DNA of 64,000 nucleotides from an uncultured Pelagibacteraceae bacterium (GTDB lineage: Bacteria; Pseudomonadota; Alphaproteobacteria; Pelagibacterales; Pelagibacteraceae), in assembly GCA_902588975.1 (NCBI GenBank), contig CACIRJ010000003.1, positions 1-64,000 on the forward strand, given 5' to 3'. Below are positions 1 to 64,000 of this stretch, in pieces; the first letter of the stretch is position 1, and each line of letters begins with the position of its first letter. Made by a program: the position numbers and the translations under genes. The notes beneath the pieces were generated by a model, which searched no databases, had not been told where the DNA came from, and worked only from the letters and a program-made list of their open reading frames with translations.

Positions 1-607
1 TTGGGGCAGCCCACTCAGAACTAACCATTACATTATGTCTTGGCTGGTACCAGAAGTCATAACTAAAAGGTATGTCTCCCATTGAATTTTCCCACCTACC
101 TACAATTTCAAAATCTTTATTTAAATGTAAATATCCTCCTGGCGCTTCTCCTCGAGCGTCTCCAAGAAAAGAAATGATAATTTCAGAACCTAAGCAATGA
201 ACTGTATGTGGTCCTGATAAATTAGTTTTTTTCTTTATTTCAGATCCATCTACTACTTTATGTATTTTTGGAGCTCTAGGATCGGATGCAGTATCAACAA
301 CATAAATATTATTTGATCTAACGCCTGGAACTAATAAATATTTTCTGCTCATTTTTGAGTCGCCATGACAAGAAGAACATGCATTCCATCCCATATGATG
401 CAATTCATCACCAATGCCTGGCATTTCAAGTCTATGAATTACTTTAGAATAAGTAGGACTTTGAGGATCAACATCGACTGTCGCTAAGTAGTCTGGTTTT
501 TGTATTCCTGTCCCTGTGTAAATAGCTATAGTATATAAAAGCTTTTCTTTTGCTGCTTTTATTGCTTCTGCAGGACTAGCATATCCAGGACCACAACATC
601 CATCCAT
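1..607 (-). CDS. Selenium-binding protein 56 (SBP56) / methanethiol oxidase family, N-terminal part, runs off the window
   Basis: Own translation from ATG at 607 on the minus strand: MDGCCGPGYASPAEAIKAAKEKLLYTIAIYTGTGIQKPDYLATVDVDPQSPTYSKVIHRLEMPGIGDELHHMGWNACSSCHGD...; the CCGPGYASP, DELHHMGWN and CSSCHGD segments are SBP56 hallmarks. Not in the ORF track because it runs off the edge. Confidence 0.88.
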   Translation of the reverse strand, partial: MDGCCGPGYASPAEAIKAAKEKLLYTIAIYTGTGIQKPDYLATVDVDPQSPTYSKVIHRLEMPGIGDELHHMGWNACSSCHGDSKMSRKYLLVPGVRSNNIYVVDTASDPRAPKIHKVVDGSEIKKKTNLSGPHTVHCLGSEIIISFLGDARGEAPGGYLHLNKDFEIVGRWENSMGDIPFSYDFWYQPRHNVMVSSEWAAP

Positions 608-667
608 GATTGATTTTCTCCTTTAATTACAACTTAATCTTTTTTTTAAGTGACTTCAACTTAATGG

Positions 668-1441
668 TTATTTGTTTTTCCAACTTGGATTTCTTTTTTC
701 AATAAATGCACTTATACCCTCTTTGGCATCATAAGATGACATATTAAGTGTCATCATCTTACTTGTATAATCATAAGCTTTGTTAAGGGGCATTTCTAAT
801 TGTTTATAAAAACCTTTTTTACCTATTTTGATAGTTAAATTTGATTTTGAAGATATTTTTTTTGCAATATCTAAAACTTTTTTATTCAAAGTTTTTGGAC
901 TGTAATGATCATTAATTAATCCAATTTCCTTTGCATATTTTGCACTAATTGGATCACCGGTAAGTAGCATTTCCATCATTCTTTTTCTGCTAATTTTTCG
1001 GCTGACGGCTACCATTGGTGTACTACAAAATAATCCAATTTTCACTCCAGGTGTAGCAAATGTTGCTGAGTTTGTACTATATGCAAGATCACAACTGGCG
1101 GCTAATTGACATCCAGCTGCATAAGCAGCACCATGAACTTTTGCTATTACTGGTTTGTTCCCTTCTACTATTTGCATCATAAGTTTTGAACAAAGTTTAA
1201 ATAGTTTTAAATGATTAGATCTATTTTTTATACCTCTTACTTCTTTTAAATTATGACCTGCACTAAATCCTTTGCCGGCTCCTTCTAAAATAATAACTCT
1301 TGTATCTTTATCATTATTTAATTTTTTAAATGCTTTTAATAAAGATGAAAGAGTTTTGTAGGATAATGAATTATAAGTTTTTGGATCATTAATTAAAACT
1401 CTTTTAACGCCTGGTAATAATTTATTTATTTTTACAGTCAT
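668..1441 (-). CDS. Enoyl-CoA hydratase/isomerase (crotonase) family, ECHDC3-like
   Basis: GFSAGHNLKE, AAGCQLAASCDLA, FATPGVKIGLFCSTP motifs of the crotonase fold. Confidence 0.85.
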   Translation of the reverse strand: MTVKINKLLPGVKRVLINDPKTYNSLSYKTLSSLLKAFKKLNNDKDTRVIILEGAGKGFSAGHNLKEVRGIKNRSNHLKLFKLCSKLMMQIVEGNKPVIAKVHGAAYAAGCQLAASCDLAYSTNSATFATPGVKIGLFCSTPMVAVSRKISRKRMMEMLLTGDPISAKYAKEIGLINDHYSPKTLNKKVLDIAKKISSKSNLTIKIGKKGFYKQLEMPLNKAYDYTSKMMTLNMSSYDAKEGISAFIEKRNPSWKNK

Positions 1442-1816
1442 TTATTTTAATTTACCTTCTTCTCTCATCTTAGCTCTAATTTTAGTTGCTGAAATTTTTT
1501 GAATTTCTTCAGACAAAACTATTTCTTCAATTTTATATCCAACACCTCTTCCATAACAAATATTTGTAATATTGGGGACAAGCATAATTTTGAACCTGCC
1601 CTCAAACTCTGGATTAAGTTTTTCCTCAATATTTTTTTTTACAGTTTCAAAATCAAATGGGTTATCATCAACACCTTGTACATCTCTAATTTGAATACAT
1701 ACTTGTCCTGTTTTTTTTATAATTTCCTTAAATAGAGTATAGTGACCATCATGAAACGGTTGCCATCTTCCTAACATTTGGGCTGTTGGTTTTTTGTTAT
1801 CCCATTGATACGTCAT
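1442..1816 (-). CDS. Small HxGH-type nucleotidyltransferase (adenylyl/cytidylyltransferase family)
   Basis: GRWQPFHDGHYTL (HxGH) near the N-terminus and ISATKIR near the C-terminus. Confidence 0.75.
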   Translation of the reverse strand: MTYQWDNKKPTAQMLGRWQPFHDGHYTLFKEIIKKTGQVCIQIRDVQGVDDNPFDFETVKKNIEEKLNPEFEGRFKIMLVPNITNICYGRGVGYKIEEIVLSEEIQKISATKIRAKMREEGKLK

Positions 1817-2222
1817 TTTTTATCTCCTTTAAAATCTTTGGTGCCCAAGACTTAGCATCTTGTGTGGTAACATGAAAATTATATTTTTCTGGTTTAACAA
1901 ACATTTTATTAGTGTCATCAAATCTACCTTCTTTTATTGTATCTACCCAAACTACATAATCTGCAGGAAATAAACTTCTTGCTTTTGGAGTTGGGCAAAT
2001 AAAATCTGCAATAACATAATTTCCTTCGTTTTTTAATTTTAATGCAAAGTCAGCCATTCTTTTTGCTTGTCTTGTTCTTCCCTCTTCTGAAAAATCCCAA
2101 TCGTTTGCAGCTTTTCTTACTTCATCTGCATTTAATCTTTTTGCATTCAATAAAGGAGCAAGTTCATCAGCTAATGTAGTTTTTCCTGCGCCTGGAAGTC
2201 CCATGATTAATATAATTTTCAT
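1797..2222 (-). CDS. Adenylylsulfate-kinase-like P-loop kinase
   Basis: Walker A GLPGAGKTT, LNADEVR, YVIADFICP, CysC-like layout; overlaps the nucleotidyltransferase gene by 20 nt. Confidence 0.75.
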   Translation of the reverse strand: MKIILIMGLPGAGKTTLADELAPLLNAKRLNADEVRKAANDWDFSEEGRTRQAKRMADFALKLKNEGNYVIADFICPTPKARSLFPADYVVWVDTIKEGRFDDTNKMFVKPEKYNFHVTTQDAKSWAPKILKEIKNDVSMG

Positions 2223-2237
2223 TTTTAGGTTTTAACT

Positions 2238-3413
2238 TTAAATTAAATTACCAGCAACCCACTTATGAAAATGATGTGTTGGATTGTCCATCTTTGGAGA
2301 AAAATTACCTCCATTATAAGCTGGAGAGTTTCTACCTATTTGCATACTTTGAATTATATCTACATCTTCTTTTTGAATATCTTCCCATTGTTTGTGATTT
2401 TTTTGTCTTAGAGATTTATACTTTGTTGAATTTGCTGCTTCATCTCCAACATAATAAATTTCCATATGTTCTATTGTAAACTCATGATTGACTGGCTCTA
2501 ACCAATAAGCATAATAATGATCTTTGTGAATTCCTAACATTACATTTGGGAATAGCGCTACATACTCAGCTATATTTTCCTTATCTTTAGGCCAATTAGG
2601 AAAGCATGGGAACTTTTCATTTCCGTCAAAACTTGGATTATAAACAACTGTTCCTTGTCCGGCGAAACGATTTGGAAGACCTTGAATATGATAGTGATCT
2701 TCTAACTTTGAATAAGAGTTTAATCCTGGATGAACCCAAGGCAAATGATAGCTTTCACAATAATTTTCAATTGCAAATTTCCAATTACATTTTGCATCTA
2801 ATTTAAAATAACCATAATCATTTGCATGATGAATTAATTCTCTATCTTTTAAGGGCCAAAATTTTTCCCATCTTTGACTTAAAGGACTAATATAATTCTC
2901 AAATGAAATTTCATTGTTGTTAATATTAATCATAATTAGATCTAACCAAATATATGACCTTATCTCTTTTAAATTACTTTTTGATTTATCAAATTCAGGT
3001 GTTTGATTAATATTCATTCCTCCAATATGAGGTGTAGCAATTAATTTACCTTCTAAATCATAAGACCACGAATGATATGAGCACCTCATAACATTTCTAA
3101 TTTTGCCAGCTTCTTTAACTAATTTAACTCCTCTATGACTACAAATATTATGAAAAACTTTTATTTCTTTATTTTTTGTTCTAACAATAAGTAAGGGTAT
3201 TCCAAGTAAATCAATTGGTTTCACATCACCTTCATCTGGAATAGAACTTCCGACTCCAATGACGATCCACTTATCTTCAAATAATTTTTTTCTTTCAATT
3301 AAAGTATATTCTTTACTGATGTAACATTCATTTGGTAAACCATGTGCTTCACTGATTGGTTTAGATACAATATCTAACTTTTGTTTATCTATAATATTGT
3401 AAATTTCTGACAT
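2238..3413 (-). CDS. Rieske [2Fe-2S] ring-hydroxylating-type oxygenase, alpha subunit
   Basis: CSHRGVKLV...CSYHSWSYDLEGKL Rieske motif (CxH-17-CxxH) followed by an iron-site region (NYCESYHLPWVHPGL). Confidence 0.87.
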   Translation of the reverse strand: MSEIYNIIDKQKLDIVSKPISEAHGLPNECYISKEYTLIERKKLFEDKWIVIGVGSSIPDEGDVKPIDLLGIPLLIVRTKNKEIKVFHNICSHRGVKLVKEAGKIRNVMRCSYHSWSYDLEGKLIATPHIGGMNINQTPEFDKSKSNLKEIRSYIWLDLIMININNNEISFENYISPLSQRWEKFWPLKDRELIHHANDYGYFKLDAKCNWKFAIENYCESYHLPWVHPGLNSYSKLEDHYHIQGLPNRFAGQGTVVYNPSFDGNEKFPCFPNWPKDKENIAEYVALFPNVMLGIHKDHYYAYWLEPVNHEFTIEHMEIYYVGDEAANSTKYKSLRQKNHKQWEDIQKEDVDIIQSMQIGRNSPAYNGGNFSPKMDNPTHHFHKWVAGNLI

Positions 3414-3416
3414 GGT

Positions 3417-4046
3417 TTATTTTATCACTTGATATAACCCTAACCAAGCATTTACGTCTTTACTCGCAATGTAATCTGATTTAAAAAATTTTATTTCTTT
3501 CCATTTATTTTGCTCCTTAAGTTGTTCAATTTTTTTATCAAAACCATATTCTTCATGTATTCCCTCATTAATAGTAAAACAGATAAATCCATCATTCTTT
3601 GTAATCCTGATAAATTCCTCCAAAGCTGGTGGCTTTACATGTCCAAAAGTAAATGTGCCAACGCACATAACAGAGTCATATTCGTCATTTTTTTTATTAA
3701 TGGGTTTATTCAAGTCTACTTGTTCAAGCTCTTCATAAAGATCATTCGGTACCAATTCTAATAACTTTTTCGAAAGATCTGCCCCATGAAAATTTTTAAA
3801 ACCATATTTTTTTAATTCAACACCCACTAGTCCGGTACCACAACCAGCATCATAAATTTTTGCATCTTTATTTTTCTGAAATTCTGAAAATACTTTTGTT
3901 GTTTCTTTTGGTCCTGTGTAATTCCAATCGACCATATCCTTATCATATTTATTGCCATCTCCCCACTCATCGTAATATTTCATTACTTCATCTGTATCTT
4001 TTAACTTATAGATGGGAATTTTATTACCTACGTCTTTTTGCGCCAT
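3417..4046 (-). CDS. Class I SAM-dependent methyltransferase
   Basis: AKIYDAGCGTGLVGVEL motif I and GADLSKKLLE; methyltransferase fold pattern. Confidence 0.8.
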   Translation of the reverse strand: MAQKDVGNKIPIYKLKDTDEVMKYYDEWGDGNKYDKDMVDWNYTGPKETTKVFSEFQKNKDAKIYDAGCGTGLVGVELKKYGFKNFHGADLSKKLLELVPNDLYEELEQVDLNKPINKKNDEYDSVMCVGTFTFGHVKPPALEEFIRITKNDGFICFTINEGIHEEYGFDKKIEQLKEQNKWKEIKFFKSDYIASKDVNAWLGLYQVIK

Positions 4047-4054
4047 AATAAAAC

Positions 4055-5017
4055 TTACTTCACTTTTAATAAAAAAACTCCAAAATAATTTTTTTTATCT
4101 GAAAAATATTTTAAGAATTTAAAGCCAGATTTATTAACTAATTTAACAAAGTTATTTTTTGAATATTTATGAGAATTTTCAGTATGAATTGTTTCGTTTT
4201 TAGTAAATTTAATATTCTTTTTATTAATTTTTAAAGTGAAATTTTTTTTTGAAATAAGATGCATTTCAATTCTATTTTTTTTTAAATTATAGAATGCTTT
4301 ATGATCAAAATTTTTAGTTTGAAATTTTGAATTACAAATTTTGTTTACTACATCTAATATATTTTTATTAAATTTAGCTGTTACTCCCAATTTATCATTA
4401 TAAGCATTTTCAAGGGTCTTCTTATTTTTGATTAAATCTACCCCAATCACTAAATAAGAATTTTTACCTATGATTTTTGAAAAATTTTTTAATATTTTTT
4501 TTGCATTTTTAGGTAAATAATTTCCTATGGTCGATCCTGGAAAAAAACTGACTATTTTTTTTTTATTTTTTAAAATTTTATTTAATCTATTTGTCTGACT
4601 AAAGTCAGCACATATTGCTGTTACTTTTAAATCTGAGAATTTTTTTGCAATTATTGATGCATTTTCAAACAAATATTCCTTACTAATATCTATAGGTATA
4701 TATTCCTTGGGTTCGCTTAATGATTTAATAAATTTATTGATTTTTTTATTTGAACCACTGCCAAATTCTACAATTGTTGAATTAATTGGTAATTTCTTTC
4801 TTATCTCTTTTTGTAAGTTACCTAATATTTCTAACTCTTTATTTGTTGGATAATATTCTTTAAGATTTGTAATTTTATTAAATAACTTTGAACCTTTTTC
4901 ATCATAAAAATATTTAGGTAATAAATATTTTTGTTTTTTATTTAATAATCCTTGTAAGATTAATTTTTTATCATTTTGAATTTGATTGTTTATATTTATT
5001 AATTTTAAATTAGTCAC
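4055..5017 (-). CDS. egtD: L-histidine N-alpha-methyltransferase (ergothioneine biosynthesis)
   Basis: LLPKYFYDEKGSKLFNKITNLKEYYPTNKELEIL N-terminus, VEFGSGSNKK, FFPGSTIGNY; adjacent to egtB. Confidence 0.9.
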   Translation of the reverse strand: MTNLKLININNQIQNDKKLILQGLLNKKQKYLLPKYFYDEKGSKLFNKITNLKEYYPTNKELEILGNLQKEIRKKLPINSTIVEFGSGSNKKINKFIKSLSEPKEYIPIDISKEYLFENASIIAKKFSDLKVTAICADFSQTNRLNKILKNKKKIVSFFPGSTIGNYLPKNAKKILKNFSKIIGKNSYLVIGVDLIKNKKTLENAYNDKLGVTAKFNKNILDVVNKICNSKFQTKNFDHKAFYNLKKNRIEMHLISKKNFTLKINKKNIKFTKNETIHTENSHKYSKNNFVKLVNKSGFKFLKYFSDKKNYFGVFLLKVK

Positions 5018-6234
5018 TAGATGTCATCAGCTAGTCTGACACCGCAAAACTGCCAAGTATCACTTGGATAAAAGAAATTTCTATAAGATGCTCTAATATG
5101 ATTAATAGATGTAGAATGCGAGCCACCTTTTAAGACAAACTGATTACACATAAACTTGTTATTATATTCTCCTAGATTTCCTTCATATGGTTTATATTTT
5201 TTGTAAGGCGTGTAATTACTGCTTGTCCATACCCATAAATTTCCATAAACATCGTCTGCTTTTTCTTCAACTTCATGAAAAATTTTATTTTCTAAAAAAT
5301 TACCTTTTTTCTCAGATTGTTTTAAAAAATATTCTAGTTCAAACTCAGTTGGCAATCTTTTGTTTTTGTATCTTGCAAAAGCATCCGCTTCATAGAAACT
5401 TATATGAGAAACTGGCTTTTCATTATCAATTTTTTTTACACCGTTTAATGTAAAATAATTATTATTATCTATCCAATACATTGGTTTTTCTAATTTGTTA
5501 TTATTTACAAAATCCCATCCATCAGATAACCAATACTCATGTTTTTTATATCCTCCATCATTAATAAATTCTTTCCACTCTCCATTAGTAACAAATGAAT
5601 ATATTTTAAAAGGATCTAATTGTGTTTCTGAAACTGGTAATTCGTTATCGTAACAAAAAATATCCTCGTTGTTTCCATATTTAAATTTTTTAGTAGTATC
5701 TAATGTCAATTCATTTTCTTCTTTTGCAGTTGGTTTGTCGTCTTTAGAATTATAAGTCGGCATCAATGGATTGTTGTAAAAAATATTTTTAATATCCATT
5801 AACATTAATTCTTGATGCTGTTGTTCGTGATTTGAGCCTAGTTCAACTAAAAATGATGTTCTGTTATTTTTTGTTCTTTTTAAAAAATCAATAATATTTT
5901 CAGTTACATAATGTCTGTAATTAACTACATCTTTTAAGAGCGGTCTGTTTAGTGAACCTCTCTTATTTCTAGGATTGTACTCACCCACAGAATTATAATA
6001 AGAATTAAATATATAATTATAATCTTTGTTGAAAGGTTTGTAACCTTCATCCAATTCAGACAAGATGAATTTTTCAAAAAACCATGTGGTGTGACCAAGA
6101 TGCCACTTAAGTGGGCTAACATTTTTGCTGGGCTGTATGACCATATCCTCGGCCTCTAAGTTCTCGCACAGGGATAGAGTTTGTTGTCTTGTTTTGGAGA
6201 ATAATTCTGTAATTTGAGATAATTTATTTTCCAT
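5017..6234 (-). CDS. egtB: Ergothioneine biosynthesis protein EgtB (sulfoxide synthase; DinB + FGE-sulfatase domains)
   Basis: SPLKWHLGHTTWFFE, GSNHEQQHQELMLMDI metal motif, C-terminal GGSHSTSINHIRASYRNFFYPSDTWQFCGVRLA; coupled to egtD. Confidence 0.9.
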   Translation of the reverse strand: MENKLSQITELFSKTRQQTLSLCENLEAEDMVIQPSKNVSPLKWHLGHTTWFFEKFILSELDEGYKPFNKDYNYIFNSYYNSVGEYNPRNKRGSLNRPLLKDVVNYRHYVTENIIDFLKRTKNNRTSFLVELGSNHEQQHQELMLMDIKNIFYNNPLMPTYNSKDDKPTAKEENELTLDTTKKFKYGNNEDIFCYDNELPVSETQLDPFKIYSFVTNGEWKEFINDGGYKKHEYWLSDGWDFVNNNKLEKPMYWIDNNNYFTLNGVKKIDNEKPVSHISFYEADAFARYKNKRLPTEFELEYFLKQSEKKGNFLENKIFHEVEEKADDVYGNLWVWTSSNYTPYKKYKPYEGNLGEYNNKFMCNQFVLKGGSHSTSINHIRASYRNFFYPSDTWQFCGVRLADDI

Positions 6235-6338
6235 AACTAAATTTAATTAAATTTTCAGATCATGACAATGGGTTACAATGTGTTCAGCTTTTTAATATTT
6301 TTATAGACACGGAATATAAAATAATTAAGAATTTACTT

Positions 6339-7067
6339 ATGAATTTTTCTTTAGAAATAGGTCCTAAAACTGATTTAAGCACCTTGCCAAAGGTAAAAGA
6401 TGTTTATGTTACAATGCTACCTGGAGGTGATTATAAAGAGACCGCTCAACAGTCTGGAGAGTTAGTTAAAGAGGGATTTAATCCAGTTCCTCACTTCCCA
6501 GCAAGGTCAATTAATGATGAAAATCAGCTGAAAGATTATGTTTCTAGATGTAAAGATTTAGGTGTTAAGCAGGTCTTGGTGATAGGTGGAAGTCGTGACC
6601 CGATCGGAAAATTTGATAGCTCATATCAAATGTTAGAGACAGGGTTTTTTGATGGTATCAAGATTGGAATTGCTGGACATCCAGAGGGGAGTCCTGATAT
6701 ATCCGACTCTGATTTAGAAAAAGCTATGATGGATAAAAAGCCTTATGCTGATTATATAGTTACACAGTGGCTAATGGATACTCAGCCTATTATAGATTTT
6801 ATCTCAAAACAAACAATACCAGTTCATGTTGGAATAACTGGGCCAATGAAAATATCTAGCTTAATTAAATTTGCTAATATTGTAGGGGCAAAAAATTCCA
6901 TTAACTTTCTTAAATCTAATTTTAGTAAGGCGTTAGATTTATTGAAACCTAAAGACCCTAATGATTTAATTGGGAAAGTTAAATCGCATACTGATTATTT
7001 CCACATTTATACATTCGGCGGCTTGAAGGAAACTAACAAGTGGTTGAAGGAGAATAACTATGTCTAA
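6339..7067 (+). CDS. Methylenetetrahydrofolate reductase-like protein (MetF-like)
   Basis: HFPARSI, VLVIGGSRDPIG, IGIAGHPEGSPDI, VTQWLMDTQPI, HVGITGP motifs; overlaps the next gene. Confidence 0.82.
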   Translation: MNFSLEIGPKTDLSTLPKVKDVYVTMLPGGDYKETAQQSGELVKEGFNPVPHFPARSINDENQLKDYVSRCKDLGVKQVLVIGGSRDPIGKFDSSYQMLETGFFDGIKIGIAGHPEGSPDISDSDLEKAMMDKKPYADYIVTQWLMDTQPIIDFISKQTIPVHVGITGPMKISSLIKFANIVGAKNSINFLKSNFSKALDLLKPKDPNDLIGKVKSHTDYFHIYTFGGLKETNKWLKENNYV

Positions 7068-8415
7068 TGAATTTGACTATAGTAAACTAAGACATACAAC
7101 ATCAGTAGATCAGTCTGATAGAAAAGTACCATACAATTTAAGACAAAGCGGACCTACTAAAGTTGAGATGCTAATATCAACAAGAGTAAGGAAATCTCCA
7201 TACTGGCATTTATCTATGAAAGCAGGATGTTGGAGAGCAACTGTTTATAACAGAATTTATCATCCAAGAGGCTATGTTAAGCCAGAAGATGGTGGTGCAA
7301 TGGTTGAGTACGAAGCAATTAAAAACCATGTAACAATGTGGAATGTTGCAGTTGAACGACAAATACAAGTTAAAGGACCAGATGCAGAAAAATTTGTTGA
7401 TTATGTAATTACAAGAGATGCTACAAAAATTTCTCCAATGAGAGGAAGATATGTAATTTTGTGTAATGCATACGGAGGAGTTTTAAATGATCCAATTCTT
7501 TTAAGAATATCTAAAGATGAATTTTGGTTTAGTTTATCAGATAGTGATATTGGATTATATCTGCAAGGAGTAAATGCAGATGAAAGATTTAATGTTCAAA
7601 TTAATGAAATAGATGCTTGTCCTGTACAAATTCAAGGTCCTAAAGCAAAAGCTTTAATGAAAGATCTTTGTGGAAGTGAAGTTGACATAGACAACATGCC
7701 TTTTTATGGATTGGCATCTGCAAAAGTTGGTGGAAGAAGTTGTATTATTTCTCAAACAGGTTTTTCAGGCGAGTCTGGATTTGAAATATATTTAAGAGAA
7801 GCAACTTTATATGCCGAAGATATGTGGAATGCTGTTCTTGAAGCAGGTAAAAAACATAACTTAATGGTAATTGCACCTGCACACCATAGAAGAATTCAAG
7901 CTGGAATTCTTTCATGGGGACAAGATATGGATCATGAACATAATCCTTTTCAATGTAATCTTGGATATCAAGTTTCTTTATCTGGAAAAGGTGAATGGAA
8001 CAAAAAAGGTGATTATGTTGGTAAAAAAGCCCTTGAGAAAATGAAAGCTGACTTAAAAGCAGGTCATAAACCTTACAAACTTCAATTAGTAGGACTTGAA
8101 TTAGGAGGAAAACCTATTGAAGAATATGCTCCAGATTTTTGGTTAATTTCAGAGAACGGCAGTGAGCCTGTAGGATTTATAACTTCTCCATGGTATCACC
8201 CAGAAAAAGGGAAAAATATTGCTATGGGATACGTTCCATTTGATGGCACGCTAAATGCAAATGGTTTTCCAAAAGGTAAGGTTGGATCGAAATTTAAAGT
8301 CCATCTACCAGAAAAATATTCTGATAAACCTGGAGAACCAGTTGATGCAGTTGTAGTTGATATTCCATTTACAGAATCTTACAACGCAAATACAAGAGAA
8401 GTAGTCAGTAAGTGA
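7060..8415 (+). CDS. GcvT/DmdA-like tetrahydrofolate-dependent aminomethyltransferase or demethylase
   Basis: GcvT-type layout (VQIQGPKAKALM, SQTGFSGESGFEIYL, LGYQVSL, YVGKKAL); coupled to the MetF-like gene. Confidence 0.8.
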   Translation: MSNEFDYSKLRHTTSVDQSDRKVPYNLRQSGPTKVEMLISTRVRKSPYWHLSMKAGCWRATVYNRIYHPRGYVKPEDGGAMVEYEAIKNHVTMWNVAVERQIQVKGPDAEKFVDYVITRDATKISPMRGRYVILCNAYGGVLNDPILLRISKDEFWFSLSDSDIGLYLQGVNADERFNVQINEIDACPVQIQGPKAKALMKDLCGSEVDIDNMPFYGLASAKVGGRSCIISQTGFSGESGFEIYLREATLYAEDMWNAVLEAGKKHNLMVIAPAHHRRIQAGILSWGQDMDHEHNPFQCNLGYQVSLSGKGEWNKKGDYVGKKALEKMKADLKAGHKPYKLQLVGLELGGKPIEEYAPDFWLISENGSEPVGFITSPWYHPEKGKNIAMGYVPFDGTLNANGFPKGKVGSKFKVHLPEKYSDKPGEPVDAVVVDIPFTESYNANTREVVSK

Positions 8416-8425
8416 TAAAAATTTT

Positions 8426-8452
8426 TTTAGGGGGAATTTAATTCCCCCTAAA
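8426..8452. repeat. Perfect inverted repeat TTTAGGGGGAATT-t-AATTCCCCCTAAA
   Basis: 13-bp arms with 1-nt centre between the GcvT-like stop and the 35-aa ORF start. Confidence 0.85.
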
Positions 8453-8453
8453 T

Positions 8454-8561
8454 ATGACGAAAACCTTTTTCATAGTTGTTTGCATTATAATCGCTATTGC
8501 TCTAATAATATTCCCATTAATCGTTTCATATAAGGCGCAAAAAAAAAATAAAGATAATTAA
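8454..8561 (+). CDS. Small (35 aa) predicted single-TM protein
   Basis: Own translation MTKTFFIVVCIIIAIALIIFPLIVSYKAQKKNKDN*; TAATG stop/start overlap with the following gene. Below the ORF-track size. Confidence 0.55.
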   Translation: MTKTFFIVVCIIIAIALIIFPLIVSYKAQKKNKDN

Positions 8562-9106
8562 TGTTTGCTCAGTTTTTAGATATTGTTTTTAAATCGTTAA
8601 AGCTTGATAAAACTCTTTATAGAACTCCAAGATATTATGGAGAAGCTGGAATTTATTTTGCAATTCTAATTATGATTTTAGATGGGGTTGCAGGAGCAGT
8701 TGCAGCTAATACAATTGTAAAAACATCAGTTGGTATATCTGGTTTAACAGCATTATTAACATGGCTGGTGTGGGCAATTTTTATATTTGTAATTGGGGTT
8801 AAAATTTTTCCTGATAAAGATAGAAAAATTCCATTTAAAAGAGTTCTTATAGCTGTTGGGTACGCACACGCTCCAGGCCTGATAAGATTTTTTGCAGTTA
8901 CACCAGAACTGGTGCTTTTAATTATTTTTCTTACTCAATTTTGGATTTTTGCTTCATTAATTATAGCAACAAGACATATTTTAAATTTAAAATCAAATTT
9001 AAAAGCATTTGGAATTGTATTTTTGTCTTTTTTAATTATTTCTTTTTTGACAATTTCATTTGTAATGACAAAAATTAATTCATTACCTATAAGTACAAAT
9101 ATTTAA
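8561..9106 (+). CDS. YIP1-family integral membrane protein
   Basis: TPRYYGEAGIYFAILIMILDG..., VGYAHAPGLIRFF; several hydrophobic helices. Confidence 0.65.
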   Translation: MFAQFLDIVFKSLKLDKTLYRTPRYYGEAGIYFAILIMILDGVAGAVAANTIVKTSVGISGLTALLTWLVWAIFIFVIGVKIFPDKDRKIPFKRVLIAVGYAHAPGLIRFFAVTPELVLLIIFLTQFWIFASLIIATRHILNLKSNLKAFGIVFLSFLIISFLTISFVMTKINSLPISTNI

Positions 9107-9270
9107 AGCGGAAATAAAGTTTTAGATGTTCTGCAGGAATTACAAAGTTTATATCCTGTGAGTATTAAATTTTGAGTTACTGTCTCATCTTCTTTTTTAC
9201 ATTCATCACAAATGTCATTTAATTCATTATTATCTGATTTGTCTGATTTATATTCAAAGTTATCAGTCAT
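9103..9270 (-). CDS. Small (55 aa) CxxC...CxxC putative zinc-ribbon protein
   Basis: Own translation MTDNFEYKSDKSDNNELNDICDECKKEDETVTQNLILTGYKLCNSCRTSKTLFPL*; start overlaps the end of the 202-aa gene (ATGACTGA). Not in the ORF track. Confidence 0.6.
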   Translation of the reverse strand: MTDNFEYKSDKSDNNELNDICDECKKEDETVTQNLILTGYKLCNSCRTSKTLFPL

Positions 9271-9871
9271 TATCTGTTAATCCTGCTCCTGCGGTTTTTT
9301 GTTTTAATTCATCTGTTTCTTCCACAAATGTGTTTTCTGATAATTTTGTTAATTCTTTCCAATCTTCTTCAGAAAAATTATTCTTATTTTCTAAGAATTG
9401 AATTTTAATTACATCAGCTTTTTCTACAATTTCACTACTTAAATAGTTTGAATAAATTGATTGATTGAAATTTAATAAAAATTCTTTTTGATCTATCTTT
9501 AAAAAAATTCTCTTTCCCGTTATTTCCGAAGATCTGCTGACAAATGGCAAAAATATCAATGGGTAAGCCATTTTTTCAATTTCTATATCATTTAGTTCTT
9601 GGATAGAGATAGATTGATCAAAAAAACTTAATCCAAGTTTAATTGGACAGTAAAAGTTTTGAGGTCTGTTGCTTTTGTTAAAAGATTGGCAATTTTCAAA
9701 CTTCTCATTATTAAAAATCTTAAAATATTGATTTATGTTTTTTATTCCTGGTAAACCAAATAACTCGAGTTGCTTAATGTTCTTTCCTATTTCTTCTGCA
9801 ACCCCCCAGGAGAAACCTTTAGCTTTTGTTGAACGTTTAACAATCGTGTCAATTTCACTATAACTTCTCAT
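9263..9871 (-). CDS. Conserved-looking protein of unknown function (202 aa)
   Basis: Long ORF tightly packed between the 550-aa and CxxC genes; no domain recognised with confidence (possibly DUF3726-like). Confidence 0.75.
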   Translation of the reverse strand: MRSYSEIDTIVKRSTKAKGFSWGVAEEIGKNIKQLELFGLPGIKNINQYFKIFNNEKFENCQSFNKSNRPQNFYCPIKLGLSFFDQSISIQELNDIEIEKMAYPLIFLPFVSRSSEITGKRIFLKIDQKEFLLNFNQSIYSNYLSSEIVEKADVIKIQFLENKNNFSEEDWKELTKLSENTFVEETDELKQKTAGAGLTDND

Positions 9872-9879
9872 TAATTACT

Positions 9880-11532
9880 TTAGTTATATATCCAATATTG
9901 ATTAAATGAATTAAGTTCATTTGGTAATGGAGCTCCTTGAAACATACAAATCCTTAACCATTTGTCAGATCTTGGATCAAACTTTACTGCCCCAAAAAAA
10001 GATAGTTTAAGTCTTAACATATCAATAGGAACTAATTTTGAGCCGATGGTGTTATCTTGAATTTCAGAATATGGATATTTCTCTGTTATAAACACTCTTC
10101 TTACAATATGTCTTAAATCATTGTTCTGTACTAGAAAATTGCCAATTTTTAAGCTGTTTTTTAATGTAAAAATAGTTTCATAAAGTTTTTTTATATCTCT
10201 AGCAATAGCTGTAGGCTGCTCAAGTTCTGCACCATTATCTTCAAACCGATCTCCAATTCTAGGCTCTTCTTTATTTTTTGATATGAACCAAAATTTTTTA
10301 TTATTTTCATTTTTTGAAAAATCAATTTTTAAAATATCTGAATAATTTTTCTCAATTATTTCTCTTAGGTCATTTACAGTTCTGTCTACAGGTATATTAA
10401 AACTACTATCCTCGTCTGAACTCATTTGAGAAATTAAAGGATCAGTTATTTCATTATATGGCTCCATCATTATGGATACCAAATACTCAACTCCTTCTTC
10501 AGATAAATTTTCCTCTGCCCAGTTATATAATTTATCAAATATATAAAAATTTGATTTATCAATATTATCTTTCAAATAATTAATTAAATTTTGTAAATCA
10601 TTAATTAAGTTGTTTATTTTTTTCTTTTGGTATTCATTGTCAGTATTCCATGAAGTTACATTTTTTAAAGATTTTGTTAAACAGTTGTAAAAAATTTTAA
10701 AATCTTCTTCTGATACTTTTTCTATTTCTCTTATTTTTTTTAAAGCTGTCTCTTTAGCTAGAATCCAATTATTTAACAATGAAGGGTGATTAACTATAAA
10801 TGGTGCCATTCCTAATCCAGTTGAATTTCCAATTCCTAAATTTCTGCAAATATCCAAGTCTAATTCTACAGCATCTTTAGGATTTTTATGTTTTGCTATA
10901 TGATTGACTTGATCGAAAGTGAATTGTCTTACAAGATAAACTAACATCATTTCCAATCTAAAAGGACCATTTATTTCATCTCTATTTTTAATTCTAAACC
11001 TGTCTGCTAATCCAAATTTTCCTGAGCCATATACTGCAGTTGTTCTGTACAAATATCCAACTTTTGAAAGCTCATGAGTATTGGGCTGGATACCTTTTGA
11101 TAAACACTCAACCACATAATTAAATGCTCTAACTGATCTATTTGCTCTTGATAGAGTTAGTTCTTTATAAGAAAGTCTCCCTACTTCTTGTTTAGGTACA
11201 TTTTGTGAAAGTCTATCAATATCAATTTTTGAAGGAATGCCATCATACAAAGCAAATGCAGCATCCCATTTAGTTGCTATTACTCTATCAGATCTTTCCT
11301 CATCTTTAAGCTCATTAGCAAAACAAACTAGAGAATATGTTTTTTTATCTTTTGAAAATGAATAAATAGCAACTCCATATCCCCTATCGTTCAAGTCGAA
11401 CAAATCTCTGTTATATTTCCAATCTTTGAACTCATTTAAAAATGACCTTAGAAAAGATAATTTAGATTGATGAAACGATCCAAGTCTAGAGAGTTTCATT
11501 ACAATTTTAGGATCTCTTAGTGGAACTTGCAT
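9880..11532 (-). CDS. Large uncharacterised protein (550 aa)
   Basis: Long ORF immediately abutting the dipeptidase gene; no recognisable catalytic family motif. Confidence 0.8.
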   Translation of the reverse strand: MQVPLRDPKIVMKLSRLGSFHQSKLSFLRSFLNEFKDWKYNRDLFDLNDRGYGVAIYSFSKDKKTYSLVCFANELKDEERSDRVIATKWDAAFALYDGIPSKIDIDRLSQNVPKQEVGRLSYKELTLSRANRSVRAFNYVVECLSKGIQPNTHELSKVGYLYRTTAVYGSGKFGLADRFRIKNRDEINGPFRLEMMLVYLVRQFTFDQVNHIAKHKNPKDAVELDLDICRNLGIGNSTGLGMAPFIVNHPSLLNNWILAKETALKKIREIEKVSEEDFKIFYNCLTKSLKNVTSWNTDNEYQKKKINNLINDLQNLINYLKDNIDKSNFYIFDKLYNWAEENLSEEGVEYLVSIMMEPYNEITDPLISQMSSDEDSSFNIPVDRTVNDLREIIEKNYSDILKIDFSKNENNKKFWFISKNKEEPRIGDRFEDNGAELEQPTAIARDIKKLYETIFTLKNSLKIGNFLVQNNDLRHIVRRVFITEKYPYSEIQDNTIGSKLVPIDMLRLKLSFFGAVKFDPRSDKWLRICMFQGAPLPNELNSFNQYWIYN

Positions 11533-12500
11533 TAATTAATTCCTTTATAAAAATTAAACCAGTTATTGCCAAGTATCTTATTTATCTCTTCTTCATGAAA
11601 ACCTTTATTTTTTAGTTCTGTGTTTATATTATTAAATCCTCTTGCATCCAAAAACCAATCTGGTTGTTTTGGAAAACCAGGTTTATCTTTACTGCCTTCA
11701 CCAAAATTTTTTGATTTTGACCATGTTCCATTTCTCATCCACTCAACTACACTGTCTGGTTGGTTCAAACATAAGTCTGATCCTATACCAACATTATTAA
11801 TACCCATAATTTCAACTGTTCTTGCAACCATTTCACAAAAACTTTCTATTTTACAATTCGTTCCATCTTTTAAATGGTGAGCATACAATGACAATCCTAA
11901 CATTCCTCCACTATCTGATAAAACTTTTAATAATTCTGTAGATTTATTTCTTTTTGCTTCAAACCAAAAAGTTGGATTTGCATGAGTGATCGCAATTGGT
12001 TTTTGACTAATTTCAATTGCATCAAGTGTACTTTTCTCTGCTGAATGAGACATGTCAACAACGATACCTACTCTATTCATTTCTTTAATAGCCTCTTTTC
12101 CAAAATTAGTAACTCCGCTATCATTTTTTTCATAACATCCAGTGGCTAATAATGATTGGTTGTTATAAGTTAATTGCATAAATCGACAACCTTGTGAGTG
12201 TACTTTTTCTATAAGACCTATGTCATCTTCAATTGGTGAACAATTTTGAAATCCAAAAAAAATTGCAGTTTTGTTTTCTTCTTTTGCTTTTGTAATATCG
12301 TTGTAGTTATTTCCTGGAAATATAAGATCTTTATTTTCTTCGAAATGTTTATTCCACTCTTGTATTCTTTGTTGTAATTCATCATAGTCTTCATGATAAA
12401 CTAACGTTACGTGAACTGCATTTAATCCAGCTTTATTATTTATTTCAAAGATTTCTCTAGACCATTTACAATATTGAAGATTATCAATTCGATAATTCAT
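11532..12500 (-). CDS. Membrane/renal dipeptidase family (peptidase M19)
   Basis: RFMQLTYNNQSLLATGCYE, GIVVDMSHSAEKSTLDAI, ITHANP, NVGIGSDLC motifs. Confidence 0.87.
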   Translation of the reverse strand: MNYRIDNLQYCKWSREIFEINNKAGLNAVHVTLVYHEDYDELQQRIQEWNKHFEENKDLIFPGNNYNDITKAKEENKTAIFFGFQNCSPIEDDIGLIEKVHSQGCRFMQLTYNNQSLLATGCYEKNDSGVTNFGKEAIKEMNRVGIVVDMSHSAEKSTLDAIEISQKPIAITHANPTFWFEAKRNKSTELLKVLSDSGGMLGLSLYAHHLKDGTNCKIESFCEMVARTVEIMGINNVGIGSDLCLNQPDSVVEWMRNGTWSKSKNFGEGSKDKPGFPKQPDWFLDARGFNNINTELKNKGFHEEEINKILGNNWFNFYKGIN

Positions 12501-12604
12501 ATTTGATATACACTATTATTATTATTGTGATTGTCACTAACTTAAACTGTCCTTAGCTAAAAATTGCAATTTAAAGGAAATATCTGTAAATTGATGTTAG
12601 TTTC

Positions 12605-13099
12605 ATGAAATACAAAAAAAAATCACATAAAGTATCAATTGTAATGGGCAGTCAGTCTGATTACAAAACAATGAAGAATTGTGAAAAAGTTCTTAAGATT
12701 TTAAAAGTTAATTATGAGACAAATATCGTCTCTGCACACAGAACGCCTGATAGACTTTATACCTATGCAAAGAAAGCAGAAAATAATAATATTTCTATTA
12801 TTATTGCTGGGGCCGGAGGATCAGCACATTTGCCTGGTATGATTGCTGCTATAACTAGAATTCCAGTCATAGGTGTTCCCATTGAAAGTAAAAAGTTAAA
12901 AGGTTTAGATAGCCTACTATCAATTGCTCAAATGCCAAAAGGAATTCCTGTTGGTACAGTTGCTATTGGAGAAGATGGTGCAATCAATGCTGGTTTATAT
13001 GCTGCTTCAATTATAGCTACATATGATAACAATGTAAAAAGAACACTTTTAAATTGGCGAAAAAAACAAACATCAAAAGTAAAAAAAAAACCAAAGTAA
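12605..13099 (+). CDS. purE: N5-carboxyaminoimidazole ribonucleotide mutase
   Basis: VSIVMGSQSDYKTM, VSAHRTPDR, AGAGGSAHLPGM. Confidence 0.95.
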   Translation: MKYKKKSHKVSIVMGSQSDYKTMKNCEKVLKILKVNYETNIVSAHRTPDRLYTYAKKAENNNISIIIAGAGGSAHLPGMIAAITRIPVIGVPIESKKLKGLDSLLSIAQMPKGIPVGTVAIGEDGAINAGLYAASIIATYDNNVKRTLLNWRKKQTSKVKKKPK

Positions 13100-13102
13100 T
13101 TA

Positions 13103-14146
13103 ATGTCTAAACCTGATCTAGGAATAATAGGTGGAGGACAATTAGGAAGTCTATTAGCATCCGCAGCAAAAAAACTTAATATTAAAACGGTTATTTTATC
13201 AGATGATAAAGATGCACCCGCAATTAATTTTGCAGACGAATTTATTTATGGAGATTACAAAGACATAAATATCATCAATAACTTTTTAGAAAAAGTCGAT
13301 CTTGTTACTTATGAGTTTGAAAATATCCCATATGATATATTGAAAAAAATTAATGAAACCAAATCTGTATTACCAAGCCCCGAAATAAATAAATTAATTC
13401 AAAATAGAATGACTGAAAAAGAGTTTTTGAATAAAAACAATATAACTACAACACAGTTTGTAAGTATTAACGATTTAGATGATATTAAAATTAACGATAG
13501 ATTAATACCTGGTTTATTGAAAACTTGTACACTTGGTTATGATGGAAAGGGCCAATATAAAATAAATAATGTAAATGATTTAAATGAAGATTTTGATTTT
13601 TCAAAAGGCTACATCCTAGAAAAGATAGTAAACTTAAAAAAAGAAATTTCAGTAGTGGTTACAAGATTTGGTCATCAAAAATATGAAATTTATGATCCAA
13701 TTGAAAATTATCATGAAGACCAGATTTTAAAACACTCCAAAATTCCCGCTGATATAAGTGATGAAATTAAAAATAAAGCATTGGACTGGGCAAAAACAGT
13801 GGCTGAAGAGCTTGATTATATTGGTACAATGTGCGTTGAATTCTTTATAGATAAAAATAATAATTTATATGCTAATGAAGTTGCACCAAGAGTACATAAT
13901 TCTGGACACCTAACTATAAATTCACACAACATTAGCCAATTTGAAAACCACATCAGAGCTGTATGTGGACTTGAAAAATTAGAAACAAAAAAAATTTATA
14001 ATGCAAAAATGCTTAATTTGATTGGTGAAGATATATTAGAATATAAAAATAAAAAATTTAAAGAAAATGAATTTTTTTATGATTATTTAAAAAAAGAAGT
14101 TAAAGCTAAAAGGAAAATGGGACATTTAACAACTATAGAAAAATAG
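13103..14146 (+). CDS. purK: 5-(carboxyamino)imidazole ribonucleotide synthase
   Basis: GIIGGGQLGSLLA, GYDGKGQY, EVAPRVHNSGHLT; adjacent to purE. Confidence 0.95.
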   Translation: MSKPDLGIIGGGQLGSLLASAAKKLNIKTVILSDDKDAPAINFADEFIYGDYKDINIINNFLEKVDLVTYEFENIPYDILKKINETKSVLPSPEINKLIQNRMTEKEFLNKNNITTTQFVSINDLDDIKINDRLIPGLLKTCTLGYDGKGQYKINNVNDLNEDFDFSKGYILEKIVNLKKEISVVVTRFGHQKYEIYDPIENYHEDQILKHSKIPADISDEIKNKALDWAKTVAEELDYIGTMCVEFFIDKNNNLYANEVAPRVHNSGHLTINSHNISQFENHIRAVCGLEKLETKKIYNAKMLNLIGEDILEYKNKKFKENEFFYDYLKKEVKAKRKMGHLTTIEK

Positions 14147-14148
14147 TT

Positions 14149-14772
14149 TTAAGAAATTGTTTGTATCAAAGAAATATTATTGTTTGTAGGTTTATTAACT
14201 TCCTTTGAAACTTCATGAAAGTTTAATTTTGTTTTTTTACACTCTTTCAGAAAACTGGATCCTGTTAATTCAAGATTTAAATATCTATTAACATCATTTT
14301 CATTAATTATAACAGGCTGTCTATGATGTATTTCTTTAATATTTTCATCTGCATCCTCGGTTATTAAACAAAATTGATCATTGTCATAAATAGCCGCTAA
14401 ATACATAAGCTTTTTATCCTCTCTTAAAAAATAATAAGGTGTTTTATTTTCTTTTTCTCTTTTCCACTCATAAAAACCATCTGCTACAGCTACACATCTA
14501 TGTAGTCGAATTAATTTTTTGAAAGACACTTTTTCATCTATAGTTTCTAGTCTTGCATTTATTAAAGGTTTAAAATCTTTTTGCTTAGCCCAGCTAGGTA
14601 CTACTCCCCACTTTAAATTTTCTAGAGTATTTCCATTATTATATTTTTTAATTACAGGTAATTTTTGAAATGGATGTGCATTATAATTTTCATTATCTTC
14701 AACTTGTATAGCTGACTTAACAAGTTTTTTTGTTTTTGTAACGGGGCTAGTTATTACGTATCTTCCACACAT
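14149..14772 (-). CDS. SOS response-associated peptidase family protein (SRAP; YedK/HMCES-like)
   Basis: MCGRYVI with catalytic Cys2, WGVVPSW, NARLETI, GFYEWK, HHRQPVI. Confidence 0.93.
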   Translation of the reverse strand: MCGRYVITSPVTKTKKLVKSAIQVEDNENYNAHPFQKLPVIKKYNNGNTLENLKWGVVPSWAKQKDFKPLINARLETIDEKVSFKKLIRLHRCVAVADGFYEWKREKENKTPYYFLREDKKLMYLAAIYDNDQFCLITEDADENIKEIHHRQPVIINENDVNRYLNLELTGSSFLKECKKTKLNFHEVSKEVNKPTNNNISLIQTIS

Positions 14773-14808
14773 GTTTAATTTTCTTGGTTTAATCTAAATT
14801 TAGATTAT

Positions 14809-15279
14809 ATGTTTTTCAAAACTATGAAATCAATAGAAAATAATTTTGATGATCCGCAAGTAAATGAGTTGCTAACTAAGCATTTTATTGAATTGAGATC
14901 AGTTTCTCCTGAGGGGAGTTCGCATGTATTAGATATACCTGGATTAAAGGATCCAAGTATAAAATTCTGGAGTTTGTGGGAAAATAATGAATTAATTGGT
15001 TGTGGAGCTCTAAAATTATTTGATGAAACACATGGAGAATTTAAATCTATAAGAGTTTCAGATAAGTTTAGAAATAAAAAATATGGTGGAAAAATAATTT
15101 CACATCTTATTGAAAAATCTAAACAAATAGGAATTACTAAACTAAGTGTCGAAACTGGTGCGGGTGATTTTTTTGCGCCCGCTAGAAAACTTTTTAAAAG
15201 TTTTGGTTTTAAAGAGTGTGGGCCTTTTGCGCACTATAAAGACGATCCTAATTCGTGCTATTATTCAGTAGACATTTGA
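14809..15279 (+). CDS. GNAT family N-acetyltransferase
   Basis: GCGALKLFDETHGEFKSIRVSDKFRNKKYGGKIISHLIE; FGF.ECGPF C-terminus. Confidence 0.85.
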   Translation: MFFKTMKSIENNFDDPQVNELLTKHFIELRSVSPEGSSHVLDIPGLKDPSIKFWSLWENNELIGCGALKLFDETHGEFKSIRVSDKFRNKKYGGKIISHLIEKSKQIGITKLSVETGAGDFFAPARKLFKSFGFKECGPFAHYKDDPNSCYYSVDI

Positions 15280-15289
15280 GGAGTTTAGT

Positions 15290-15730
15290 TTGGAAACTGA
15301 TAAATCAAGACCATTTGTATTATATGTTGCTGAAATCATTTATCGAAAGATATATGAAATCAAGATTAAAAATCCAAATTTAACTAATATTCAAGCTTTT
15401 GAAATATTTATTGCATCAGATGATTATAATGAAATTAGTTCAGGAAATTTTCATGATAAATGGTTTAAAGAACTTGAAGGCAATGACTACGTAGATAAAT
15501 CTACAAAAAAAAAGATTAATCAAGAAACTATAAGACTTTTACAAATACAAAAAGATACTATGATTAAACAACTAATGAAAATCCCAAAATTATATTATGC
15601 AAAAAGTCACTTTCCTTTGGAATTATCTCAAAGAGCATTTGATCATTTGTGGAGAGTTTGTGAAAGTTATGAACTTTGGTGTAAAGAAACTAAACAAAAT
15701 GGATTAATATTATTAAATTTAACAGAATAA
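15290..15730 (+). CDS. Hypothetical protein (146 aa; TTG start)
   Basis: ORF between the GNAT and BT1-like genes; no domain recognised. Confidence 0.55.
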   Translation: METDKSRPFVLYVAEIIYRKIYEIKIKNPNLTNIQAFEIFIASDDYNEISSGNFHDKWFKELEGNDYVDKSTKKKINQETIRLLQIQKDTMIKQLMKIPKLYYAKSHFPLELSQRAFDHLWRVCESYELWCKETKQNGLILLNLTE

Positions 15731-15733
15731 TTT

Positions 15734-17350
15734 ATGAATAATAAAATTTTGAGATTTATAGATAGTACTTTAATAGATTTAGGAAGACAATTTAAGTGGA
15801 CCTATCTACCACCATTGATGATTTATCTTGCTGCTGGTATTTCAGGACTAACAGGTATTGTTGGAACTTTTTTTGTTAAAGACTATCTAAACTTATCTGC
15901 TGCTTTTCTTGCTGGACTGGGTTTTTGGGCTGGAATTCCATGGGCATTGAAGATGCCTTTAGGTCATCTTGTTGATCTAATCTGGAATAAAAAAAATTAC
16001 ATGGTTTTTGTTGGAGCATCCTTAATATCGTTAAGTTTAATTATAATGTACGGATTAATAATTCATACTGAATGGATGTCATCAATTCTTTCAGTAGAAA
16101 CATGGTTTGTAATCAGTGTTTTACTTGCTCCGATTGGTTATGTTGTGCAAGATGTTGTAGCTGATGCGATGACCGTAGAAGCTGTTCCTTTAGTTGATGA
16201 CAGTGGAAATAAATTTTCAAGAGATGAAATCAAGCTTATGCATACAACAATGCAAACTCTAGGAAGATTTGCAATAATTGGTGGAACTGTTTTAGTTGCT
16301 TTAGCTAACGTTATCCTCTTTAAAGGAGTAGACGAACTTGAACAAGCAGATAAGATAAATTTATACGGTTCAATTTATATATATGCTTTAATTATTCCAA
16401 TTGTATCTGTACTTGGAATATTTCTTGCTTCATATCTAAAAAATCAAAAAAAAAGAAAGCTTATTGAACAAGGTTTAGAGGGTGACCAAGATTATGCCCC
16501 TTCAGAGAAAACCGCAGTTAACTGGTGGATATTAGGTGGAAGCTTGGTTTTTGTTATTTTCACCTTAGGTATTGGTTCATTCAAAGTGCCTTTTGCTCAA
16601 GAAATTGTTTTTGTAGGTTCTATGGCAATTATTCTATTTTTAATGAATAAATTAGTTAAAGAACTTCCTCAGGATTTAAGACTTACTGTTGTAGGAACGG
16701 CAATAATAATTTTTATTTTTAGAGCAATGCCAGGACCTGGTCCAGGTTTATCTTGGTTTGAAATTGATGTACTTGAATTCAATGAACAATTTTTTTCAGT
16801 ATTATCTCTTATAGCTTCAGTTTTAACGCTTGTTGGTATTATTTTATTAAGACCTTTTATGGCAAATAACTCAATAGCTAGAATAATTGTGATTTTATCT
16901 ATTGCAGGCGCCATTTTATTTTTACCAAGCGTAGGAATGTATTATGGATTTCACAACTGGACATCATCTATTACCAATGGAGTTGTTGATGCCAAGTTTA
17001 TTGCAATATTAAATACTGCACTCGAGTCACCTTTGGGACAAGTCTCAATGATACCTTTGCTTGCATGGATTGCTAAAAATGCGCCTTCGCACTTAAAAGC
17101 AACTTTCTTTGCAGTATTCGCATCTTTTACAAATCTTGCTTTATCAGCAAGTGCTTTGGGGACTAAATATTTGAATGAAATTTATGTTATTACTAGAGAG
17201 GTAAAAGATAAGGTAACAAACGCTATTCTTACCACTGCCGATTATTCAGATCTAGGTATTTTGTTGATAACAGTAACACTAATAACTTTAATAATTCCAA
17301 TTGTGTTTGTGGTTATTATACAAAAAACTAAATTTAAAACTTCAGAATAA
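15734..17350 (+). CDS. MFS transporter, BT1/folate-biopterin transporter-like
   Basis: Polytopic membrane protein; FVKDYLNLSAAFLAGLGFWAGIPWALKMPLGHLVD matches the BT1-type 'PW.lKp.G...D' signature; GYVVQDVVADA. Confidence 0.65.
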   Translation: MNNKILRFIDSTLIDLGRQFKWTYLPPLMIYLAAGISGLTGIVGTFFVKDYLNLSAAFLAGLGFWAGIPWALKMPLGHLVDLIWNKKNYMVFVGASLISLSLIIMYGLIIHTEWMSSILSVETWFVISVLLAPIGYVVQDVVADAMTVEAVPLVDDSGNKFSRDEIKLMHTTMQTLGRFAIIGGTVLVALANVILFKGVDELEQADKINLYGSIYIYALIIPIVSVLGIFLASYLKNQKKRKLIEQGLEGDQDYAPSEKTAVNWWILGGSLVFVIFTLGIGSFKVPFAQEIVFVGSMAIILFLMNKLVKELPQDLRLTVVGTAIIIFIFRAMPGPGPGLSWFEIDVLEFNEQFFSVLSLIASVLTLVGIILLRPFMANNSIARIIVILSIAGAILFLPSVGMYYGFHNWTSSITNGVVDAKFIAILNTALESPLGQVSMIPLLAWIAKNAPSHLKATFFAVFASFTNLALSASALGTKYLNEIYVITREVKDKVTNAILTTADYSDLGILLITVTLITLIIPIVFVVIIQKTKFKTSE

Positions 17351-17353
17351 TTT

Positions 17354-17932
17354 TTATTCAGCTTTATAGCCAAATTCTAAACAAGCATCAGTTATTGAAT
17401 GATAAAGAGATTCACCAAAACTTCTTAAAGCAAACATTCTTACTTTTCTTGGATTTGAACTTATAAAATCAATAGTTATTGTAATTGCATGAAAAGCAGA
17501 ATTAGAACATTTTCCTTCATCAAGACCATCTAAATTTAAAGGACAACCTTTTTTCAATACTTCATCTACTAAAGAACCTTCCAATTCCAGTATTGTTCTT
17601 GAATGAGATAGATCTGTTAATGCAAAATCATCATGACTTAAGTTCTCTAAAATAGATTTTTCTATTTCTTTATTTTTTGAAACGACTAACCAATTATCAG
17701 GTCCCATCCATAAAATTCTTGTATTTTTATTTGAAGAAACCAAAAGTGTCTCAGGTAAATTTAAATTATCTATTTTTATTTTATCAATACTAATTGAAGA
17801 TTTTTTATATTTAACAATTTGATAAATCAAAACATCTTTGATTTCTCTAATATTTATTAGCTCATCTTTACTATCATGATTGCCAAACAATCCATGTTTA
17901 TGAATATTTTCTAGTGCAGAAACATTTTTCAT
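17354..17932 (-). CDS. soxG: Sarcosine oxidase, gamma subunit
   Basis: LWMGPDNWLVV, DLSHSRTILELEG; position after soxA. Confidence 0.85.
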   Translation of the reverse strand: MKNVSALENIHKHGLFGNHDSKDELINIREIKDVLIYQIVKYKKSSISIDKIKIDNLNLPETLLVSSNKNTRILWMGPDNWLVVSKNKEIEKSILENLSHDDFALTDLSHSRTILELEGSLVDEVLKKGCPLNLDGLDEGKCSNSAFHAITITIDFISSNPRKVRMFALRSFGESLYHSITDACLEFGYKAE

Positions 17933-20925
17933 GATCTAACTCTTTTTCCTTCAGGATCAACATAATGTGAAGATATAACTTCTACCTCAATTGATTTATT
18001 TTTTAATGGTGATACCGCAAAAAACTTTTTACCTATCATGTTTTTTCCATCTTTCATAATTGCTAGAGAAAATGGATTATTATTTTCAACACTCCAACAA
18101 GAAGAAGAAACGTGACCAAGTTTAGGATTAGGTAATTTTGCATTCTGATCTTGGACGATATGAGATCCTTCAGGAATACTAGACTTTCTATCAATTGGAA
18201 TAAGTCCAACAATTTTTTGTCTGCTTTCAACGTTAAATGCTTCTCTTCCTAAAGAATTTTTACCAATAAAATCTTTTTTCTTTGAAACTAATCCATTTAG
18301 TGAAACATCTGATGGGATTGTTCGGCCGTCTAATTCTGGTCCTGCAACGTGTCCCATTTCTATTCTTAATGTTGATAAAGCTTCAGTTCCATAAGGCTGA
18401 TTTCCAAATTCTTTTCCTACTTCCATCATTTTCTCCCACATAAACATGCCATGATCTGATTTGACATTAATCTCGTATGCAAGTTCACCTGAAAATGAAA
18501 TTCTAAAAATTCTTGATGGAACACCAAAAAAGTCTGCTTCTTTATAGCCCATAAAAGGCAATGAATCATTTGAAACATCTAAGTCTGGATATAATTTTGA
18601 TAACATATCTCTAGATTTGGGTCCTGCAATTGCAGCTCCTGCCCATTGCTCAGTTGTAGATACAACGTTTACATTTAATTCAGGCCATACAATTTGAAGA
18701 TAATATTCTAAGTGAGATAAAACATTTGCAGCTTGTGCAGTTGTAGTGGTCATATGATAATGATTTTCTGAAATCCTTGTTGTTGTTCCATCGTCCATGA
18801 CAATTCCATCTTCTCTGAGCATTAATCCATATCTTGCTTTTCCAACAGGTAATTTCATCCAAGCATTTGTATAAACTCTATTTAAAAATTCTGCTGCGTC
18901 TGGACCTTTGATATCAATTTTTCCTAATGTTGTTACATCACAGATACCAACGTTCTCTCTAACATTTTTTGCCTCTCTCTTTGAAGCTTCAAATAAAGTT
19001 TCATTTCCTTGTTTGTAATATCGAGGTCTCTTCCAGGCACCTGCATCAACAAAAACAGCATTATTTTTCTCATGCCATTCATGCATTGGTGTTTTTCTAG
19101 TTGGCATATATTCCATACCTACTTCACGACCAACTATTGTCCCAATTGTAATTGGTGTGAAGGGTGGTCTAAATGTTGTGTGTCCCACCTCAGGAACTAT
19201 TTTATTTTCTATATTAGATACCAACTGAAGACCATTTAAATTACTTGTACGGCCTTGATCTGTTGCCATTCCAAGAGTTGTGTATCTTTTGACATGCTCT
19301 ATTGATCTGTAGCCTTCTCTTAGTGCAATTTCTATATCAGAAACAGATACATCGTTTTGAAAGTCAACAAATCTCTTTGGATTTTCATTTTTAGGCAACG
19401 GCATACACCAAAATTTATCATGAGCTCCATATTTTTTTTCATTTACATTTGGAATTGCAATTTCTGTTTTAGTATCTGTAATTTTAGCAGAAAGATTTGA
19501 ACCATTTTCAAAACCATTTTTTAAACTTTCTTCTAAAGTAAAAGATCCATTTGCTGCACCAACTGAGGTCTCATGTTGTTTTTTCTTATCAGGAATAAAT
19601 GCATCAATTTTTTCTTCATACTTGAGTTTATTTCCTGATTGTGATGCTAAATGAACAGATGGTGTCCAAAATCCAGATACACAAATACAATCACAATCTA
19701 CAGTTTCTATTTTCTCAAAAGAATTTTTATCTTTATTTAATTTACCAATTTTTGCAGATTTAACTTTTTTGTATCCATTAGCAACAATAACACCGTGGGA
19801 AAATCTTATATCGATTCCCTTTGATTTAGCTTCATCGATTAATTCTGATGAATGTTCTTCTCTTGTATCTAATATAATTGGTTCAACATTATTTTTTTTG
19901 AACTCTAAAGCTGTTTCATATGCACTATCGTTATTTGTAAATATTAATGGTTTTTTTCCTACTAATACACCGTAGACTTTCATATATTCTTTTGCAGCTG
20001 CTGATAAAAAAATTCCTGGAGTATCATTGTTGCCAAATACAATCGGTCTTTCAATTGAACCAGTTGATAAAATTGTTTCTTTAGCTCTAATATACCAAAG
20101 TCTTTGTCTTGGGGTGAATTTTGATTTTTTCTCTAAATGATCACTAACTCTTTCAAACATAACCAGCATATTGTGATCATAGTAACCAAAAACTTGAGAT
20201 CTATTTTTTACAGTTACATTAGGCATAGATTTTAATTCAGTAATTATTTTTTCTGCCCAATCTTTTCCTGATAAATTATCTATGCTTACATCATCAGTTA
20301 AAAGTGTTCCTCCAAATCTTGGTTTATCCTCAGCTAAAATTACTTTTGCTCCATTTTTTGCAGCAGCATAAGCGCTTGCTAATCCAGAGGGTCCGGATCC
20401 AGTGACCAATAAATCACAATACTCAAATTTATGTTCGTATCTTTCTTTATCTTTTTCTATTGAAGCAACCCCTAATCCTGCGGCTTTTCTAATGAAAGGT
20501 TCGTAAATTTTATACCAGAAACTTTTAGGCCACATAAATGTTTTGTAATAAAACCCAGCAGGGAAAAACATTTTTAAGAAATTATTAATTGCACCAACAT
20601 CAAAATTTACTGATGGCCAACAGTTTTGGCTTGTTGCAGACAAACCTTCAACGAGTTCCATTTCTGTTGCATTAACATTTGGCTCTGAATGACCATTGAA
20701 TTCTACTTGAAGCTTTGCGTTTGGCTCCTCTACTCCTGCACCAAAAAAACCTCTCGGTCTATGATATTTAAAACTTCTACCAACTAAGTGTATTCCATTT
20801 GCTATTAAAGCAGAGGCAATTGTATCACCTTCATATCCAAATAATTTTTTACCATTAAAAGTAAAAGATATTTTTTTGTTACGATTAATTAATCCCTCTT
20901 TATTTAATCTAAATGGTTGGCTCAT
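17929..20925 (-). CDS. soxA: Sarcosine oxidase, alpha subunit (NAD/FAD region + GcvT-like C-terminus)
   Basis: GRSFKYHRPRGFFGAGVEEPNA, VTGSGPSGLASAYAAAKNGAKV, MATDQGRTSN, PPFTPITIG, C-terminal GcvT-like region. Confidence 0.93.
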   Translation of the reverse strand: MSQPFRLNKEGLINRNKKISFTFNGKKLFGYEGDTIASALIANGIHLVGRSFKYHRPRGFFGAGVEEPNAKLQVEFNGHSEPNVNATEMELVEGLSATSQNCWPSVNFDVGAINNFLKMFFPAGFYYKTFMWPKSFWYKIYEPFIRKAAGLGVASIEKDKERYEHKFEYCDLLVTGSGPSGLASAYAAAKNGAKVILAEDKPRFGGTLLTDDVSIDNLSGKDWAEKIITELKSMPNVTVKNRSQVFGYYDHNMLVMFERVSDHLEKKSKFTPRQRLWYIRAKETILSTGSIERPIVFGNNDTPGIFLSAAAKEYMKVYGVLVGKKPLIFTNNDSAYETALEFKKNNVEPIILDTREEHSSELIDEAKSKGIDIRFSHGVIVANGYKKVKSAKIGKLNKDKNSFEKIETVDCDCICVSGFWTPSVHLASQSGNKLKYEEKIDAFIPDKKKQHETSVGAANGSFTLEESLKNGFENGSNLSAKITDTKTEIAIPNVNEKKYGAHDKFWCMPLPKNENPKRFVDFQNDVSVSDIEIALREGYRSIEHVKRYTTLGMATDQGRTSNLNGLQLVSNIENKIVPEVGHTTFRPPFTPITIGTIVGREVGMEYMPTRKTPMHEWHEKNNAVFVDAGAWKRPRYYKQGNETLFEASKREAKNVRENVGICDVTTLGKIDIKGPDAAEFLNRVYTNAWMKLPVGKARYGLMLREDGIVMDDGTTTRISENHYHMTTTTAQAANVLSHLEYYLQIVWPELNVNVVSTTEQWAGAAIAGPKSRDMLSKLYPDLDVSNDSLPFMGYKEADFFGVPSRIFRISFSGELAYEINVKSDHGMFMWEKMMEVGKEFGNQPYGTEALSTLRIEMGHVAGPELDGRTIPSDVSLNGLVSKKKDFIGKNSLGREAFNVESRQKIVGLIPIDRKSSIPEGSHIVQDQNAKLPNPKLGHVSSSCWSVENNNPFSLAIMKDGKNMIGKKFFAVSPLKNKSIEVEVISSHYVDPEGKRVRS

Positions 20926-21191
20926 CTTATTTCTTCTGTAACTTTTGCTGTTTGGAAAATTTCATGTGTAGCGGTGTCTCTTTGCACCTTAATCCATTGT
21001 CTACATCCAGCTATATGTTGCCATAACTCTATATGTTTTCCTCTAGGACTTTTTCTCATATAAACAAAATTATCCCAATCTTCACTTGATACTTCTTCAT
21101 TTATATTAGGTCTTTTTACAGTTGCATCACCTCCATATGAAAATTCTTTTTGTGCTCTTAAACCGCAATAAGGACATTTGATGTATAACAT
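20922..21191 (-). CDS. soxD: Sarcosine oxidase, delta subunit
   Basis: CPYCGLRAQKEFSYGGDA, RKSPRGKHIELWQHIAGCRQW. Confidence 0.94.
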   Translation of the reverse strand: MLYIKCPYCGLRAQKEFSYGGDATVKRPNINEEVSSEDWDNFVYMRKSPRGKHIELWQHIAGCRQWIKVQRDTATHEIFQTAKVTEEIR

Positions 21192-21194
21192 TTT

Positions 21195-22451
21195 TTAACC
21201 AATCCAGGTTTTAGTTCCTAAACCTTTTTCATCTAAAAGATGGCCTGTAGAAAATCTATTTAATCTTAATTCTGAATTTAATTCATGAACTTGATCTTGT
21301 GCAATTGTATGAGCAAATGTCCAACCTGAGACAGGAGTTGATTTAAAACCTCCATAACACCATCCGCAATTTAAATATAAACCTTCAATATGAGTTTTAT
21401 CAATTATTGGAGAACCATCCATAGACATATCCATGATTCCTCCCCATGTCCTTAACATTTTTAATCTACTTAAAAATGGAAACAAAGCTAAGCCACCTGT
21501 CAATACATGTTGTATAGTTGGCAAGTTGCCTCTTTGAGCATAACTATTATATCCATCAAGATCACCACCCATTACCATCTCACCTTTATCTGATTGACTT
21601 ATATAAAAGTGGCCTGCACCAAAAGTTACTACTCCATCTAATAATGGTTTTACAGGTTCTGAAACACAAGCTTGCAGTACATGAGTTTCTATTGGCAGTG
21701 TCATATTTAATTTTTCAGCTAATATATTTGTGCTACCCGCAACACATAATCCAACTTTTTTTGCTTTAATATCTCCTCTTGAAGTTCTTATTCCTTTTAT
21801 CTTTCCGTTAACAACATCAAAACCAGTGACCTCACAGTGTTGTATTATATCTACTCCCATATCATCTGCTTGACGCGCATATCCCCAAGCAACAGCGTCA
21901 TGTCTTGCTGTACCAGCGCTTGGTTGCATTAAGCCTCCAAAAATTGGGAAACGTACTTCATCACTAAAGTCAGCCATTGGAATTAATTTTTTAACTTCGT
22001 CTCTATCCAATAACTTTGCATCTATTCCATTTAATCTCATAGAGTTTCCTCTTCGAGCATATGCATTCATTTGAGCATCTGAATGGGCTAAGTTTATTAT
22101 TCCCCTTGGAGAAAACATCACATTAAAGTTCAGTTCTTGACTTAAGTTTCTCCATAAATCCATTCCAAATTCATTAAATCTTGCATTAGCATCGTACATA
22201 AAATTTGATCTTATGATCGTTGTATTTCGACCAACATTTCCACCACCAATCCAGCCTTTCTCAATGATAGCTACATTTCTGATATTATGTTCTTTTGCTA
22301 AATAATATGCAGTAGCAAGACCGTGTCCTCCGCCTCCGATGATGACTACATCATATTCACTTTTTGGCGTTGGATCTTTCCAAGCAACTTCCCAATTTTG
22401 GTGATTGGAGAAAGCGTTTTTGATTAGACTAAATACTGAATATTTCTGCAT
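21195..22451 (-). CDS. soxB: Sarcosine oxidase, beta subunit
   Basis: VVIIGGGGHGLATAYYLA, GGGNVGRNTTIIRSN, CGWCYGGFKSTPVSG. Confidence 0.94.
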   Translation of the reverse strand: MQKYSVFSLIKNAFSNHQNWEVAWKDPTPKSEYDVVIIGGGGHGLATAYYLAKEHNIRNVAIIEKGWIGGGNVGRNTTIIRSNFMYDANARFNEFGMDLWRNLSQELNFNVMFSPRGIINLAHSDAQMNAYARRGNSMRLNGIDAKLLDRDEVKKLIPMADFSDEVRFPIFGGLMQPSAGTARHDAVAWGYARQADDMGVDIIQHCEVTGFDVVNGKIKGIRTSRGDIKAKKVGLCVAGSTNILAEKLNMTLPIETHVLQACVSEPVKPLLDGVVTFGAGHFYISQSDKGEMVMGGDLDGYNSYAQRGNLPTIQHVLTGGLALFPFLSRLKMLRTWGGIMDMSMDGSPIIDKTHIEGLYLNCGWCYGGFKSTPVSGWTFAHTIAQDQVHELNSELRLNRFSTGHLLDEKGLGTKTWIG

Positions 22452-22572
22452 CCGTAAGTTTTATAAAATTAAATATAAGTTTTTGCTAATTTTTTTTATA
22501 TATATTTTTTAGATGTTTAAATACGTGACAAAAAAGGATAGTAATTCTGCTCATTAATAAGTAATTAAATTT

Positions 22573-24252
22573 ATGTCAAAATCAGATATCCAAATTGCAC
22601 GAGAAGCAAAAATGAAACCCATAAATGAGATTTTGGGTAAAATTAATGTTCCAGACGAACCAAGTGCTTTTAGTCCTATGGGACGTCATATTGCTAAAAT
22701 AAATTTAGAATATTTAGATAGTTTAAAAGATAAACAAAATGGAAAATTAATTTTAGTTACTGCTATTACTCCAACTCCTGCAGGTGAGGGAAAAACTACT
22801 ACGTCAGTTGGTTTAAATGATGGATTAAATAAAATTGGTAAAAATTCTATAGTGTGTTTACGTGAACCTAGTTTAGGTCCTTCATTTGGAATGAAAGGTG
22901 GAGCAGCAGGTGGAGGATATGCTCAAGTTGTTCCAATGGAACAAATCAATTTACATTTTACGGGGGATTTCCATGCAATTACATCTGCTCACAATTTATT
23001 GTCAGCGTTAATTGATAATCATATTTATTGGGGAAATAAATTAAACATAGATGTAAGAAGAGTAGTTTGGAGAAGAGTTATGGATATGAATGATAGATCT
23101 TTAAGAGCTATCAATATTAATTTAGGAGGAGTTGCTAATGGTTTTCCAAGAGAAGACGGTTTTGATATTACAGTAGCATCTGAGATAATGGCTATCTTTT
23201 GTTTAGCAAATGATCTTGAAGATTTGGAAAAGAGAATAGGTAATATTACAGTTGCTTATACTAGAGATAGAAAGCCTATTTTTGCAAAAGATTTAAATGC
23301 TCATGGACCAATGACTGTTTTGTTAAAGGAAGCAATTAGACCTAATGTAACTCAAACTTTAGAAAATAATCCTGCCATTATTCATGGCGGTCCTTTTGCT
23401 AACATTGCTCATGGATGTAACTCTGTGATAGCAACTAAAGCAGGTTTAAAACTAGCTGATTATGTTGTAACTGAAGCTGGATTTGGAGCAGACCTAGGAG
23501 CAGAAAAATTTCTAGATATTAAATGTAGAAAATCAAATTTAAAACCTGAGTGTGTAGTTATTGTTGCAACAATTAGAGCATTAAAAATGCACGGTGGTGT
23601 AGCTAAAGATGATTTAAAAAATGAAAATGTAGATGCGTTAAAAAAAGGTTTAGTAAATTTGGAAAGACACATTGAAAACGTAAAAAAATTTGGTTTACCG
23701 GTAGCGGTTGCTGTTAATCATTTTGTTGCCGATACTGATAATGAAGTAAAAGAGTTAATAAATGCTTGTGATAATATGGGAGTAAAAGCTACTTTATGCA
23801 CTCATTGGTCAAATGGTGGTGAAGGAACAAAAGAACTTGCCGCACATGTTGTAGATTTAATTGATCAAAAAAAAGCAAATTTTAAATTTTTATATGATGA
23901 AAAAACACCTTTGTTAAAGAAAGTTGAGACTGTTGCAAAAGAAATTTATCGAGCAAACGAAGTTGTTGCTGACAGTAAAATAAAAGATCAATTAAAATCT
24001 TTTGAAGAAGCGGGTTATGGAAATTTACCTATATGCGTAGCGAAAACACAATATAGTTTTTCTACTGATCCAAACGCAAAAGGTGCTCCAACAGGCCATT
24101 CATTACCAATTAGAGAAGTAAGATTATCCTCAGGTGCAGAGTTTATTGTTGTTATATGTGGAGCCATCATGACAATGCCAGGACTTCCAAGAGTTCCTGC
24201 AGCAGACTCTATTAAGCTTAATGAAAAAGGTGAAATAGAAGGCTTGTTCTAA
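22573..24252 (+). CDS. fhs: Formate--tetrahydrofolate ligase
   Basis: [60 protein letters not shown]. Confidence 0.97.
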
Positions 24253-25031
24253 TTTAAATTATTTAGCCAATTTTCTAATTCTCTCATTCTTGCATCTTTA
24301 TTTGAAATTTTATTTTCATCTTCTATAATTTTTACATGAGAGTCTATTTCCATTTGATCAATAAATGCTTTTTTTTCTAAAAGTCGATCTCTCCTAAAAT
24401 GAATTAAGCTTATCATTTTGGCATAAGTTATCTCTGGGTGATATTGAATTCCCCATACATTCGTTGAACCAACATTAAAATTTATGCCCATGACTTTATT
24501 TATTGGATTTGATGAAAGTAATGTAGAGCCCTCAGGTAATTTTACAACTTCATCAAAATTAAATGCAGGGGTATTAAATTTTTTATTTTTATTTTTATAA
24601 AGCGGATGTTTAAGACCGTTTTCGTTTATTTCTATGTCATGAGCTATTCCCCTATGAGCGCCATTAGGGCATTTCTTTACTTCACCACCAGCAACGGTCA
24701 CAGCAACTTGCATTCCCCAACATATTGCGAATATATTTTTTATATTCTTTTGACATTCCCTCATAAAGTTAATTTGTCTTCTTATTTCTGGAGTATCATT
24801 GTAAATATTTAAACTACTACCACCCCATATCATTCCATGATATTTAGTTAAATCTTTAGCTACTTCATTAATATTCTCATCTGATGAAGGATTAACAACA
24901 TCAATATCTAATTGATCTGTAAAATAACTAATACTGTCTTTTAAACTTTCAGTATGAGTTTTAATTCCACCATCAGTAAAGCTTTGATTTTCCTCTCTAA
25001 GGTTACCTTCAACTATAAGAATTCTTTTCAT
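24249..25031 (-). CDS. Class I glutamine amidotransferase-like protein
   Basis: [18 protein letters not shown] nucleophile region; GIQYHPE motif. Confidence 0.88.
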
Positions 25032-26188
25032 TAAAATAATTTACCTGAAATACTATGTTCATAAAGTGCTTTCATGTCATCCTTACTCATTGTTCTTGGG
25101 TTGGTAGAAGTGGATGGATCTTCTAATGCCATTACTGATAACTGTTCTAAATTTATTTTATTTACATCAACAATTTCTGATAATTTATGTGGTATATTTA
25201 ATTCTTTTCTTAGTTCTAGAATCCATTTTAAAAAACTATCAAAACTTTTATCCAGTTCGAGATAATCACATATAGAAATTATCCTTTTTTCAATCATTTC
25301 TTTGTTAAAAGTTAATACATAAGGCATAAAGATAGCATTTGATAAACCGTGATGAACATTAAATTGGGCATTAATAGGATGGCTTAGAGAATGAATGGCT
25401 CCAAGCCCTTTTTGAAAAGCAGTAGATCCCATACTAGCTGAAGCTAATAATTCTGCTCTAGCATTTAAATCTTTACCGTTCTTAACTGCTTTAATTAACG
25501 AGTTTTTAATTAACTTCATTCCCTCTATCGCAATTCCATCAGCCATCGGATGAAATCCTGGTGCACAAAAAGCTTCTAAATTATGTGCCAAAGCATCCAT
25601 ACCTGTAGCCGCAGTCAATCTTGGAGAAAGATCTAAAGTTAAATTAGGATCTAAAATTACAATTGAAGGTAAAAATTTCGGGTGGAAAATAATTTTTTTT
25701 ATACCTGTTTGTTTATTAATTATAGCTGATGCTCTTCCTGTTTCTGATCCTGTTCCTGCTGTAGTGGGTACAGCGATGATAGGCGCAATGTTAGTTTCAT
25801 CTGCTCTTTTCCAATAATCTCCTATATCTTCAAAATCCCATATTGGTCTAGACTGTCCTGACATAAAAGCAATAGCTTTACCTACATCAAGACCGCTGCC
25901 ACCACCAAATGCAATAACTCCGTCACAACCTAATTTCTTAAACTCCCCAACACCCTCTTCCACATTCTCACCCACAGGATTACCTGAAAAATTTGAAAAA
26001 ACTTGAAGATGATTAAAGGTTTTTTTTAAATCTAAAATAATATCTTGAACCATTTTTAGATTAATTAAATCCTTATCTGTAACAAATAATGGTTTATCGA
26101 TTTTTAGATTTTTACATGCTAGACCTAAATCTTGAATTCTGTTCTCTCCAACCCAAATTGTAGTAGGATAATTCCAATTAATTTTCAT
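25031..26188 (-). CDS. Iron-containing (type III) alcohol dehydrogenase
   Basis: AFGGGSGLDVGKAIA, VPTTAGTGSETG, GMDALAHNLEAF, GAIHSLSHP, HHGLSNAI. Confidence 0.92.
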   Translation of the reverse strand: MKINWNYPTTIWVGENRIQDLGLACKNLKIDKPLFVTDKDLINLKMVQDIILDLKKTFNHLQVFSNFSGNPVGENVEEGVGEFKKLGCDGVIAFGGGSGLDVGKAIAFMSGQSRPIWDFEDIGDYWKRADETNIAPIIAVPTTAGTGSETGRASAIINKQTGIKKIIFHPKFLPSIVILDPNLTLDLSPRLTAATGMDALAHNLEAFCAPGFHPMADGIAIEGMKLIKNSLIKAVKNGKDLNARAELLASASMGSTAFQKGLGAIHSLSHPINAQFNVHHGLSNAIFMPYVLTFNKEMIEKRIISICDYLELDKSFDSFLKWILELRKELNIPHKLSEIVDVNKINLEQLSVMALEDPSTSTNPRTMSKDDMKALYEHSISGKLF

Positions 26189-27446
26189 TTTTTTGCATCA
26201 CTAGATCTAAGTATAAAGCAGCACTCCAAGAAAAATTGTTTGCCCCCATAACTGAACCATCATTACAACTATAATATTCGTGAAAACCTTTATTTTCAAT
26301 TAAAGATATTGTTTCATTTTTAATTTTAATTGAATACTCTTTATCTTTGTTTTTTATCCCTTCATATATTAACCAGTTGCAATTTATCCAAACAGGACCT
26401 CGCCAATATCTTTTCTCTTCAAAAGTTTGATGATCAGATTTTATTGTAGAAAAAATATATTTCTCATTTAAATTATGATTTTTTAAATTATTTATTATTT
26501 TTTTATTTAATTTATCATTTTTTAAATCAGCAGTTAAAGTAAAGTAGTTAGTAATCGAAGGAATTAGAATATCTTTATTAGTATTTAAATCTTTGGATAC
26601 AAATTCGTCACTATCATAATTATATAATTTAATTATTTCACTTTCACTTTTTGAAATAAAGAAATCTAATTCATCATAATTTAATTTAAATTTTTTCAAC
26701 AACTTAACTAAATCTTTATTTGCTTTTAAAAAAAGTGAATTAAATCCAACGTCAACTACATTAAATATTGATAGTTCATATAATTTATTAGGGTCATAAT
26801 TAACATCTCTAAATTGATCCCTGATGGTAACATATCTGTCATAATCTTTTTTAAGAGGTCTCTCGTCTGAATTAGATACCTCTAGGTCTCTTCTTTGATA
26901 ATTTAGGTCTTTATCAACTAAAATATTACTCATAGGTTCGTCCCAAATTGGTGAATTGTCATAACCACTTTCCCATGGATGTAAAATAGATACTAATCCA
27001 GTTTTATTTGGATCTCTGAATTTTATAAACCATTCATGATATTTTTTTATTTTTATTAAAATTTTTAAAATTCGTGAATTTTGATCATCATTTAATTGAT
27101 TATTTTCAATAATTTTCTTTAATATAATGGCTAGCACAGGTGGCTGAGTAATTCCTGATGATGGTATGTTTTTTCCACATTTCCAGGTGGTATGATTTGG
27201 AAAATAAGATGTATCTTTTTCATGGAAAAGAATATGTGGCACCATTCCGTCATCCCACTGACCATCAAGCAATGTTTCAATTTCTGTGATTGAAAAATCT
27301 AGATTAAAATGTGAATAACCAAGCGCAATAAAAGCAGAGTCCCAGTTCCATTGAGCGGGATATAATTTGTTATTTGTGGGCAGTGTATAACCATTTTTTC
27401 TGTTGCCCAATAAAATTTTTTTTGCTTCTTCTAGTCTATTTGGCAT
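26178..27446 (-). CDS. GH63-like (alpha/alpha)6 glycoside hydrolase; candidate glucosylglycerate/mannosylglycerate hydrolase
   Basis: YPAQWNWDSAFIALGY, DGQWDDGMVPHILFH, WRGPVWINCNWLIY, FSWSAALYLDL motifs. Confidence 0.75.
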   Translation of the reverse strand: MPNRLEEAKKILLGNRKNGYTLPTNNKLYPAQWNWDSAFIALGYSHFNLDFSITEIETLLDGQWDDGMVPHILFHEKDTSYFPNHTTWKCGKNIPSSGITQPPVLAIILKKIIENNQLNDDQNSRILKILIKIKKYHEWFIKFRDPNKTGLVSILHPWESGYDNSPIWDEPMSNILVDKDLNYQRRDLEVSNSDERPLKKDYDRYVTIRDQFRDVNYDPNKLYELSIFNVVDVGFNSLFLKANKDLVKLLKKFKLNYDELDFFISKSESEIIKLYNYDSDEFVSKDLNTNKDILIPSITNYFTLTADLKNDKLNKKIINNLKNHNLNEKYIFSTIKSDHQTFEEKRYWRGPVWINCNWLIYEGIKNKDKEYSIKIKNETISLIENKGFHEYYSCNDGSVMGANNFSWSAALYLDLVMQKNEN

Positions 27447-28639
27447 TATCCTTTAACACTTCCAGCAGTAAGACCGCTTACTAAATATTTTTCAAAATAA
27501 ACAAAAATTATTAATATTGGTAAAGTGACTACTACAGACCCTGCCATCAAGTATTGTCTTGGAGTTTCAGCTCCTACATTTAAAAACTGAATTGCTCTTG
27601 ATAACGTAAATGTATTAGGTCTGTCCAAAAACATTAATGAAAATAAAAATTCATTCCAAGCTATCATAAATACATACAAGGCTACTGATGAAATCGCAGG
27701 CAAACTTAATGGAAGTATAATTTTAAATATAATACCAAGCCAATTTTGACCGTCTATAATTCCAGCCTCTTCGAGTTCTTTTGGTATACTTCTAAAGTAA
27801 CCTTGCAACATATAAATTGCTACAGGTAAAGTCGTAGCTGTGTAAACTATTAGCAAACCCTCAATAGAATTTCTTAAACCAAGTTGACTAAAAATTGTAT
27901 ATAAAGGTATTACTAAAACTATTGCTGGAAACAAATAAATTATCAATATGGATGTTGATAAAAAATTTTTTCCAAAAAAATTAAGTCGAGCAACTGCATA
28001 AGCTGCTGGTATTGCAAAAATTAATGTTATAATGACAGTCCCTAAAGAGACTATTGTGCTAGTAAGCATATATCTTCCAAAATTATAATCTTTGAATACT
28101 ATAAAATAAGATTTGAACAACTCTTGTAAACCTTTTGTAAAGTTAATACTAAAGTCTAATGGATTTAATAATAATAATGCTTGAGTTTTAAAACTTGTAA
28201 CTAACATCATGTAGAAAGGGAAAAGAATTACAAAAGAAAACAGTGTAATTCCAAACAATGTTAAAAAATTAAAGAATAATTTTTGAGATGAATGATTTTT
28301 TGACAAAAAGTTCCTGTCGTAGTTTTTTATATTATTGAAAAAAAATAAAGAAATTAAGTATATGCCAATACTATACCAAATAGGTAAATTTATAGAAATA
28401 AAATAATCAAAGATAGAAAACAAAAGTGCTAGTAAAATTATTTTGATATTTAAATTAAATTTTTTACCAATTAAAAGATTTATTACACATAGAACTATTC
28501 CGAAGGCAAATAATTTATTAAAATTAAAATTTGTTAATTCAATTCCTTGTAATGTAACTAAGATTTTCCAAATACAAATTAATGAAAACAAAAACAAAGA
28601 CGAGATAAAGCAATAAGTAAATATATTTTTAATTTTCAT
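27446..28639 (-). CDS. Carbohydrate ABC transporter permease (MalG-like) with N-terminal membrane extension
   Basis: EAGIIDGQNWLGIIFKIILPLSLPAI (EAA loop); about 110-aa extra hydrophobic N-terminus. Confidence 0.9.
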   Translation of the reverse strand: MKIKNIFTYCFISSLFLFSLICIWKILVTLQGIELTNFNFNKLFAFGIVLCVINLLIGKKFNLNIKIILLALLFSIFDYFISINLPIWYSIGIYLISLFFFNNIKNYDRNFLSKNHSSQKLFFNFLTLFGITLFSFVILFPFYMMLVTSFKTQALLLLNPLDFSINFTKGLQELFKSYFIVFKDYNFGRYMLTSTIVSLGTVIITLIFAIPAAYAVARLNFFGKNFLSTSILIIYLFPAIVLVIPLYTIFSQLGLRNSIEGLLIVYTATTLPVAIYMLQGYFRSIPKELEEAGIIDGQNWLGIIFKIILPLSLPAISSVALYVFMIAWNEFLFSLMFLDRPNTFTLSRAIQFLNVGAETPRQYLMAGSVVVTLPILIIFVYFEKYLVSGLTAGSVKG

Positions 28640-29888
28640 TAGCTCTTTTTCCTAAAAGTTTAAAATAGATAAACATAAAAATTAATAGAAACACTACAAT
28701 CACAATAGAAACTGCAGAACCCATACCAATATCCCCGATTGAAAAACCTTGTTGATATACATTTATTGGCAATGTTCTTGTACCTGATGCTCCGCCAGTG
28801 AGTAAGAAGATGTCTTCAAATTTATTAAAATTCCAAATAAATCTGATCATAAATAGAATTGAGATCACTGCTAATATCTGAGGCAAAGTAATATTAAGAA
28901 ATTTTTGGATAGGATTTGCACCATCAACATCAGCCGCTTCATACAACTCTTTTGGAACTGCTTGAAGACGAGCAAGAATAAATAAAAATGCTAGAGGAAA
29001 ATATCTCCAAATTTCAAAAATAATTACAGTTGTTAATGCTAACCTTAATTTGAAATCAAAACCAAGTATATTTAAAGTTACATATTTTTGCCCGAGCAAA
29101 TTTATTGGTCCATCAATAATTTGATAATTAATTAACAAATTATTTAAAGTTCCACTTGTTGGATCAAGTAAAAGTTCCCAGGTATAAGCAAGAGCAACAA
29201 CTGGCGCAACATAAGGAAATAAAAGAACGCTTCTCATAAATGTTCTTCCAAAAAATTTTTGATTTACCATTTGTGCAGCTAAAATTCCAAAAACTATTGC
29301 ACCTATTGTTCCAAAAAAAGTGTAATAAAAAGTTGTTGATAATAGATCAATAAACGCTTTGTCTTTAATTACTTTTTTGAAATTATTTAAAGTAAATTCA
29401 TAAGTTAATAATATATTTTGTGACTTACCTGATAGTTTAGGTTTATAAGATTTTAGTTCCTTCTTAGAAATTTCTTGATTATTAGTATTTTGAAAAACTA
29501 TTTCTAAATTTTCTCGATATTTTTTTGGCCAATTACCTAACTCACAGTGAAGTAACTTTCGCTTAAATTCACATCTTTTATCTAAATTTGTAGGTTCGAT
29601 ATTATCTGGATATTTATCTTTAAATTTTACATTAGTAATTTCTTGTGTAAGAGAGCTATTTCTTAATTTATAAATTATTTTTATTTGAGTTGGATTGTTT
29701 TTAATTATTTTTACTAATTTTTTTGCTCTCGGTTCAGGAATTCTCAAATCTTTAAGCTCTACATTTTTAAAGCTGATCCAAATGTTGGAAAATATTGGAA
29801 ATAAAATTATAGAAAATACTAAAAGAACCGATGGTAATATTAATAGATAAGCAGTTCTTTTTTCAATTTTTGCAAGTTTTGTACTCAT
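28629..29888 (-). CDS. Carbohydrate ABC transporter permease (MalF-like) with an insert after TM1
   Basis: EAADVDGANPIQKFLNITLPQI (EAA loop); about 120-aa non-membrane insert after TM1. Confidence 0.9.
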   Translation of the reverse strand: MSTKLAKIEKRTAYLLILPSVLLVFSIILFPIFSNIWISFKNVELKDLRIPEPRAKKLVKIIKNNPTQIKIIYKLRNSSLTQEITNVKFKDKYPDNIEPTNLDKRCEFKRKLLHCELGNWPKKYRENLEIVFQNTNNQEISKKELKSYKPKLSGKSQNILLTYEFTLNNFKKVIKDKAFIDLLSTTFYYTFFGTIGAIVFGILAAQMVNQKFFGRTFMRSVLLFPYVAPVVALAYTWELLLDPTSGTLNNLLINYQIIDGPINLLGQKYVTLNILGFDFKLRLALTTVIIFEIWRYFPLAFLFILARLQAVPKELYEAADVDGANPIQKFLNITLPQILAVISILFMIRFIWNFNKFEDIFLLTGGASGTRTLPINVYQQGFSIGDIGMGSAVSIVIVVFLLIFMFIYFKLLGKRANEN

Positions 29889-29928
29889 AAAAAAAAGCGG
29901 ATAATTAATATTACCCGCTTTTTTTAAT
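29889..29928 (-). terminator. Hairpin with U-tract between the binding-protein gene and the MalF-like gene
   Basis: Minus strand AAAAAAAGCGGG TAATATTAATTAT CCGCTTTTTTTT; stem plus T-run just after the binding-protein stop at 29940. Confidence 0.65.
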
Positions 29929-29939
29929 TTTTTAAATTA

Positions 29940-31268
29940 CTAGAAACTAGCTAGCACAGTATTAATTTCATCTACTGCTTCATCTAGCGTCAATTGATCG
30001 TCTATGTATTGTCTAGTGATTCTATTTATAAATTTATTGTTAATAATTTTAGATGCTCTAGATAATTCACCTTCTTTAACACCCCATCTATTAGCAGTAT
30101 CTAAACCAGCAACAATATTATTAATCACATCTGCTGAATATAGATCTGTTAAAGGAGCTTTTCTATCAACTCCAACAGGTAGTTTACTCCAAGCTGTTGT
30201 AAATGCATTTGGATCACTCGCATTACCTCTTCTCACTGGGAATTTACCTTCTGGTGCTATAGATAAAGTACTAGTGTATCCTTCATCCATTGAATAAAGA
30301 ATAAACTGCTTAGCTTCATCGGTATCTGCATCTGCAGTTACACCAAAGTATCTAACATCCGCCCAAGCTGCACCTTTTACATTATTTGGTCCACTAAAAT
30401 TAGTAATAAAACCAGTTTTAGATGCCAATTCAGGTGATGTAGGATCACTGTTAATTGTTGGTGGAGCTGAGTCTCTTAAACCAGCTAATTCATCCATAAT
30501 AAATGGTGACCATATTATCATTGGAGTTTTACCAGCGAAATAAAGTTCTCTTGATTGTTTCCAATAAAGTTCTCCTGGAGGGCTAGCCTTAGCTAATTTT
30601 TTATAAAACTGTAAAGAATTCTTTAAAGCTCTACCTTGTTTTTTTGTTCCACCTTTTTTTACAATATTTACACCATTCGCAAGCAGAACATGTTCCAAAA
30701 CCTGACTCATAAAGTTTTCATCAGTTTTAGTTGCAGCAACAAATCCAAACATATCATTGCTAGATAAAGCATCTATTGCTTTCTCAATGTTTGCATAAGT
30801 TGTTGGTGGTTCTAACCCAGCGGCTTTAAATAAATCTTTTCTATAAACGACCATCTGTGTCCAGCCATCTACTGGCACGGCTGCAATTTTCCCACCTTTT
30901 TTAGCCATCTTTAAAGCGCCTGGAGCAAAAGTATTTTTTCCAAGTGTTTTAATTATATCATTATTTGCATCAACGTCTAAAATTCCCGCTTCAGCCCATG
31001 GCAAGACATATTGAAGTGTATGATAAATTACATCAGGAAGATCTCCCGCTGCTGCTGCTGCAGTAGCTCTTGTTCCTAAATCTTTTTCATCGATCGGGAT
31101 AACTTCAACTCCAATTCCAGTTTTAGCTTCAAAAGCTTTAGCCATCTCTTCTTGCTTAGCCATCCTTGCTGGTTGAGTTTCTGTCGTCCAGAATTTGATA
31201 TCTGCAAATGCAATTGAATTAAAAACAAAAGCTATTGCAGAGATTGATATTAATATATTTTTAAACAT
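29940..31268 (-). CDS. ABC transporter extracellular carbohydrate-binding protein (family 1)
   Basis: Signal peptide; DIKFWTTETQPARMAKQEEMAKAFEAKTGIGVEVI, ADLPDVIYH. Confidence 0.92.
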   Translation of the reverse strand: MFKNILISISAIAFVFNSIAFADIKFWTTETQPARMAKQEEMAKAFEAKTGIGVEVIPIDEKDLGTRATAAAAAGDLPDVIYHTLQYVLPWAEAGILDVDANNDIIKTLGKNTFAPGALKMAKKGGKIAAVPVDGWTQMVVYRKDLFKAAGLEPPTTYANIEKAIDALSSNDMFGFVAATKTDENFMSQVLEHVLLANGVNIVKKGGTKKQGRALKNSLQFYKKLAKASPPGELYWKQSRELYFAGKTPMIIWSPFIMDELAGLRDSAPPTINSDPTSPELASKTGFITNFSGPNNVKGAAWADVRYFGVTADADTDEAKQFILYSMDEGYTSTLSIAPEGKFPVRRGNASDPNAFTTAWSKLPVGVDRKAPLTDLYSADVINNIVAGLDTANRWGVKEGELSRASKIINNKFINRITRQYIDDQLTLDEAVDEINTVLASF

Positions 31269-31381
31269 ATATTCCCCTCTTTTTTTCTTGTTTTCTAAAG
31301 TTATTTAAAAATTAACACATAATGAACATTTAAAAGAAGAATAACAAGTATGTAAATTACACAATACTACCTGAGATTGAT

Positions 31382-32467
31382 TTAGGAATTTTTGAAAGAT
31401 ATACCTTTATTATCAAATAAATGGCAACGAAATGGATCAAAACCTATTTTAACAGTATCACCTACTTTAATATCAGTGTCCCCATCAGTTTGTACAACAA
31501 GAGGGTCTCCCTCTTTCTCTAAATATAAATATGTTCCTGACCCTAATTTTTCTACGACGAAAACCTTGCTTTCCCACAATGAATCTGTTTTTGCATTTAA
31601 TATCAAGTGCTCAGGTCTTATTCCAATTTTTATACTATCACCTACTTTAATATTTTCAGAAATTTTTGGTACACTTAACTTTCCAGTTCCCATTATATCT
31701 ACCTCAGAACTTTTTGAACTTTTACTTAAAATTTTACTATCTATAAAATTCATTTTTGGAGATCCGATAAAACCACCAACAAATAAATTATCTGGGTTAT
31801 TATATAGATTCATGGGTGATCCCTTTTGTGAAACTATCCCTTGATCCAAAACAACAATATCGTTTGCAAGTGTCATGGCTTCAGTCTGATCATGAGTTAC
31901 ATAAATCATTGTTGCATTAAGTTGATCATGTAATTTTGCCAATTCTACTCTCATTTGTACTCTTAGAGCTGCATCTAAGTTAGATAATGGTTCATCAAAT
32001 AAGAAAACTTTTGGTTTTCTTGTAATAGCTCTACCTATAGCTACTCTTTGACGTTGTCCTCCAGATAATTGTTTGGGTTTTCGTTCAAGATACTCTTCTA
32101 TTTGTAGAATTTTAGCAGCCTCCATTACTCTTTGCTCTATCTCTTCTTTTGATTTTTTTTCAATCTTTAAACCAAAAGCCATATTATCAAAAACTGTCAT
32201 ATGCGGATAAAGAGCATAGGATTGAAATACCATTGCAATATTTCTTTCTTTAGGTGGTAGATCGTTAACAACTTTATCATCAATAGATATTGTGCCAGAG
32301 TTGATTTCTTCTAAACCAGCAATCATTCTTAAAATTGTAGATTTACCACAACCACTTGGTCCTACTAGAACAGTAAAAGACTCGCTCTTTATATCAAGAG
32401 AAACATCTTTGATAACATGCGTATTTCCAAAATACTTGTTTACTTTATCTATTTTAATACTCGCCAT
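31382..32467 (-). CDS. ABC transporter ATP-binding protein (MalK/UgpC-like)
   Basis: VGPSGCGKSTILRMIAGLE, LSGGQRQRVAIGRAI, C-terminal TOBE-like region. Confidence 0.95.
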   Translation of the reverse strand: MASIKIDKVNKYFGNTHVIKDVSLDIKSESFTVLVGPSGCGKSTILRMIAGLEEINSGTISIDDKVVNDLPPKERNIAMVFQSYALYPHMTVFDNMAFGLKIEKKSKEEIEQRVMEAAKILQIEEYLERKPKQLSGGQRQRVAIGRAITRKPKVFLFDEPLSNLDAALRVQMRVELAKLHDQLNATMIYVTHDQTEAMTLANDIVVLDQGIVSQKGSPMNLYNNPDNLFVGGFIGSPKMNFIDSKILSKSSKSSEVDIMGTGKLSVPKISENIKVGDSIKIGIRPEHLILNAKTDSLWESKVFVVEKLGSGTYLYLEKEGDPLVVQTDGDTDIKVGDTVKIGFDPFRCHLFDNKGISFKNS

Positions 32468-32469
32468 TT

Positions 32470-33429
32470 TTAATTTAATATTAATTTTTTATTGTTAATA
32501 ATAGATTTAATTAATTTTGCCATCAAAGGGATTTTTTTTTGTTGGATTTTTTTTAGTATAAATGGAGCAATTTCTCTTGCAAGTTGCTCTCCCTCTACAG
32601 TTTCATTTAGCATAAATTTTCTTTTAGCATTATTAAATGTATAGCCTTGCCCCAAGTAACCTCCCATTTTACTATTTCTACCTCCAGCAGCACTGACGTA
32701 TAGATCTCCAACTCCAGCTAATCCAAGAGCGGTTTCAATTTTTCCTTTAAAATATTTAGTAATATATATCATCTCATTAATAGATTTTTTGAATAAACTT
32801 GATGACATATTTAAACTATCTCCAGCCCCGATAATCATTGAATAAATATTTTTAATTGCTGAACAAATTTCTATTCCAATAATATCTTTCGAAGTCTCTG
32901 TTATGTAATATTTTGTAGAAATCATTTTGCATATATTCTGTGCAGTTTTTATATTTTTATTAGCAACAACAACACTTGTTTGTTTTTTATTAGAAAGTTC
33001 TTTTGCTAAACAAGGTCCTTTTAAGACAGATATATTTATATTTTTATTATTTTTTTTTATATCTTCAGAAATAGTATAAATTTTTTGCTTTTTTTTATCA
33101 TACTTTAAGCCTTTAGTAAGAATTAGAACTGGACTTTTGATTTTTGATTGTTTGAATTCTTCACTTATAAATTTTATTCCTGATAAACTTAAAGCAACAA
33201 CAACTAAATCATATTTTTTTTTTAGTAAGTTTGTTGAATATTTTTTATACTTTAGCTTACTAGGTAAATTTTTTTTCAAACTTGAATGATATTTATTATT
33301 TGAAGATAAATTTTTAATAAAAACTTTATTATATGGCTCTGTTATTATTACTTTGTTTTTATTATCAATACATGGAAAAGTAAAAGCTGATCCCATTGCT
33401 CCTCCACCTATTATTAATATTTCTTTCAC
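32470..33429 (-). CDS. gpsA: Glycerol-3-phosphate dehydrogenase [NAD(P)+]
   Basis: ILIIGGGAMGSAFTF, LTKGLKYD, VLKGPCLAKE, GLAGVGDLYVSA. The track start at 33471 lies inside proW; a GTG at 33429 overlapping the proW TAG (CTAGTG) gives the natural N-terminus. Confidence 0.88.
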   Translation of the reverse strand: MKEILIIGGGAMGSAFTFPCIDNKNKVIITEPYNKVFIKNLSSNNKYHSSLKKNLPSKLKYKKYSTNLLKKKYDLVVVALSLSGIKFISEEFKQSKIKSPVLILTKGLKYDKKKQKIYTISEDIKKNNKNINISVLKGPCLAKELSNKKQTSVVVANKNIKTAQNICKMISTKYYITETSKDIIGIEICSAIKNIYSMIIGAGDSLNMSSSLFKKSINEMIYITKYFKGKIETALGLAGVGDLYVSAAGGRNSKMGGYLGQGYTFNNAKRKFMLNETVEGEQLAREIAPFILKKIQQKKIPLMAKLIKSIINNKKLILN

Positions 33430-35456
33430 TAGTTGATAAATCCTAATTTTTTCTTCATTTGATTTGACCATTCAACTAACAATCTATCTGCAGTCAAACC
33501 TATAAATGCAACACATAATCCTATTATTAAACCTTTGCCCCCGTCACTAAAAGACAATGCCCGAAATATTTCTTGCGACAAGTCAACAGTTCCAATAAAT
33601 CCAGCTATCATTACCATAAATAAAGCAAACATTAATGTTTGATTTGCGCCCAGTATAATTTCTGGAAAGGCTAAAGGCATTTTTACTTTCCATAATAATT
33701 GTCTTTCTGTACATCCAGAAGTTATAGATGCCTCTATAATTTGTTGTGGAACATTTCTTAGTCCAAAAACAGTATATCTTATCATTGGTATTGAGGAATA
33801 TATAACTATTGCAAATATTGCTGAAACATCACTTATTTGAAATAGCATTATTGCTGGAAGTAGATAAATAAATGATGGAAATGTTTGAAAAATATCACAA
33901 ATATTTAAAACTAACTTTGTTCTTCTCTCTTTCTTTGATGCCCATATCCCCAAAGGAATTCCAATAAGTGCACATATTACTAATGATGCAAATACCATGT
34001 ATAAAGTAATCATTGCTCTTACCCAATAACCAGATGATGCTATAAAAAATACGAATAACATTACTGTTAACGCTAGTCTCATTTTACCAAGCTTCCACCC
34101 AATTGCTCCGACAAATAAAATTACTCCAGTCCATGGCATAGATTGAAATACAGCTTTAAGAGGCATCAAAAAATATATTAACATCCAATCTCTAAAAATT
34201 CCTAATGGTACAAATAAAGATCTTGTAAATGATTTAATGGCATTATCTAAATATACAGATGCTGAAACTGTTAACTCTTTTGGATATTCATTAAAAAATG
34301 GAAAAAGAAAAACTAAGATAGAGCAAATTATAATTGCAAAAAAAGTTGCGCACAAATATGGATTTCTCTTTAAAAAATTTCCCTCTCTTCGCTCTGGTTC
34401 TTTTAATGCTAAAGCTTGACTATATCTATCAAGTGTAATTGCGATCAAAACAACCGCAACACCAATTTCAAAAGCCTCACCTAACCTTAAGCCTTGCAAT
34501 CTAATTAACAAGTCATGGCCTAAACCAGGTTGTCCAATAAATGCAGCTATAACTATCATTGCAAGACATTGCATAATAACTTGATTTATTCCCAACATAA
34601 TTGGAGATCTAGCTGCAGGAATTTCAACTTTGAACAGCATTTGCCACTTTGTGCAACCAGCCATAACCCCAGCTTCTTTTATTTCTTGTGATATATTTTG
34701 TAATCCTAAAATAGTTAATCTAGCCATTGGTGGAAAAGCAAATATTACGGTTGCAATAACTCCAGCTTTAGTCCCTATTCCAACAAATATAACTACCAGT
34801 ATTAAATAAGAAAAATGAGGTAAAGATTGTAAAATATTTAACATTGGCCATAAAAAGTTTGCAAATCTTTTTCTCTTGACCGCAAGTATACCCAAACACA
34901 ATCCTATTAATGCAGCCAAAGGTGCAGAGACAGAAATAGCTGCTAAAGATTTCATTGATAGTTCCCATATTCCCCGTTTACTAAACAATATTAAGTAAGC
35001 AAAACATGTTCCACCCAACAATGCCAATCTCCAACCTCTCAAATAAAAACCTAATATTACTGTAAGTGTTATTATAAATATCCACGGTAAAGGTCCTATT
35101 TCGTAGCTTGGAAAACCTTTATGCAAGACTGCTTCTGTAAAATCTAAAAATTTATCGACGTAGTTTGCTATACCTCTTGTGAAATCTCTAAAAGTAAACA
35201 AACCGAAAATTTCATACTTTCTTAGAAATTGTATTAATGCGTTTGTCCAATCTACAAATGGTATAAATCCATCTATTGATCCGCATCCTCCCAAGCAACT
35301 TTTTGGAGGAATATAAGCCCAATGTGGTGTTTTGGATGAAATCGTATAATTAGGAACAATATAACGAAGCAACCATAACAAAAAGAATGGTCCAAAAATA
35401 AATAAAAATTTTCCTTTAAAAATGGTTTTAATTTTATTCATTCTTATCTTCTGCAA
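33429..35456 (-). CDS. proW: Glycine betaine/proline-type ABC transporter permease with two fused permease domains
   Basis: Two copies of the ProW domain: GVMAGCTKWQMLFKVEIPAARSPIMLGINQ and SITSGCTERQLLWKVKMPLAFPEIILGANQ. Confidence 0.92.
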   Translation of the reverse strand: MQKIRMNKIKTIFKGKFLFIFGPFFLLWLLRYIVPNYTISSKTPHWAYIPPKSCLGGCGSIDGFIPFVDWTNALIQFLRKYEIFGLFTFRDFTRGIANYVDKFLDFTEAVLHKGFPSYEIGPLPWIFIITLTVILGFYLRGWRLALLGGTCFAYLILFSKRGIWELSMKSLAAISVSAPLAALIGLCLGILAVKRKRFANFLWPMLNILQSLPHFSYLILVVIFVGIGTKAGVIATVIFAFPPMARLTILGLQNISQEIKEAGVMAGCTKWQMLFKVEIPAARSPIMLGINQVIMQCLAMIVIAAFIGQPGLGHDLLIRLQGLRLGEAFEIGVAVVLIAITLDRYSQALALKEPERREGNFLKRNPYLCATFFAIIICSILVFLFPFFNEYPKELTVSASVYLDNAIKSFTRSLFVPLGIFRDWMLIYFLMPLKAVFQSMPWTGVILFVGAIGWKLGKMRLALTVMLFVFFIASSGYWVRAMITLYMVFASLVICALIGIPLGIWASKKERRTKLVLNICDIFQTFPSFIYLLPAIMLFQISDVSAIFAIVIYSSIPMIRYTVFGLRNVPQQIIEASITSGCTERQLLWKVKMPLAFPEIILGANQTLMFALFMVMIAGFIGTVDLSQEIFRALSFSDGGKGLIIGLCVAFIGLTADRLLVEWSNQMKKKLGFIN

Positions 35457-36462
35457 ATAAAGCTTTGATTATTTCTTTTTTGCTTAATGAACCAATAACT
35501 TTTTTATTTTCATCAATAACAGAGTAAGATCCTTCGGATTTTAAAACTTTTGATGCGATTTTTTCAATCTTTTCTTTACAGTTAACAGTATTATCATAGA
35601 GTTTTTTGTCCTTATTATTCATAACACTTTCAGCGTTTAATAACTTAGATCTAGGAATATCTTTTGTAAATTCTGCAACATAATCAGTAGCTGGTTTTGT
35701 GATTAATTCTTCAGGAGTGCCTACTTGGACTATTAATCCTTCATACATTATTGCTATTCTATCTGCCAATCTTATAGCTTCGTCAAAATCATGAGTTATA
35801 AAAACAATTGTCTTTTTAAGCATATTTTGAAGTCTCAAAAACTCGTTTTGCATCTCTTTTCTAATCAATGGATCTAAAGCTGAAAAAGGTTCATCTAAAA
35901 ACCAAACATCTGGTTCAACCGCTAAAGACCTTGCTAGTCCAACTCTTTGTTGTTGACCTCCTGAAAGTTCTCTAGGATAATATTTTTCTCTACCTTCAAG
36001 ACCAACTAATTTAATGACCTCTTTTGCTCTATCTTCTCTTTTAATAGGCTCTATTCCTTGCACCTCTAAAGGAAATGCAACATTTTGTAAAACTGTTCTG
36101 TGAGGTAATAAAGCAAAATGCTGAAATACCATTCCCATTTTATGTCTTCTTATTTCGATTAACTCTTTATCGCTAGCTTTTAATAAATCTTTACCCTCAA
36201 AAAAAACTTGACCATCAGTTGGTTGAATAAGTTTAGACATACATCTTAACAATGTTGACTTACCAGATCCACTCAATCCCATAATAACCAATATTTCTCC
36301 AGTTTTTACATCGATAGATGCATCTCTAACCGCAGGTATATATTTATTTGATTTTAGTTGTTCAGTTGATGGATTATTATTATTTTCTTTTAAAAACTTT
36401 TCTGGATTCTCTCCATATAATTTCCAAATATTTGAACATGAAATTTTGATTTGATCGTCCAT
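35434..36462 (-). CDS. proV: Glycine betaine/proline ABC transporter ATP-binding protein
   Basis: VIMGLSGSGKSTLLRCMSKLIQPTDG, LSGGQQQRVGLARSL, C-terminal CBS-like remnant. Confidence 0.94.
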   Translation of the reverse strand: MDDQIKISCSNIWKLYGENPEKFLKENNNNPSTEQLKSNKYIPAVRDASIDVKTGEILVIMGLSGSGKSTLLRCMSKLIQPTDGQVFFEGKDLLKASDKELIEIRRHKMGMVFQHFALLPHRTVLQNVAFPLEVQGIEPIKREDRAKEVIKLVGLEGREKYYPRELSGGQQQRVGLARSLAVEPDVWFLDEPFSALDPLIRKEMQNEFLRLQNMLKKTIVFITHDFDEAIRLADRIAIMYEGLIVQVGTPEELITKPATDYVAEFTKDIPRSKLLNAESVMNNKDKKLYDNTVNCKEKIEKIASKVLKSEGSYSVIDENKKVIGSLSKKEIIKALFAEDKNE

Positions 36463-36493
36463 AATAAATAAAGTTAAGAGAACTTAACATAAA

Positions 36494-36536
36494 ATAAAAA
36501 AAAAACGAACCGACTTAAGATTATGTCGGTTCGTTT
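36494..36536 (-). terminator. Hairpin with U-tract between proX and proV
   Basis: AAACGAACCGAC (36503-36514) / GTCGGTTCGTTT (36525-36536), perfect 12-bp stem, followed on the minus strand by a T-run. Confidence 0.8.
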
Positions 36537-36552
36537 CTAAATAGATTAAAAA

Positions 36553-37497
36553 TTACTTAATCCAATTGCTCCATTTAGATTTGTGGTCATCTAACCATTT
36601 TTGAGCAGCTGCTGATACTTCTAAACCATCTGTATCCTTATAGTTAGCCATTTTGTCAATGTCTGGACCAGAAAAATTCATCTGTTTCAACAACTTATAT
36701 CCCGCAGGATGATTTTTTTTGAAATCAGCATTAACTGCTAATTTTAAATAACCACTTGCTGGGTTTCCACAATCATAAAGTGCAGTTTTATTGATTCCCC
36801 ATGAAGGATCCTTCGTACAAGCTGGATCATGTTTAGGAAACTCAACAAACTTACCTGGATATTTTGCACCGATGAAATTTGGTGACCAGTTAAACACAAC
36901 TACAGCTTTTCCTTGAGCCACACCTGCATCTAATTCAGCCCAAATAGCATCTGCAGAACCTGCATTTTTAACCATGAAGTTCATACCTAAAGCCTCAACT
37001 TTTTCAGCATCATGTTTTAACCAATCAACAGGACCACCGATAAATACTCCCTTACCTCCAGAGTCTGCTCTTGCAAAAAGATCTGCACATTTATTTAGAG
37101 CTTTCCAATCTGGTAGACCAGGACAAAGTTTTTCAACATGGTTTGGATACCACCAGTCCTCTCTAGTTACTGCATCGTGAGTAAGAATTTCTTCAATTCC
37201 ACCACCAGCTTTTGCTTTTTCATAAGATGCTCCAAACGCACCTTCCCAAATTTCATGAACTAGATCAATATCACCGTCTGCCATTGCCTGGTATACTGCT
37301 TGTGAGTCCATATTAATATACTCTACTTTCTCACCTACCATTTTTAGCAATTCACCAACAACTTCAGCTCCAACTAATTGACTTGACCAATTGTGTGTTG
37401 GAATTTTAACAACTCCGCTTTTATCTGCATTCGCACCTGTAAAACTTAGAGCAAATGTAATCAAAAAAGCAGAAATTATTGATAAAAGTTTCTTCAT
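36553..37497 (-). CDS. proX: Glycine betaine/proline-type ABC transporter substrate-binding protein
   Basis: Signal peptide; IPTHNWSSQLVGAEVVGELLKMVGEKVEYINMDSQAVYQAMADGDIDLVHEIW. Confidence 0.93.
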   Translation of the reverse strand: MKKLLSIISAFLITFALSFTGANADKSGVVKIPTHNWSSQLVGAEVVGELLKMVGEKVEYINMDSQAVYQAMADGDIDLVHEIWEGAFGASYEKAKAGGGIEEILTHDAVTREDWWYPNHVEKLCPGLPDWKALNKCADLFARADSGGKGVFIGGPVDWLKHDAEKVEALGMNFMVKNAGSADAIWAELDAGVAQGKAVVVFNWSPNFIGAKYPGKFVEFPKHDPACTKDPSWGINKTALYDCGNPASGYLKLAVNADFKKNHPAGYKLLKQMNFSGPDIDKMANYKDTDGLEVSAAAQKWLDDHKSKWSNWIK

Positions 37498-37592
37498 TTA
37501 TTTCTCCTCTCTTAATATATTAAGTATTTAATTATCCTTAAATTTAATCTTACAGTCAACAAAAGTTGGTACTAAAATTTATATATACAATT

Positions 37593-37606
37593 AATCAGTA
37601 CTGATT
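37593..37606. promoter_or_regulatory. 14-bp perfect palindrome AATCAGTACTGATT in the proX/DUF1989-GcvT divergent intergenic region
   Basis: Direct reading; the only such palindrome I noticed in this 141-bp divergent spacer. Confidence 0.4.
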
Positions 37607-37638
37607 TATTCTCAAATATAAGTAATCATTGATTTAAA

Positions 37639-39978
37639 ATGTTAGAAGAAAACTTAAGAATAAATGAACCTGGTTTAAATGTTTTGCCACCTGGGGTTGA
37701 AAGATATGTAATTAATGGTGGTGGAATTACAGGAATTCAGATTTTTCCAGATGATGAAATTGAAATTATTAATAATGAAGGAAATCAAATTTGTGAAATA
37801 GTTGTTTTTAATTCTGATGGAAATTCAGATCCATCGATTTTAAATTTAAAATCTTCTAAATCAGATAATGATATAATTAAAATTTTAAATAGAAATGAAG
37901 AAAGTTCAAAAATTGCATTGCGTCAATTAGAAAAAAGAAATCTTAAAATTTTAAAGTCTAAATCTTCAATCCTTTTTGATAAAGACACTCCACCAGGAGA
38001 AAAAATTAAAATAAGTTCAAAAGATAAATGTTATTGTATTTTTGCTGCCCCTGGCAATGATATGTTAGTTCATGAACAAAATCCTCCTACTGAACTAACT
38101 TTATTTATTAAAAGAAATAATATTGTTGACTATAAAGAACATAGAATAATTCCAGATCCAATTTTTGATCCTCTAGACGAAAAAAATATTGCAAAACAAT
38201 CAGCGATTTCTTTTGAAGTTAAAGAAGGAGATTATATTCAAATAATTTGTCCAACTGGTAGACAATGTTCAGATTTTGTTGCTTTCGATACAGCTAAATT
38301 AGGTAAAGGTGTAGAGAAAGGTTTAGATTGGCAAACAACCAGGACCTTTATGGGTAATACTTTTCCAGGACCGGGATTGTATTCAAAATTTTATGATACA
38401 GATCATGAACCTTTAGTAGAGGTAATAAGAGATACTGTTGGTAGACATGACACTTTTAATCTTGCTTGTACATCAAAGTATTACGAAGACGCTGGTTATT
38501 TTGGGCATCCCAATTGTTCAGATAACTTAAGTGGTGCTATGGAAAATTTTGGGGTTAATAGACAAAAAGGATGGCACGCTATAAATTTATTTTTTAACAC
38601 TTCAGCAGGAGGTTTAAATACTGTACTTTCTGATGAGTCATTTGCTAGACCTGGAGATTATGTAATATTAAGAGCTTTAAAAGATTTAACCTGTGGAACA
38701 TCAGCCTGTCCAAGTGATATAGATCCATGTAATTCATGGAACCCTACAGATATTTTTGTTAGAACTTATGAAAAAAAAAGAGAATTTACAAAATCTTTTG
38801 CATTTAGAATGAAACCAGACTCAGAATTAAAACTAACAAAAAATACAGGATTTCATGAAAGAACTTCTAAATTAACAAGAAACTTTGTTGATGCTAGAGG
38901 ATATTGGTTGCCCAATGATTACACTAAACACGGAGTAATAAATGAATATACAGCGTGTAGAGAAAAAGCAGTTTTAATTGATTTATCTTCTTTAAGAAAA
39001 TTTGAAATATTAGGTCCAGATGCAGAAGAATTGATGGACTATACTTTAACTAGAAATGTTAAAAAATTGTCAGTTGGACAAATTGTTTATTCTTCGATGT
39101 GTTATGAAAATGGTTCTATGTTTGATGATGGAACATTGTTAAAAATGAGTGATCATGGATTTAGATGGGTATGTGGTGATGAGTACGCTGGTGAATGGTT
39201 AAAAGAACAGGCAAAAAAGAAAAAATTTAATGTTTTAATTAAAAACTCTACTGATCAAATAAATAATATTTCTCTACAAGGACCAAATAGTAAAAAAATT
39301 TTAGAAAAGTTTATTTTTACTCCACCAACACAACCTTCTATTTCAGAATTACAATGGTTTAGGTTTACAATCTGCAGAGTAAAAGAACTTAGCGGAATTC
39401 CATTAATGGTTTCTAGAACAGGATATACAGGTGAATTAGGATATGAAATATGGTGTCACCCTTCTGATGCACCAGCGGTTTGGGATGTGCTTATGGAAGC
39501 TGGAAAAGATGAAGGATTAATACCTGCTGGTTTTGGAGCATTAGATTTATTAAGAATTGAAGCTGGACTAATATTATTTGGTAATGAATTTGACGGCCAA
39601 GTTGACCCTTTTGAAGCAGGTGTTGGATTTACGGTTCCTTTAAAAACAAAAACAGCAGATTTCATCGGTAAAGATGCATTAATAAAGAGAAAAGAAAATC
39701 CACAAAAGAAATTAGTTGGATTAGAACTTGTAGGCAAAGAAAAAGCTAATCATGGCGATTGCGTTCATATTGGAAGATCCCAAGTTGGGGTAGTCACAAG
39801 TGGATGTTTGTCTCCTACTTTGAATAAAAATATTGCTTTGTGTAGAATTGATGTGGGTCATTCAGAAATAGGTATGAGTGTTGAAGTTGGTAAAATTGAT
39901 GGACATCAAAAAAGAATACCTGCCAAAGTTGTTGGTTTTCCACATTACGATCCTCAAAAAACTCGTGTAAAATCATAA
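37639..39978 (+). CDS. DUF1989 (urea-carboxylase-associated-like) + GcvT aminomethyltransferase fusion protein
   Basis: N-terminal half has a DUF1989-type region (EGDYIQIICPTGRQCSDFVAF...RDTVGRHDTFNLAC...HPNCSDNL...RPGDYVILRALKDLTCGTSACPSDI); C-terminal half is GcvT-like (ISLQGPNSKKILEK, SRTGYTGELGYEIWC, FEAGVGFTV, FIGKDAL). Confidence 0.85.
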   Translation: MLEENLRINEPGLNVLPPGVERYVINGGGITGIQIFPDDEIEIINNEGNQICEIVVFNSDGNSDPSILNLKSSKSDNDIIKILNRNEESSKIALRQLEKRNLKILKSKSSILFDKDTPPGEKIKISSKDKCYCIFAAPGNDMLVHEQNPPTELTLFIKRNNIVDYKEHRIIPDPIFDPLDEKNIAKQSAISFEVKEGDYIQIICPTGRQCSDFVAFDTAKLGKGVEKGLDWQTTRTFMGNTFPGPGLYSKFYDTDHEPLVEVIRDTVGRHDTFNLACTSKYYEDAGYFGHPNCSDNLSGAMENFGVNRQKGWHAINLFFNTSAGGLNTVLSDESFARPGDYVILRALKDLTCGTSACPSDIDPCNSWNPTDIFVRTYEKKREFTKSFAFRMKPDSELKLTKNTGFHERTSKLTRNFVDARGYWLPNDYTKHGVINEYTACREKAVLIDLSSLRKFEILGPDAEELMDYTLTRNVKKLSVGQIVYSSMCYENGSMFDDGTLLKMSDHGFRWVCGDEYAGEWLKEQAKKKKFNVLIKNSTDQINNISLQGPNSKKILEKFIFTPPTQPSISELQWFRFTICRVKELSGIPLMVSRTGYTGELGYEIWCHPSDAPAVWDVLMEAGKDEGLIPAGFGALDLLRIEAGLILFGNEFDGQVDPFEAGVGFTVPLKTKTADFIGKDALIKRKENPQKKLVGLELVGKEKANHGDCVHIGRSQVGVVTSGCLSPTLNKNIALCRIDVGHSEIGMSVEVGKIDGHQKRIPAKVVGFPHYDPQKTRVKS

Positions 39979-40328
39979 TGTCAAAATCATCAAAGGATTT
40001 ACTTGAATTTTGGGAAGATCAAATGAAACTATCCCATACATCCAGTAATTACTTTTTCAGAAAATCTCCTTCACATTATCATATGATGTTGATTGTGATG
40101 AATTCTTATAAGTTAAATGAAAACTTATCTGTCGAAGAACTTAAGACTAGACTCTTTAAAACCTCAAGACCTAAATCTGCACTTATGATCAAGGAAGCTT
40201 GTGATAAAGAATTTTTTTACCTCGAGAAAACCGGAAATGACCATAGAAAAAAGTACGTCTTACCCACACAAAATTTTGTTAATGAATTTAACGAATATTT
40301 AAAAACTCTCAAAAATTTGAGTTTTTAA
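39978..40328 (+). CDS. Small protein (116 aa), possible winged-helix/MarR-like regulator
   Basis: Stop/start overlap with the fusion gene; LSVEELKTRLFKTSRPKSALMIKEACDKEFFYLEKTGNDHRKKYVLPTQNFVNEFNEYL resembles a wHTH helix-turn-helix-wing plan. Confidence 0.45.
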   Translation: MSKSSKDLLEFWEDQMKLSHTSSNYFFRKSPSHYHMMLIVMNSYKLNENLSVEELKTRLFKTSRPKSALMIKEACDKEFFYLEKTGNDHRKKYVLPTQNFVNEFNEYLKTLKNLSF

Positions 40329-40418
40329 ATTAAAATTCTCACTAATATTTAGAATTTATATAAATTATATATAAAAATTATTATATTCTTTCCCTTGCTA
40401 AAAAATTAAAATTCGTTC

Positions 40419-41747
40419 ATGTCGTTACCGACAAAAGCAAAAGTTGTCATAATTGGTGGAGGGATCCACGGGCTAAGTACTGCTTGGAAACTTTCCGAAA
40501 AATATAAAAATCCAAACGATGTAGTTGTCCTAGAAAAAAAAGATACTGCTGCAGGTGCAAGTGGAATTGCATGTGGAGTTGTTAGAAATAATTATTTTCA
40601 ACCAGCAATGAGAGAGTTAATGGCTCATTCAGTTAGTGTTTGGGAGAGTGATCCAGAGGCATTTAAATATAATGCTGTTGGCTATATGCAAATTTCTCCA
40701 GAAGTAATGCATAAAGATGTTGCAAGTATTTACGAACAACAAAAAGCTATTGGATATGAATCTGAATTTATAGAAGGTGAAAAAGATTGCATGAAATATA
40801 TGCAAGGAATTTTTAGTGATTGGCAAGCAAAAGGAATTACATCAGTCTTACATGAAAAGAAAGGTGGATACGCATTTAATAAAGATTCAATTAAAGCATT
40901 AGAGAAAAAAGCAAATTCAAACGGTGTAAACGTTCATAAAGGAGTAAAGGTTACAGGTTTTAAAAGAGGAAGTAACAGCAATGCAATTACCGGTGTAGTC
41001 ACAGACAAAGGAACAATTGATTGTGATCAGGTAGTTATTGGAGCTGGACCATGGGTAAGAGATTTTTGGAATATGTTGGAGTTACCAAAAACAACAAACA
41101 TAAAAGATGCTAAAAATGGAAAAATGCATGAAGTTGAAATGTGGAAGTACTGGTTTTTACAAGAAGGTGTATTAGGTGTAGATGCAGATTATCTAAAAAC
41201 TAATGAAGGTAAACCACCTCCAGTAATTCATGTTGATACAGATGCTCCACTTTATTCTGATAAAGATGGTAAAATAATTACAGAAGACTTATGGGGAATT
41301 TATTATAAACCTGATATTGAAGGTTTGGGAGTTCAAGGTGGAACATCACCTTACATTGTTCAAAAACATTTTGATGAAGTTAATGTTGATCCATATGGAA
41401 TAGACTCTCCAGAATATCAAACTACCGATAAATTTTCTGACATGTGGACTTCAGCACTAGCACATATTCAAAAACGTTTTGTTGGTAAATCCCATTTGTA
41501 TAGAAAGGGACCATCAGGAGGATTGGGTTGTTTAACTCCAGATTCATTCCCGATATTCGATAGATTTTTTGAAAATGTTTATATGATTGCAGATGCAAAT
41601 CATGGTTATAAAATGATAGGTGTTGGACACCTTGTTGCACAAGAAATTTTAGGTCAAGAAAGTGAATTACTAAAACCGTTCAGGTTCGATAGATATGAAA
41701 AAGGCAAACTTCATCCGACATCGAACAGTCCGTTTCCTTGGAGCTAA
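40419..41747 (+). CDS. FAD-dependent oxidoreductase, DAO family (sarcosine/dimethylglycine-oxidase-like)
   Basis: VVIIGGGIHGLSTAWKLSEKY, GASGIACGVVRNNYF, GPSGGLGCLTPDSFPI. Confidence 0.88.
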   Translation: MSLPTKAKVVIIGGGIHGLSTAWKLSEKYKNPNDVVVLEKKDTAAGASGIACGVVRNNYFQPAMRELMAHSVSVWESDPEAFKYNAVGYMQISPEVMHKDVASIYEQQKAIGYESEFIEGEKDCMKYMQGIFSDWQAKGITSVLHEKKGGYAFNKDSIKALEKKANSNGVNVHKGVKVTGFKRGSNSNAITGVVTDKGTIDCDQVVIGAGPWVRDFWNMLELPKTTNIKDAKNGKMHEVEMWKYWFLQEGVLGVDADYLKTNEGKPPPVIHVDTDAPLYSDKDGKIITEDLWGIYYKPDIEGLGVQGGTSPYIVQKHFDEVNVDPYGIDSPEYQTTDKFSDMWTSALAHIQKRFVGKSHLYRKGPSGGLGCLTPDSFPIFDRFFENVYMIADANHGYKMIGVGHLVAQEILGQESELLKPFRFDRYEKGKLHPTSNSPFPWS

Positions 41748-41813
41748 TTTATCTAAGTAGACAAACGTTTTTTTTTCAGTTACCTTTTGATCTGAAAATT
41801 CAAAGGGGGAAGA

Positions 41814-43283
41814 ATGACGGATCTTGAAAAACACGTAAACCAACCAGGTAGAGCTAAACTCGTCAAAAAAGTTAGAGAAAAAATAAACGAATTAGGAATT
41901 ACTTATATCTATTATCAATTTATTTCAGTAACTGGAAGAGTTGTTGGAAAAGGAATACCAGCAGATCACTGGGAAAGAACTGCAGAAAAAGGTTTTCAAT
42001 TAGTTTATGGAGCAACTGCAAACTTATTTTTAGATCGTCATAATAATTATATTGGTTACGGTCCAGAAGCTATGGAATTGGTAGGAATACCTGATCCAGA
42101 AACTTTTGTTCAATTACCTTGGGATAAAAGAGTTGGAAGAGTTTTTGTTACGTGTTTTAGAAACAGAGAAGAAAGAAAAAATCCAGGTGGTCATTTAACA
42201 AGTGACTGCAGAGGCAATCTTAGAATTTTCATGAATGAGTTCAAAAAGAAACATGGATTAGAATTAAGAGTTGGAACAGAGCCTGAAATGATGTGGTTAA
42301 CAAAAAATCCTGACGGAACTCCAACTGGACAAGGTTTCTCAAAACCTTTCTGTTATCATATTGATCAATTTGAATCATTAAGACCTGTGTTTATGAAGGT
42401 TATTGAATACGCAAAAGCGATGGGTCTTGATATGATCCAAGGTGACCATGAAGATGCACCTGGCCAATTAGAACTTAACTGGACATTTGATAATGTTTTA
42501 AGAAATGCTGATAGATTATCTACGTATAGACAAATTTGTGCTCAAGTAGCAAGAGAACACAATCTTATTGCTTGCTTTATGACTAAACCATTTATGGGAG
42601 TTTCAGCAAGTGGATGTCACACAAACATGTCTTTATGGAAAGGTGGAAAAGTATCAGTAAACAAATTAGGTAACAAAAAACTTCCAGGAGTAGAGGAAGT
42701 ATTTAGCTATGTATCCGGTGGAACTAATACTTTTATGCCTGATACTAAAGATATGCAGTTACCTGGAAAAATTGGATTACAATCAATTGCAGGGATAATG
42801 AAACACTTGCCAGCTTTAACAGCAATTGGTTCTTCGACAGTGAACTCATATAGAAGATTATGGGATCAAGGTTTTTGGGCACCAGTATATGCTGACTGGG
42901 GTTATCAAAATAGAACTTGTGGTCTAAGAGTATCTGCTCCGGGTAGATTTGAGTACAGATCAGTTGACTCTATGCATAACCCATATTTATTAGGTGCAGC
43001 ATTACTTAAAGCTTGTGATGAGGGAATATCTAAAAAAATGAAACCAGCTAAACCAGAGTCTAGAAATATATACGAAGCTCAAAAAGCTGGTAAAGATGTT
43101 AAAAAACTTCCACTAAGTTTAGGTGAGGCTTTAGATAGATTGGCGGAAGATGAAGTAATAAAATCATCAATGCCAGATGAAATGTATAAAGTATTTAATT
43201 GGTACAAACGAGATGAGTGGGAAAAATTCCTTGGTGCAACAACACAATGGGATCTTGATACTTATTTAGATTGTCTACCGTAG
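41814..43283 (+). CDS. Glutamine-synthetase-family protein (GlnT/GmaS-type), copy 1
   Basis: QGDHEDAPGQLELNW, SASGCHTNMSLW, APGRFEYRSVDSMHNPYLLGAALL. Confidence 0.85.
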   Translation: MTDLEKHVNQPGRAKLVKKVREKINELGITYIYYQFISVTGRVVGKGIPADHWERTAEKGFQLVYGATANLFLDRHNNYIGYGPEAMELVGIPDPETFVQLPWDKRVGRVFVTCFRNREERKNPGGHLTSDCRGNLRIFMNEFKKKHGLELRVGTEPEMMWLTKNPDGTPTGQGFSKPFCYHIDQFESLRPVFMKVIEYAKAMGLDMIQGDHEDAPGQLELNWTFDNVLRNADRLSTYRQICAQVAREHNLIACFMTKPFMGVSASGCHTNMSLWKGGKVSVNKLGNKKLPGVEEVFSYVSGGTNTFMPDTKDMQLPGKIGLQSIAGIMKHLPALTAIGSSTVNSYRRLWDQGFWAPVYADWGYQNRTCGLRVSAPGRFEYRSVDSMHNPYLLGAALLKACDEGISKKMKPAKPESRNIYEAQKAGKDVKKLPLSLGEALDRLAEDEVIKSSMPDEMYKVFNWYKRDEWEKFLGATTQWDLDTYLDCLP

Positions 43284-43294
43284 TAGGATAGAAT

Positions 43295-44236
43295 ATGTGC
43301 GGGATTGCAGGATTAATTCATAGAGGAAATACTTCAAACGTTGGTTTTGAACTTCAAGGCATGCTTCAAGCATTAAAGCATAGAGGAGAAGATTCAACTG
43401 GATACGCTCTTTACGGAAAAACTGACGGTCAAAATTTTATCATGAGATTTAAAGTTGGAGAAAATGTCGGTGAAGGCAGCACTTCAGTCATGGAAGATGT
43501 CTCAGTATATGATGAAAGAAAAAAAATAGTTGATGGATATTTATCTGATTTGGGAGCAAAGATAATTAAAGAGGAAAGAATACTTCCTTATTCATTAAGA
43601 TATGAAATTGAGTACGATAAAGATCTTATGGAGTTCTCGCAAAAAATAGAAAGCGTGCCTGGTGTTGAAATTCTATCAATGGGCAAATCTTTAGAGGTAA
43701 TTAAAGATTTAGGAAATGCTGAGGCAGTATGCAAGAGATATAACCTTGATAAATTAGTTGGTACTCATGCTATTGGACATGCAAGGATGGCGACAGAGTC
43801 AGGCGTTGATATTAAGTCTGCCCATCCATTCTGGGGATATCCTTTCAGTGATGTATCTGTTGTTCACAACGGTCAATTAACTAATTATTGGAATAATAGA
43901 AGAGTATTAGAGAATAAGGGAATGAGATTTATGTCAGAGTGTGACTCTGAATTAATTGCAGTTTATTTGGCTGAAAAAATGAGAAATGGAGCGACACTAG
44001 AAGAGGGAATGAAAGAGTCTTTAACTGGTTTGGATGGCGTTTTCACTTACTTCGTTGCTACCAAAGACTCTTTGGGGATGGCTAAAGATACTATGGCTGC
44101 TAAACCATTGGTATTATATGAGTCTGATGATCTTGTAGCTATGGGTTCCGAAGAAATAGCAATTAGATCAGTACTACCACAAGAAATAGAAACATATGAT
44201 CCTTTTGATGGGGAGGTTAAAGTATGGCAAATTTAA
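43295..44236 (+). CDS. Class II glutamine amidotransferase subunit, GlxB/MgsA-like, copy 1
   Basis: N-terminal MCGIAGL Cys nucleophile, LKHRGEDSTGYAL, GHARMATESGVDIKSAHPFWG, VVHNGQLTNY. Confidence 0.88.
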   Translation: MCGIAGLIHRGNTSNVGFELQGMLQALKHRGEDSTGYALYGKTDGQNFIMRFKVGENVGEGSTSVMEDVSVYDERKKIVDGYLSDLGAKIIKEERILPYSLRYEIEYDKDLMEFSQKIESVPGVEILSMGKSLEVIKDLGNAEAVCKRYNLDKLVGTHAIGHARMATESGVDIKSAHPFWGYPFSDVSVVHNGQLTNYWNNRRVLENKGMRFMSECDSELIAVYLAEKMRNGATLEEGMKESLTGLDGVFTYFVATKDSLGMAKDTMAAKPLVLYESDDLVAMGSEEIAIRSVLPQEIETYDPFDGEVKVWQI

Positions 44237-45078
44237 AAACCTCAGAAAAAAAAACTAAAGCTCAGTCAATGGGACTTCATTCAGAGGTCTTAACTGGAAA
44301 AACGCAACAAAAATTTTTTAATCCAGATGAGGCCGAAAATTTTTATTATTTCGGAACATATGATGTCGATTTCAACAAAAGAACAGAAATCGATGTAAAA
44401 AATATGGAATGCAGGGAAGCCAATAAAAAAATTGATGAATTAATGAAAGATGGATATGGAACAATAGTTATAAAAAATCCTCAAGGAAAACACAGTTTAG
44501 GTGTAGGAATTTTAAATAAATTAAATTTAATATTTGAAGGAAGTTTAGGTTACTTTGGATGTGGATCAATGGATGGTCCAATAGTTAGAATTAATGGAAG
44601 AGTTGGTTGGTCTTGCGCTGAAAATATGATGGCTGGTAAAGTTGTCATTGAAAAAAATGCGGGGTCTTGCTTTGGGGCAGCTATAAGAGGTGGCGATCTG
44701 ATATGCAAAGGAAGCGTAGGTGCAAGAACTGGTATTGATCAAAAAGGTGGAACTATTATAATTGGTGGAGATGCTGGTGCTTTTACTGGGTTTATGATGC
44801 AAAGAGGCAGAATAATAATCTTGGGTGACGTAGGTATCAATTTAGGTGACTCTATGTATGATGGGACAATTTTTGTAGGTGGAAAAATTGGTTCATTTGG
44901 TAGTGATGCTGTCGAAGCAGAATTGACTGATTCAGATCAGGACTGGTTAAGAAGAAAATTAAAGGTTGCGGAGATCGGAGAAAATTTCGATGTTTCTAAA
45001 ATGACCAAAGTTGTTGCAGGAAAAAAACTTTGGAATTACGATGCTCTTGAACCTACAGAGAAAAAAGGAGCAATTTAA
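44224..45078 (+). CDS. GltB-C-terminal-domain-like subunit, GlxC/MgsB-like, copy 1
   Basis: Repetitive Gly-rich beta-helix (GSLGYFGCGSMDGPIVRINGRVGWSCAENMMAGKVVIE...GGTIIIGGDAGAFTGFMMQRG). Confidence 0.87.
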   Translation: MANLKTSEKKTKAQSMGLHSEVLTGKTQQKFFNPDEAENFYYFGTYDVDFNKRTEIDVKNMECREANKKIDELMKDGYGTIVIKNPQGKHSLGVGILNKLNLIFEGSLGYFGCGSMDGPIVRINGRVGWSCAENMMAGKVVIEKNAGSCFGAAIRGGDLICKGSVGARTGIDQKGGTIIIGGDAGAFTGFMMQRGRIIILGDVGINLGDSMYDGTIFVGGKIGSFGSDAVEAELTDSDQDWLRRKLKVAEIGENFDVSKMTKVVAGKKLWNYDALEPTEKKGAI

Positions 45079-46470
45079 ATGGCAAAGAAAAAAAACGGTA
45101 ATGGAAAGTCAAACGGTCATTCCAATGGAAATGGAGTAGCGTCTAGAAATAAAAGTTTGCTAGGCCACAATGCAATCTTCACTCCTGAAGTAATGGATGA
45201 TATCCATATTAAATCAGAATTAGGTAGATACAGAATGCGTGGTATGGCTTTGATGAAGAAAATACCAACTTTTGATGATCTAGTTTTCTTGCCAGGTACT
45301 TTAACGAGATTTGTAATTGAAGGTTATAGAGAAAAATGTGAAACTAAAACTATCATTGGTCCAAGATGCGAAAATCCAATTGAACTTGATATACCAGTTT
45401 ATATTACTGGAATGAGTTTTGGAGCATTATCTTATGAGGCTAAAACAGCATTAGCGAGAGGTGCTACTATGGCTGGTAGTGCAACATGTTCTGGTGAAGG
45501 TGGTATGATACCAGATGAAAGAAGATATTCAGAAAAATGGTTTTATCAGTGCATACAATCAAGATACGGTTTTAATCCACATCACGCACAACTAGCTGAT
45601 GGAATTGAAGTATTTATTGGACAAGGACAAAAAGTTGGAATGGGAGGTCATTTAATGGGTCAAAAAGTTACTGACCAAGTTGCAGAAATGAGATCACTGC
45701 CTGCAGGTATTGATCAAAGATCTCCAGCAAGACACCCAGATTGGTTGGGTCCAGATGATTTAGCTTTAAAAGTTCAAGAGCTTAGAGAATTAACAAAAAA
45801 CAAAGTGCCAATTCAGTTAAAGTTGGGTGCAGCTAAAGTATATGATGATGTAAGGATGGCAGCAAAATGTGATCCAGATTCAATTTATCTTGATGGAATG
45901 GAAGGTTCTACAGGTGCTGGACCACACATTGCAGCTGCTAACACAGGAATTCCAGGAATAGCAGGAATTAGAGAAGCTAGAAGAGCATTAGATGATGTTG
46001 GCAAAACTGGAAAAGTAACTTTAATTTATGCAGGTGGTGTTAGAGACGGAGCAGATATGGCTAAAGCTTTAGCACTTGGTGCAGACGCAATTGCAATCGG
46101 AACAGGCGCAATGGTGGCTTTAAATTGCAATAAAGAAATACCAGAATCTAACTTTGAAAAGGAAATGGGTGTTCCCGCAGGTCATTGCTATCACTGTCAC
46201 ACGGGTAGATGTCCGGTAGGAGTTGCTACTCAAGATCCTAAATTAAGAAAAAGATTAAATCCTGATGATGCAGCATTAAGAGTATATAATTACTTGCATG
46301 CGATGACATTGGAGGCTCAATTGTTAGCTAGAGCATGTGGAAAAACAAATATTCACTCGCTAGAACCAGAAGATATGGCTGCATTAACAATGGAGGCTTC
46401 TGCTTTAGCTAAAGTACCTCTTGCAGGAACAAATCATACAGTAGGAGTTAAAGATTTCCATAAAATCTAA
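45079..46470 (+). CDS. FMN-binding glutamate-synthase-like subunit, GlxD/MgsC-like, copy 1
   Basis: GMSFGALSYEAKTALARGA, GEGGMIPDER, GTGAMVALNC, CYHCHTGRCPVGVATQDP. Confidence 0.9.
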   Translation: MAKKKNGNGKSNGHSNGNGVASRNKSLLGHNAIFTPEVMDDIHIKSELGRYRMRGMALMKKIPTFDDLVFLPGTLTRFVIEGYREKCETKTIIGPRCENPIELDIPVYITGMSFGALSYEAKTALARGATMAGSATCSGEGGMIPDERRYSEKWFYQCIQSRYGFNPHHAQLADGIEVFIGQGQKVGMGGHLMGQKVTDQVAEMRSLPAGIDQRSPARHPDWLGPDDLALKVQELRELTKNKVPIQLKLGAAKVYDDVRMAAKCDPDSIYLDGMEGSTGAGPHIAAANTGIPGIAGIREARRALDDVGKTGKVTLIYAGGVRDGADMAKALALGADAIAIGTGAMVALNCNKEIPESNFEKEMGVPAGHCYHCHTGRCPVGVATQDPKLRKRLNPDDAALRVYNYLHAMTLEAQLLARACGKTNIHSLEPEDMAALTMEASALAKVPLAGTNHTVGVKDFHKI

Positions 46471-46478
46471 TAGCAGAT

Positions 46479-46889
46479 ATGCCAAAGAAAAAAAGTAAGA
46501 AAAAAGTCAAATCAAAAGAGATCAAAGGTCAATTAGGAAAGAAAAAAGAAACTGCTAGAGAAAAAATGATTGGCCAAACAATTGGCTACCGATATGACGT
46601 TAATCTTTTACCTGACTATAGTCGACTAACTCCATTTTTAAAAAAATATATAGAAGCTATGGGTTGGGATGATCTTAATTGGTTAGAAGATGTTCATATG
46701 GGTTATGAGGAAAATAGGCCAGCTGTTTTTGATAGAAATGCTAATGGTTGGGTAACGATACCAAGTAAAATAAAATTACCTAATAATCAGCAGGATAGAG
46801 ATATGATAGCTAGAGAATTATTGGTAAAGTTTCAAATGTCGCCGAATCATCCTCTGGTTGACCTTAAAAAAGCATATTTAAAATTCTAA
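46479..46889 (+). CDS. Conserved-looking hypothetical protein (136 aa) with Lys-rich N-terminus
   Basis: 9 nt after the GlxD-like gene, same strand; MPKKKSKKKVKSKEIKGQLGKKKE start. Confidence 0.7.
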   Translation: MPKKKSKKKVKSKEIKGQLGKKKETAREKMIGQTIGYRYDVNLLPDYSRLTPFLKKYIEAMGWDDLNWLEDVHMGYEENRPAVFDRNANGWVTIPSKIKLPNNQQDRDMIARELLVKFQMSPNHPLVDLKKAYLKF

Positions 46890-47006
46890 TTTTCAATTTC
46901 AAGTTGATAAAATAATTATTAACTTCTACTTTTTATATATAAAATAAAATTGTCAGCGTAAAAAAAATTTCATAGAGTCTATTAACTATTAATAGGAGAG
47001 AGAAAT

Positions 47007-48407
47007 ATGACTGATCAATTAGGTGCTCTCACAACCTTATTTACAGAATTTTACTATTGGGTAACAGTGGTTCTTATGTTTTTGATCCACGTGGGTTTCT
47101 GTATGTATGAAGTTGGGGCATCTCGTTACAAACATCACCAACACACTCTTATGAAAAATACAATGCTGATACCACTGGTAACAGTCACATGGTTTTTCTT
47201 TGGTTGGTGGATATACTGGGCATTTCCAACAGGACCTGGATTAGCTCCTTCAATTATGACCGAAAGTACCGGTCTAGTTCTTGGAGGTGGATTTGGTGGA
47301 AATGATCTTGCTAATCCTACAAATGCATTGATGGCCGTAAATCTTAATGATCATATAATGGGTGTCTTCTGGGCAGCCTTTTTATTATTTTCATGGACTG
47401 CAGCTTCAATTGTATCTGGAGCGGTTATTGAAAGGATAACTACTTTTGCATTTGGAATACTTGCAATTGCAATTGGATCTGTTTTCTGGACAATAGATGC
47501 TTCATGGGGATGGCATTTTGATGGATGGATGTTAAAAATATTAGGATATCACGATGCTTATGCTTCTGGAGTAATTCACGCAATTGCCGGGGGTTTTGCT
47601 TTAGGTGTTCTAATTGTTTTAGGACCAAGAATTGGAAAATTTTCATCTAGCGGAGAACCAAGAAACATTGGACCAAGAAATCCTTGGTTAGTGACTGTTG
47701 GATTATTTTTAATCTATACTGGTTTTTGGGGTTTTTACGCAGCATGTAATGTGCCAATATATGATCTTGGACCAGAGTATGGTATGGAAGGTGTAACTTT
47801 CTTTACTGCAACTAACATCTACCTAACGCCTACAACTCTCAGCGGAATAACGATGAACTTTTTAATGTCGTTGTCTGGAGGTTTGTTGGCTGGATATGTA
47901 ATATCTAAGGGAGATCCTTTCTGGACTTATTCATCAGGACTTGCGGGTATAATATGTGCATCTGCAGGTAATGATTTATATCATCCAATACAATCAATGA
48001 TAATCGGTATGATCGGAGTGGTTATAGCTTACAAAATGCATTACTGGGTCGAGAAAAAATATAAAATCGACGATGCAGTTGGAGCAGTAGCTGTTCATGG
48101 TTACGCTGGATTTGTTGGTCTTGTAATATGTGGTTTTGTTTTAAATGGTTATCCTTCATCTGGATACAGTGTTGGAGCTATGTGGGACGGAACTAATTAT
48201 GCAGCAATTAATCCACTAGGAATGTTTATCGGTGCAATAATAATGTTTTTTGTACTAGGTATGCTTCCTGGATATATAATTGCAAAAGTTCTTAATGGAA
48301 TGGGTAAATTAAGAATACCTAGAGAAGTAGAACTTGCAGGACTTGACTATACAATAATGGAGGAGGCTAAAGAAGACGAAAAAGCTGTAGCCTCGGCCAG
48401 TAGATAA
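47007..48407 (+). CDS. amt: Ammonium transporter (Amt family)
   Basis: About 11 TM; GWHFDGWM, SGVIHAIAGGFALGVLI, VGAVAVHGYAGFVG. Confidence 0.85.
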   Translation: MTDQLGALTTLFTEFYYWVTVVLMFLIHVGFCMYEVGASRYKHHQHTLMKNTMLIPLVTVTWFFFGWWIYWAFPTGPGLAPSIMTESTGLVLGGGFGGNDLANPTNALMAVNLNDHIMGVFWAAFLLFSWTAASIVSGAVIERITTFAFGILAIAIGSVFWTIDASWGWHFDGWMLKILGYHDAYASGVIHAIAGGFALGVLIVLGPRIGKFSSSGEPRNIGPRNPWLVTVGLFLIYTGFWGFYAACNVPIYDLGPEYGMEGVTFFTATNIYLTPTTLSGITMNFLMSLSGGLLAGYVISKGDPFWTYSSGLAGIICASAGNDLYHPIQSMIIGMIGVVIAYKMHYWVEKKYKIDDAVGAVAVHGYAGFVGLVICGFVLNGYPSSGYSVGAMWDGTNYAAINPLGMFIGAIIMFFVLGMLPGYIIAKVLNGMGKLRIPREVELAGLDYTIMEEAKEDEKAVASASR

Positions 48408-48420
48408 AGGAGGTATGTAA

Positions 48421-48642
48421 ATGGCAACAGTAACAAATTGGATAGATCATTTAAGTGCCTCTGAGGTACAAGGATCTGTCTATCCAGGAGTTGGTTCAGA
48501 AGGAGTGCTTGTAATAATAGCAATTCTTATTTGGGTTGGTTGGCATGTAATTTCATCTAAACAAGAAGATGGGAAGATGAATGAGATTGTCAGAAAAAGA
48601 CCTAGTTCTAACGACTGGAAGAGTAATATAACAGACGGTTAA
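48421..48642 (+). CDS. Small single-TM protein (73 aa) following amt
   Basis: ORF with 'aaaggagg' RBS-like sequence upstream; GVLVIIAILIWVGWHVI helix. Confidence 0.65.
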   Translation: MATVTNWIDHLSASEVQGSVYPGVGSEGVLVIIAILIWVGWHVISSKQEDGKMNEIVRKRPSSNDWKSNITDG

Positions 48643-48650
48643 AACTTTGA

Positions 48651-48683
48651 AGAGGGCACATGAAATATTGTGCCCTCTTTTTT
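48651..48683 (+). terminator. Intrinsic terminator after amt and the small ORF
   Basis: AGAGGGCACA - tgaaatat - TGTGCCCTCT followed by TTTTT. Confidence 0.92.
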
Positions 48684-48686
48684 CGA

Positions 48687-48848
48687 ATGGAAAATTCAGA
48701 AAATAAAAATCAAGAGGAAAATAAAACTCCAAGTAAAATGGCAAGACTTGCTTGGCCAAAAGCTAAGTATGGTGTCTATGCCGCAATCATCATTATTGTA
48801 TTAGTAAATCTCCTTTACTATAAAGATTTTTTGTTATCTTTAATTTAA
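48687..48848 (+). CDS. Small single-TM protein (53 aa)
   Basis: MENSENKNQEENKTPSKMARLAWPKAKYGVYAAIIIIVLVNLLYYKDFLLSLI; the track start at 48660 lies inside the terminator, so ATG at 48687 is more likely. Confidence 0.55.
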   Translation: MENSENKNQEENKTPSKMARLAWPKAKYGVYAAIIIIVLVNLLYYKDFLLSLI

Positions 48849-48857
48849 TTAATTTTT

Positions 48858-49739
48858 ATGTGTGGAATTGTTGGAATATACCTAAAATCAAAAAAGTTTG
48901 AAAAAGATTTAGGTAAGATGTTATCTGGAATGTTGATAAATATGGAGTCCAGAGGACCTGATAGCGCTGGTTTTGCTATTTATAAGAAAGAAAAAAAAGA
49001 GGAATTTAAATATTCAATATGTATTAACAATTTAGCTTTCGAAAAATTTAAAAAAGGTATCACAGGAAAAATTAAATTTACTACAATATTAAAAAATTCA
49101 GACCACGTAATTTTAAGCTCCAAAGAAAAACCAAAAAAAGTTTTGGATATCTTAAATGAATTTAAAGGAGTTTCCTTGGTTGGTTATGGTAAATCTATTG
49201 AAATATTTAAGCAAATTGGAAATCCTAAAGATGTAGTAAAAAAGTTTAATTTAGAAAACTTTAGTGGAACACATGGAATAGGTCATACTAGAATGGCTAC
49301 TGAAAGTGCTATAACAACCGATGGATCTCATCCCTACTCTACAGGCTCTGATGAATGCCTGGTCCATAATGGATCTTTATCAAATCACAATAACCTAAGG
49401 AGAAATTTAACTAAAAAAGGGATAAATTTTAAATCTGATAACGATACTGAGGTTGCAGCAGGATATATTTCAAATCATTTATCAAGTAAAAAAAATTTAA
49501 AAGAGACTCTTATGAGTGGCTTAGGTGACTTAGATGGATTTTACACTTTTATAACAGGCACAAGAAAAGGATTTGCTATAGTTAGAGACGAAATTGCATG
49601 CAAACCTGCTGTTGTTGCTGAAACTAAAGATTATGTTGCAATCGCATCTGAATTTCAAGCTATGGCACATTTGCCTGGTGTTAACATGGCTAAAATTTTT
49701 GAGCCTGAACCTGGTGTTGTATATTCTTGGGGCAATTAA
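48858..49739 (+). CDS. Class II glutamine amidotransferase subunit, GlxB/MgsA-like, copy 2
   Basis: MCGIVGIYL, MESRGPDSAGFAIY, GHTRMATESAITTDGSHPYS, LVHNGSLSNH. Confidence 0.88.
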   Translation: MCGIVGIYLKSKKFEKDLGKMLSGMLINMESRGPDSAGFAIYKKEKKEEFKYSICINNLAFEKFKKGITGKIKFTTILKNSDHVILSSKEKPKKVLDILNEFKGVSLVGYGKSIEIFKQIGNPKDVVKKFNLENFSGTHGIGHTRMATESAITTDGSHPYSTGSDECLVHNGSLSNHNNLRRNLTKKGINFKSDNDTEVAAGYISNHLSSKKNLKETLMSGLGDLDGFYTFITGTRKGFAIVRDEIACKPAVVAETKDYVAIASEFQAMAHLPGVNMAKIFEPEPGVVYSWGN

Positions 49740-50422
49740 TGAAATTAGATTTGAGAAAATTAAAACTTAGAAAAGTAAATGAGACATTACAATCTATAGA
49801 TCAAAAAAGGAATAATAAGAGTTATACAATTTTAAATCCAGAGGGAAATCATGCTATCTGTGCAGGGTTAACAGATGACATAGATGTAACAATAAAAGGT
49901 CATGTCGGATATTATTGCGGTGGAATGAACCAAAACGCAAATATCACAGTTGAAGGAAATGTTGGAACGGGTGTAGCTGAAAACATGATGTCTGGAAAAA
50001 TTCATGTAAAAGGAAATGCCTCTCAGTCTGCTGGAGCTACAGCACATGGAGGATTTTTAGTAATTGATGGAGATGCAAGTTCTAGATGTGGAATTTCAAT
50101 GAAAGGAATTGATATTGTTGTCAAAGGTTCTGTAGGTCACATGTCCGCTTTTATGGCACAGTCTGGTAATTTAGTAGTTTGTGGTGACGCGGGTGAGGCA
50201 TTAGGTGATAGTTTATATGAAACAGATATCTATATTAAAGGTAGGGTCAAGTCTTTAGGAGCTGATTGCATAGAAAAAAAAATGGATAATAAACATTTAA
50301 AAAAATTAGACAAACTTTTAAAAAAAGCGAAGTTAGATAAATTAAAATCTAAAGATTTTAAAAGATATGGTTCAGCGAGAAAACTTTATAATTTTAAAAT
50401 AGACAATGTATCAAATTATTAA
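49727..50422 (+). CDS. GltB-C-terminal-domain-like subunit, GlxC/MgsB-like, copy 2
   Basis: KGHVGYYCGGMNQNANITVEGNVGTGVAENMMSGKIHVKG...; likely starts at the ATG at 49740. Confidence 0.86.
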   Translation: MGQLMKLDLRKLKLRKVNETLQSIDQKRNNKSYTILNPEGNHAICAGLTDDIDVTIKGHVGYYCGGMNQNANITVEGNVGTGVAENMMSGKIHVKGNASQSAGATAHGGFLVIDGDASSRCGISMKGIDIVVKGSVGHMSAFMAQSGNLVVCGDAGEALGDSLYETDIYIKGRVKSLGADCIEKKMDNKHLKKLDKLLKKAKLDKLKSKDFKRYGSARKLYNFKIDNVSNY

Positions 50423-50424
50423 AT

Positions 50425-51750
50425 ATGAAAAAAAATAATAAAACATTTCCAAGACAATCTTGGACTTTCGATGAGTATACAAATTCTGAAATAAGAAGAG
50501 CAGCTGAAACAGGAATTTATGATATAAGAGGAGGTGGATCTAAAAGAAGACTTCCTCATTTTGATGATCTTTTATTTTTAGGTGCGTCAATGTCCAGATA
50601 TCCTTTGGAGGGCTATCGAGAAAAATGCACGACTAATGTAACCTTGGGAACGAGGTATGCAAAAAAACCTTTAGAACTTGATATACCAATAACAATTGCG
50701 GGAATGAGTTTTGGCGCATTATCTGGATCTGCTAAAGAAGCATTGGGTAGAGGAGCTAGTATTGCAGGCACATCAACAACAACAGGTGATGGAGGTATGA
50801 CACCTGAAGAAAGAGGACAATCAAAAAATTTAGTTTACCAACTTTTACCTTCTAGATATGGAATGAATCCTAATGATTTAAGAAAAGCAGATGCAATAGA
50901 AGTTGTTATTGGACAAGGTGCAAAGCCTGGTGGAGGTGGAATGCTTCTAGGTCAAAAAATTAGTGATCGTGTTGCAGAAATGAGAACTTTACCAAAAGGA
51001 GTTGATCAACGTTCTGCATGTAGACATCCAGACTGGACTGGACCTGATGATTTGAAGATCAAAATATTGGAATTAAGAGAAATTACTAAATGGAAAGTCC
51101 CAATATTTGTGAAAATTGCAGGAGCTAGACCTTATTATGATACAGCATTAGCAATTAAAGCTGGCGCTGATGTAGTTGTTTTAGATGGTATGCAAGGAGG
51201 AACTGCAGCGACACAAGAAGTGTTTATTGAAAATGTAGGTCAACCAACATTGGGATGTATAAGACCAGCCGTTGATGCTCTACAAGATCTAGATATGCAT
51301 AGAAAAGTTCAATTAATTATTTCTGGTGGGATCAGAAATGGAGCAGATGTAGCTAAAGCTTTGGCCCTTGGAGCTGATGCAGTTTCAATAGGTAGTGCAG
51401 CAATGATTGCTATCGGAGATAATGATCCTAAATGGGAAAAAGATTACAATAAACTTGGAACTACTGCTGGCGCATACGATGATTGGCATGAAGGAAATGA
51501 TCCTGCAGGTATTTCAACCCAAGATCCAAAATTAATGAAAAGATTAGATCCAATAAAAGCTGGAAAAAAACTTTCAAACTATTTAAAGGTAATGACATTA
51601 GAAGCTCAAACACTTGCAAGAGCATGTGGTAAAAACAGCTTACATAATTTAGAACCAGAAGATATGTGCGCTTTAACGGTTGAAGCTGCAGCCATGGCTA
51701 GAGTTCCTTTAGCTGGTACTTCTTGGATACCAGGTATAAATAATAAATAA
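50425..51750 (+). CDS. FMN-binding glutamate-synthase-like subunit, GlxD/MgsC-like, copy 2
   Basis: GMSFGALSGSAKEALGRGA, TGDGGMTPEERG, KPGGGGMLLGQKI, SIGSAAMIAIG. Confidence 0.9.
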   Translation: MKKNNKTFPRQSWTFDEYTNSEIRRAAETGIYDIRGGGSKRRLPHFDDLLFLGASMSRYPLEGYREKCTTNVTLGTRYAKKPLELDIPITIAGMSFGALSGSAKEALGRGASIAGTSTTTGDGGMTPEERGQSKNLVYQLLPSRYGMNPNDLRKADAIEVVIGQGAKPGGGGMLLGQKISDRVAEMRTLPKGVDQRSACRHPDWTGPDDLKIKILELREITKWKVPIFVKIAGARPYYDTALAIKAGADVVVLDGMQGGTAATQEVFIENVGQPTLGCIRPAVDALQDLDMHRKVQLIISGGIRNGADVAKALALGADAVSIGSAAMIAIGDNDPKWEKDYNKLGTTAGAYDDWHEGNDPAGISTQDPKLMKRLDPIKAGKKLSNYLKVMTLEAQTLARACGKNSLHNLEPEDMCALTVEAAAMARVPLAGTSWIPGINNK

Positions 51751-51787
51751 ATATTGATAGTAAGTAATTTAATTAATACTATATCTA

Positions 51788-53113
51788 ATGCCTAAAAATT
51801 TATCTCAGATAGCTAGATCTAAAAAAATTAAATATTTTCTAATCAGTTTTGTTGATTTGTTTGGAGTATTGAGATCAAAATTAGTGCCAGCACAGGCAAT
51901 TGCTGAAATGCAAAAAAATGGAGCTGGTTTTGCAGGATTTGCAACATGGCTAGACATGTCACCAGCAGATAGTGATATGTTTGCAATACCAGATCCAAAT
52001 AGTTTAATTCAATTACCATGGAACAAAGAGATTGGATGGTTAGCTTCAGATTTATATATGGATGGTGGACCTGTAGATGCGTCTCCAAGAGTAATGTTAA
52101 AAAATCAGATAAAAAAATTGAGTGAAAAAAAACTTCAAATGAAGTCTGGTGTTGAGTGTGAATATTTTTTAATTTCTGAGGATGGATCGTCTATTGCAGA
52201 TCCTAGAGATATCCAATCAAAACCTTGTTATGATCAATCAGCTTTGATGAGAAGATATGATTTAATTAAAGAGATATGTGACAGTATGATTGAGTTAGGA
52301 TGGAAACCATATCAAAATGACCATGAAGATGCTAATGGTCAATTTGAAATGAATTGGGATTACTCTGACAGTTTAATAACTGCAGATAGGCATGTTTTTT
52401 TCAAATTCATGGTAAAAAATTTAGCTGAAAAACACGGTCTGAGAGCTACATTTATGCCAAAACCATTCAATAATTTAACTGGTAATGGTTGCCATGCGCA
52501 TGTTTCTGTTTGGGGTAAAGGAAAAAATCAATTTTTAGATAAAAAGGATAGATTGGGTTTAAGCAAAATGGCTTACAATTTTCTAGGCGGGGTGATAAAG
52601 AATGCTCAACCTTTATCAGCTTTTTTTAATCCGACTATTAACAGTTACAGAAGAATAAATGCTCCACCAACAAAATCAGGAGCTACTTGGTCTCCAAGCA
52701 GCATATCTTATACAGGAAATAACAGAACACATATGATTAGAATTCCTGACCCAGGAAGATTTGAACTTAGATTAATGGATGGATCAGCTAACCCATATTT
52801 ATTACAAGCTGGAGTTCTTGCGGCTGGTTTGGAAGGTATAAATAAAAAAATAAATCCAGGTAAACCTTTATTCTGTAATATGTATACAGATTATAAAAAA
52901 TACCCAAACTTGCCTAAACTTCCTAATAACGTTTCTGAGGCATTAAATATGTTAAGTGGTAGCAAAGTCCTTAATAAAGCATTTGGAAAAAAAGTTATTG
53001 ATAGTTATTTAAAATTAAAAAGTAACGAAATAGATAATTTCAATAAACAAGAAGTCTTTGATAAGAAAAAATCAGTTACTAAATGGGAAAAAGATAACAC
53101 TTTAGATTGTTAG
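51788..53113 (+). CDS. Glutamine-synthetase-family protein (GlnT/GmaS-type), copy 2
   Basis: QNDHEDANGQFEMNWDY, GNGCHAHVSVW, NSYRRINAPPTKSGATWSPSSISYTGNNRTHMIRIPDPGRFELRLMDGSANPYL. Confidence 0.88.
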   Translation: MPKNLSQIARSKKIKYFLISFVDLFGVLRSKLVPAQAIAEMQKNGAGFAGFATWLDMSPADSDMFAIPDPNSLIQLPWNKEIGWLASDLYMDGGPVDASPRVMLKNQIKKLSEKKLQMKSGVECEYFLISEDGSSIADPRDIQSKPCYDQSALMRRYDLIKEICDSMIELGWKPYQNDHEDANGQFEMNWDYSDSLITADRHVFFKFMVKNLAEKHGLRATFMPKPFNNLTGNGCHAHVSVWGKGKNQFLDKKDRLGLSKMAYNFLGGVIKNAQPLSAFFNPTINSYRRINAPPTKSGATWSPSSISYTGNNRTHMIRIPDPGRFELRLMDGSANPYLLQAGVLAAGLEGINKKINPGKPLFCNMYTDYKKYPNLPKLPNNVSEALNMLSGSKVLNKAFGKKVIDSYLKLKSNEIDNFNKQEVFDKKKSVTKWEKDNTLDC

Positions 53114-54246
53114 AAATGAATTTAAATAATATTTCTAAATGGAAATATTCTAATTTTCTAATTAATAAATCTTATAACTTTGATCGTAAAAGAATTCTAA
53201 AACTTATACCTTCTAACTTGCTATTGAGTTCAAATAAAACTATATCGAACTGGAAAAATTACAAGAAAACACCTCTATTAAAATTAGAGAAACTAAACCG
53301 GAATTTAAAACTTAATAATATTTTTTACAAAGATGAGTCGAAAAGATTTCATTTAAAATCATTTAAAGCTTTAGGTGGGGCATATGCTGTAGAAAAAATA
53401 TCTAAAGGGAAAAAAAATATTATAATATCATCTGCAACAGCTGGAAATCATGGTAGATCAGTTGCGTGGGGTGCTCAAAGATTAGGTTTACAATGTAAAA
53501 TTTTTGTTAGTCAATATGTAAGTGAAGCTAGAATAAAAGAAATTGAAAAATTTGGAGCTGATGTAATTAGAGTTAGGGGTAACTACGAAAATTCATTAAA
53601 TGAATGTAAAAAATTATCAAAAAAGAATAATTGGATTATTGTTCAAGATGTATCTACTAAGAATTATAGTCATGTCCCCTTGTTAACTATGGCTGGATAT
53701 TCAATTATGATTAAAGAAATTTCAAAACAAACTGCGCATTATATTACACATATATTCCTTCAAGCAGGCGTTGGTGGAATGGCAGCAGGTGTAGTAGCAG
53801 GAGTTGCAAAATATTTTAAGAGAATTCCTAAAATAATAATAGTTGAACCGGATGGAGCTGATTGCGTACTGCAAAGCATAAAAAGTAAAAAATTAAAAAA
53901 AATTAAAATAAAAAAAGAAAGTATAATGGGCGGAATGTCATGTAATGAAATGTCTTTAATACCTTGGCATGTATTAAAGAAAGCTAGTGATTGTTGTGTT
54001 ACTGTAAATGACTCAAAAGTTCCTAAAACTGTTGCAATGCTTAAAGACAAGAAACTGAGCAAAAGATCAATAATAGGTGGTGAATGTGCTACACCAGGAA
54101 TTATCAGTCTTATTAGTCTCTGTAATAATCCTAAAACAAAGAAATTAATAAATCTTAACGAAAAATCTAATGTTTTAGTTATTGGATGCGAAGGTAATGC
54201 AGATGTAAAACTTTACAAACAATTGCTATCTAAAGGCAGAAAGTAA
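53107..54246 (+). CDS. PLP-dependent diaminopropionate ammonia-lyase-like / threonine dehydratase-family enzyme
   Basis: KDESKRFHLKSFKALGGAYAV (PLP Lys), ATAGNHGRSVAWGAQRLG, GGMSCNEMSLIPW. Confidence 0.82.
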   Translation: MLEMNLNNISKWKYSNFLINKSYNFDRKRILKLIPSNLLLSSNKTISNWKNYKKTPLLKLEKLNRNLKLNNIFYKDESKRFHLKSFKALGGAYAVEKISKGKKNIIISSATAGNHGRSVAWGAQRLGLQCKIFVSQYVSEARIKEIEKFGADVIRVRGNYENSLNECKKLSKKNNWIIVQDVSTKNYSHVPLLTMAGYSIMIKEISKQTAHYITHIFLQAGVGGMAAGVVAGVAKYFKRIPKIIIVEPDGADCVLQSIKSKKLKKIKIKKESIMGGMSCNEMSLIPWHVLKKASDCCVTVNDSKVPKTVAMLKDKKLSKRSIIGGECATPGIISLISLCNNPKTKKLINLNEKSNVLVIGCEGNADVKLYKQLLSKGRK

Positions 54247-54251
54247 ATTAT

Positions 54252-55670
54252 ATGTCAAAAAAAGCTGTTGTTTGGATAAGAGACGATTTTAGAATAAAAA
54301 ATAATTCTGCATTATCTTATGCAACAAATAATTACGATACTGTCACAGCATTATATATTTATAATAAGGAAAACTTTGATGATGTTAGAGAGGCACAAAA
54401 ATGGTGGGTAAGTAAATCATTAATAAATTTTAAAGATGAATTAATTAAATACAACATTGAATTAGAATTAGTATTTTCTGATGAGATAACTTTTTTTAGT
54501 AAAATCAAAGATAAACAAGAAATTTCTGTATTTTGGAATAAAATATATGAGCCATCTCAATTAAAGTTAGATAATGATCTCATTAAAATTTTCGAAAAAA
54601 ATAAAATACTCTCAAAATGCTTTAAAGGAAATGTTCTTAATGAATATAATAATGTTACAAAAGATGATGGAAGCCCTTATAAAGTTTATAGTCCATTTTG
54701 GAGAGTTGCAGAGCAAATTTACTTAGATAGTATCCCAAATAAATCATTAAATGTAAAAAAAGTTAAGAGCAAAATAAAATTATTCAAAAATAGTAATGTT
54801 CCAGATCAAATTTTACCAAAGAAAAATTGGTATAAAAAATTTGAAAAATATTGGGATCCAACAGAAAAACAATCCGAAAAATATTTAAACGATTTTGTCG
54901 AAAGTAGAATGTTGAAATATGGTGTTGATAGAGATTATCCAGCTATAAATGGTTCGTCAAAACTTTCACCATTTATAAGAAATGGACAAATACACGTAAG
55001 TAATATTTGGGACAAATGTTATAAATATAAATCAAAAAATGTTAGTGTTAAAAAATATCTTAATGAATTAGGATGGAGAGAATTTTCTCATAGTTTGATT
55101 AATTACTTCCCTCAAATGCTAAAAGGTAATTTAAGAAAAGAATTTGATAAATTTCCATGGGATAAAAATGCAAAAAATTTGAAAGCTTGGAAAAAAGGTA
55201 TGACTGGATACCCAATTGTTGATGCCGGGATGAGACAACTTTATGAAACAGGTTGGATGCATAATAGAATTAGAATGGTAGTTGGTTCTTTTCTTGTAAA
55301 ACATTTAAGAATTAATTGGAAAGAGGGTGAAAAACATTTTAGAAATTGTTTGCTAGATTTTAATGAAGCAAACAATGTTGCACAATGGCAATGGGTTGCT
55401 GGTTGTGGTGCAGATGCAGCACCTTATTTTAGAATTTTTAATCCTATATTGCAGGGTGAAAAATTTGATAAACAAGGTTTGTATGTAAAAAAATGGGTAC
55501 CTGAATTAGAGAGAGTTCCAAGTAAATTTATTCATAAACCATGGGAAATGGAAATAAAATATCAAGATGCTATAAAAACTAAAATTGGTTCTGATTACCC
55601 TTCTCCAATAGTTGTACATGAAGAAGCCAGAAATGCAGCTCTCAAAGCATTTCAAACTTTAAAAAATTAA
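54252..55670 (+). CDS. Deoxyribodipyrimidine photolyase / cryptochrome family
   Basis: VVWIRDDFRIKNNSAL, GMTGYPIVDAGMRQLYETGWMHNRIRM, NNVAQWQWVAGCGADAAPYFRIFNP. Confidence 0.95.
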   Translation: MSKKAVVWIRDDFRIKNNSALSYATNNYDTVTALYIYNKENFDDVREAQKWWVSKSLINFKDELIKYNIELELVFSDEITFFSKIKDKQEISVFWNKIYEPSQLKLDNDLIKIFEKNKILSKCFKGNVLNEYNNVTKDDGSPYKVYSPFWRVAEQIYLDSIPNKSLNVKKVKSKIKLFKNSNVPDQILPKKNWYKKFEKYWDPTEKQSEKYLNDFVESRMLKYGVDRDYPAINGSSKLSPFIRNGQIHVSNIWDKCYKYKSKNVSVKKYLNELGWREFSHSLINYFPQMLKGNLRKEFDKFPWDKNAKNLKAWKKGMTGYPIVDAGMRQLYETGWMHNRIRMVVGSFLVKHLRINWKEGEKHFRNCLLDFNEANNVAQWQWVAGCGADAAPYFRIFNPILQGEKFDKQGLYVKKWVPELERVPSKFIHKPWEMEIKYQDAIKTKIGSDYPSPIVVHEEARNAALKAFQTLKN

Positions 55671-56086
55671 TCTCCAATAAAATGATGAATAATCAGCCTT
55701 TTTGTAGAAGCTAACCTATGTTCAAAAAGGTAAATTCCTTGCCAAGTTCCTAACAAAAGTTGTTTATTTTTTATACTGAGGGATATTTGATTGTTAGTTA
55801 AAGCTGACTTTATATGAGCTGGCATATCGTCCTTACCTTCTATTGTATGAATATATAATTTATTATCCATTGGAGCAATTTTATCAAAATAATTTATTAA
55901 ATCTGATTGAACATCAGGATCAGCATTTTCTTGAACAATTAAAGATGCACTAGTGTGCTGTATGCTTAAATTTAAAATACCATTATTAAAATTATTTTTA
56001 TTTATCCAGTCTATCGTTTGATCGGTAAATTCATATAATTTTTGACCATTTGTTTTAAGTTCAAGATTAAAAAATTCTTGTCTCAT
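55667..56086 (-). CDS. YjbQ/UPF0047 family protein
   Basis: NGILNLSIQHTSASLIVQENADPDVQSDL, HIKSAL, GTWQGIYLFEHR. Confidence 0.92.
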   Translation of the reverse strand: MRQEFFNLELKTNGQKLYEFTDQTIDWINKNNFNNGILNLSIQHTSASLIVQENADPDVQSDLINYFDKIAPMDNKLYIHTIEGKDDMPAHIKSALTNNQISLSIKNKQLLLGTWQGIYLFEHRLASTKRLIIHHFIGD

Positions 56087-57138
56087 AAATTCTTTTTAGA
56101 TGTTAGTTCATATAATCGGCTAATGGTTCGCTTAAATGGTTTTTCCAATAACCTTGATGATGTGAGTTTATCAATATTTTGTTCTGCACTAATGGCCATA
56201 GGTATATTTTGATCATACACGATATCTAAAAAAGTAATAAATCTTTGTTGTTGATTTGAATTTAAATCATTAAACGCTGGTACATTTTCCATAACTATAA
56301 AAAAACAATTTTTTACTATTTTTATATAATCCTCTGATCCTAAATTTTTATCACATACTTCTTTAAAAGTTAATCGAACAATTCCATCATAAAAATTTTT
56401 TAAAATAAATTTTCTTCCTTTAATATTTAAAATCTTTTCTTTTAAAACCTTATCTTTAGTCATCACTCTAAATAATTTGTTTATTTTAAAATTGTTTTCT
56501 TGATTTAAAGGTGAGTAATATCTTTGAGTTTTATTATCTTTGGACTTTCTATAATCATCATCTATATTTAATTCATATTCAAATGATTGCTTTTGCATTA
56601 TTTTTATAAAAGGTTTGAATTGATCTCTTTGCAACCCATCTTTGTACAAATTTTCTATTTTTATATTAGAAGTTACAATAATTTTTAAATCTTCTTTAAA
56701 TATTTCATCAAATAATTTTCCAAGTATCATTGCATCTACTATATTTGTAACTTGAAACTCGTCAAAATATATTAATTTTGCTTTCGATTTTAATTTTTTA
56801 ACAAATTTACTTAATTTATTTTCTTCATTTTTATCTTTGGATTGGTGTACAAAATCGTGAAAGCTTAGCATAAACTCATTGAAGTGAAGTTTTAATTTTT
56901 TACCTTCAACTAAGTCGAAAAAAAAATCTAATATCATAGTTTTGCCGACACCAACGTCTCCATAAAGATAAAAGCCTTTTCTATAATTTTTTTTTGATAA
57001 AATTTTTGAGATAAATGATTTGTAGTTTAATTTATAATATTCTTCTAATGTTTTTATGAGTTTTATCTGATGAGAATTAACATCTAAATTTTTCTTTTTG
57101 CAGTAGAGTTTAAACTCTTTAACAAAACTTTTTTGCAT
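56083..57138 (-). CDS. zapE: AFG1/ZapE-like AAA ATPase
   Basis: GFYLYGDVGVGKTMILDFFFD, FNEFMLSFHDFVH, YFDEFQVTNIVDAMILGKLF. Confidence 0.92.
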   Translation of the reverse strand: MQKSFVKEFKLYCKKKNLDVNSHQIKLIKTLEEYYKLNYKSFISKILSKKNYRKGFYLYGDVGVGKTMILDFFFDLVEGKKLKLHFNEFMLSFHDFVHQSKDKNEENKLSKFVKKLKSKAKLIYFDEFQVTNIVDAMILGKLFDEIFKEDLKIIVTSNIKIENLYKDGLQRDQFKPFIKIMQKQSFEYELNIDDDYRKSKDNKTQRYYSPLNQENNFKINKLFRVMTKDKVLKEKILNIKGRKFILKNFYDGIVRLTFKEVCDKNLGSEDYIKIVKNCFFIVMENVPAFNDLNSNQQQRFITFLDIVYDQNIPMAISAEQNIDKLTSSRLLEKPFKRTISRLYELTSKKNL

Positions 57139-57569
57139 TAATTCTTTTTTGAATTAAAATCGATACCGTATTCTGATCTTGGTCCTTTTCTCAATCCAAA
57201 AGGTCCTGAGATAAAAATTGTCATTGGCCTTTTTCCTGGCTTAAGGTCTACTCTATGATATGCATTGGCTGATCTAAATCCAATATATCCAGGTTTTCTC
57301 CAGAACTTGCCTTTTTTAGTAGTTTCCCAATAACCGCCTCTCAAAATTATTGTAATATAAGGGAATAGATGATTATGAACTCCATCCCCATGATCGTCAT
57401 CCAACATTTCATGAATTAAAATATTAAATGGAAACCATTTTGGTCTATTCCTAAATAATAAATAATATCTATTCATCCATGGTTTAGCTTCATTAAATTT
57501 TGGATGAGATGGACCCCTATCTAAAACTACTTTTTTTCTTCCAATTTTTTCTAAAAATTTTAATAACAT
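57138..57569 (-). CDS. Cupin-like protein (143 aa)
   Basis: IHEMLDDDHGDGVHNHLFPYITIILRGGYWE...AYHRVDL. Confidence 0.7.
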   Translation of the reverse strand: MLLKFLEKIGRKKVVLDRGPSHPKFNEAKPWMNRYYLLFRNRPKWFPFNILIHEMLDDDHGDGVHNHLFPYITIILRGGYWETTKKGKFWRKPGYIGFRSANAYHRVDLKPGKRPMTIFISGPFGLRKGPRSEYGIDFNSKKN

Positions 57570-58837
57570 TAATTTGATCTTATAATTCCATTATTTTTAA
57601 TTAAAAAAATATTAGCATTATTAATAAATGGTCTCGATATTTTTTCGTTATTAAATTTAATTACCTTTTCAGTTTCAGAATTAGTTAAATTGATAATCAA
57701 AATTCTTCCATTATCGGTAGACAAATAAATTTTATTCTTAGCAATAACAAAACCTACTGGTATAACTTTTTCTCTTTTTTTAAAATTTGAGAAAACATCA
57801 GTTATCCTAATTATATTTCCAGTCTCTGTATCAATGACGAATAAATATCCTTCCTCAGAAATATTAAAAATATAATTTTCAGAAATCGTAGGCTTTAAAC
57901 TGGAATTTACAGTTTGTTTCCATTTTACTATGCCAGTTCTTATGTCAATTGAGAATAACTCATTTTTGTTATTTGAAAAATATATTGTTTCATTATTTAA
58001 AATCATTTCTGAATTTTTTAAACTAAATGCATTTAAGAATATTTCGTTGCTCTGAGTAGGTGTTTGCCAAACTAAACTCCCATCATTAATATTTAATGCC
58101 GTAAGATCACCTAAATTATTAAGTGAATAAACAATGTCATCTTTAATAATTACAGATAATTTTTTTTGAGATTTAATGAATGTGTTTTCTGTTTTAAAAT
58201 TCCATAGTTCATTTCCATCTACTATTGAGAAACATCTAATTACATTATCAAAATCAATAGTAACAAATTTATCATTTTTTATAGCAATATTTGAATTAAA
58301 TGGAGATAAACTGTCCTTCTTCCAGTTTAGTTCCCCATTATCTAAATTTAATGAAAAAATATTTGAAAGAGTATCAGTGGCAATAATTTTATTATCTATA
58401 TAATTAAAATATAATATCGGATTAAGTTTTCTCTCTTTCTTTGAGTAATGATTTGCTTTCCATAAAGTTTCAAATTTTTCGTTAATTCTTAATATCGTTC
58501 CTTTTTTATCAAAATAAATTAGATCATTATTTTCGATAAATAAAATATCTGTATCGATTGAATTAAACTGTTTAATCTTTGAAAATTTAAATGTTTTCTT
58601 TTTTTCAAATGTTGGCTCAAAGTTGATATGTCCATTATTATTTGTATTATTATTTATAAAACTATTATCTTTAACTAATTTAGAAAGATTTATTTGTATA
58701 TTTGGATTTAATTGTTGTTGAATTGGTTTAATTTCTTCAAATAAAATTTTAGAATTAGTTTTTTCTACAGATTTATCACTTTGACCACAACTTGATATTA
58801 AAAGTAAAAAGACGAAATATAATACTATCCTACTCAC
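57569..58837 (-). CDS. PQQ/BamB-like beta-propeller lipoprotein
   Basis: Lipobox LLISSCGQ; repeats such as DNGELNWKKDS, DGNELWNFKT, DGSLVWQTPT, TGIVKWKQTV. Confidence 0.85.
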   Translation of the reverse strand: MSRIVLYFVFLLLISSCGQSDKSVEKTNSKILFEEIKPIQQQLNPNIQINLSKLVKDNSFINNNTNNNGHINFEPTFEKKKTFKFSKIKQFNSIDTDILFIENNDLIYFDKKGTILRINEKFETLWKANHYSKKERKLNPILYFNYIDNKIIATDTLSNIFSLNLDNGELNWKKDSLSPFNSNIAIKNDKFVTIDFDNVIRCFSIVDGNELWNFKTENTFIKSQKKLSVIIKDDIVYSLNNLGDLTALNINDGSLVWQTPTQSNEIFLNAFSLKNSEMILNNETIYFSNNKNELFSIDIRTGIVKWKQTVNSSLKPTISENYIFNISEEGYLFVIDTETGNIIRITDVFSNFKKREKVIPVGFVIAKNKIYLSTDNGRILIINLTNSETEKVIKFNNEKISRPFINNANIFLIKNNGIIRSN

Positions 58838-59474
58838 TGAAACTAGATCTTAGCCTTTTTTGAGCTTTGGTTTTTATTTTAGAGTTATTATTTTCAAGAT
58901 TAACTATTTGCTCAAAAAATTCTTTTGATTTTTGCATTTGATTTTTTGATAAATAATATTCTGCCATAATATAAAGACTATGTGGTTTCCATATACTCTC
59001 TGCTTTAATTAAAGGATTAAAAATAGCTAACAATTCATTTTCATCTGAAAAATCTGAATTATATAGGCCTTTTTTAAAGATTGTTAGCTCTTTAAACTTT
59101 TTATCCAAACCAATATCATTAATTAAAATATCAAAATAATTGTTAATTTCATCTTTCGAATTTATCAAATCGTTATCTAGCAAAAAATAAAAAGCTAGAG
59201 GAGAATATGTTTTGTCTTTAGCATTAATCACCTCTTTAAGATCTGGGATCACATTATATTTATTATCAGCTTCATATCTTATTACAGCTAAGTCGTATTT
59301 ATCAGCTAATTTTTCTCTTTTGCTAGATTGATATTCTTCAAAAGAAAAGTAGCCAATTAAAGCCAAAATAATTATTACTAATATCGAAACTAAAGAATTT
59401 TTATTATTTATGAAAAAGTTTTTAATTTTTTCATTACGTGTTTGGGTATTTATTATTTCAATCTCTTCATCCAT
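58830..59474 (-). CDS. TPR-like single-TM protein (YfgM/TPR_21-like)
   Basis: N-terminal TM SLVSILVIIILALIGYFSFEEYQ; position next to the BamB-like gene. Confidence 0.7.
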   Translation of the reverse strand: MDEEIEIINTQTRNEKIKNFFINNKNSLVSILVIIILALIGYFSFEEYQSSKREKLADKYDLAVIRYEADNKYNVIPDLKEVINAKDKTYSPLAFYFLLDNDLINSKDEINNYFDILINDIGLDKKFKELTIFKKGLYNSDFSDENELLAIFNPLIKAESIWKPHSLYIMAEYYLSKNQMQKSKEFFEQIVNLENNNSKIKTKAQKRLRSSFSE

Positions 59475-62143
59475 TAAATCATGTTCCTAAGTACATATTG
59501 TAAAATTCCACCATTTTTGTAATACTCTAATTCGTTCTTAGTATCTATTCTACTTAACATTTTAATTCTCTTGATGTCTCCAGAGACATATTTGATTTCA
59601 ACATCAACTTCATCTCTAGGATCTATGCCTTTTTCTAAGTCAATAATAGAAAATAGTTCTGAGCCATCTAATTTTAGATTAGTTCTATTTATTCCATCTT
59701 TAAACTGTAATGGTAGTATACCCATTCCTATAAGATTTGATCTATGAATTCTCTCAAAACTTTCTGCAAAAACAGCCTTTACACCTAAAAGTTTGGTTCC
59801 TTTGGCCGCCCAATCTCTTGAAGAACCAGTTCCATACTCTTTACCACCAATTACAACTAAATCGGTACCTCTTTTTTTATATTCTACAACCGCATCATAT
59901 ACTGGCATTACTTTTTCCTCAGGGTACAACTTTGTAAAACCACCCTCAGTACCAGGTGCCATTTCATTTCTAATTCTTATATTTGCAAAAGTCCCTCTCA
60001 TCATAACCTCATGATTGCCTCTTCTTGCTCCATAGGAGTTATAATCTTTAGGAAGTATTTGATGTTTCATAAAATATTCTCCAGTCGGACTATCTTTTTG
60101 AATTGATCCAGCAGGTGAAATATGATCAGTGGTAATGCTATCACCTAATATTAATAGTGGTCTTGCATCCTTAATTTCTTTAAATCCTTCAGGTTTATCA
60201 GGAAGATTATCAAAAAATGGAGGTTTTTTTACGTACGTTGAATTATCTTCCCAATTATAAATATTGGTTTCCTCTGTTTTAATTTTTTGCCATTGTTCTG
60301 GTCCTTGAGAAACATTTGAGTATCTTTTTATAAACATTTCTGCATTTAATGAATTTCTCAATGTTTCTTCTATTTCTTTGTTAGATGGCCATATATCTTT
60401 TAAAAAAACATCTTTACCATCTTTATCTTTACCTAATGGATCCTTATACAAATCAAATCTCATAGTTCCTGCTATTGCATAAGCAACGACTAACGGCGGA
60501 GACGCTAAATAATTTGCTTTTATTAAAGGTGAAATTCTTCCTTCAAAGTTTCTGTTTCCAGATAAAACCGAGACAGCATAAATATTATTATTTTTTATGG
60601 AATCTGAGATATTATCGGCTAATGGACCTGAATTACCAATACAAGTTGTACATCCATAACCAACTAAATTAAAACCTAACTTATCTAAATAAATATTTAG
60701 CCCAGCTTTTTCTAGATAATCTGTAACTACTTGTGATCCAGGTGCCAAAGATGTTTTTACCCAAGGCTTAGTCATTAAACCTTTTTCAATTGCATTTTTT
60801 GCTAGTAAACCTGCTCCAATTAGTACACTTGGATTGGAAGTATTAGTACAAGAAGTGATTGCAGCAATTAATACATCGCCATCGGTTATTTTAAAATCTT
60901 CTTTTTCAACATCATAAATATTTGGCTCTTCTTTTTTTGTAATTTCTGAAAATACTTTTTTAAAATTTGATGATGCGTTAGTAAGTAGAACTTTATCCTG
61001 TGGACGTTTTGGTCCAGAAATAGTTGGTACTATAGTTGACATATCTAAAGATAGTGTGTCTGAAAATTCAACATCTAAACTTGCCCAAAGTCCTTGTTCT
61101 TGAGCATACTTTTTTACAATTTCAACATTTTGATCATCTCTTCCTGAGAATTTTAAATATTTTAAAGTTTCATCATCAATTGGGAAAAAACCACAAGTTG
61201 CACCATACTCAGGTGCCATATTTGCTATAGTAGCTCTATCTGCTAAAGTCAGATTTTTTAGTCCTTCGCCATAGAATTCAACAAACTTTCCAACAACTCC
61301 CTTGTCTCTCAACATTTTAACTACTGTTAAAACAAGATCAGTTGCTGTTGTACCTTCTGGCATTTTTGATTTCATTTCAAATCCAATAACTTCGGGAATT
61401 AACATTGAAATAGGTTGACCTAACATTCCAGCCTCAGCTTCAATTCCACCTACTCCCCAACCCAAAACAGATAAACCATTTACCATAGTTGTATGACTAT
61501 CTGTTCCAACCAAAGTGTCTGGAAATATGTATTCTTCATCTTTATATTTTTCATTCCAAACAACTTTTGAAAGGTATTCCAGATTGACTTGATGACATAT
61601 CCCAGTTCCTGGGGGAACTATTCTAAAATTATTGAATGCTTGTTGACCCCATTTAAGGAAAGAATATCTTTCTGCATTCCGATTAAATTCAATATCAACG
61701 TTTTCTTTTAAAGAATTTTTATTTGCAAATTTATCTACTTGTACAGAGTGATCAATTACCAAATCAACTGATGATAATGGATTGATAGTACTTGGATCTT
61801 TATTTTTTTCTTTTACAGCCTCTCTCATTGCTGCTAAATCTGCAACTGCAGGAATTCCAGTGTAGTCTTGAAGCAACACCCTCGCAGGCCTATATGCAAT
61901 TTCTGTGTTAGAACTTTTAGATTTTAACCAATCTTTAATAGCTTCAATTTGATTTTTATTAACCGTTATATCGTCCTCAAATCTTAACAAATTCTCAAGT
62001 AAGACCTTCAATGATTTTGGAAGCTTTGATATACCTTCTAAACCATTTTTCTCAGCCTCTTTCAGTGAGTAAAAATTATAACTTTTGCCGTTAACTGAAA
62101 TTTTAGTTAACGAATTGAACGAGTTTTTGTCTCCTGGTTTCAT
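59474..62143 (-). CDS. acnA: Aconitate hydratase
   Basis: GTDSHTTMVNGLSVLGWGVGGIEAEA, TSCTNTSNPSV, GYGCTTCIGNSGPL, GKEYGTGSSRDWAAKGT. Start placed at MKPGDKNSF (62143); the longer track ORF would overlap lysE. Confidence 0.95.
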   Translation of the reverse strand: MKPGDKNSFNSLTKISVNGKSYNFYSLKEAEKNGLEGISKLPKSLKVLLENLLRFEDDITVNKNQIEAIKDWLKSKSSNTEIAYRPARVLLQDYTGIPAVADLAAMREAVKEKNKDPSTINPLSSVDLVIDHSVQVDKFANKNSLKENVDIEFNRNAERYSFLKWGQQAFNNFRIVPPGTGICHQVNLEYLSKVVWNEKYKDEEYIFPDTLVGTDSHTTMVNGLSVLGWGVGGIEAEAGMLGQPISMLIPEVIGFEMKSKMPEGTTATDLVLTVVKMLRDKGVVGKFVEFYGEGLKNLTLADRATIANMAPEYGATCGFFPIDDETLKYLKFSGRDDQNVEIVKKYAQEQGLWASLDVEFSDTLSLDMSTIVPTISGPKRPQDKVLLTNASSNFKKVFSEITKKEEPNIYDVEKEDFKITDGDVLIAAITSCTNTSNPSVLIGAGLLAKNAIEKGLMTKPWVKTSLAPGSQVVTDYLEKAGLNIYLDKLGFNLVGYGCTTCIGNSGPLADNISDSIKNNNIYAVSVLSGNRNFEGRISPLIKANYLASPPLVVAYAIAGTMRFDLYKDPLGKDKDGKDVFLKDIWPSNKEIEETLRNSLNAEMFIKRYSNVSQGPEQWQKIKTEETNIYNWEDNSTYVKKPPFFDNLPDKPEGFKEIKDARPLLILGDSITTDHISPAGSIQKDSPTGEYFMKHQILPKDYNSYGARRGNHEVMMRGTFANIRIRNEMAPGTEGGFTKLYPEEKVMPVYDAVVEYKKRGTDLVVIGGKEYGTGSSRDWAAKGTKLLGVKAVFAESFERIHRSNLIGMGILPLQFKDGINRTNLKLDGSELFSIIDLEKGIDPRDEVDVEIKYVSGDIKRIKMLSRIDTKNELEYYKNGGILQYVLRNMI

Positions 62144-62145
62144 AT

Positions 62146-62736
62146 TTAATAATAAAATGTAGCTATGCAGCCTAATAAAAGCGCTGACATAACATAATTG
62201 AACCATTTAATAAATTTCTCATTTGTCGCGAATTTTCTCATAAATTTACCAATTAAAGTCCAAAATAAGATGCTAAATATAGCAAAAAAAAAGGCAGAAG
62301 TTAGGAGCCAGAAGGAATAAATAAAAAAGTTATCTCCAGATTCGATATAAGTTGATACTGCAATAATTGCAACGATTACTCCTTTAGGATTTAAGAATTG
62401 AAAAAGAAATGTTTCTATAAATTTTACAGGTTCAAGTTTTTCTTTTTGATTTGATGATTTAGAAAATGAAATTCTGTAAGCCAAGTAAACTAAAAATGCA
62501 GAGCCTGTAAAAACTAAAATTTTTTGAATTATTGGATATAATTTAAAAATGTTAATTAGCCCAAAATTGACTAAAGATAACATTGAAGTAAAACCAAATA
62601 TAACACCTAACATTAGAGGTATAGTTTTTTTTACTCCATGATTAAAACCTGAATGAGATGCAACAATATTATTTGGACCAGGCGAACAACTAGTAACAAA
62701 AAAAAATAAGCTTAATGATAATAATTCTGGATGCAT
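62146..62736 (-). CDS. LysE family translocator
   Basis: SCSPGPNNIVASHSGFNHGVKKTIPLMLGVIFGF, FLNPKGVI; about 6 TM. Confidence 0.9.
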   Translation of the reverse strand: MHPELLSLSLFFFVTSCSPGPNNIVASHSGFNHGVKKTIPLMLGVIFGFTSMLSLVNFGLINIFKLYPIIQKILVFTGSAFLVYLAYRISFSKSSNQKEKLEPVKFIETFLFQFLNPKGVIVAIIAVSTYIESGDNFFIYSFWLLTSAFFFAIFSILFWTLIGKFMRKFATNEKFIKWFNYVMSALLLGCIATFYY

Positions 62737-63078
62737 TTAAGCAATCGGTAATCCATTCTCTGCTTCTTGAGATGGATGAACTAAAGTTACTCTACCCTCT
62801 GCATCTATAGCTCCAAGAATTAATACTTGTGAAACAACTCCAGCAATATTTTTTTCTGCAAAATTACAAACACCGATTACTTGTTTTCCTTTAAGATTCT
62901 CTTCATTATAATAATGAGTAATTTGAGCTGAAGATTGTTTTATCCCTATCTTTTCTCCAAAATCAACTTCTACAACTAATGAAGGTTTTCTTGCTTTTTC
63001 ATTTTTTCTTACAGAAATAATTGTTCCCAATCTAATATCTACTTTATCAAAATCTTCATACGTAATTTGTTCTTTCAT
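62737..63078 (-). CDS. csaA: CsaA-type tRNA-binding-domain protein
   Basis: YEDFDKVDIRLGTIISV, KPSLVVEVDFGEKIGIKQSSAQIT, VCNF...AGVVSQVLILG. Confidence 0.93.
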   Translation of the reverse strand: MKEQITYEDFDKVDIRLGTIISVRKNEKARKPSLVVEVDFGEKIGIKQSSAQITHYYNEENLKGKQVIGVCNFAEKNIAGVVSQVLILGAIDAEGRVTLVHPSQEAENGLPIA

Positions 63079-63103
63079 AAATTTAATATATAATGATTTG
63101 TAA

Positions 63104-64000
63104 ATGAGTACAGAAAATAATCCTGATAAAATTTATAAAGATTCGATACGAATATTGACAGATTTGATTGCTTTCAAAACTATTTCTGGAAACGATAATA
63201 ATAGTCTCATTAATTATTGTGATGATATTTTAAAAAATTTAGGAGCAACTTCATTTAGAATTTTTGATGGAGATAAAAAAAGAGTTAATCTTTTTGCTTC
63301 TTTAAAATCTAAAAATGGAAATGGTAAAAAACCTATTATTCTTTCAGGTCATACAGATGTAGTCCCGGTTTCAAAAGGCTGGTCTACTGATCCATTTGTT
63401 GCAACTATAAAAAATGAGAAATTATTTGGGAGAGGTTCTTGTGATATGAAAGGTTTTATTGCATGTGCTCTAGCATATGCTCCTGTATTTAGAGAAAATA
63501 ATTTAGATAGAGACATTCACTTTTCATTTACATTCGATGAAGAAACTGCATGCATTGGTGCACCATTATTAATAAAAGAATTAAAAAAAAGAGATATTAA
63601 AGATGGAATTTGTATTATTGGTGAACCAACCAATATGAAAATCATTGATGCCCATAAAGGTATGAATGAATATACAATTCACTTTGGAGGTTTAGCTGGT
63701 CATAGTTCTAAACCAGGCCAAGGTGTTAATGCCGTTGAATATGCATCGAGGTATGTAAACAAATTACTAGAAATTAGATCAAAACTAAAAGATAGAGCTC
63801 CTAAAGATTGTATATTTAATCCACCATATTCTACATTATCAGTTGGTGGAGTTTCAGGTGGTATAGCTCATAATGTTATCGCTGATAAATGTAAAGTTGA
63901 ATGGGAAACTAGACCAGTGGTCAGAGAAGATGGAGATTTTGTAAATCAAATAATAGACGATTATGTTGATAAAGAATTATTGCCAGAAATGAAAAAAGTT
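63104..64000 (+). CDS. argE: Acetylornithine deacetylase (ArgE, M20 family), N-terminal part, runs off the window
   Basis: Own translation MSTENNPDKIYKDSIRILTDLIAFKTISGNDNNSLINYCDDIL...LSGHTDVVPVSKGWSTDPF...GRGSCDMKGFIACAL...EPTNMKIIDAHKG; not in the track because it runs off the edge. Confidence 0.88.
   Translation, partial: MSTENNPDKIYKDSIRILTDLIAFKTISGNDNNSLINYCDDILKNLGATSFRIFDGDKKRVNLFASLKSKNGNGKKPIILSGHTDVVPVSKGWSTDPFVATIKNEKLFGRGSCDMKGFIACALAYAPVFRENNLDRDIHFSFTFDEETACIGAPLLIKELKKRDIKDGICIIGEPTNMKIIDAHKGMNEYTIHFGGLAGHSSKPGQGVNAVEYASRYVNKLLEIRSKLKDRAPKDCIFNPPYSTLSVGGVSGGIAHNVIADKCKVEWETRPVVREDGDFVNQIIDDYVDKELLPEMKKV

Follow-up and report, generated by a model that had tools for sequence, protein, structure and literature searches.

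Gene content of the locus

The window (the whole stretch of DNA analysed, 64,000 nucleotides) contains an open reading frame of 779 aa, tdm, which begins with ATG and is free of internal stops (Table 1). Divergent from it lie the genes of an ABC importer, tmoX, tmoW and tmoV; the product of tmoX is 53% identical to TmoX of R. pomeroyi (PDB 4xz6). Downstream, tdm is followed by a 116-aa ORF, a gene for an FAD oxidoreductase, gmaS, mgsABC, a 136-aa ORF and an ammonium-transporter-like gene. The score of gmaS was under the cut-off of TIGR03105; by NCBIfam, mgsA is amidotransferase-like and mgsC glutamate-synthase-like. This neighbourhood is the published SAR11 TMAO (trimethylamine N-oxide)/methylamine cluster (PMC3160333, PMC8918994, PMC5520151).

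Table 1. Positions of genes, domains and putative metal-site residues in the window.
Feature	Position	Strand	Basis
tmoV, permease of the ABC transporter, a fusion of two permease units	33429..35456	-	PF00528 twice; TIGR03416 above cut-off
tmoW, ABC transporter ATPase	35434..36462	-	TIGR01186 proV above cut-off
tmoX, ABC importer protein that binds TMAO; divergent from tdm	36553..37497	-	PF04069; 4xz6 E=4e-102
tdm, trimethylamine N-oxide demethylase, 779 aa	37639..39978	+	NF053776, PDB 9q59, 47% identity
Degenerate DUF1989-like N-terminal domain, ~residues 16-180, lacking the Zn cysteine triad	37684..38178	+	fold match only
DUF1989 domain (Pfam: residues 183-350), with the region of the metal site reaching ~residue 367	38185..38688	+	PF09347 1.3e-39
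Cys277 = M. silvestris Cys263, Zn ligand	38467..38469	+	invariant, 105 aligned sequences
His290 = M. silvestris His276, proposed Fe ligand	38506..38508	+	invariant 105/105
Cys293 = M. silvestris Cys279, Zn ligand	38515..38517	+	invariant 105/105
Cys357 = M. silvestris Cys343, Zn ligand	38707..38709	+	invariant 105/105
Ser359-Asp360; Asp360 = Asp346, proposed Fe ligand	38713..38718	+	Asp360 kept 104/105
GcvT folate-binding domain, residues 406-664	38854..39630	+	PF01571 2.1e-66
GcvT C-terminal barrel domain, residues 690-771	39706..39951	+	PF08669 1.5e-18
116-aa ORF directly 3' of tdm	39978..40328	+	no Pfam/NCBIfam match; 76/86 loci with room
FAD-dependent oxidoreductase, probable SAR11_1304 counterpart ('monomeric sarcosine oxidase')	40419..41747	+	PF01266
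gmaS, gamma-glutamylmethylamide synthetase, similar to glutamine synthetase type III	41814..43283	+	PF00120; named by its place in the SAR11 cluster of PMC8918994
mgsABC, N-methylglutamate synthase, three genes	43295..46470	+	names from PMC8918994/PMC5520151

Two small ORFs accompany these genes. The 116-aa ORF begins at the last base of tdm and is conserved beside it in SAR11; it possibly encodes a small regulator or accessory protein. The 136-aa protein (46479-46889, + strand) had no match in the NCBIfam search; in distant alphaproteobacteria it follows immediately on mgsC, conserved at 70-79% identity. It is an uncharacterised companion of MgsABC. Directly downstream of the cluster, at 48858-53113(+), there is a second mgsABC-like set with a second glutamine-synthetase-like gene, apparently paralogous to the genes at 41814-46470.

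Conservation of the locus in SAR11

A scan of a genome collection (Pelagibacteraceae single-cell genomes and MAGs) found Tdm orthologues with 76-98% identity in many SAR11 genomes. The fusion is therefore conserved and an assembly artefact is excluded; since the identity to Pelagibacteraceae orthologues reaches 98%, the window itself belongs to SAR11. Gene order was established as conserved: among homologous loci with enough sequence, tmoX lies upstream of tdm in 73 of 78, and the FAD oxidoreductase and gmaS lie downstream in 66/69 and 64/67, respectively.

At the spot of tmoXWV (33429-37497, - strand), SAR11 relatives carry two quite different versions of the importer genes, some of them next to a nearly identical tdm. 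TmoX is 92-99% identical to that of the window at some loci (L037, L083, L102) versus ~44% at others (L043, L097), which suggests replacement of the importer.

We considered the FAD oxidoreductase as the dimethylamine step missing in SAR11. PF11927, which we take to be the Dmm alpha subunit family, was found in 0 of 99 SAR11 family genomes. dmmDABC has been described as absent from SAR11 (PMC5520151). Homologues of the oxidoreductase occurred in 27 of 241 sampled alphaproteobacterial genomes; they were mostly 53-66% identical and stood beside gmaS-mgsABC with or without tdm (with or near these genes in 9 of the 12 regions fetched). The class scan showed no full-length tdm in genomes G007, G016, G079 and G086, though the oxidoreductase adjoins gmaS-mgs there. 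Because it keeps this position in genomes without a full-length tdm match, the gene follows the monomethylamine module, and its candidacy for the dimethylamine step was weakened. Its product seems to be a further, unnamed component of the methylamine (N-methylglutamate) module. A Tmm-type flavin monooxygenase (PF00743) was not found in the genome of the window, which is only ~77% complete, so that such a gene may have escaped the search.

The 779-aa protein is a member of the Tdm family

The tdm product matched NF053776, the NCBIfam equivalog 'trimethylamine N-oxide demethylase', with 1102.5 bits versus a cut-off of 1100; the match covered residues 16-778 and positions 9-762 of the 763 in the model. 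The margin of just 2.5 bits counts against Tdm identity. Its nearest PDB matches were 9q59 (E=2e-246 over residues 17-778) and 9q5a (E=2e-245), both Tdm of Methylocella silvestris, to which it is 47% identical from end to end. Membership of the Tdm family was thus established, and the product is almost certainly trimethylamine N-oxide demethylase, the SAR11 orthologue of Tdm. It is an already known, ordinary Tdm in a described gene cluster, and an unnamed or new fusion enzyme is excluded.

The domain order is the one proposed in the earlier note, DUF1989 followed by a complete GcvT, with Pfam scores of 136 bits for DUF1989 (cut-off 27), 224 bits for GCV_T and 67 bits for GCV_T_C. The same note had placed a degenerate DUF1989 copy in front. 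When residues 1-186 were searched alone, Pfam returned zero family matches; therefore there is one sequence-detectable DUF1989 rather than two, and a second copy at sequence level was rejected. At the level of fold, the proposal was retained as a relic. A model of residues 1-184, predicted from 16 homologues (mean pLDDT 73.5, pTM 0.71), had DUF1989 chains as its top five PDB matches (3di4, 3oru, 3siy; best E 1.2e-4); the TM-scores against these structures were moderate, just 0.44-0.47. As judged from this model, residues 20-158 form a degenerate DUF1989-like fold visible at fold level only. In M. silvestris, Tdm has three domains, of which the N-terminal, DUF1989-like one is devoid of the Zn cysteines and is variable yet always there (PMC12560246). 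Identity to that enzyme is 26% in the N-terminal domain, 49% in DUF1989 and 55% in GcvT, so the N-terminal domain is the fastest-diverging part. A full-length model was poor (pLDDT 59) and was set aside; solved structures exist.

The metal site and residue 359

The Tdm of M. silvestris binds Zn at C263/C279/C343 and has a proposed Fe site at H276/D346 (PMC12560246). To map these residues, we inferred that the published numbering is shifted by 22 relative to the PDB chain, because C263, C279, C343, H276 and D198 then all land on the right residue types. As the earlier note expected, the metal ligands are conserved across homologues: besides the residues in Table 1, Asp212 (Asp198 of M. silvestris) is invariant among the 105 aligned Tdm homologues. 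The position next to Asp360 differs. Ser359 replaces an Asp of M. silvestris that was mutated to Ala, together with Asp198, in PDB 9q5a; across the 105 sequences this residue is Ser in 85, Cys in 12 and Asp in 8 (the last group including M. silvestris). The SAR11 sequences examined carry Ser or Cys there. Loss of the proposed Fe ligand Asp346 was considered and rejected, as by the numbering Asp346 is the conserved Asp360 and the altered residue is its neighbour.

The presence of Ser359 in place of Asp is a point against a plain Tdm. It might mark SAR11 Tdm as a subgroup with a departing active site, in which the change from Asp to Ser or Cys beside the Zn/Fe site went with a different use of metals, other kinetics or another range of substrates, suited to nanomolar methylated amines; we regard this as unlikely. 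A shift of the SAR11 enzyme to another methylated amine or N-oxide, for which the distribution of Ser, Cys and Asp at residue 359 could speak, is more improbable still: the proposed metal-ligand side chains are retained in Tdm homologues, the tmoXWV importer adjoins tdm, and in strain HTCC1062, which grows on TMAO, tdm is TMAO-induced (PMC8918994). There is hardly any chance that the protein is an enzyme of the carboxyguanidine deiminase kind (CgdA/CgdB, urea-carboxylase-associated) joined to GcvT and acting on an N-carboxy or guanidino substrate. Such enzymes share the DUF1989 domain with it, and residues 182-372 score 70.9 bits with the UAAP2 model. The scores for TIGR03424/TIGR03425, however, fall far short of the cut-offs (70.9 against 284.7 bits, 31.9 against 206), whereas the Tdm equivalog was passed at full length. 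The neighbours are TMAO and methylamine genes, and the ORFs of the window included no recognisable urea carboxylase or guanidine genes. Membership of the carboxyguanidine deiminases was rejected on these cut-offs and the gene context, and a guanidine-type substrate is not supported.

The GcvT domain and the proposed reaction

With Tdm as the preferred identity, the reaction can be taken from the M. silvestris enzyme, which converts TMAO to dimethylamine and formaldehyde (PMC12560246); the substrate, products and metals of the SAR11 protein are assigned by analogy with that work. The earlier note proposed the removal of a one-carbon unit from an N-methyl compound close to a folate-binding fold, which agrees with this reaction. 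It also proposed that a C-N bond in an N-carboxy compound is hydrolysed; the Tdm reaction is instead demethylation at the Zn/Fe site of DUF1989, and is no deimination either. As to the tetrahydrofolate (THF)-dependent capture suggested there, TMAO demethylation needs no THF, and THF use is described as weak and probably vestigial (PMC12560246). In an alignment with B. subtilis GcvT (1yx2), the THF-contact Arg and Tyr that characterise an enzymatic GcvT of glycine cleavage are replaced by Leu635 and Leu501, respectively. These replacements are also listed against Tdm identity; the matching residues of M. silvestris Tdm are Leu and Phe (PMC12560246).

In the proposed pathway, TmoXWV would bring TMAO into the cell. 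The DUF1989 domain, with Zn on Cys277/Cys293/Cys357 and a nearby Fe site around His290/Asp360, would convert it to dimethylamine and formaldehyde, and the GcvT-like domain may capture no more than a part of the formaldehyde with THF. The downstream gmaS and mgsABC would process monomethylamine. We infer that the present SAR11 copy is active and that its THF capture in the cell would be partial at most. The literature searched contained no report of an assay with Tdm purified from SAR11, which counts against the assignment. The SAR11 strain HTCC1062 carries the tdm/tmoXWV/gmaS set; TMAO induces its tmoX, tdm and gmaS genes and suffices as its sole nitrogen source for growth (PMC8918994).

Further GcvT-type genes were noticed elsewhere in the window, by reading only: a gene for a 451-aa protein resembling aminomethyltransferases, which follows a MetF-like gene (7060-8415, + strand), and a sox operon of the sarcosine-oxidase/N-methylglutamate-dehydrogenase type beside formate-THF ligase (17354-22451, - strand).

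Taken as a whole, the earlier interpretation is partly supported, its architecture being right and its substrate guess wrong. The substrate it could not name can now be given as TMAO, and the enzyme already has a name (NF053776, PDB 9q59, PMC12560246). tdm is a well-studied marker gene for ocean turnover of methylated amines, and two modest leads are left, the Ser or Cys that SAR11 Tdm has in place of Asp and the unnamed flavoprotein encoded alongside gmaS-mgsABC.

Comparison with known systems

The protein shares with M. silvestris Tdm the full-length three-domain layout, the Zn cysteines, the His and Asp of the Fe site and the Arg-to-Leu change in GcvT; it differs in Ser359, where that enzyme has Asp, and in its divergent N-terminal domain. 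For SAR11, a gene set of the aminomethyltransferase SAR11_1303, a transporter and the SAR11_1304 oxidase was described earlier (PMC3160333). Compared by published description, HTCC1062 Tdm (SAR11_1303/tdm1062) has the same set of TmoXWV, FAD oxidase, gmaS and mgsABC, with no difference there. The GcvT aminomethyltransferase of the glycine cleavage system has the complete GcvT fold in common with the C-terminal half of the protein, whereas Tdm has the key THF-contact residues replaced and is fused to DUF1989 domains. Carboxyguanidine deiminase (UAAP1/2) has the same DUF1989 fold but consists of stand-alone two-subunit enzymes of another pathway.
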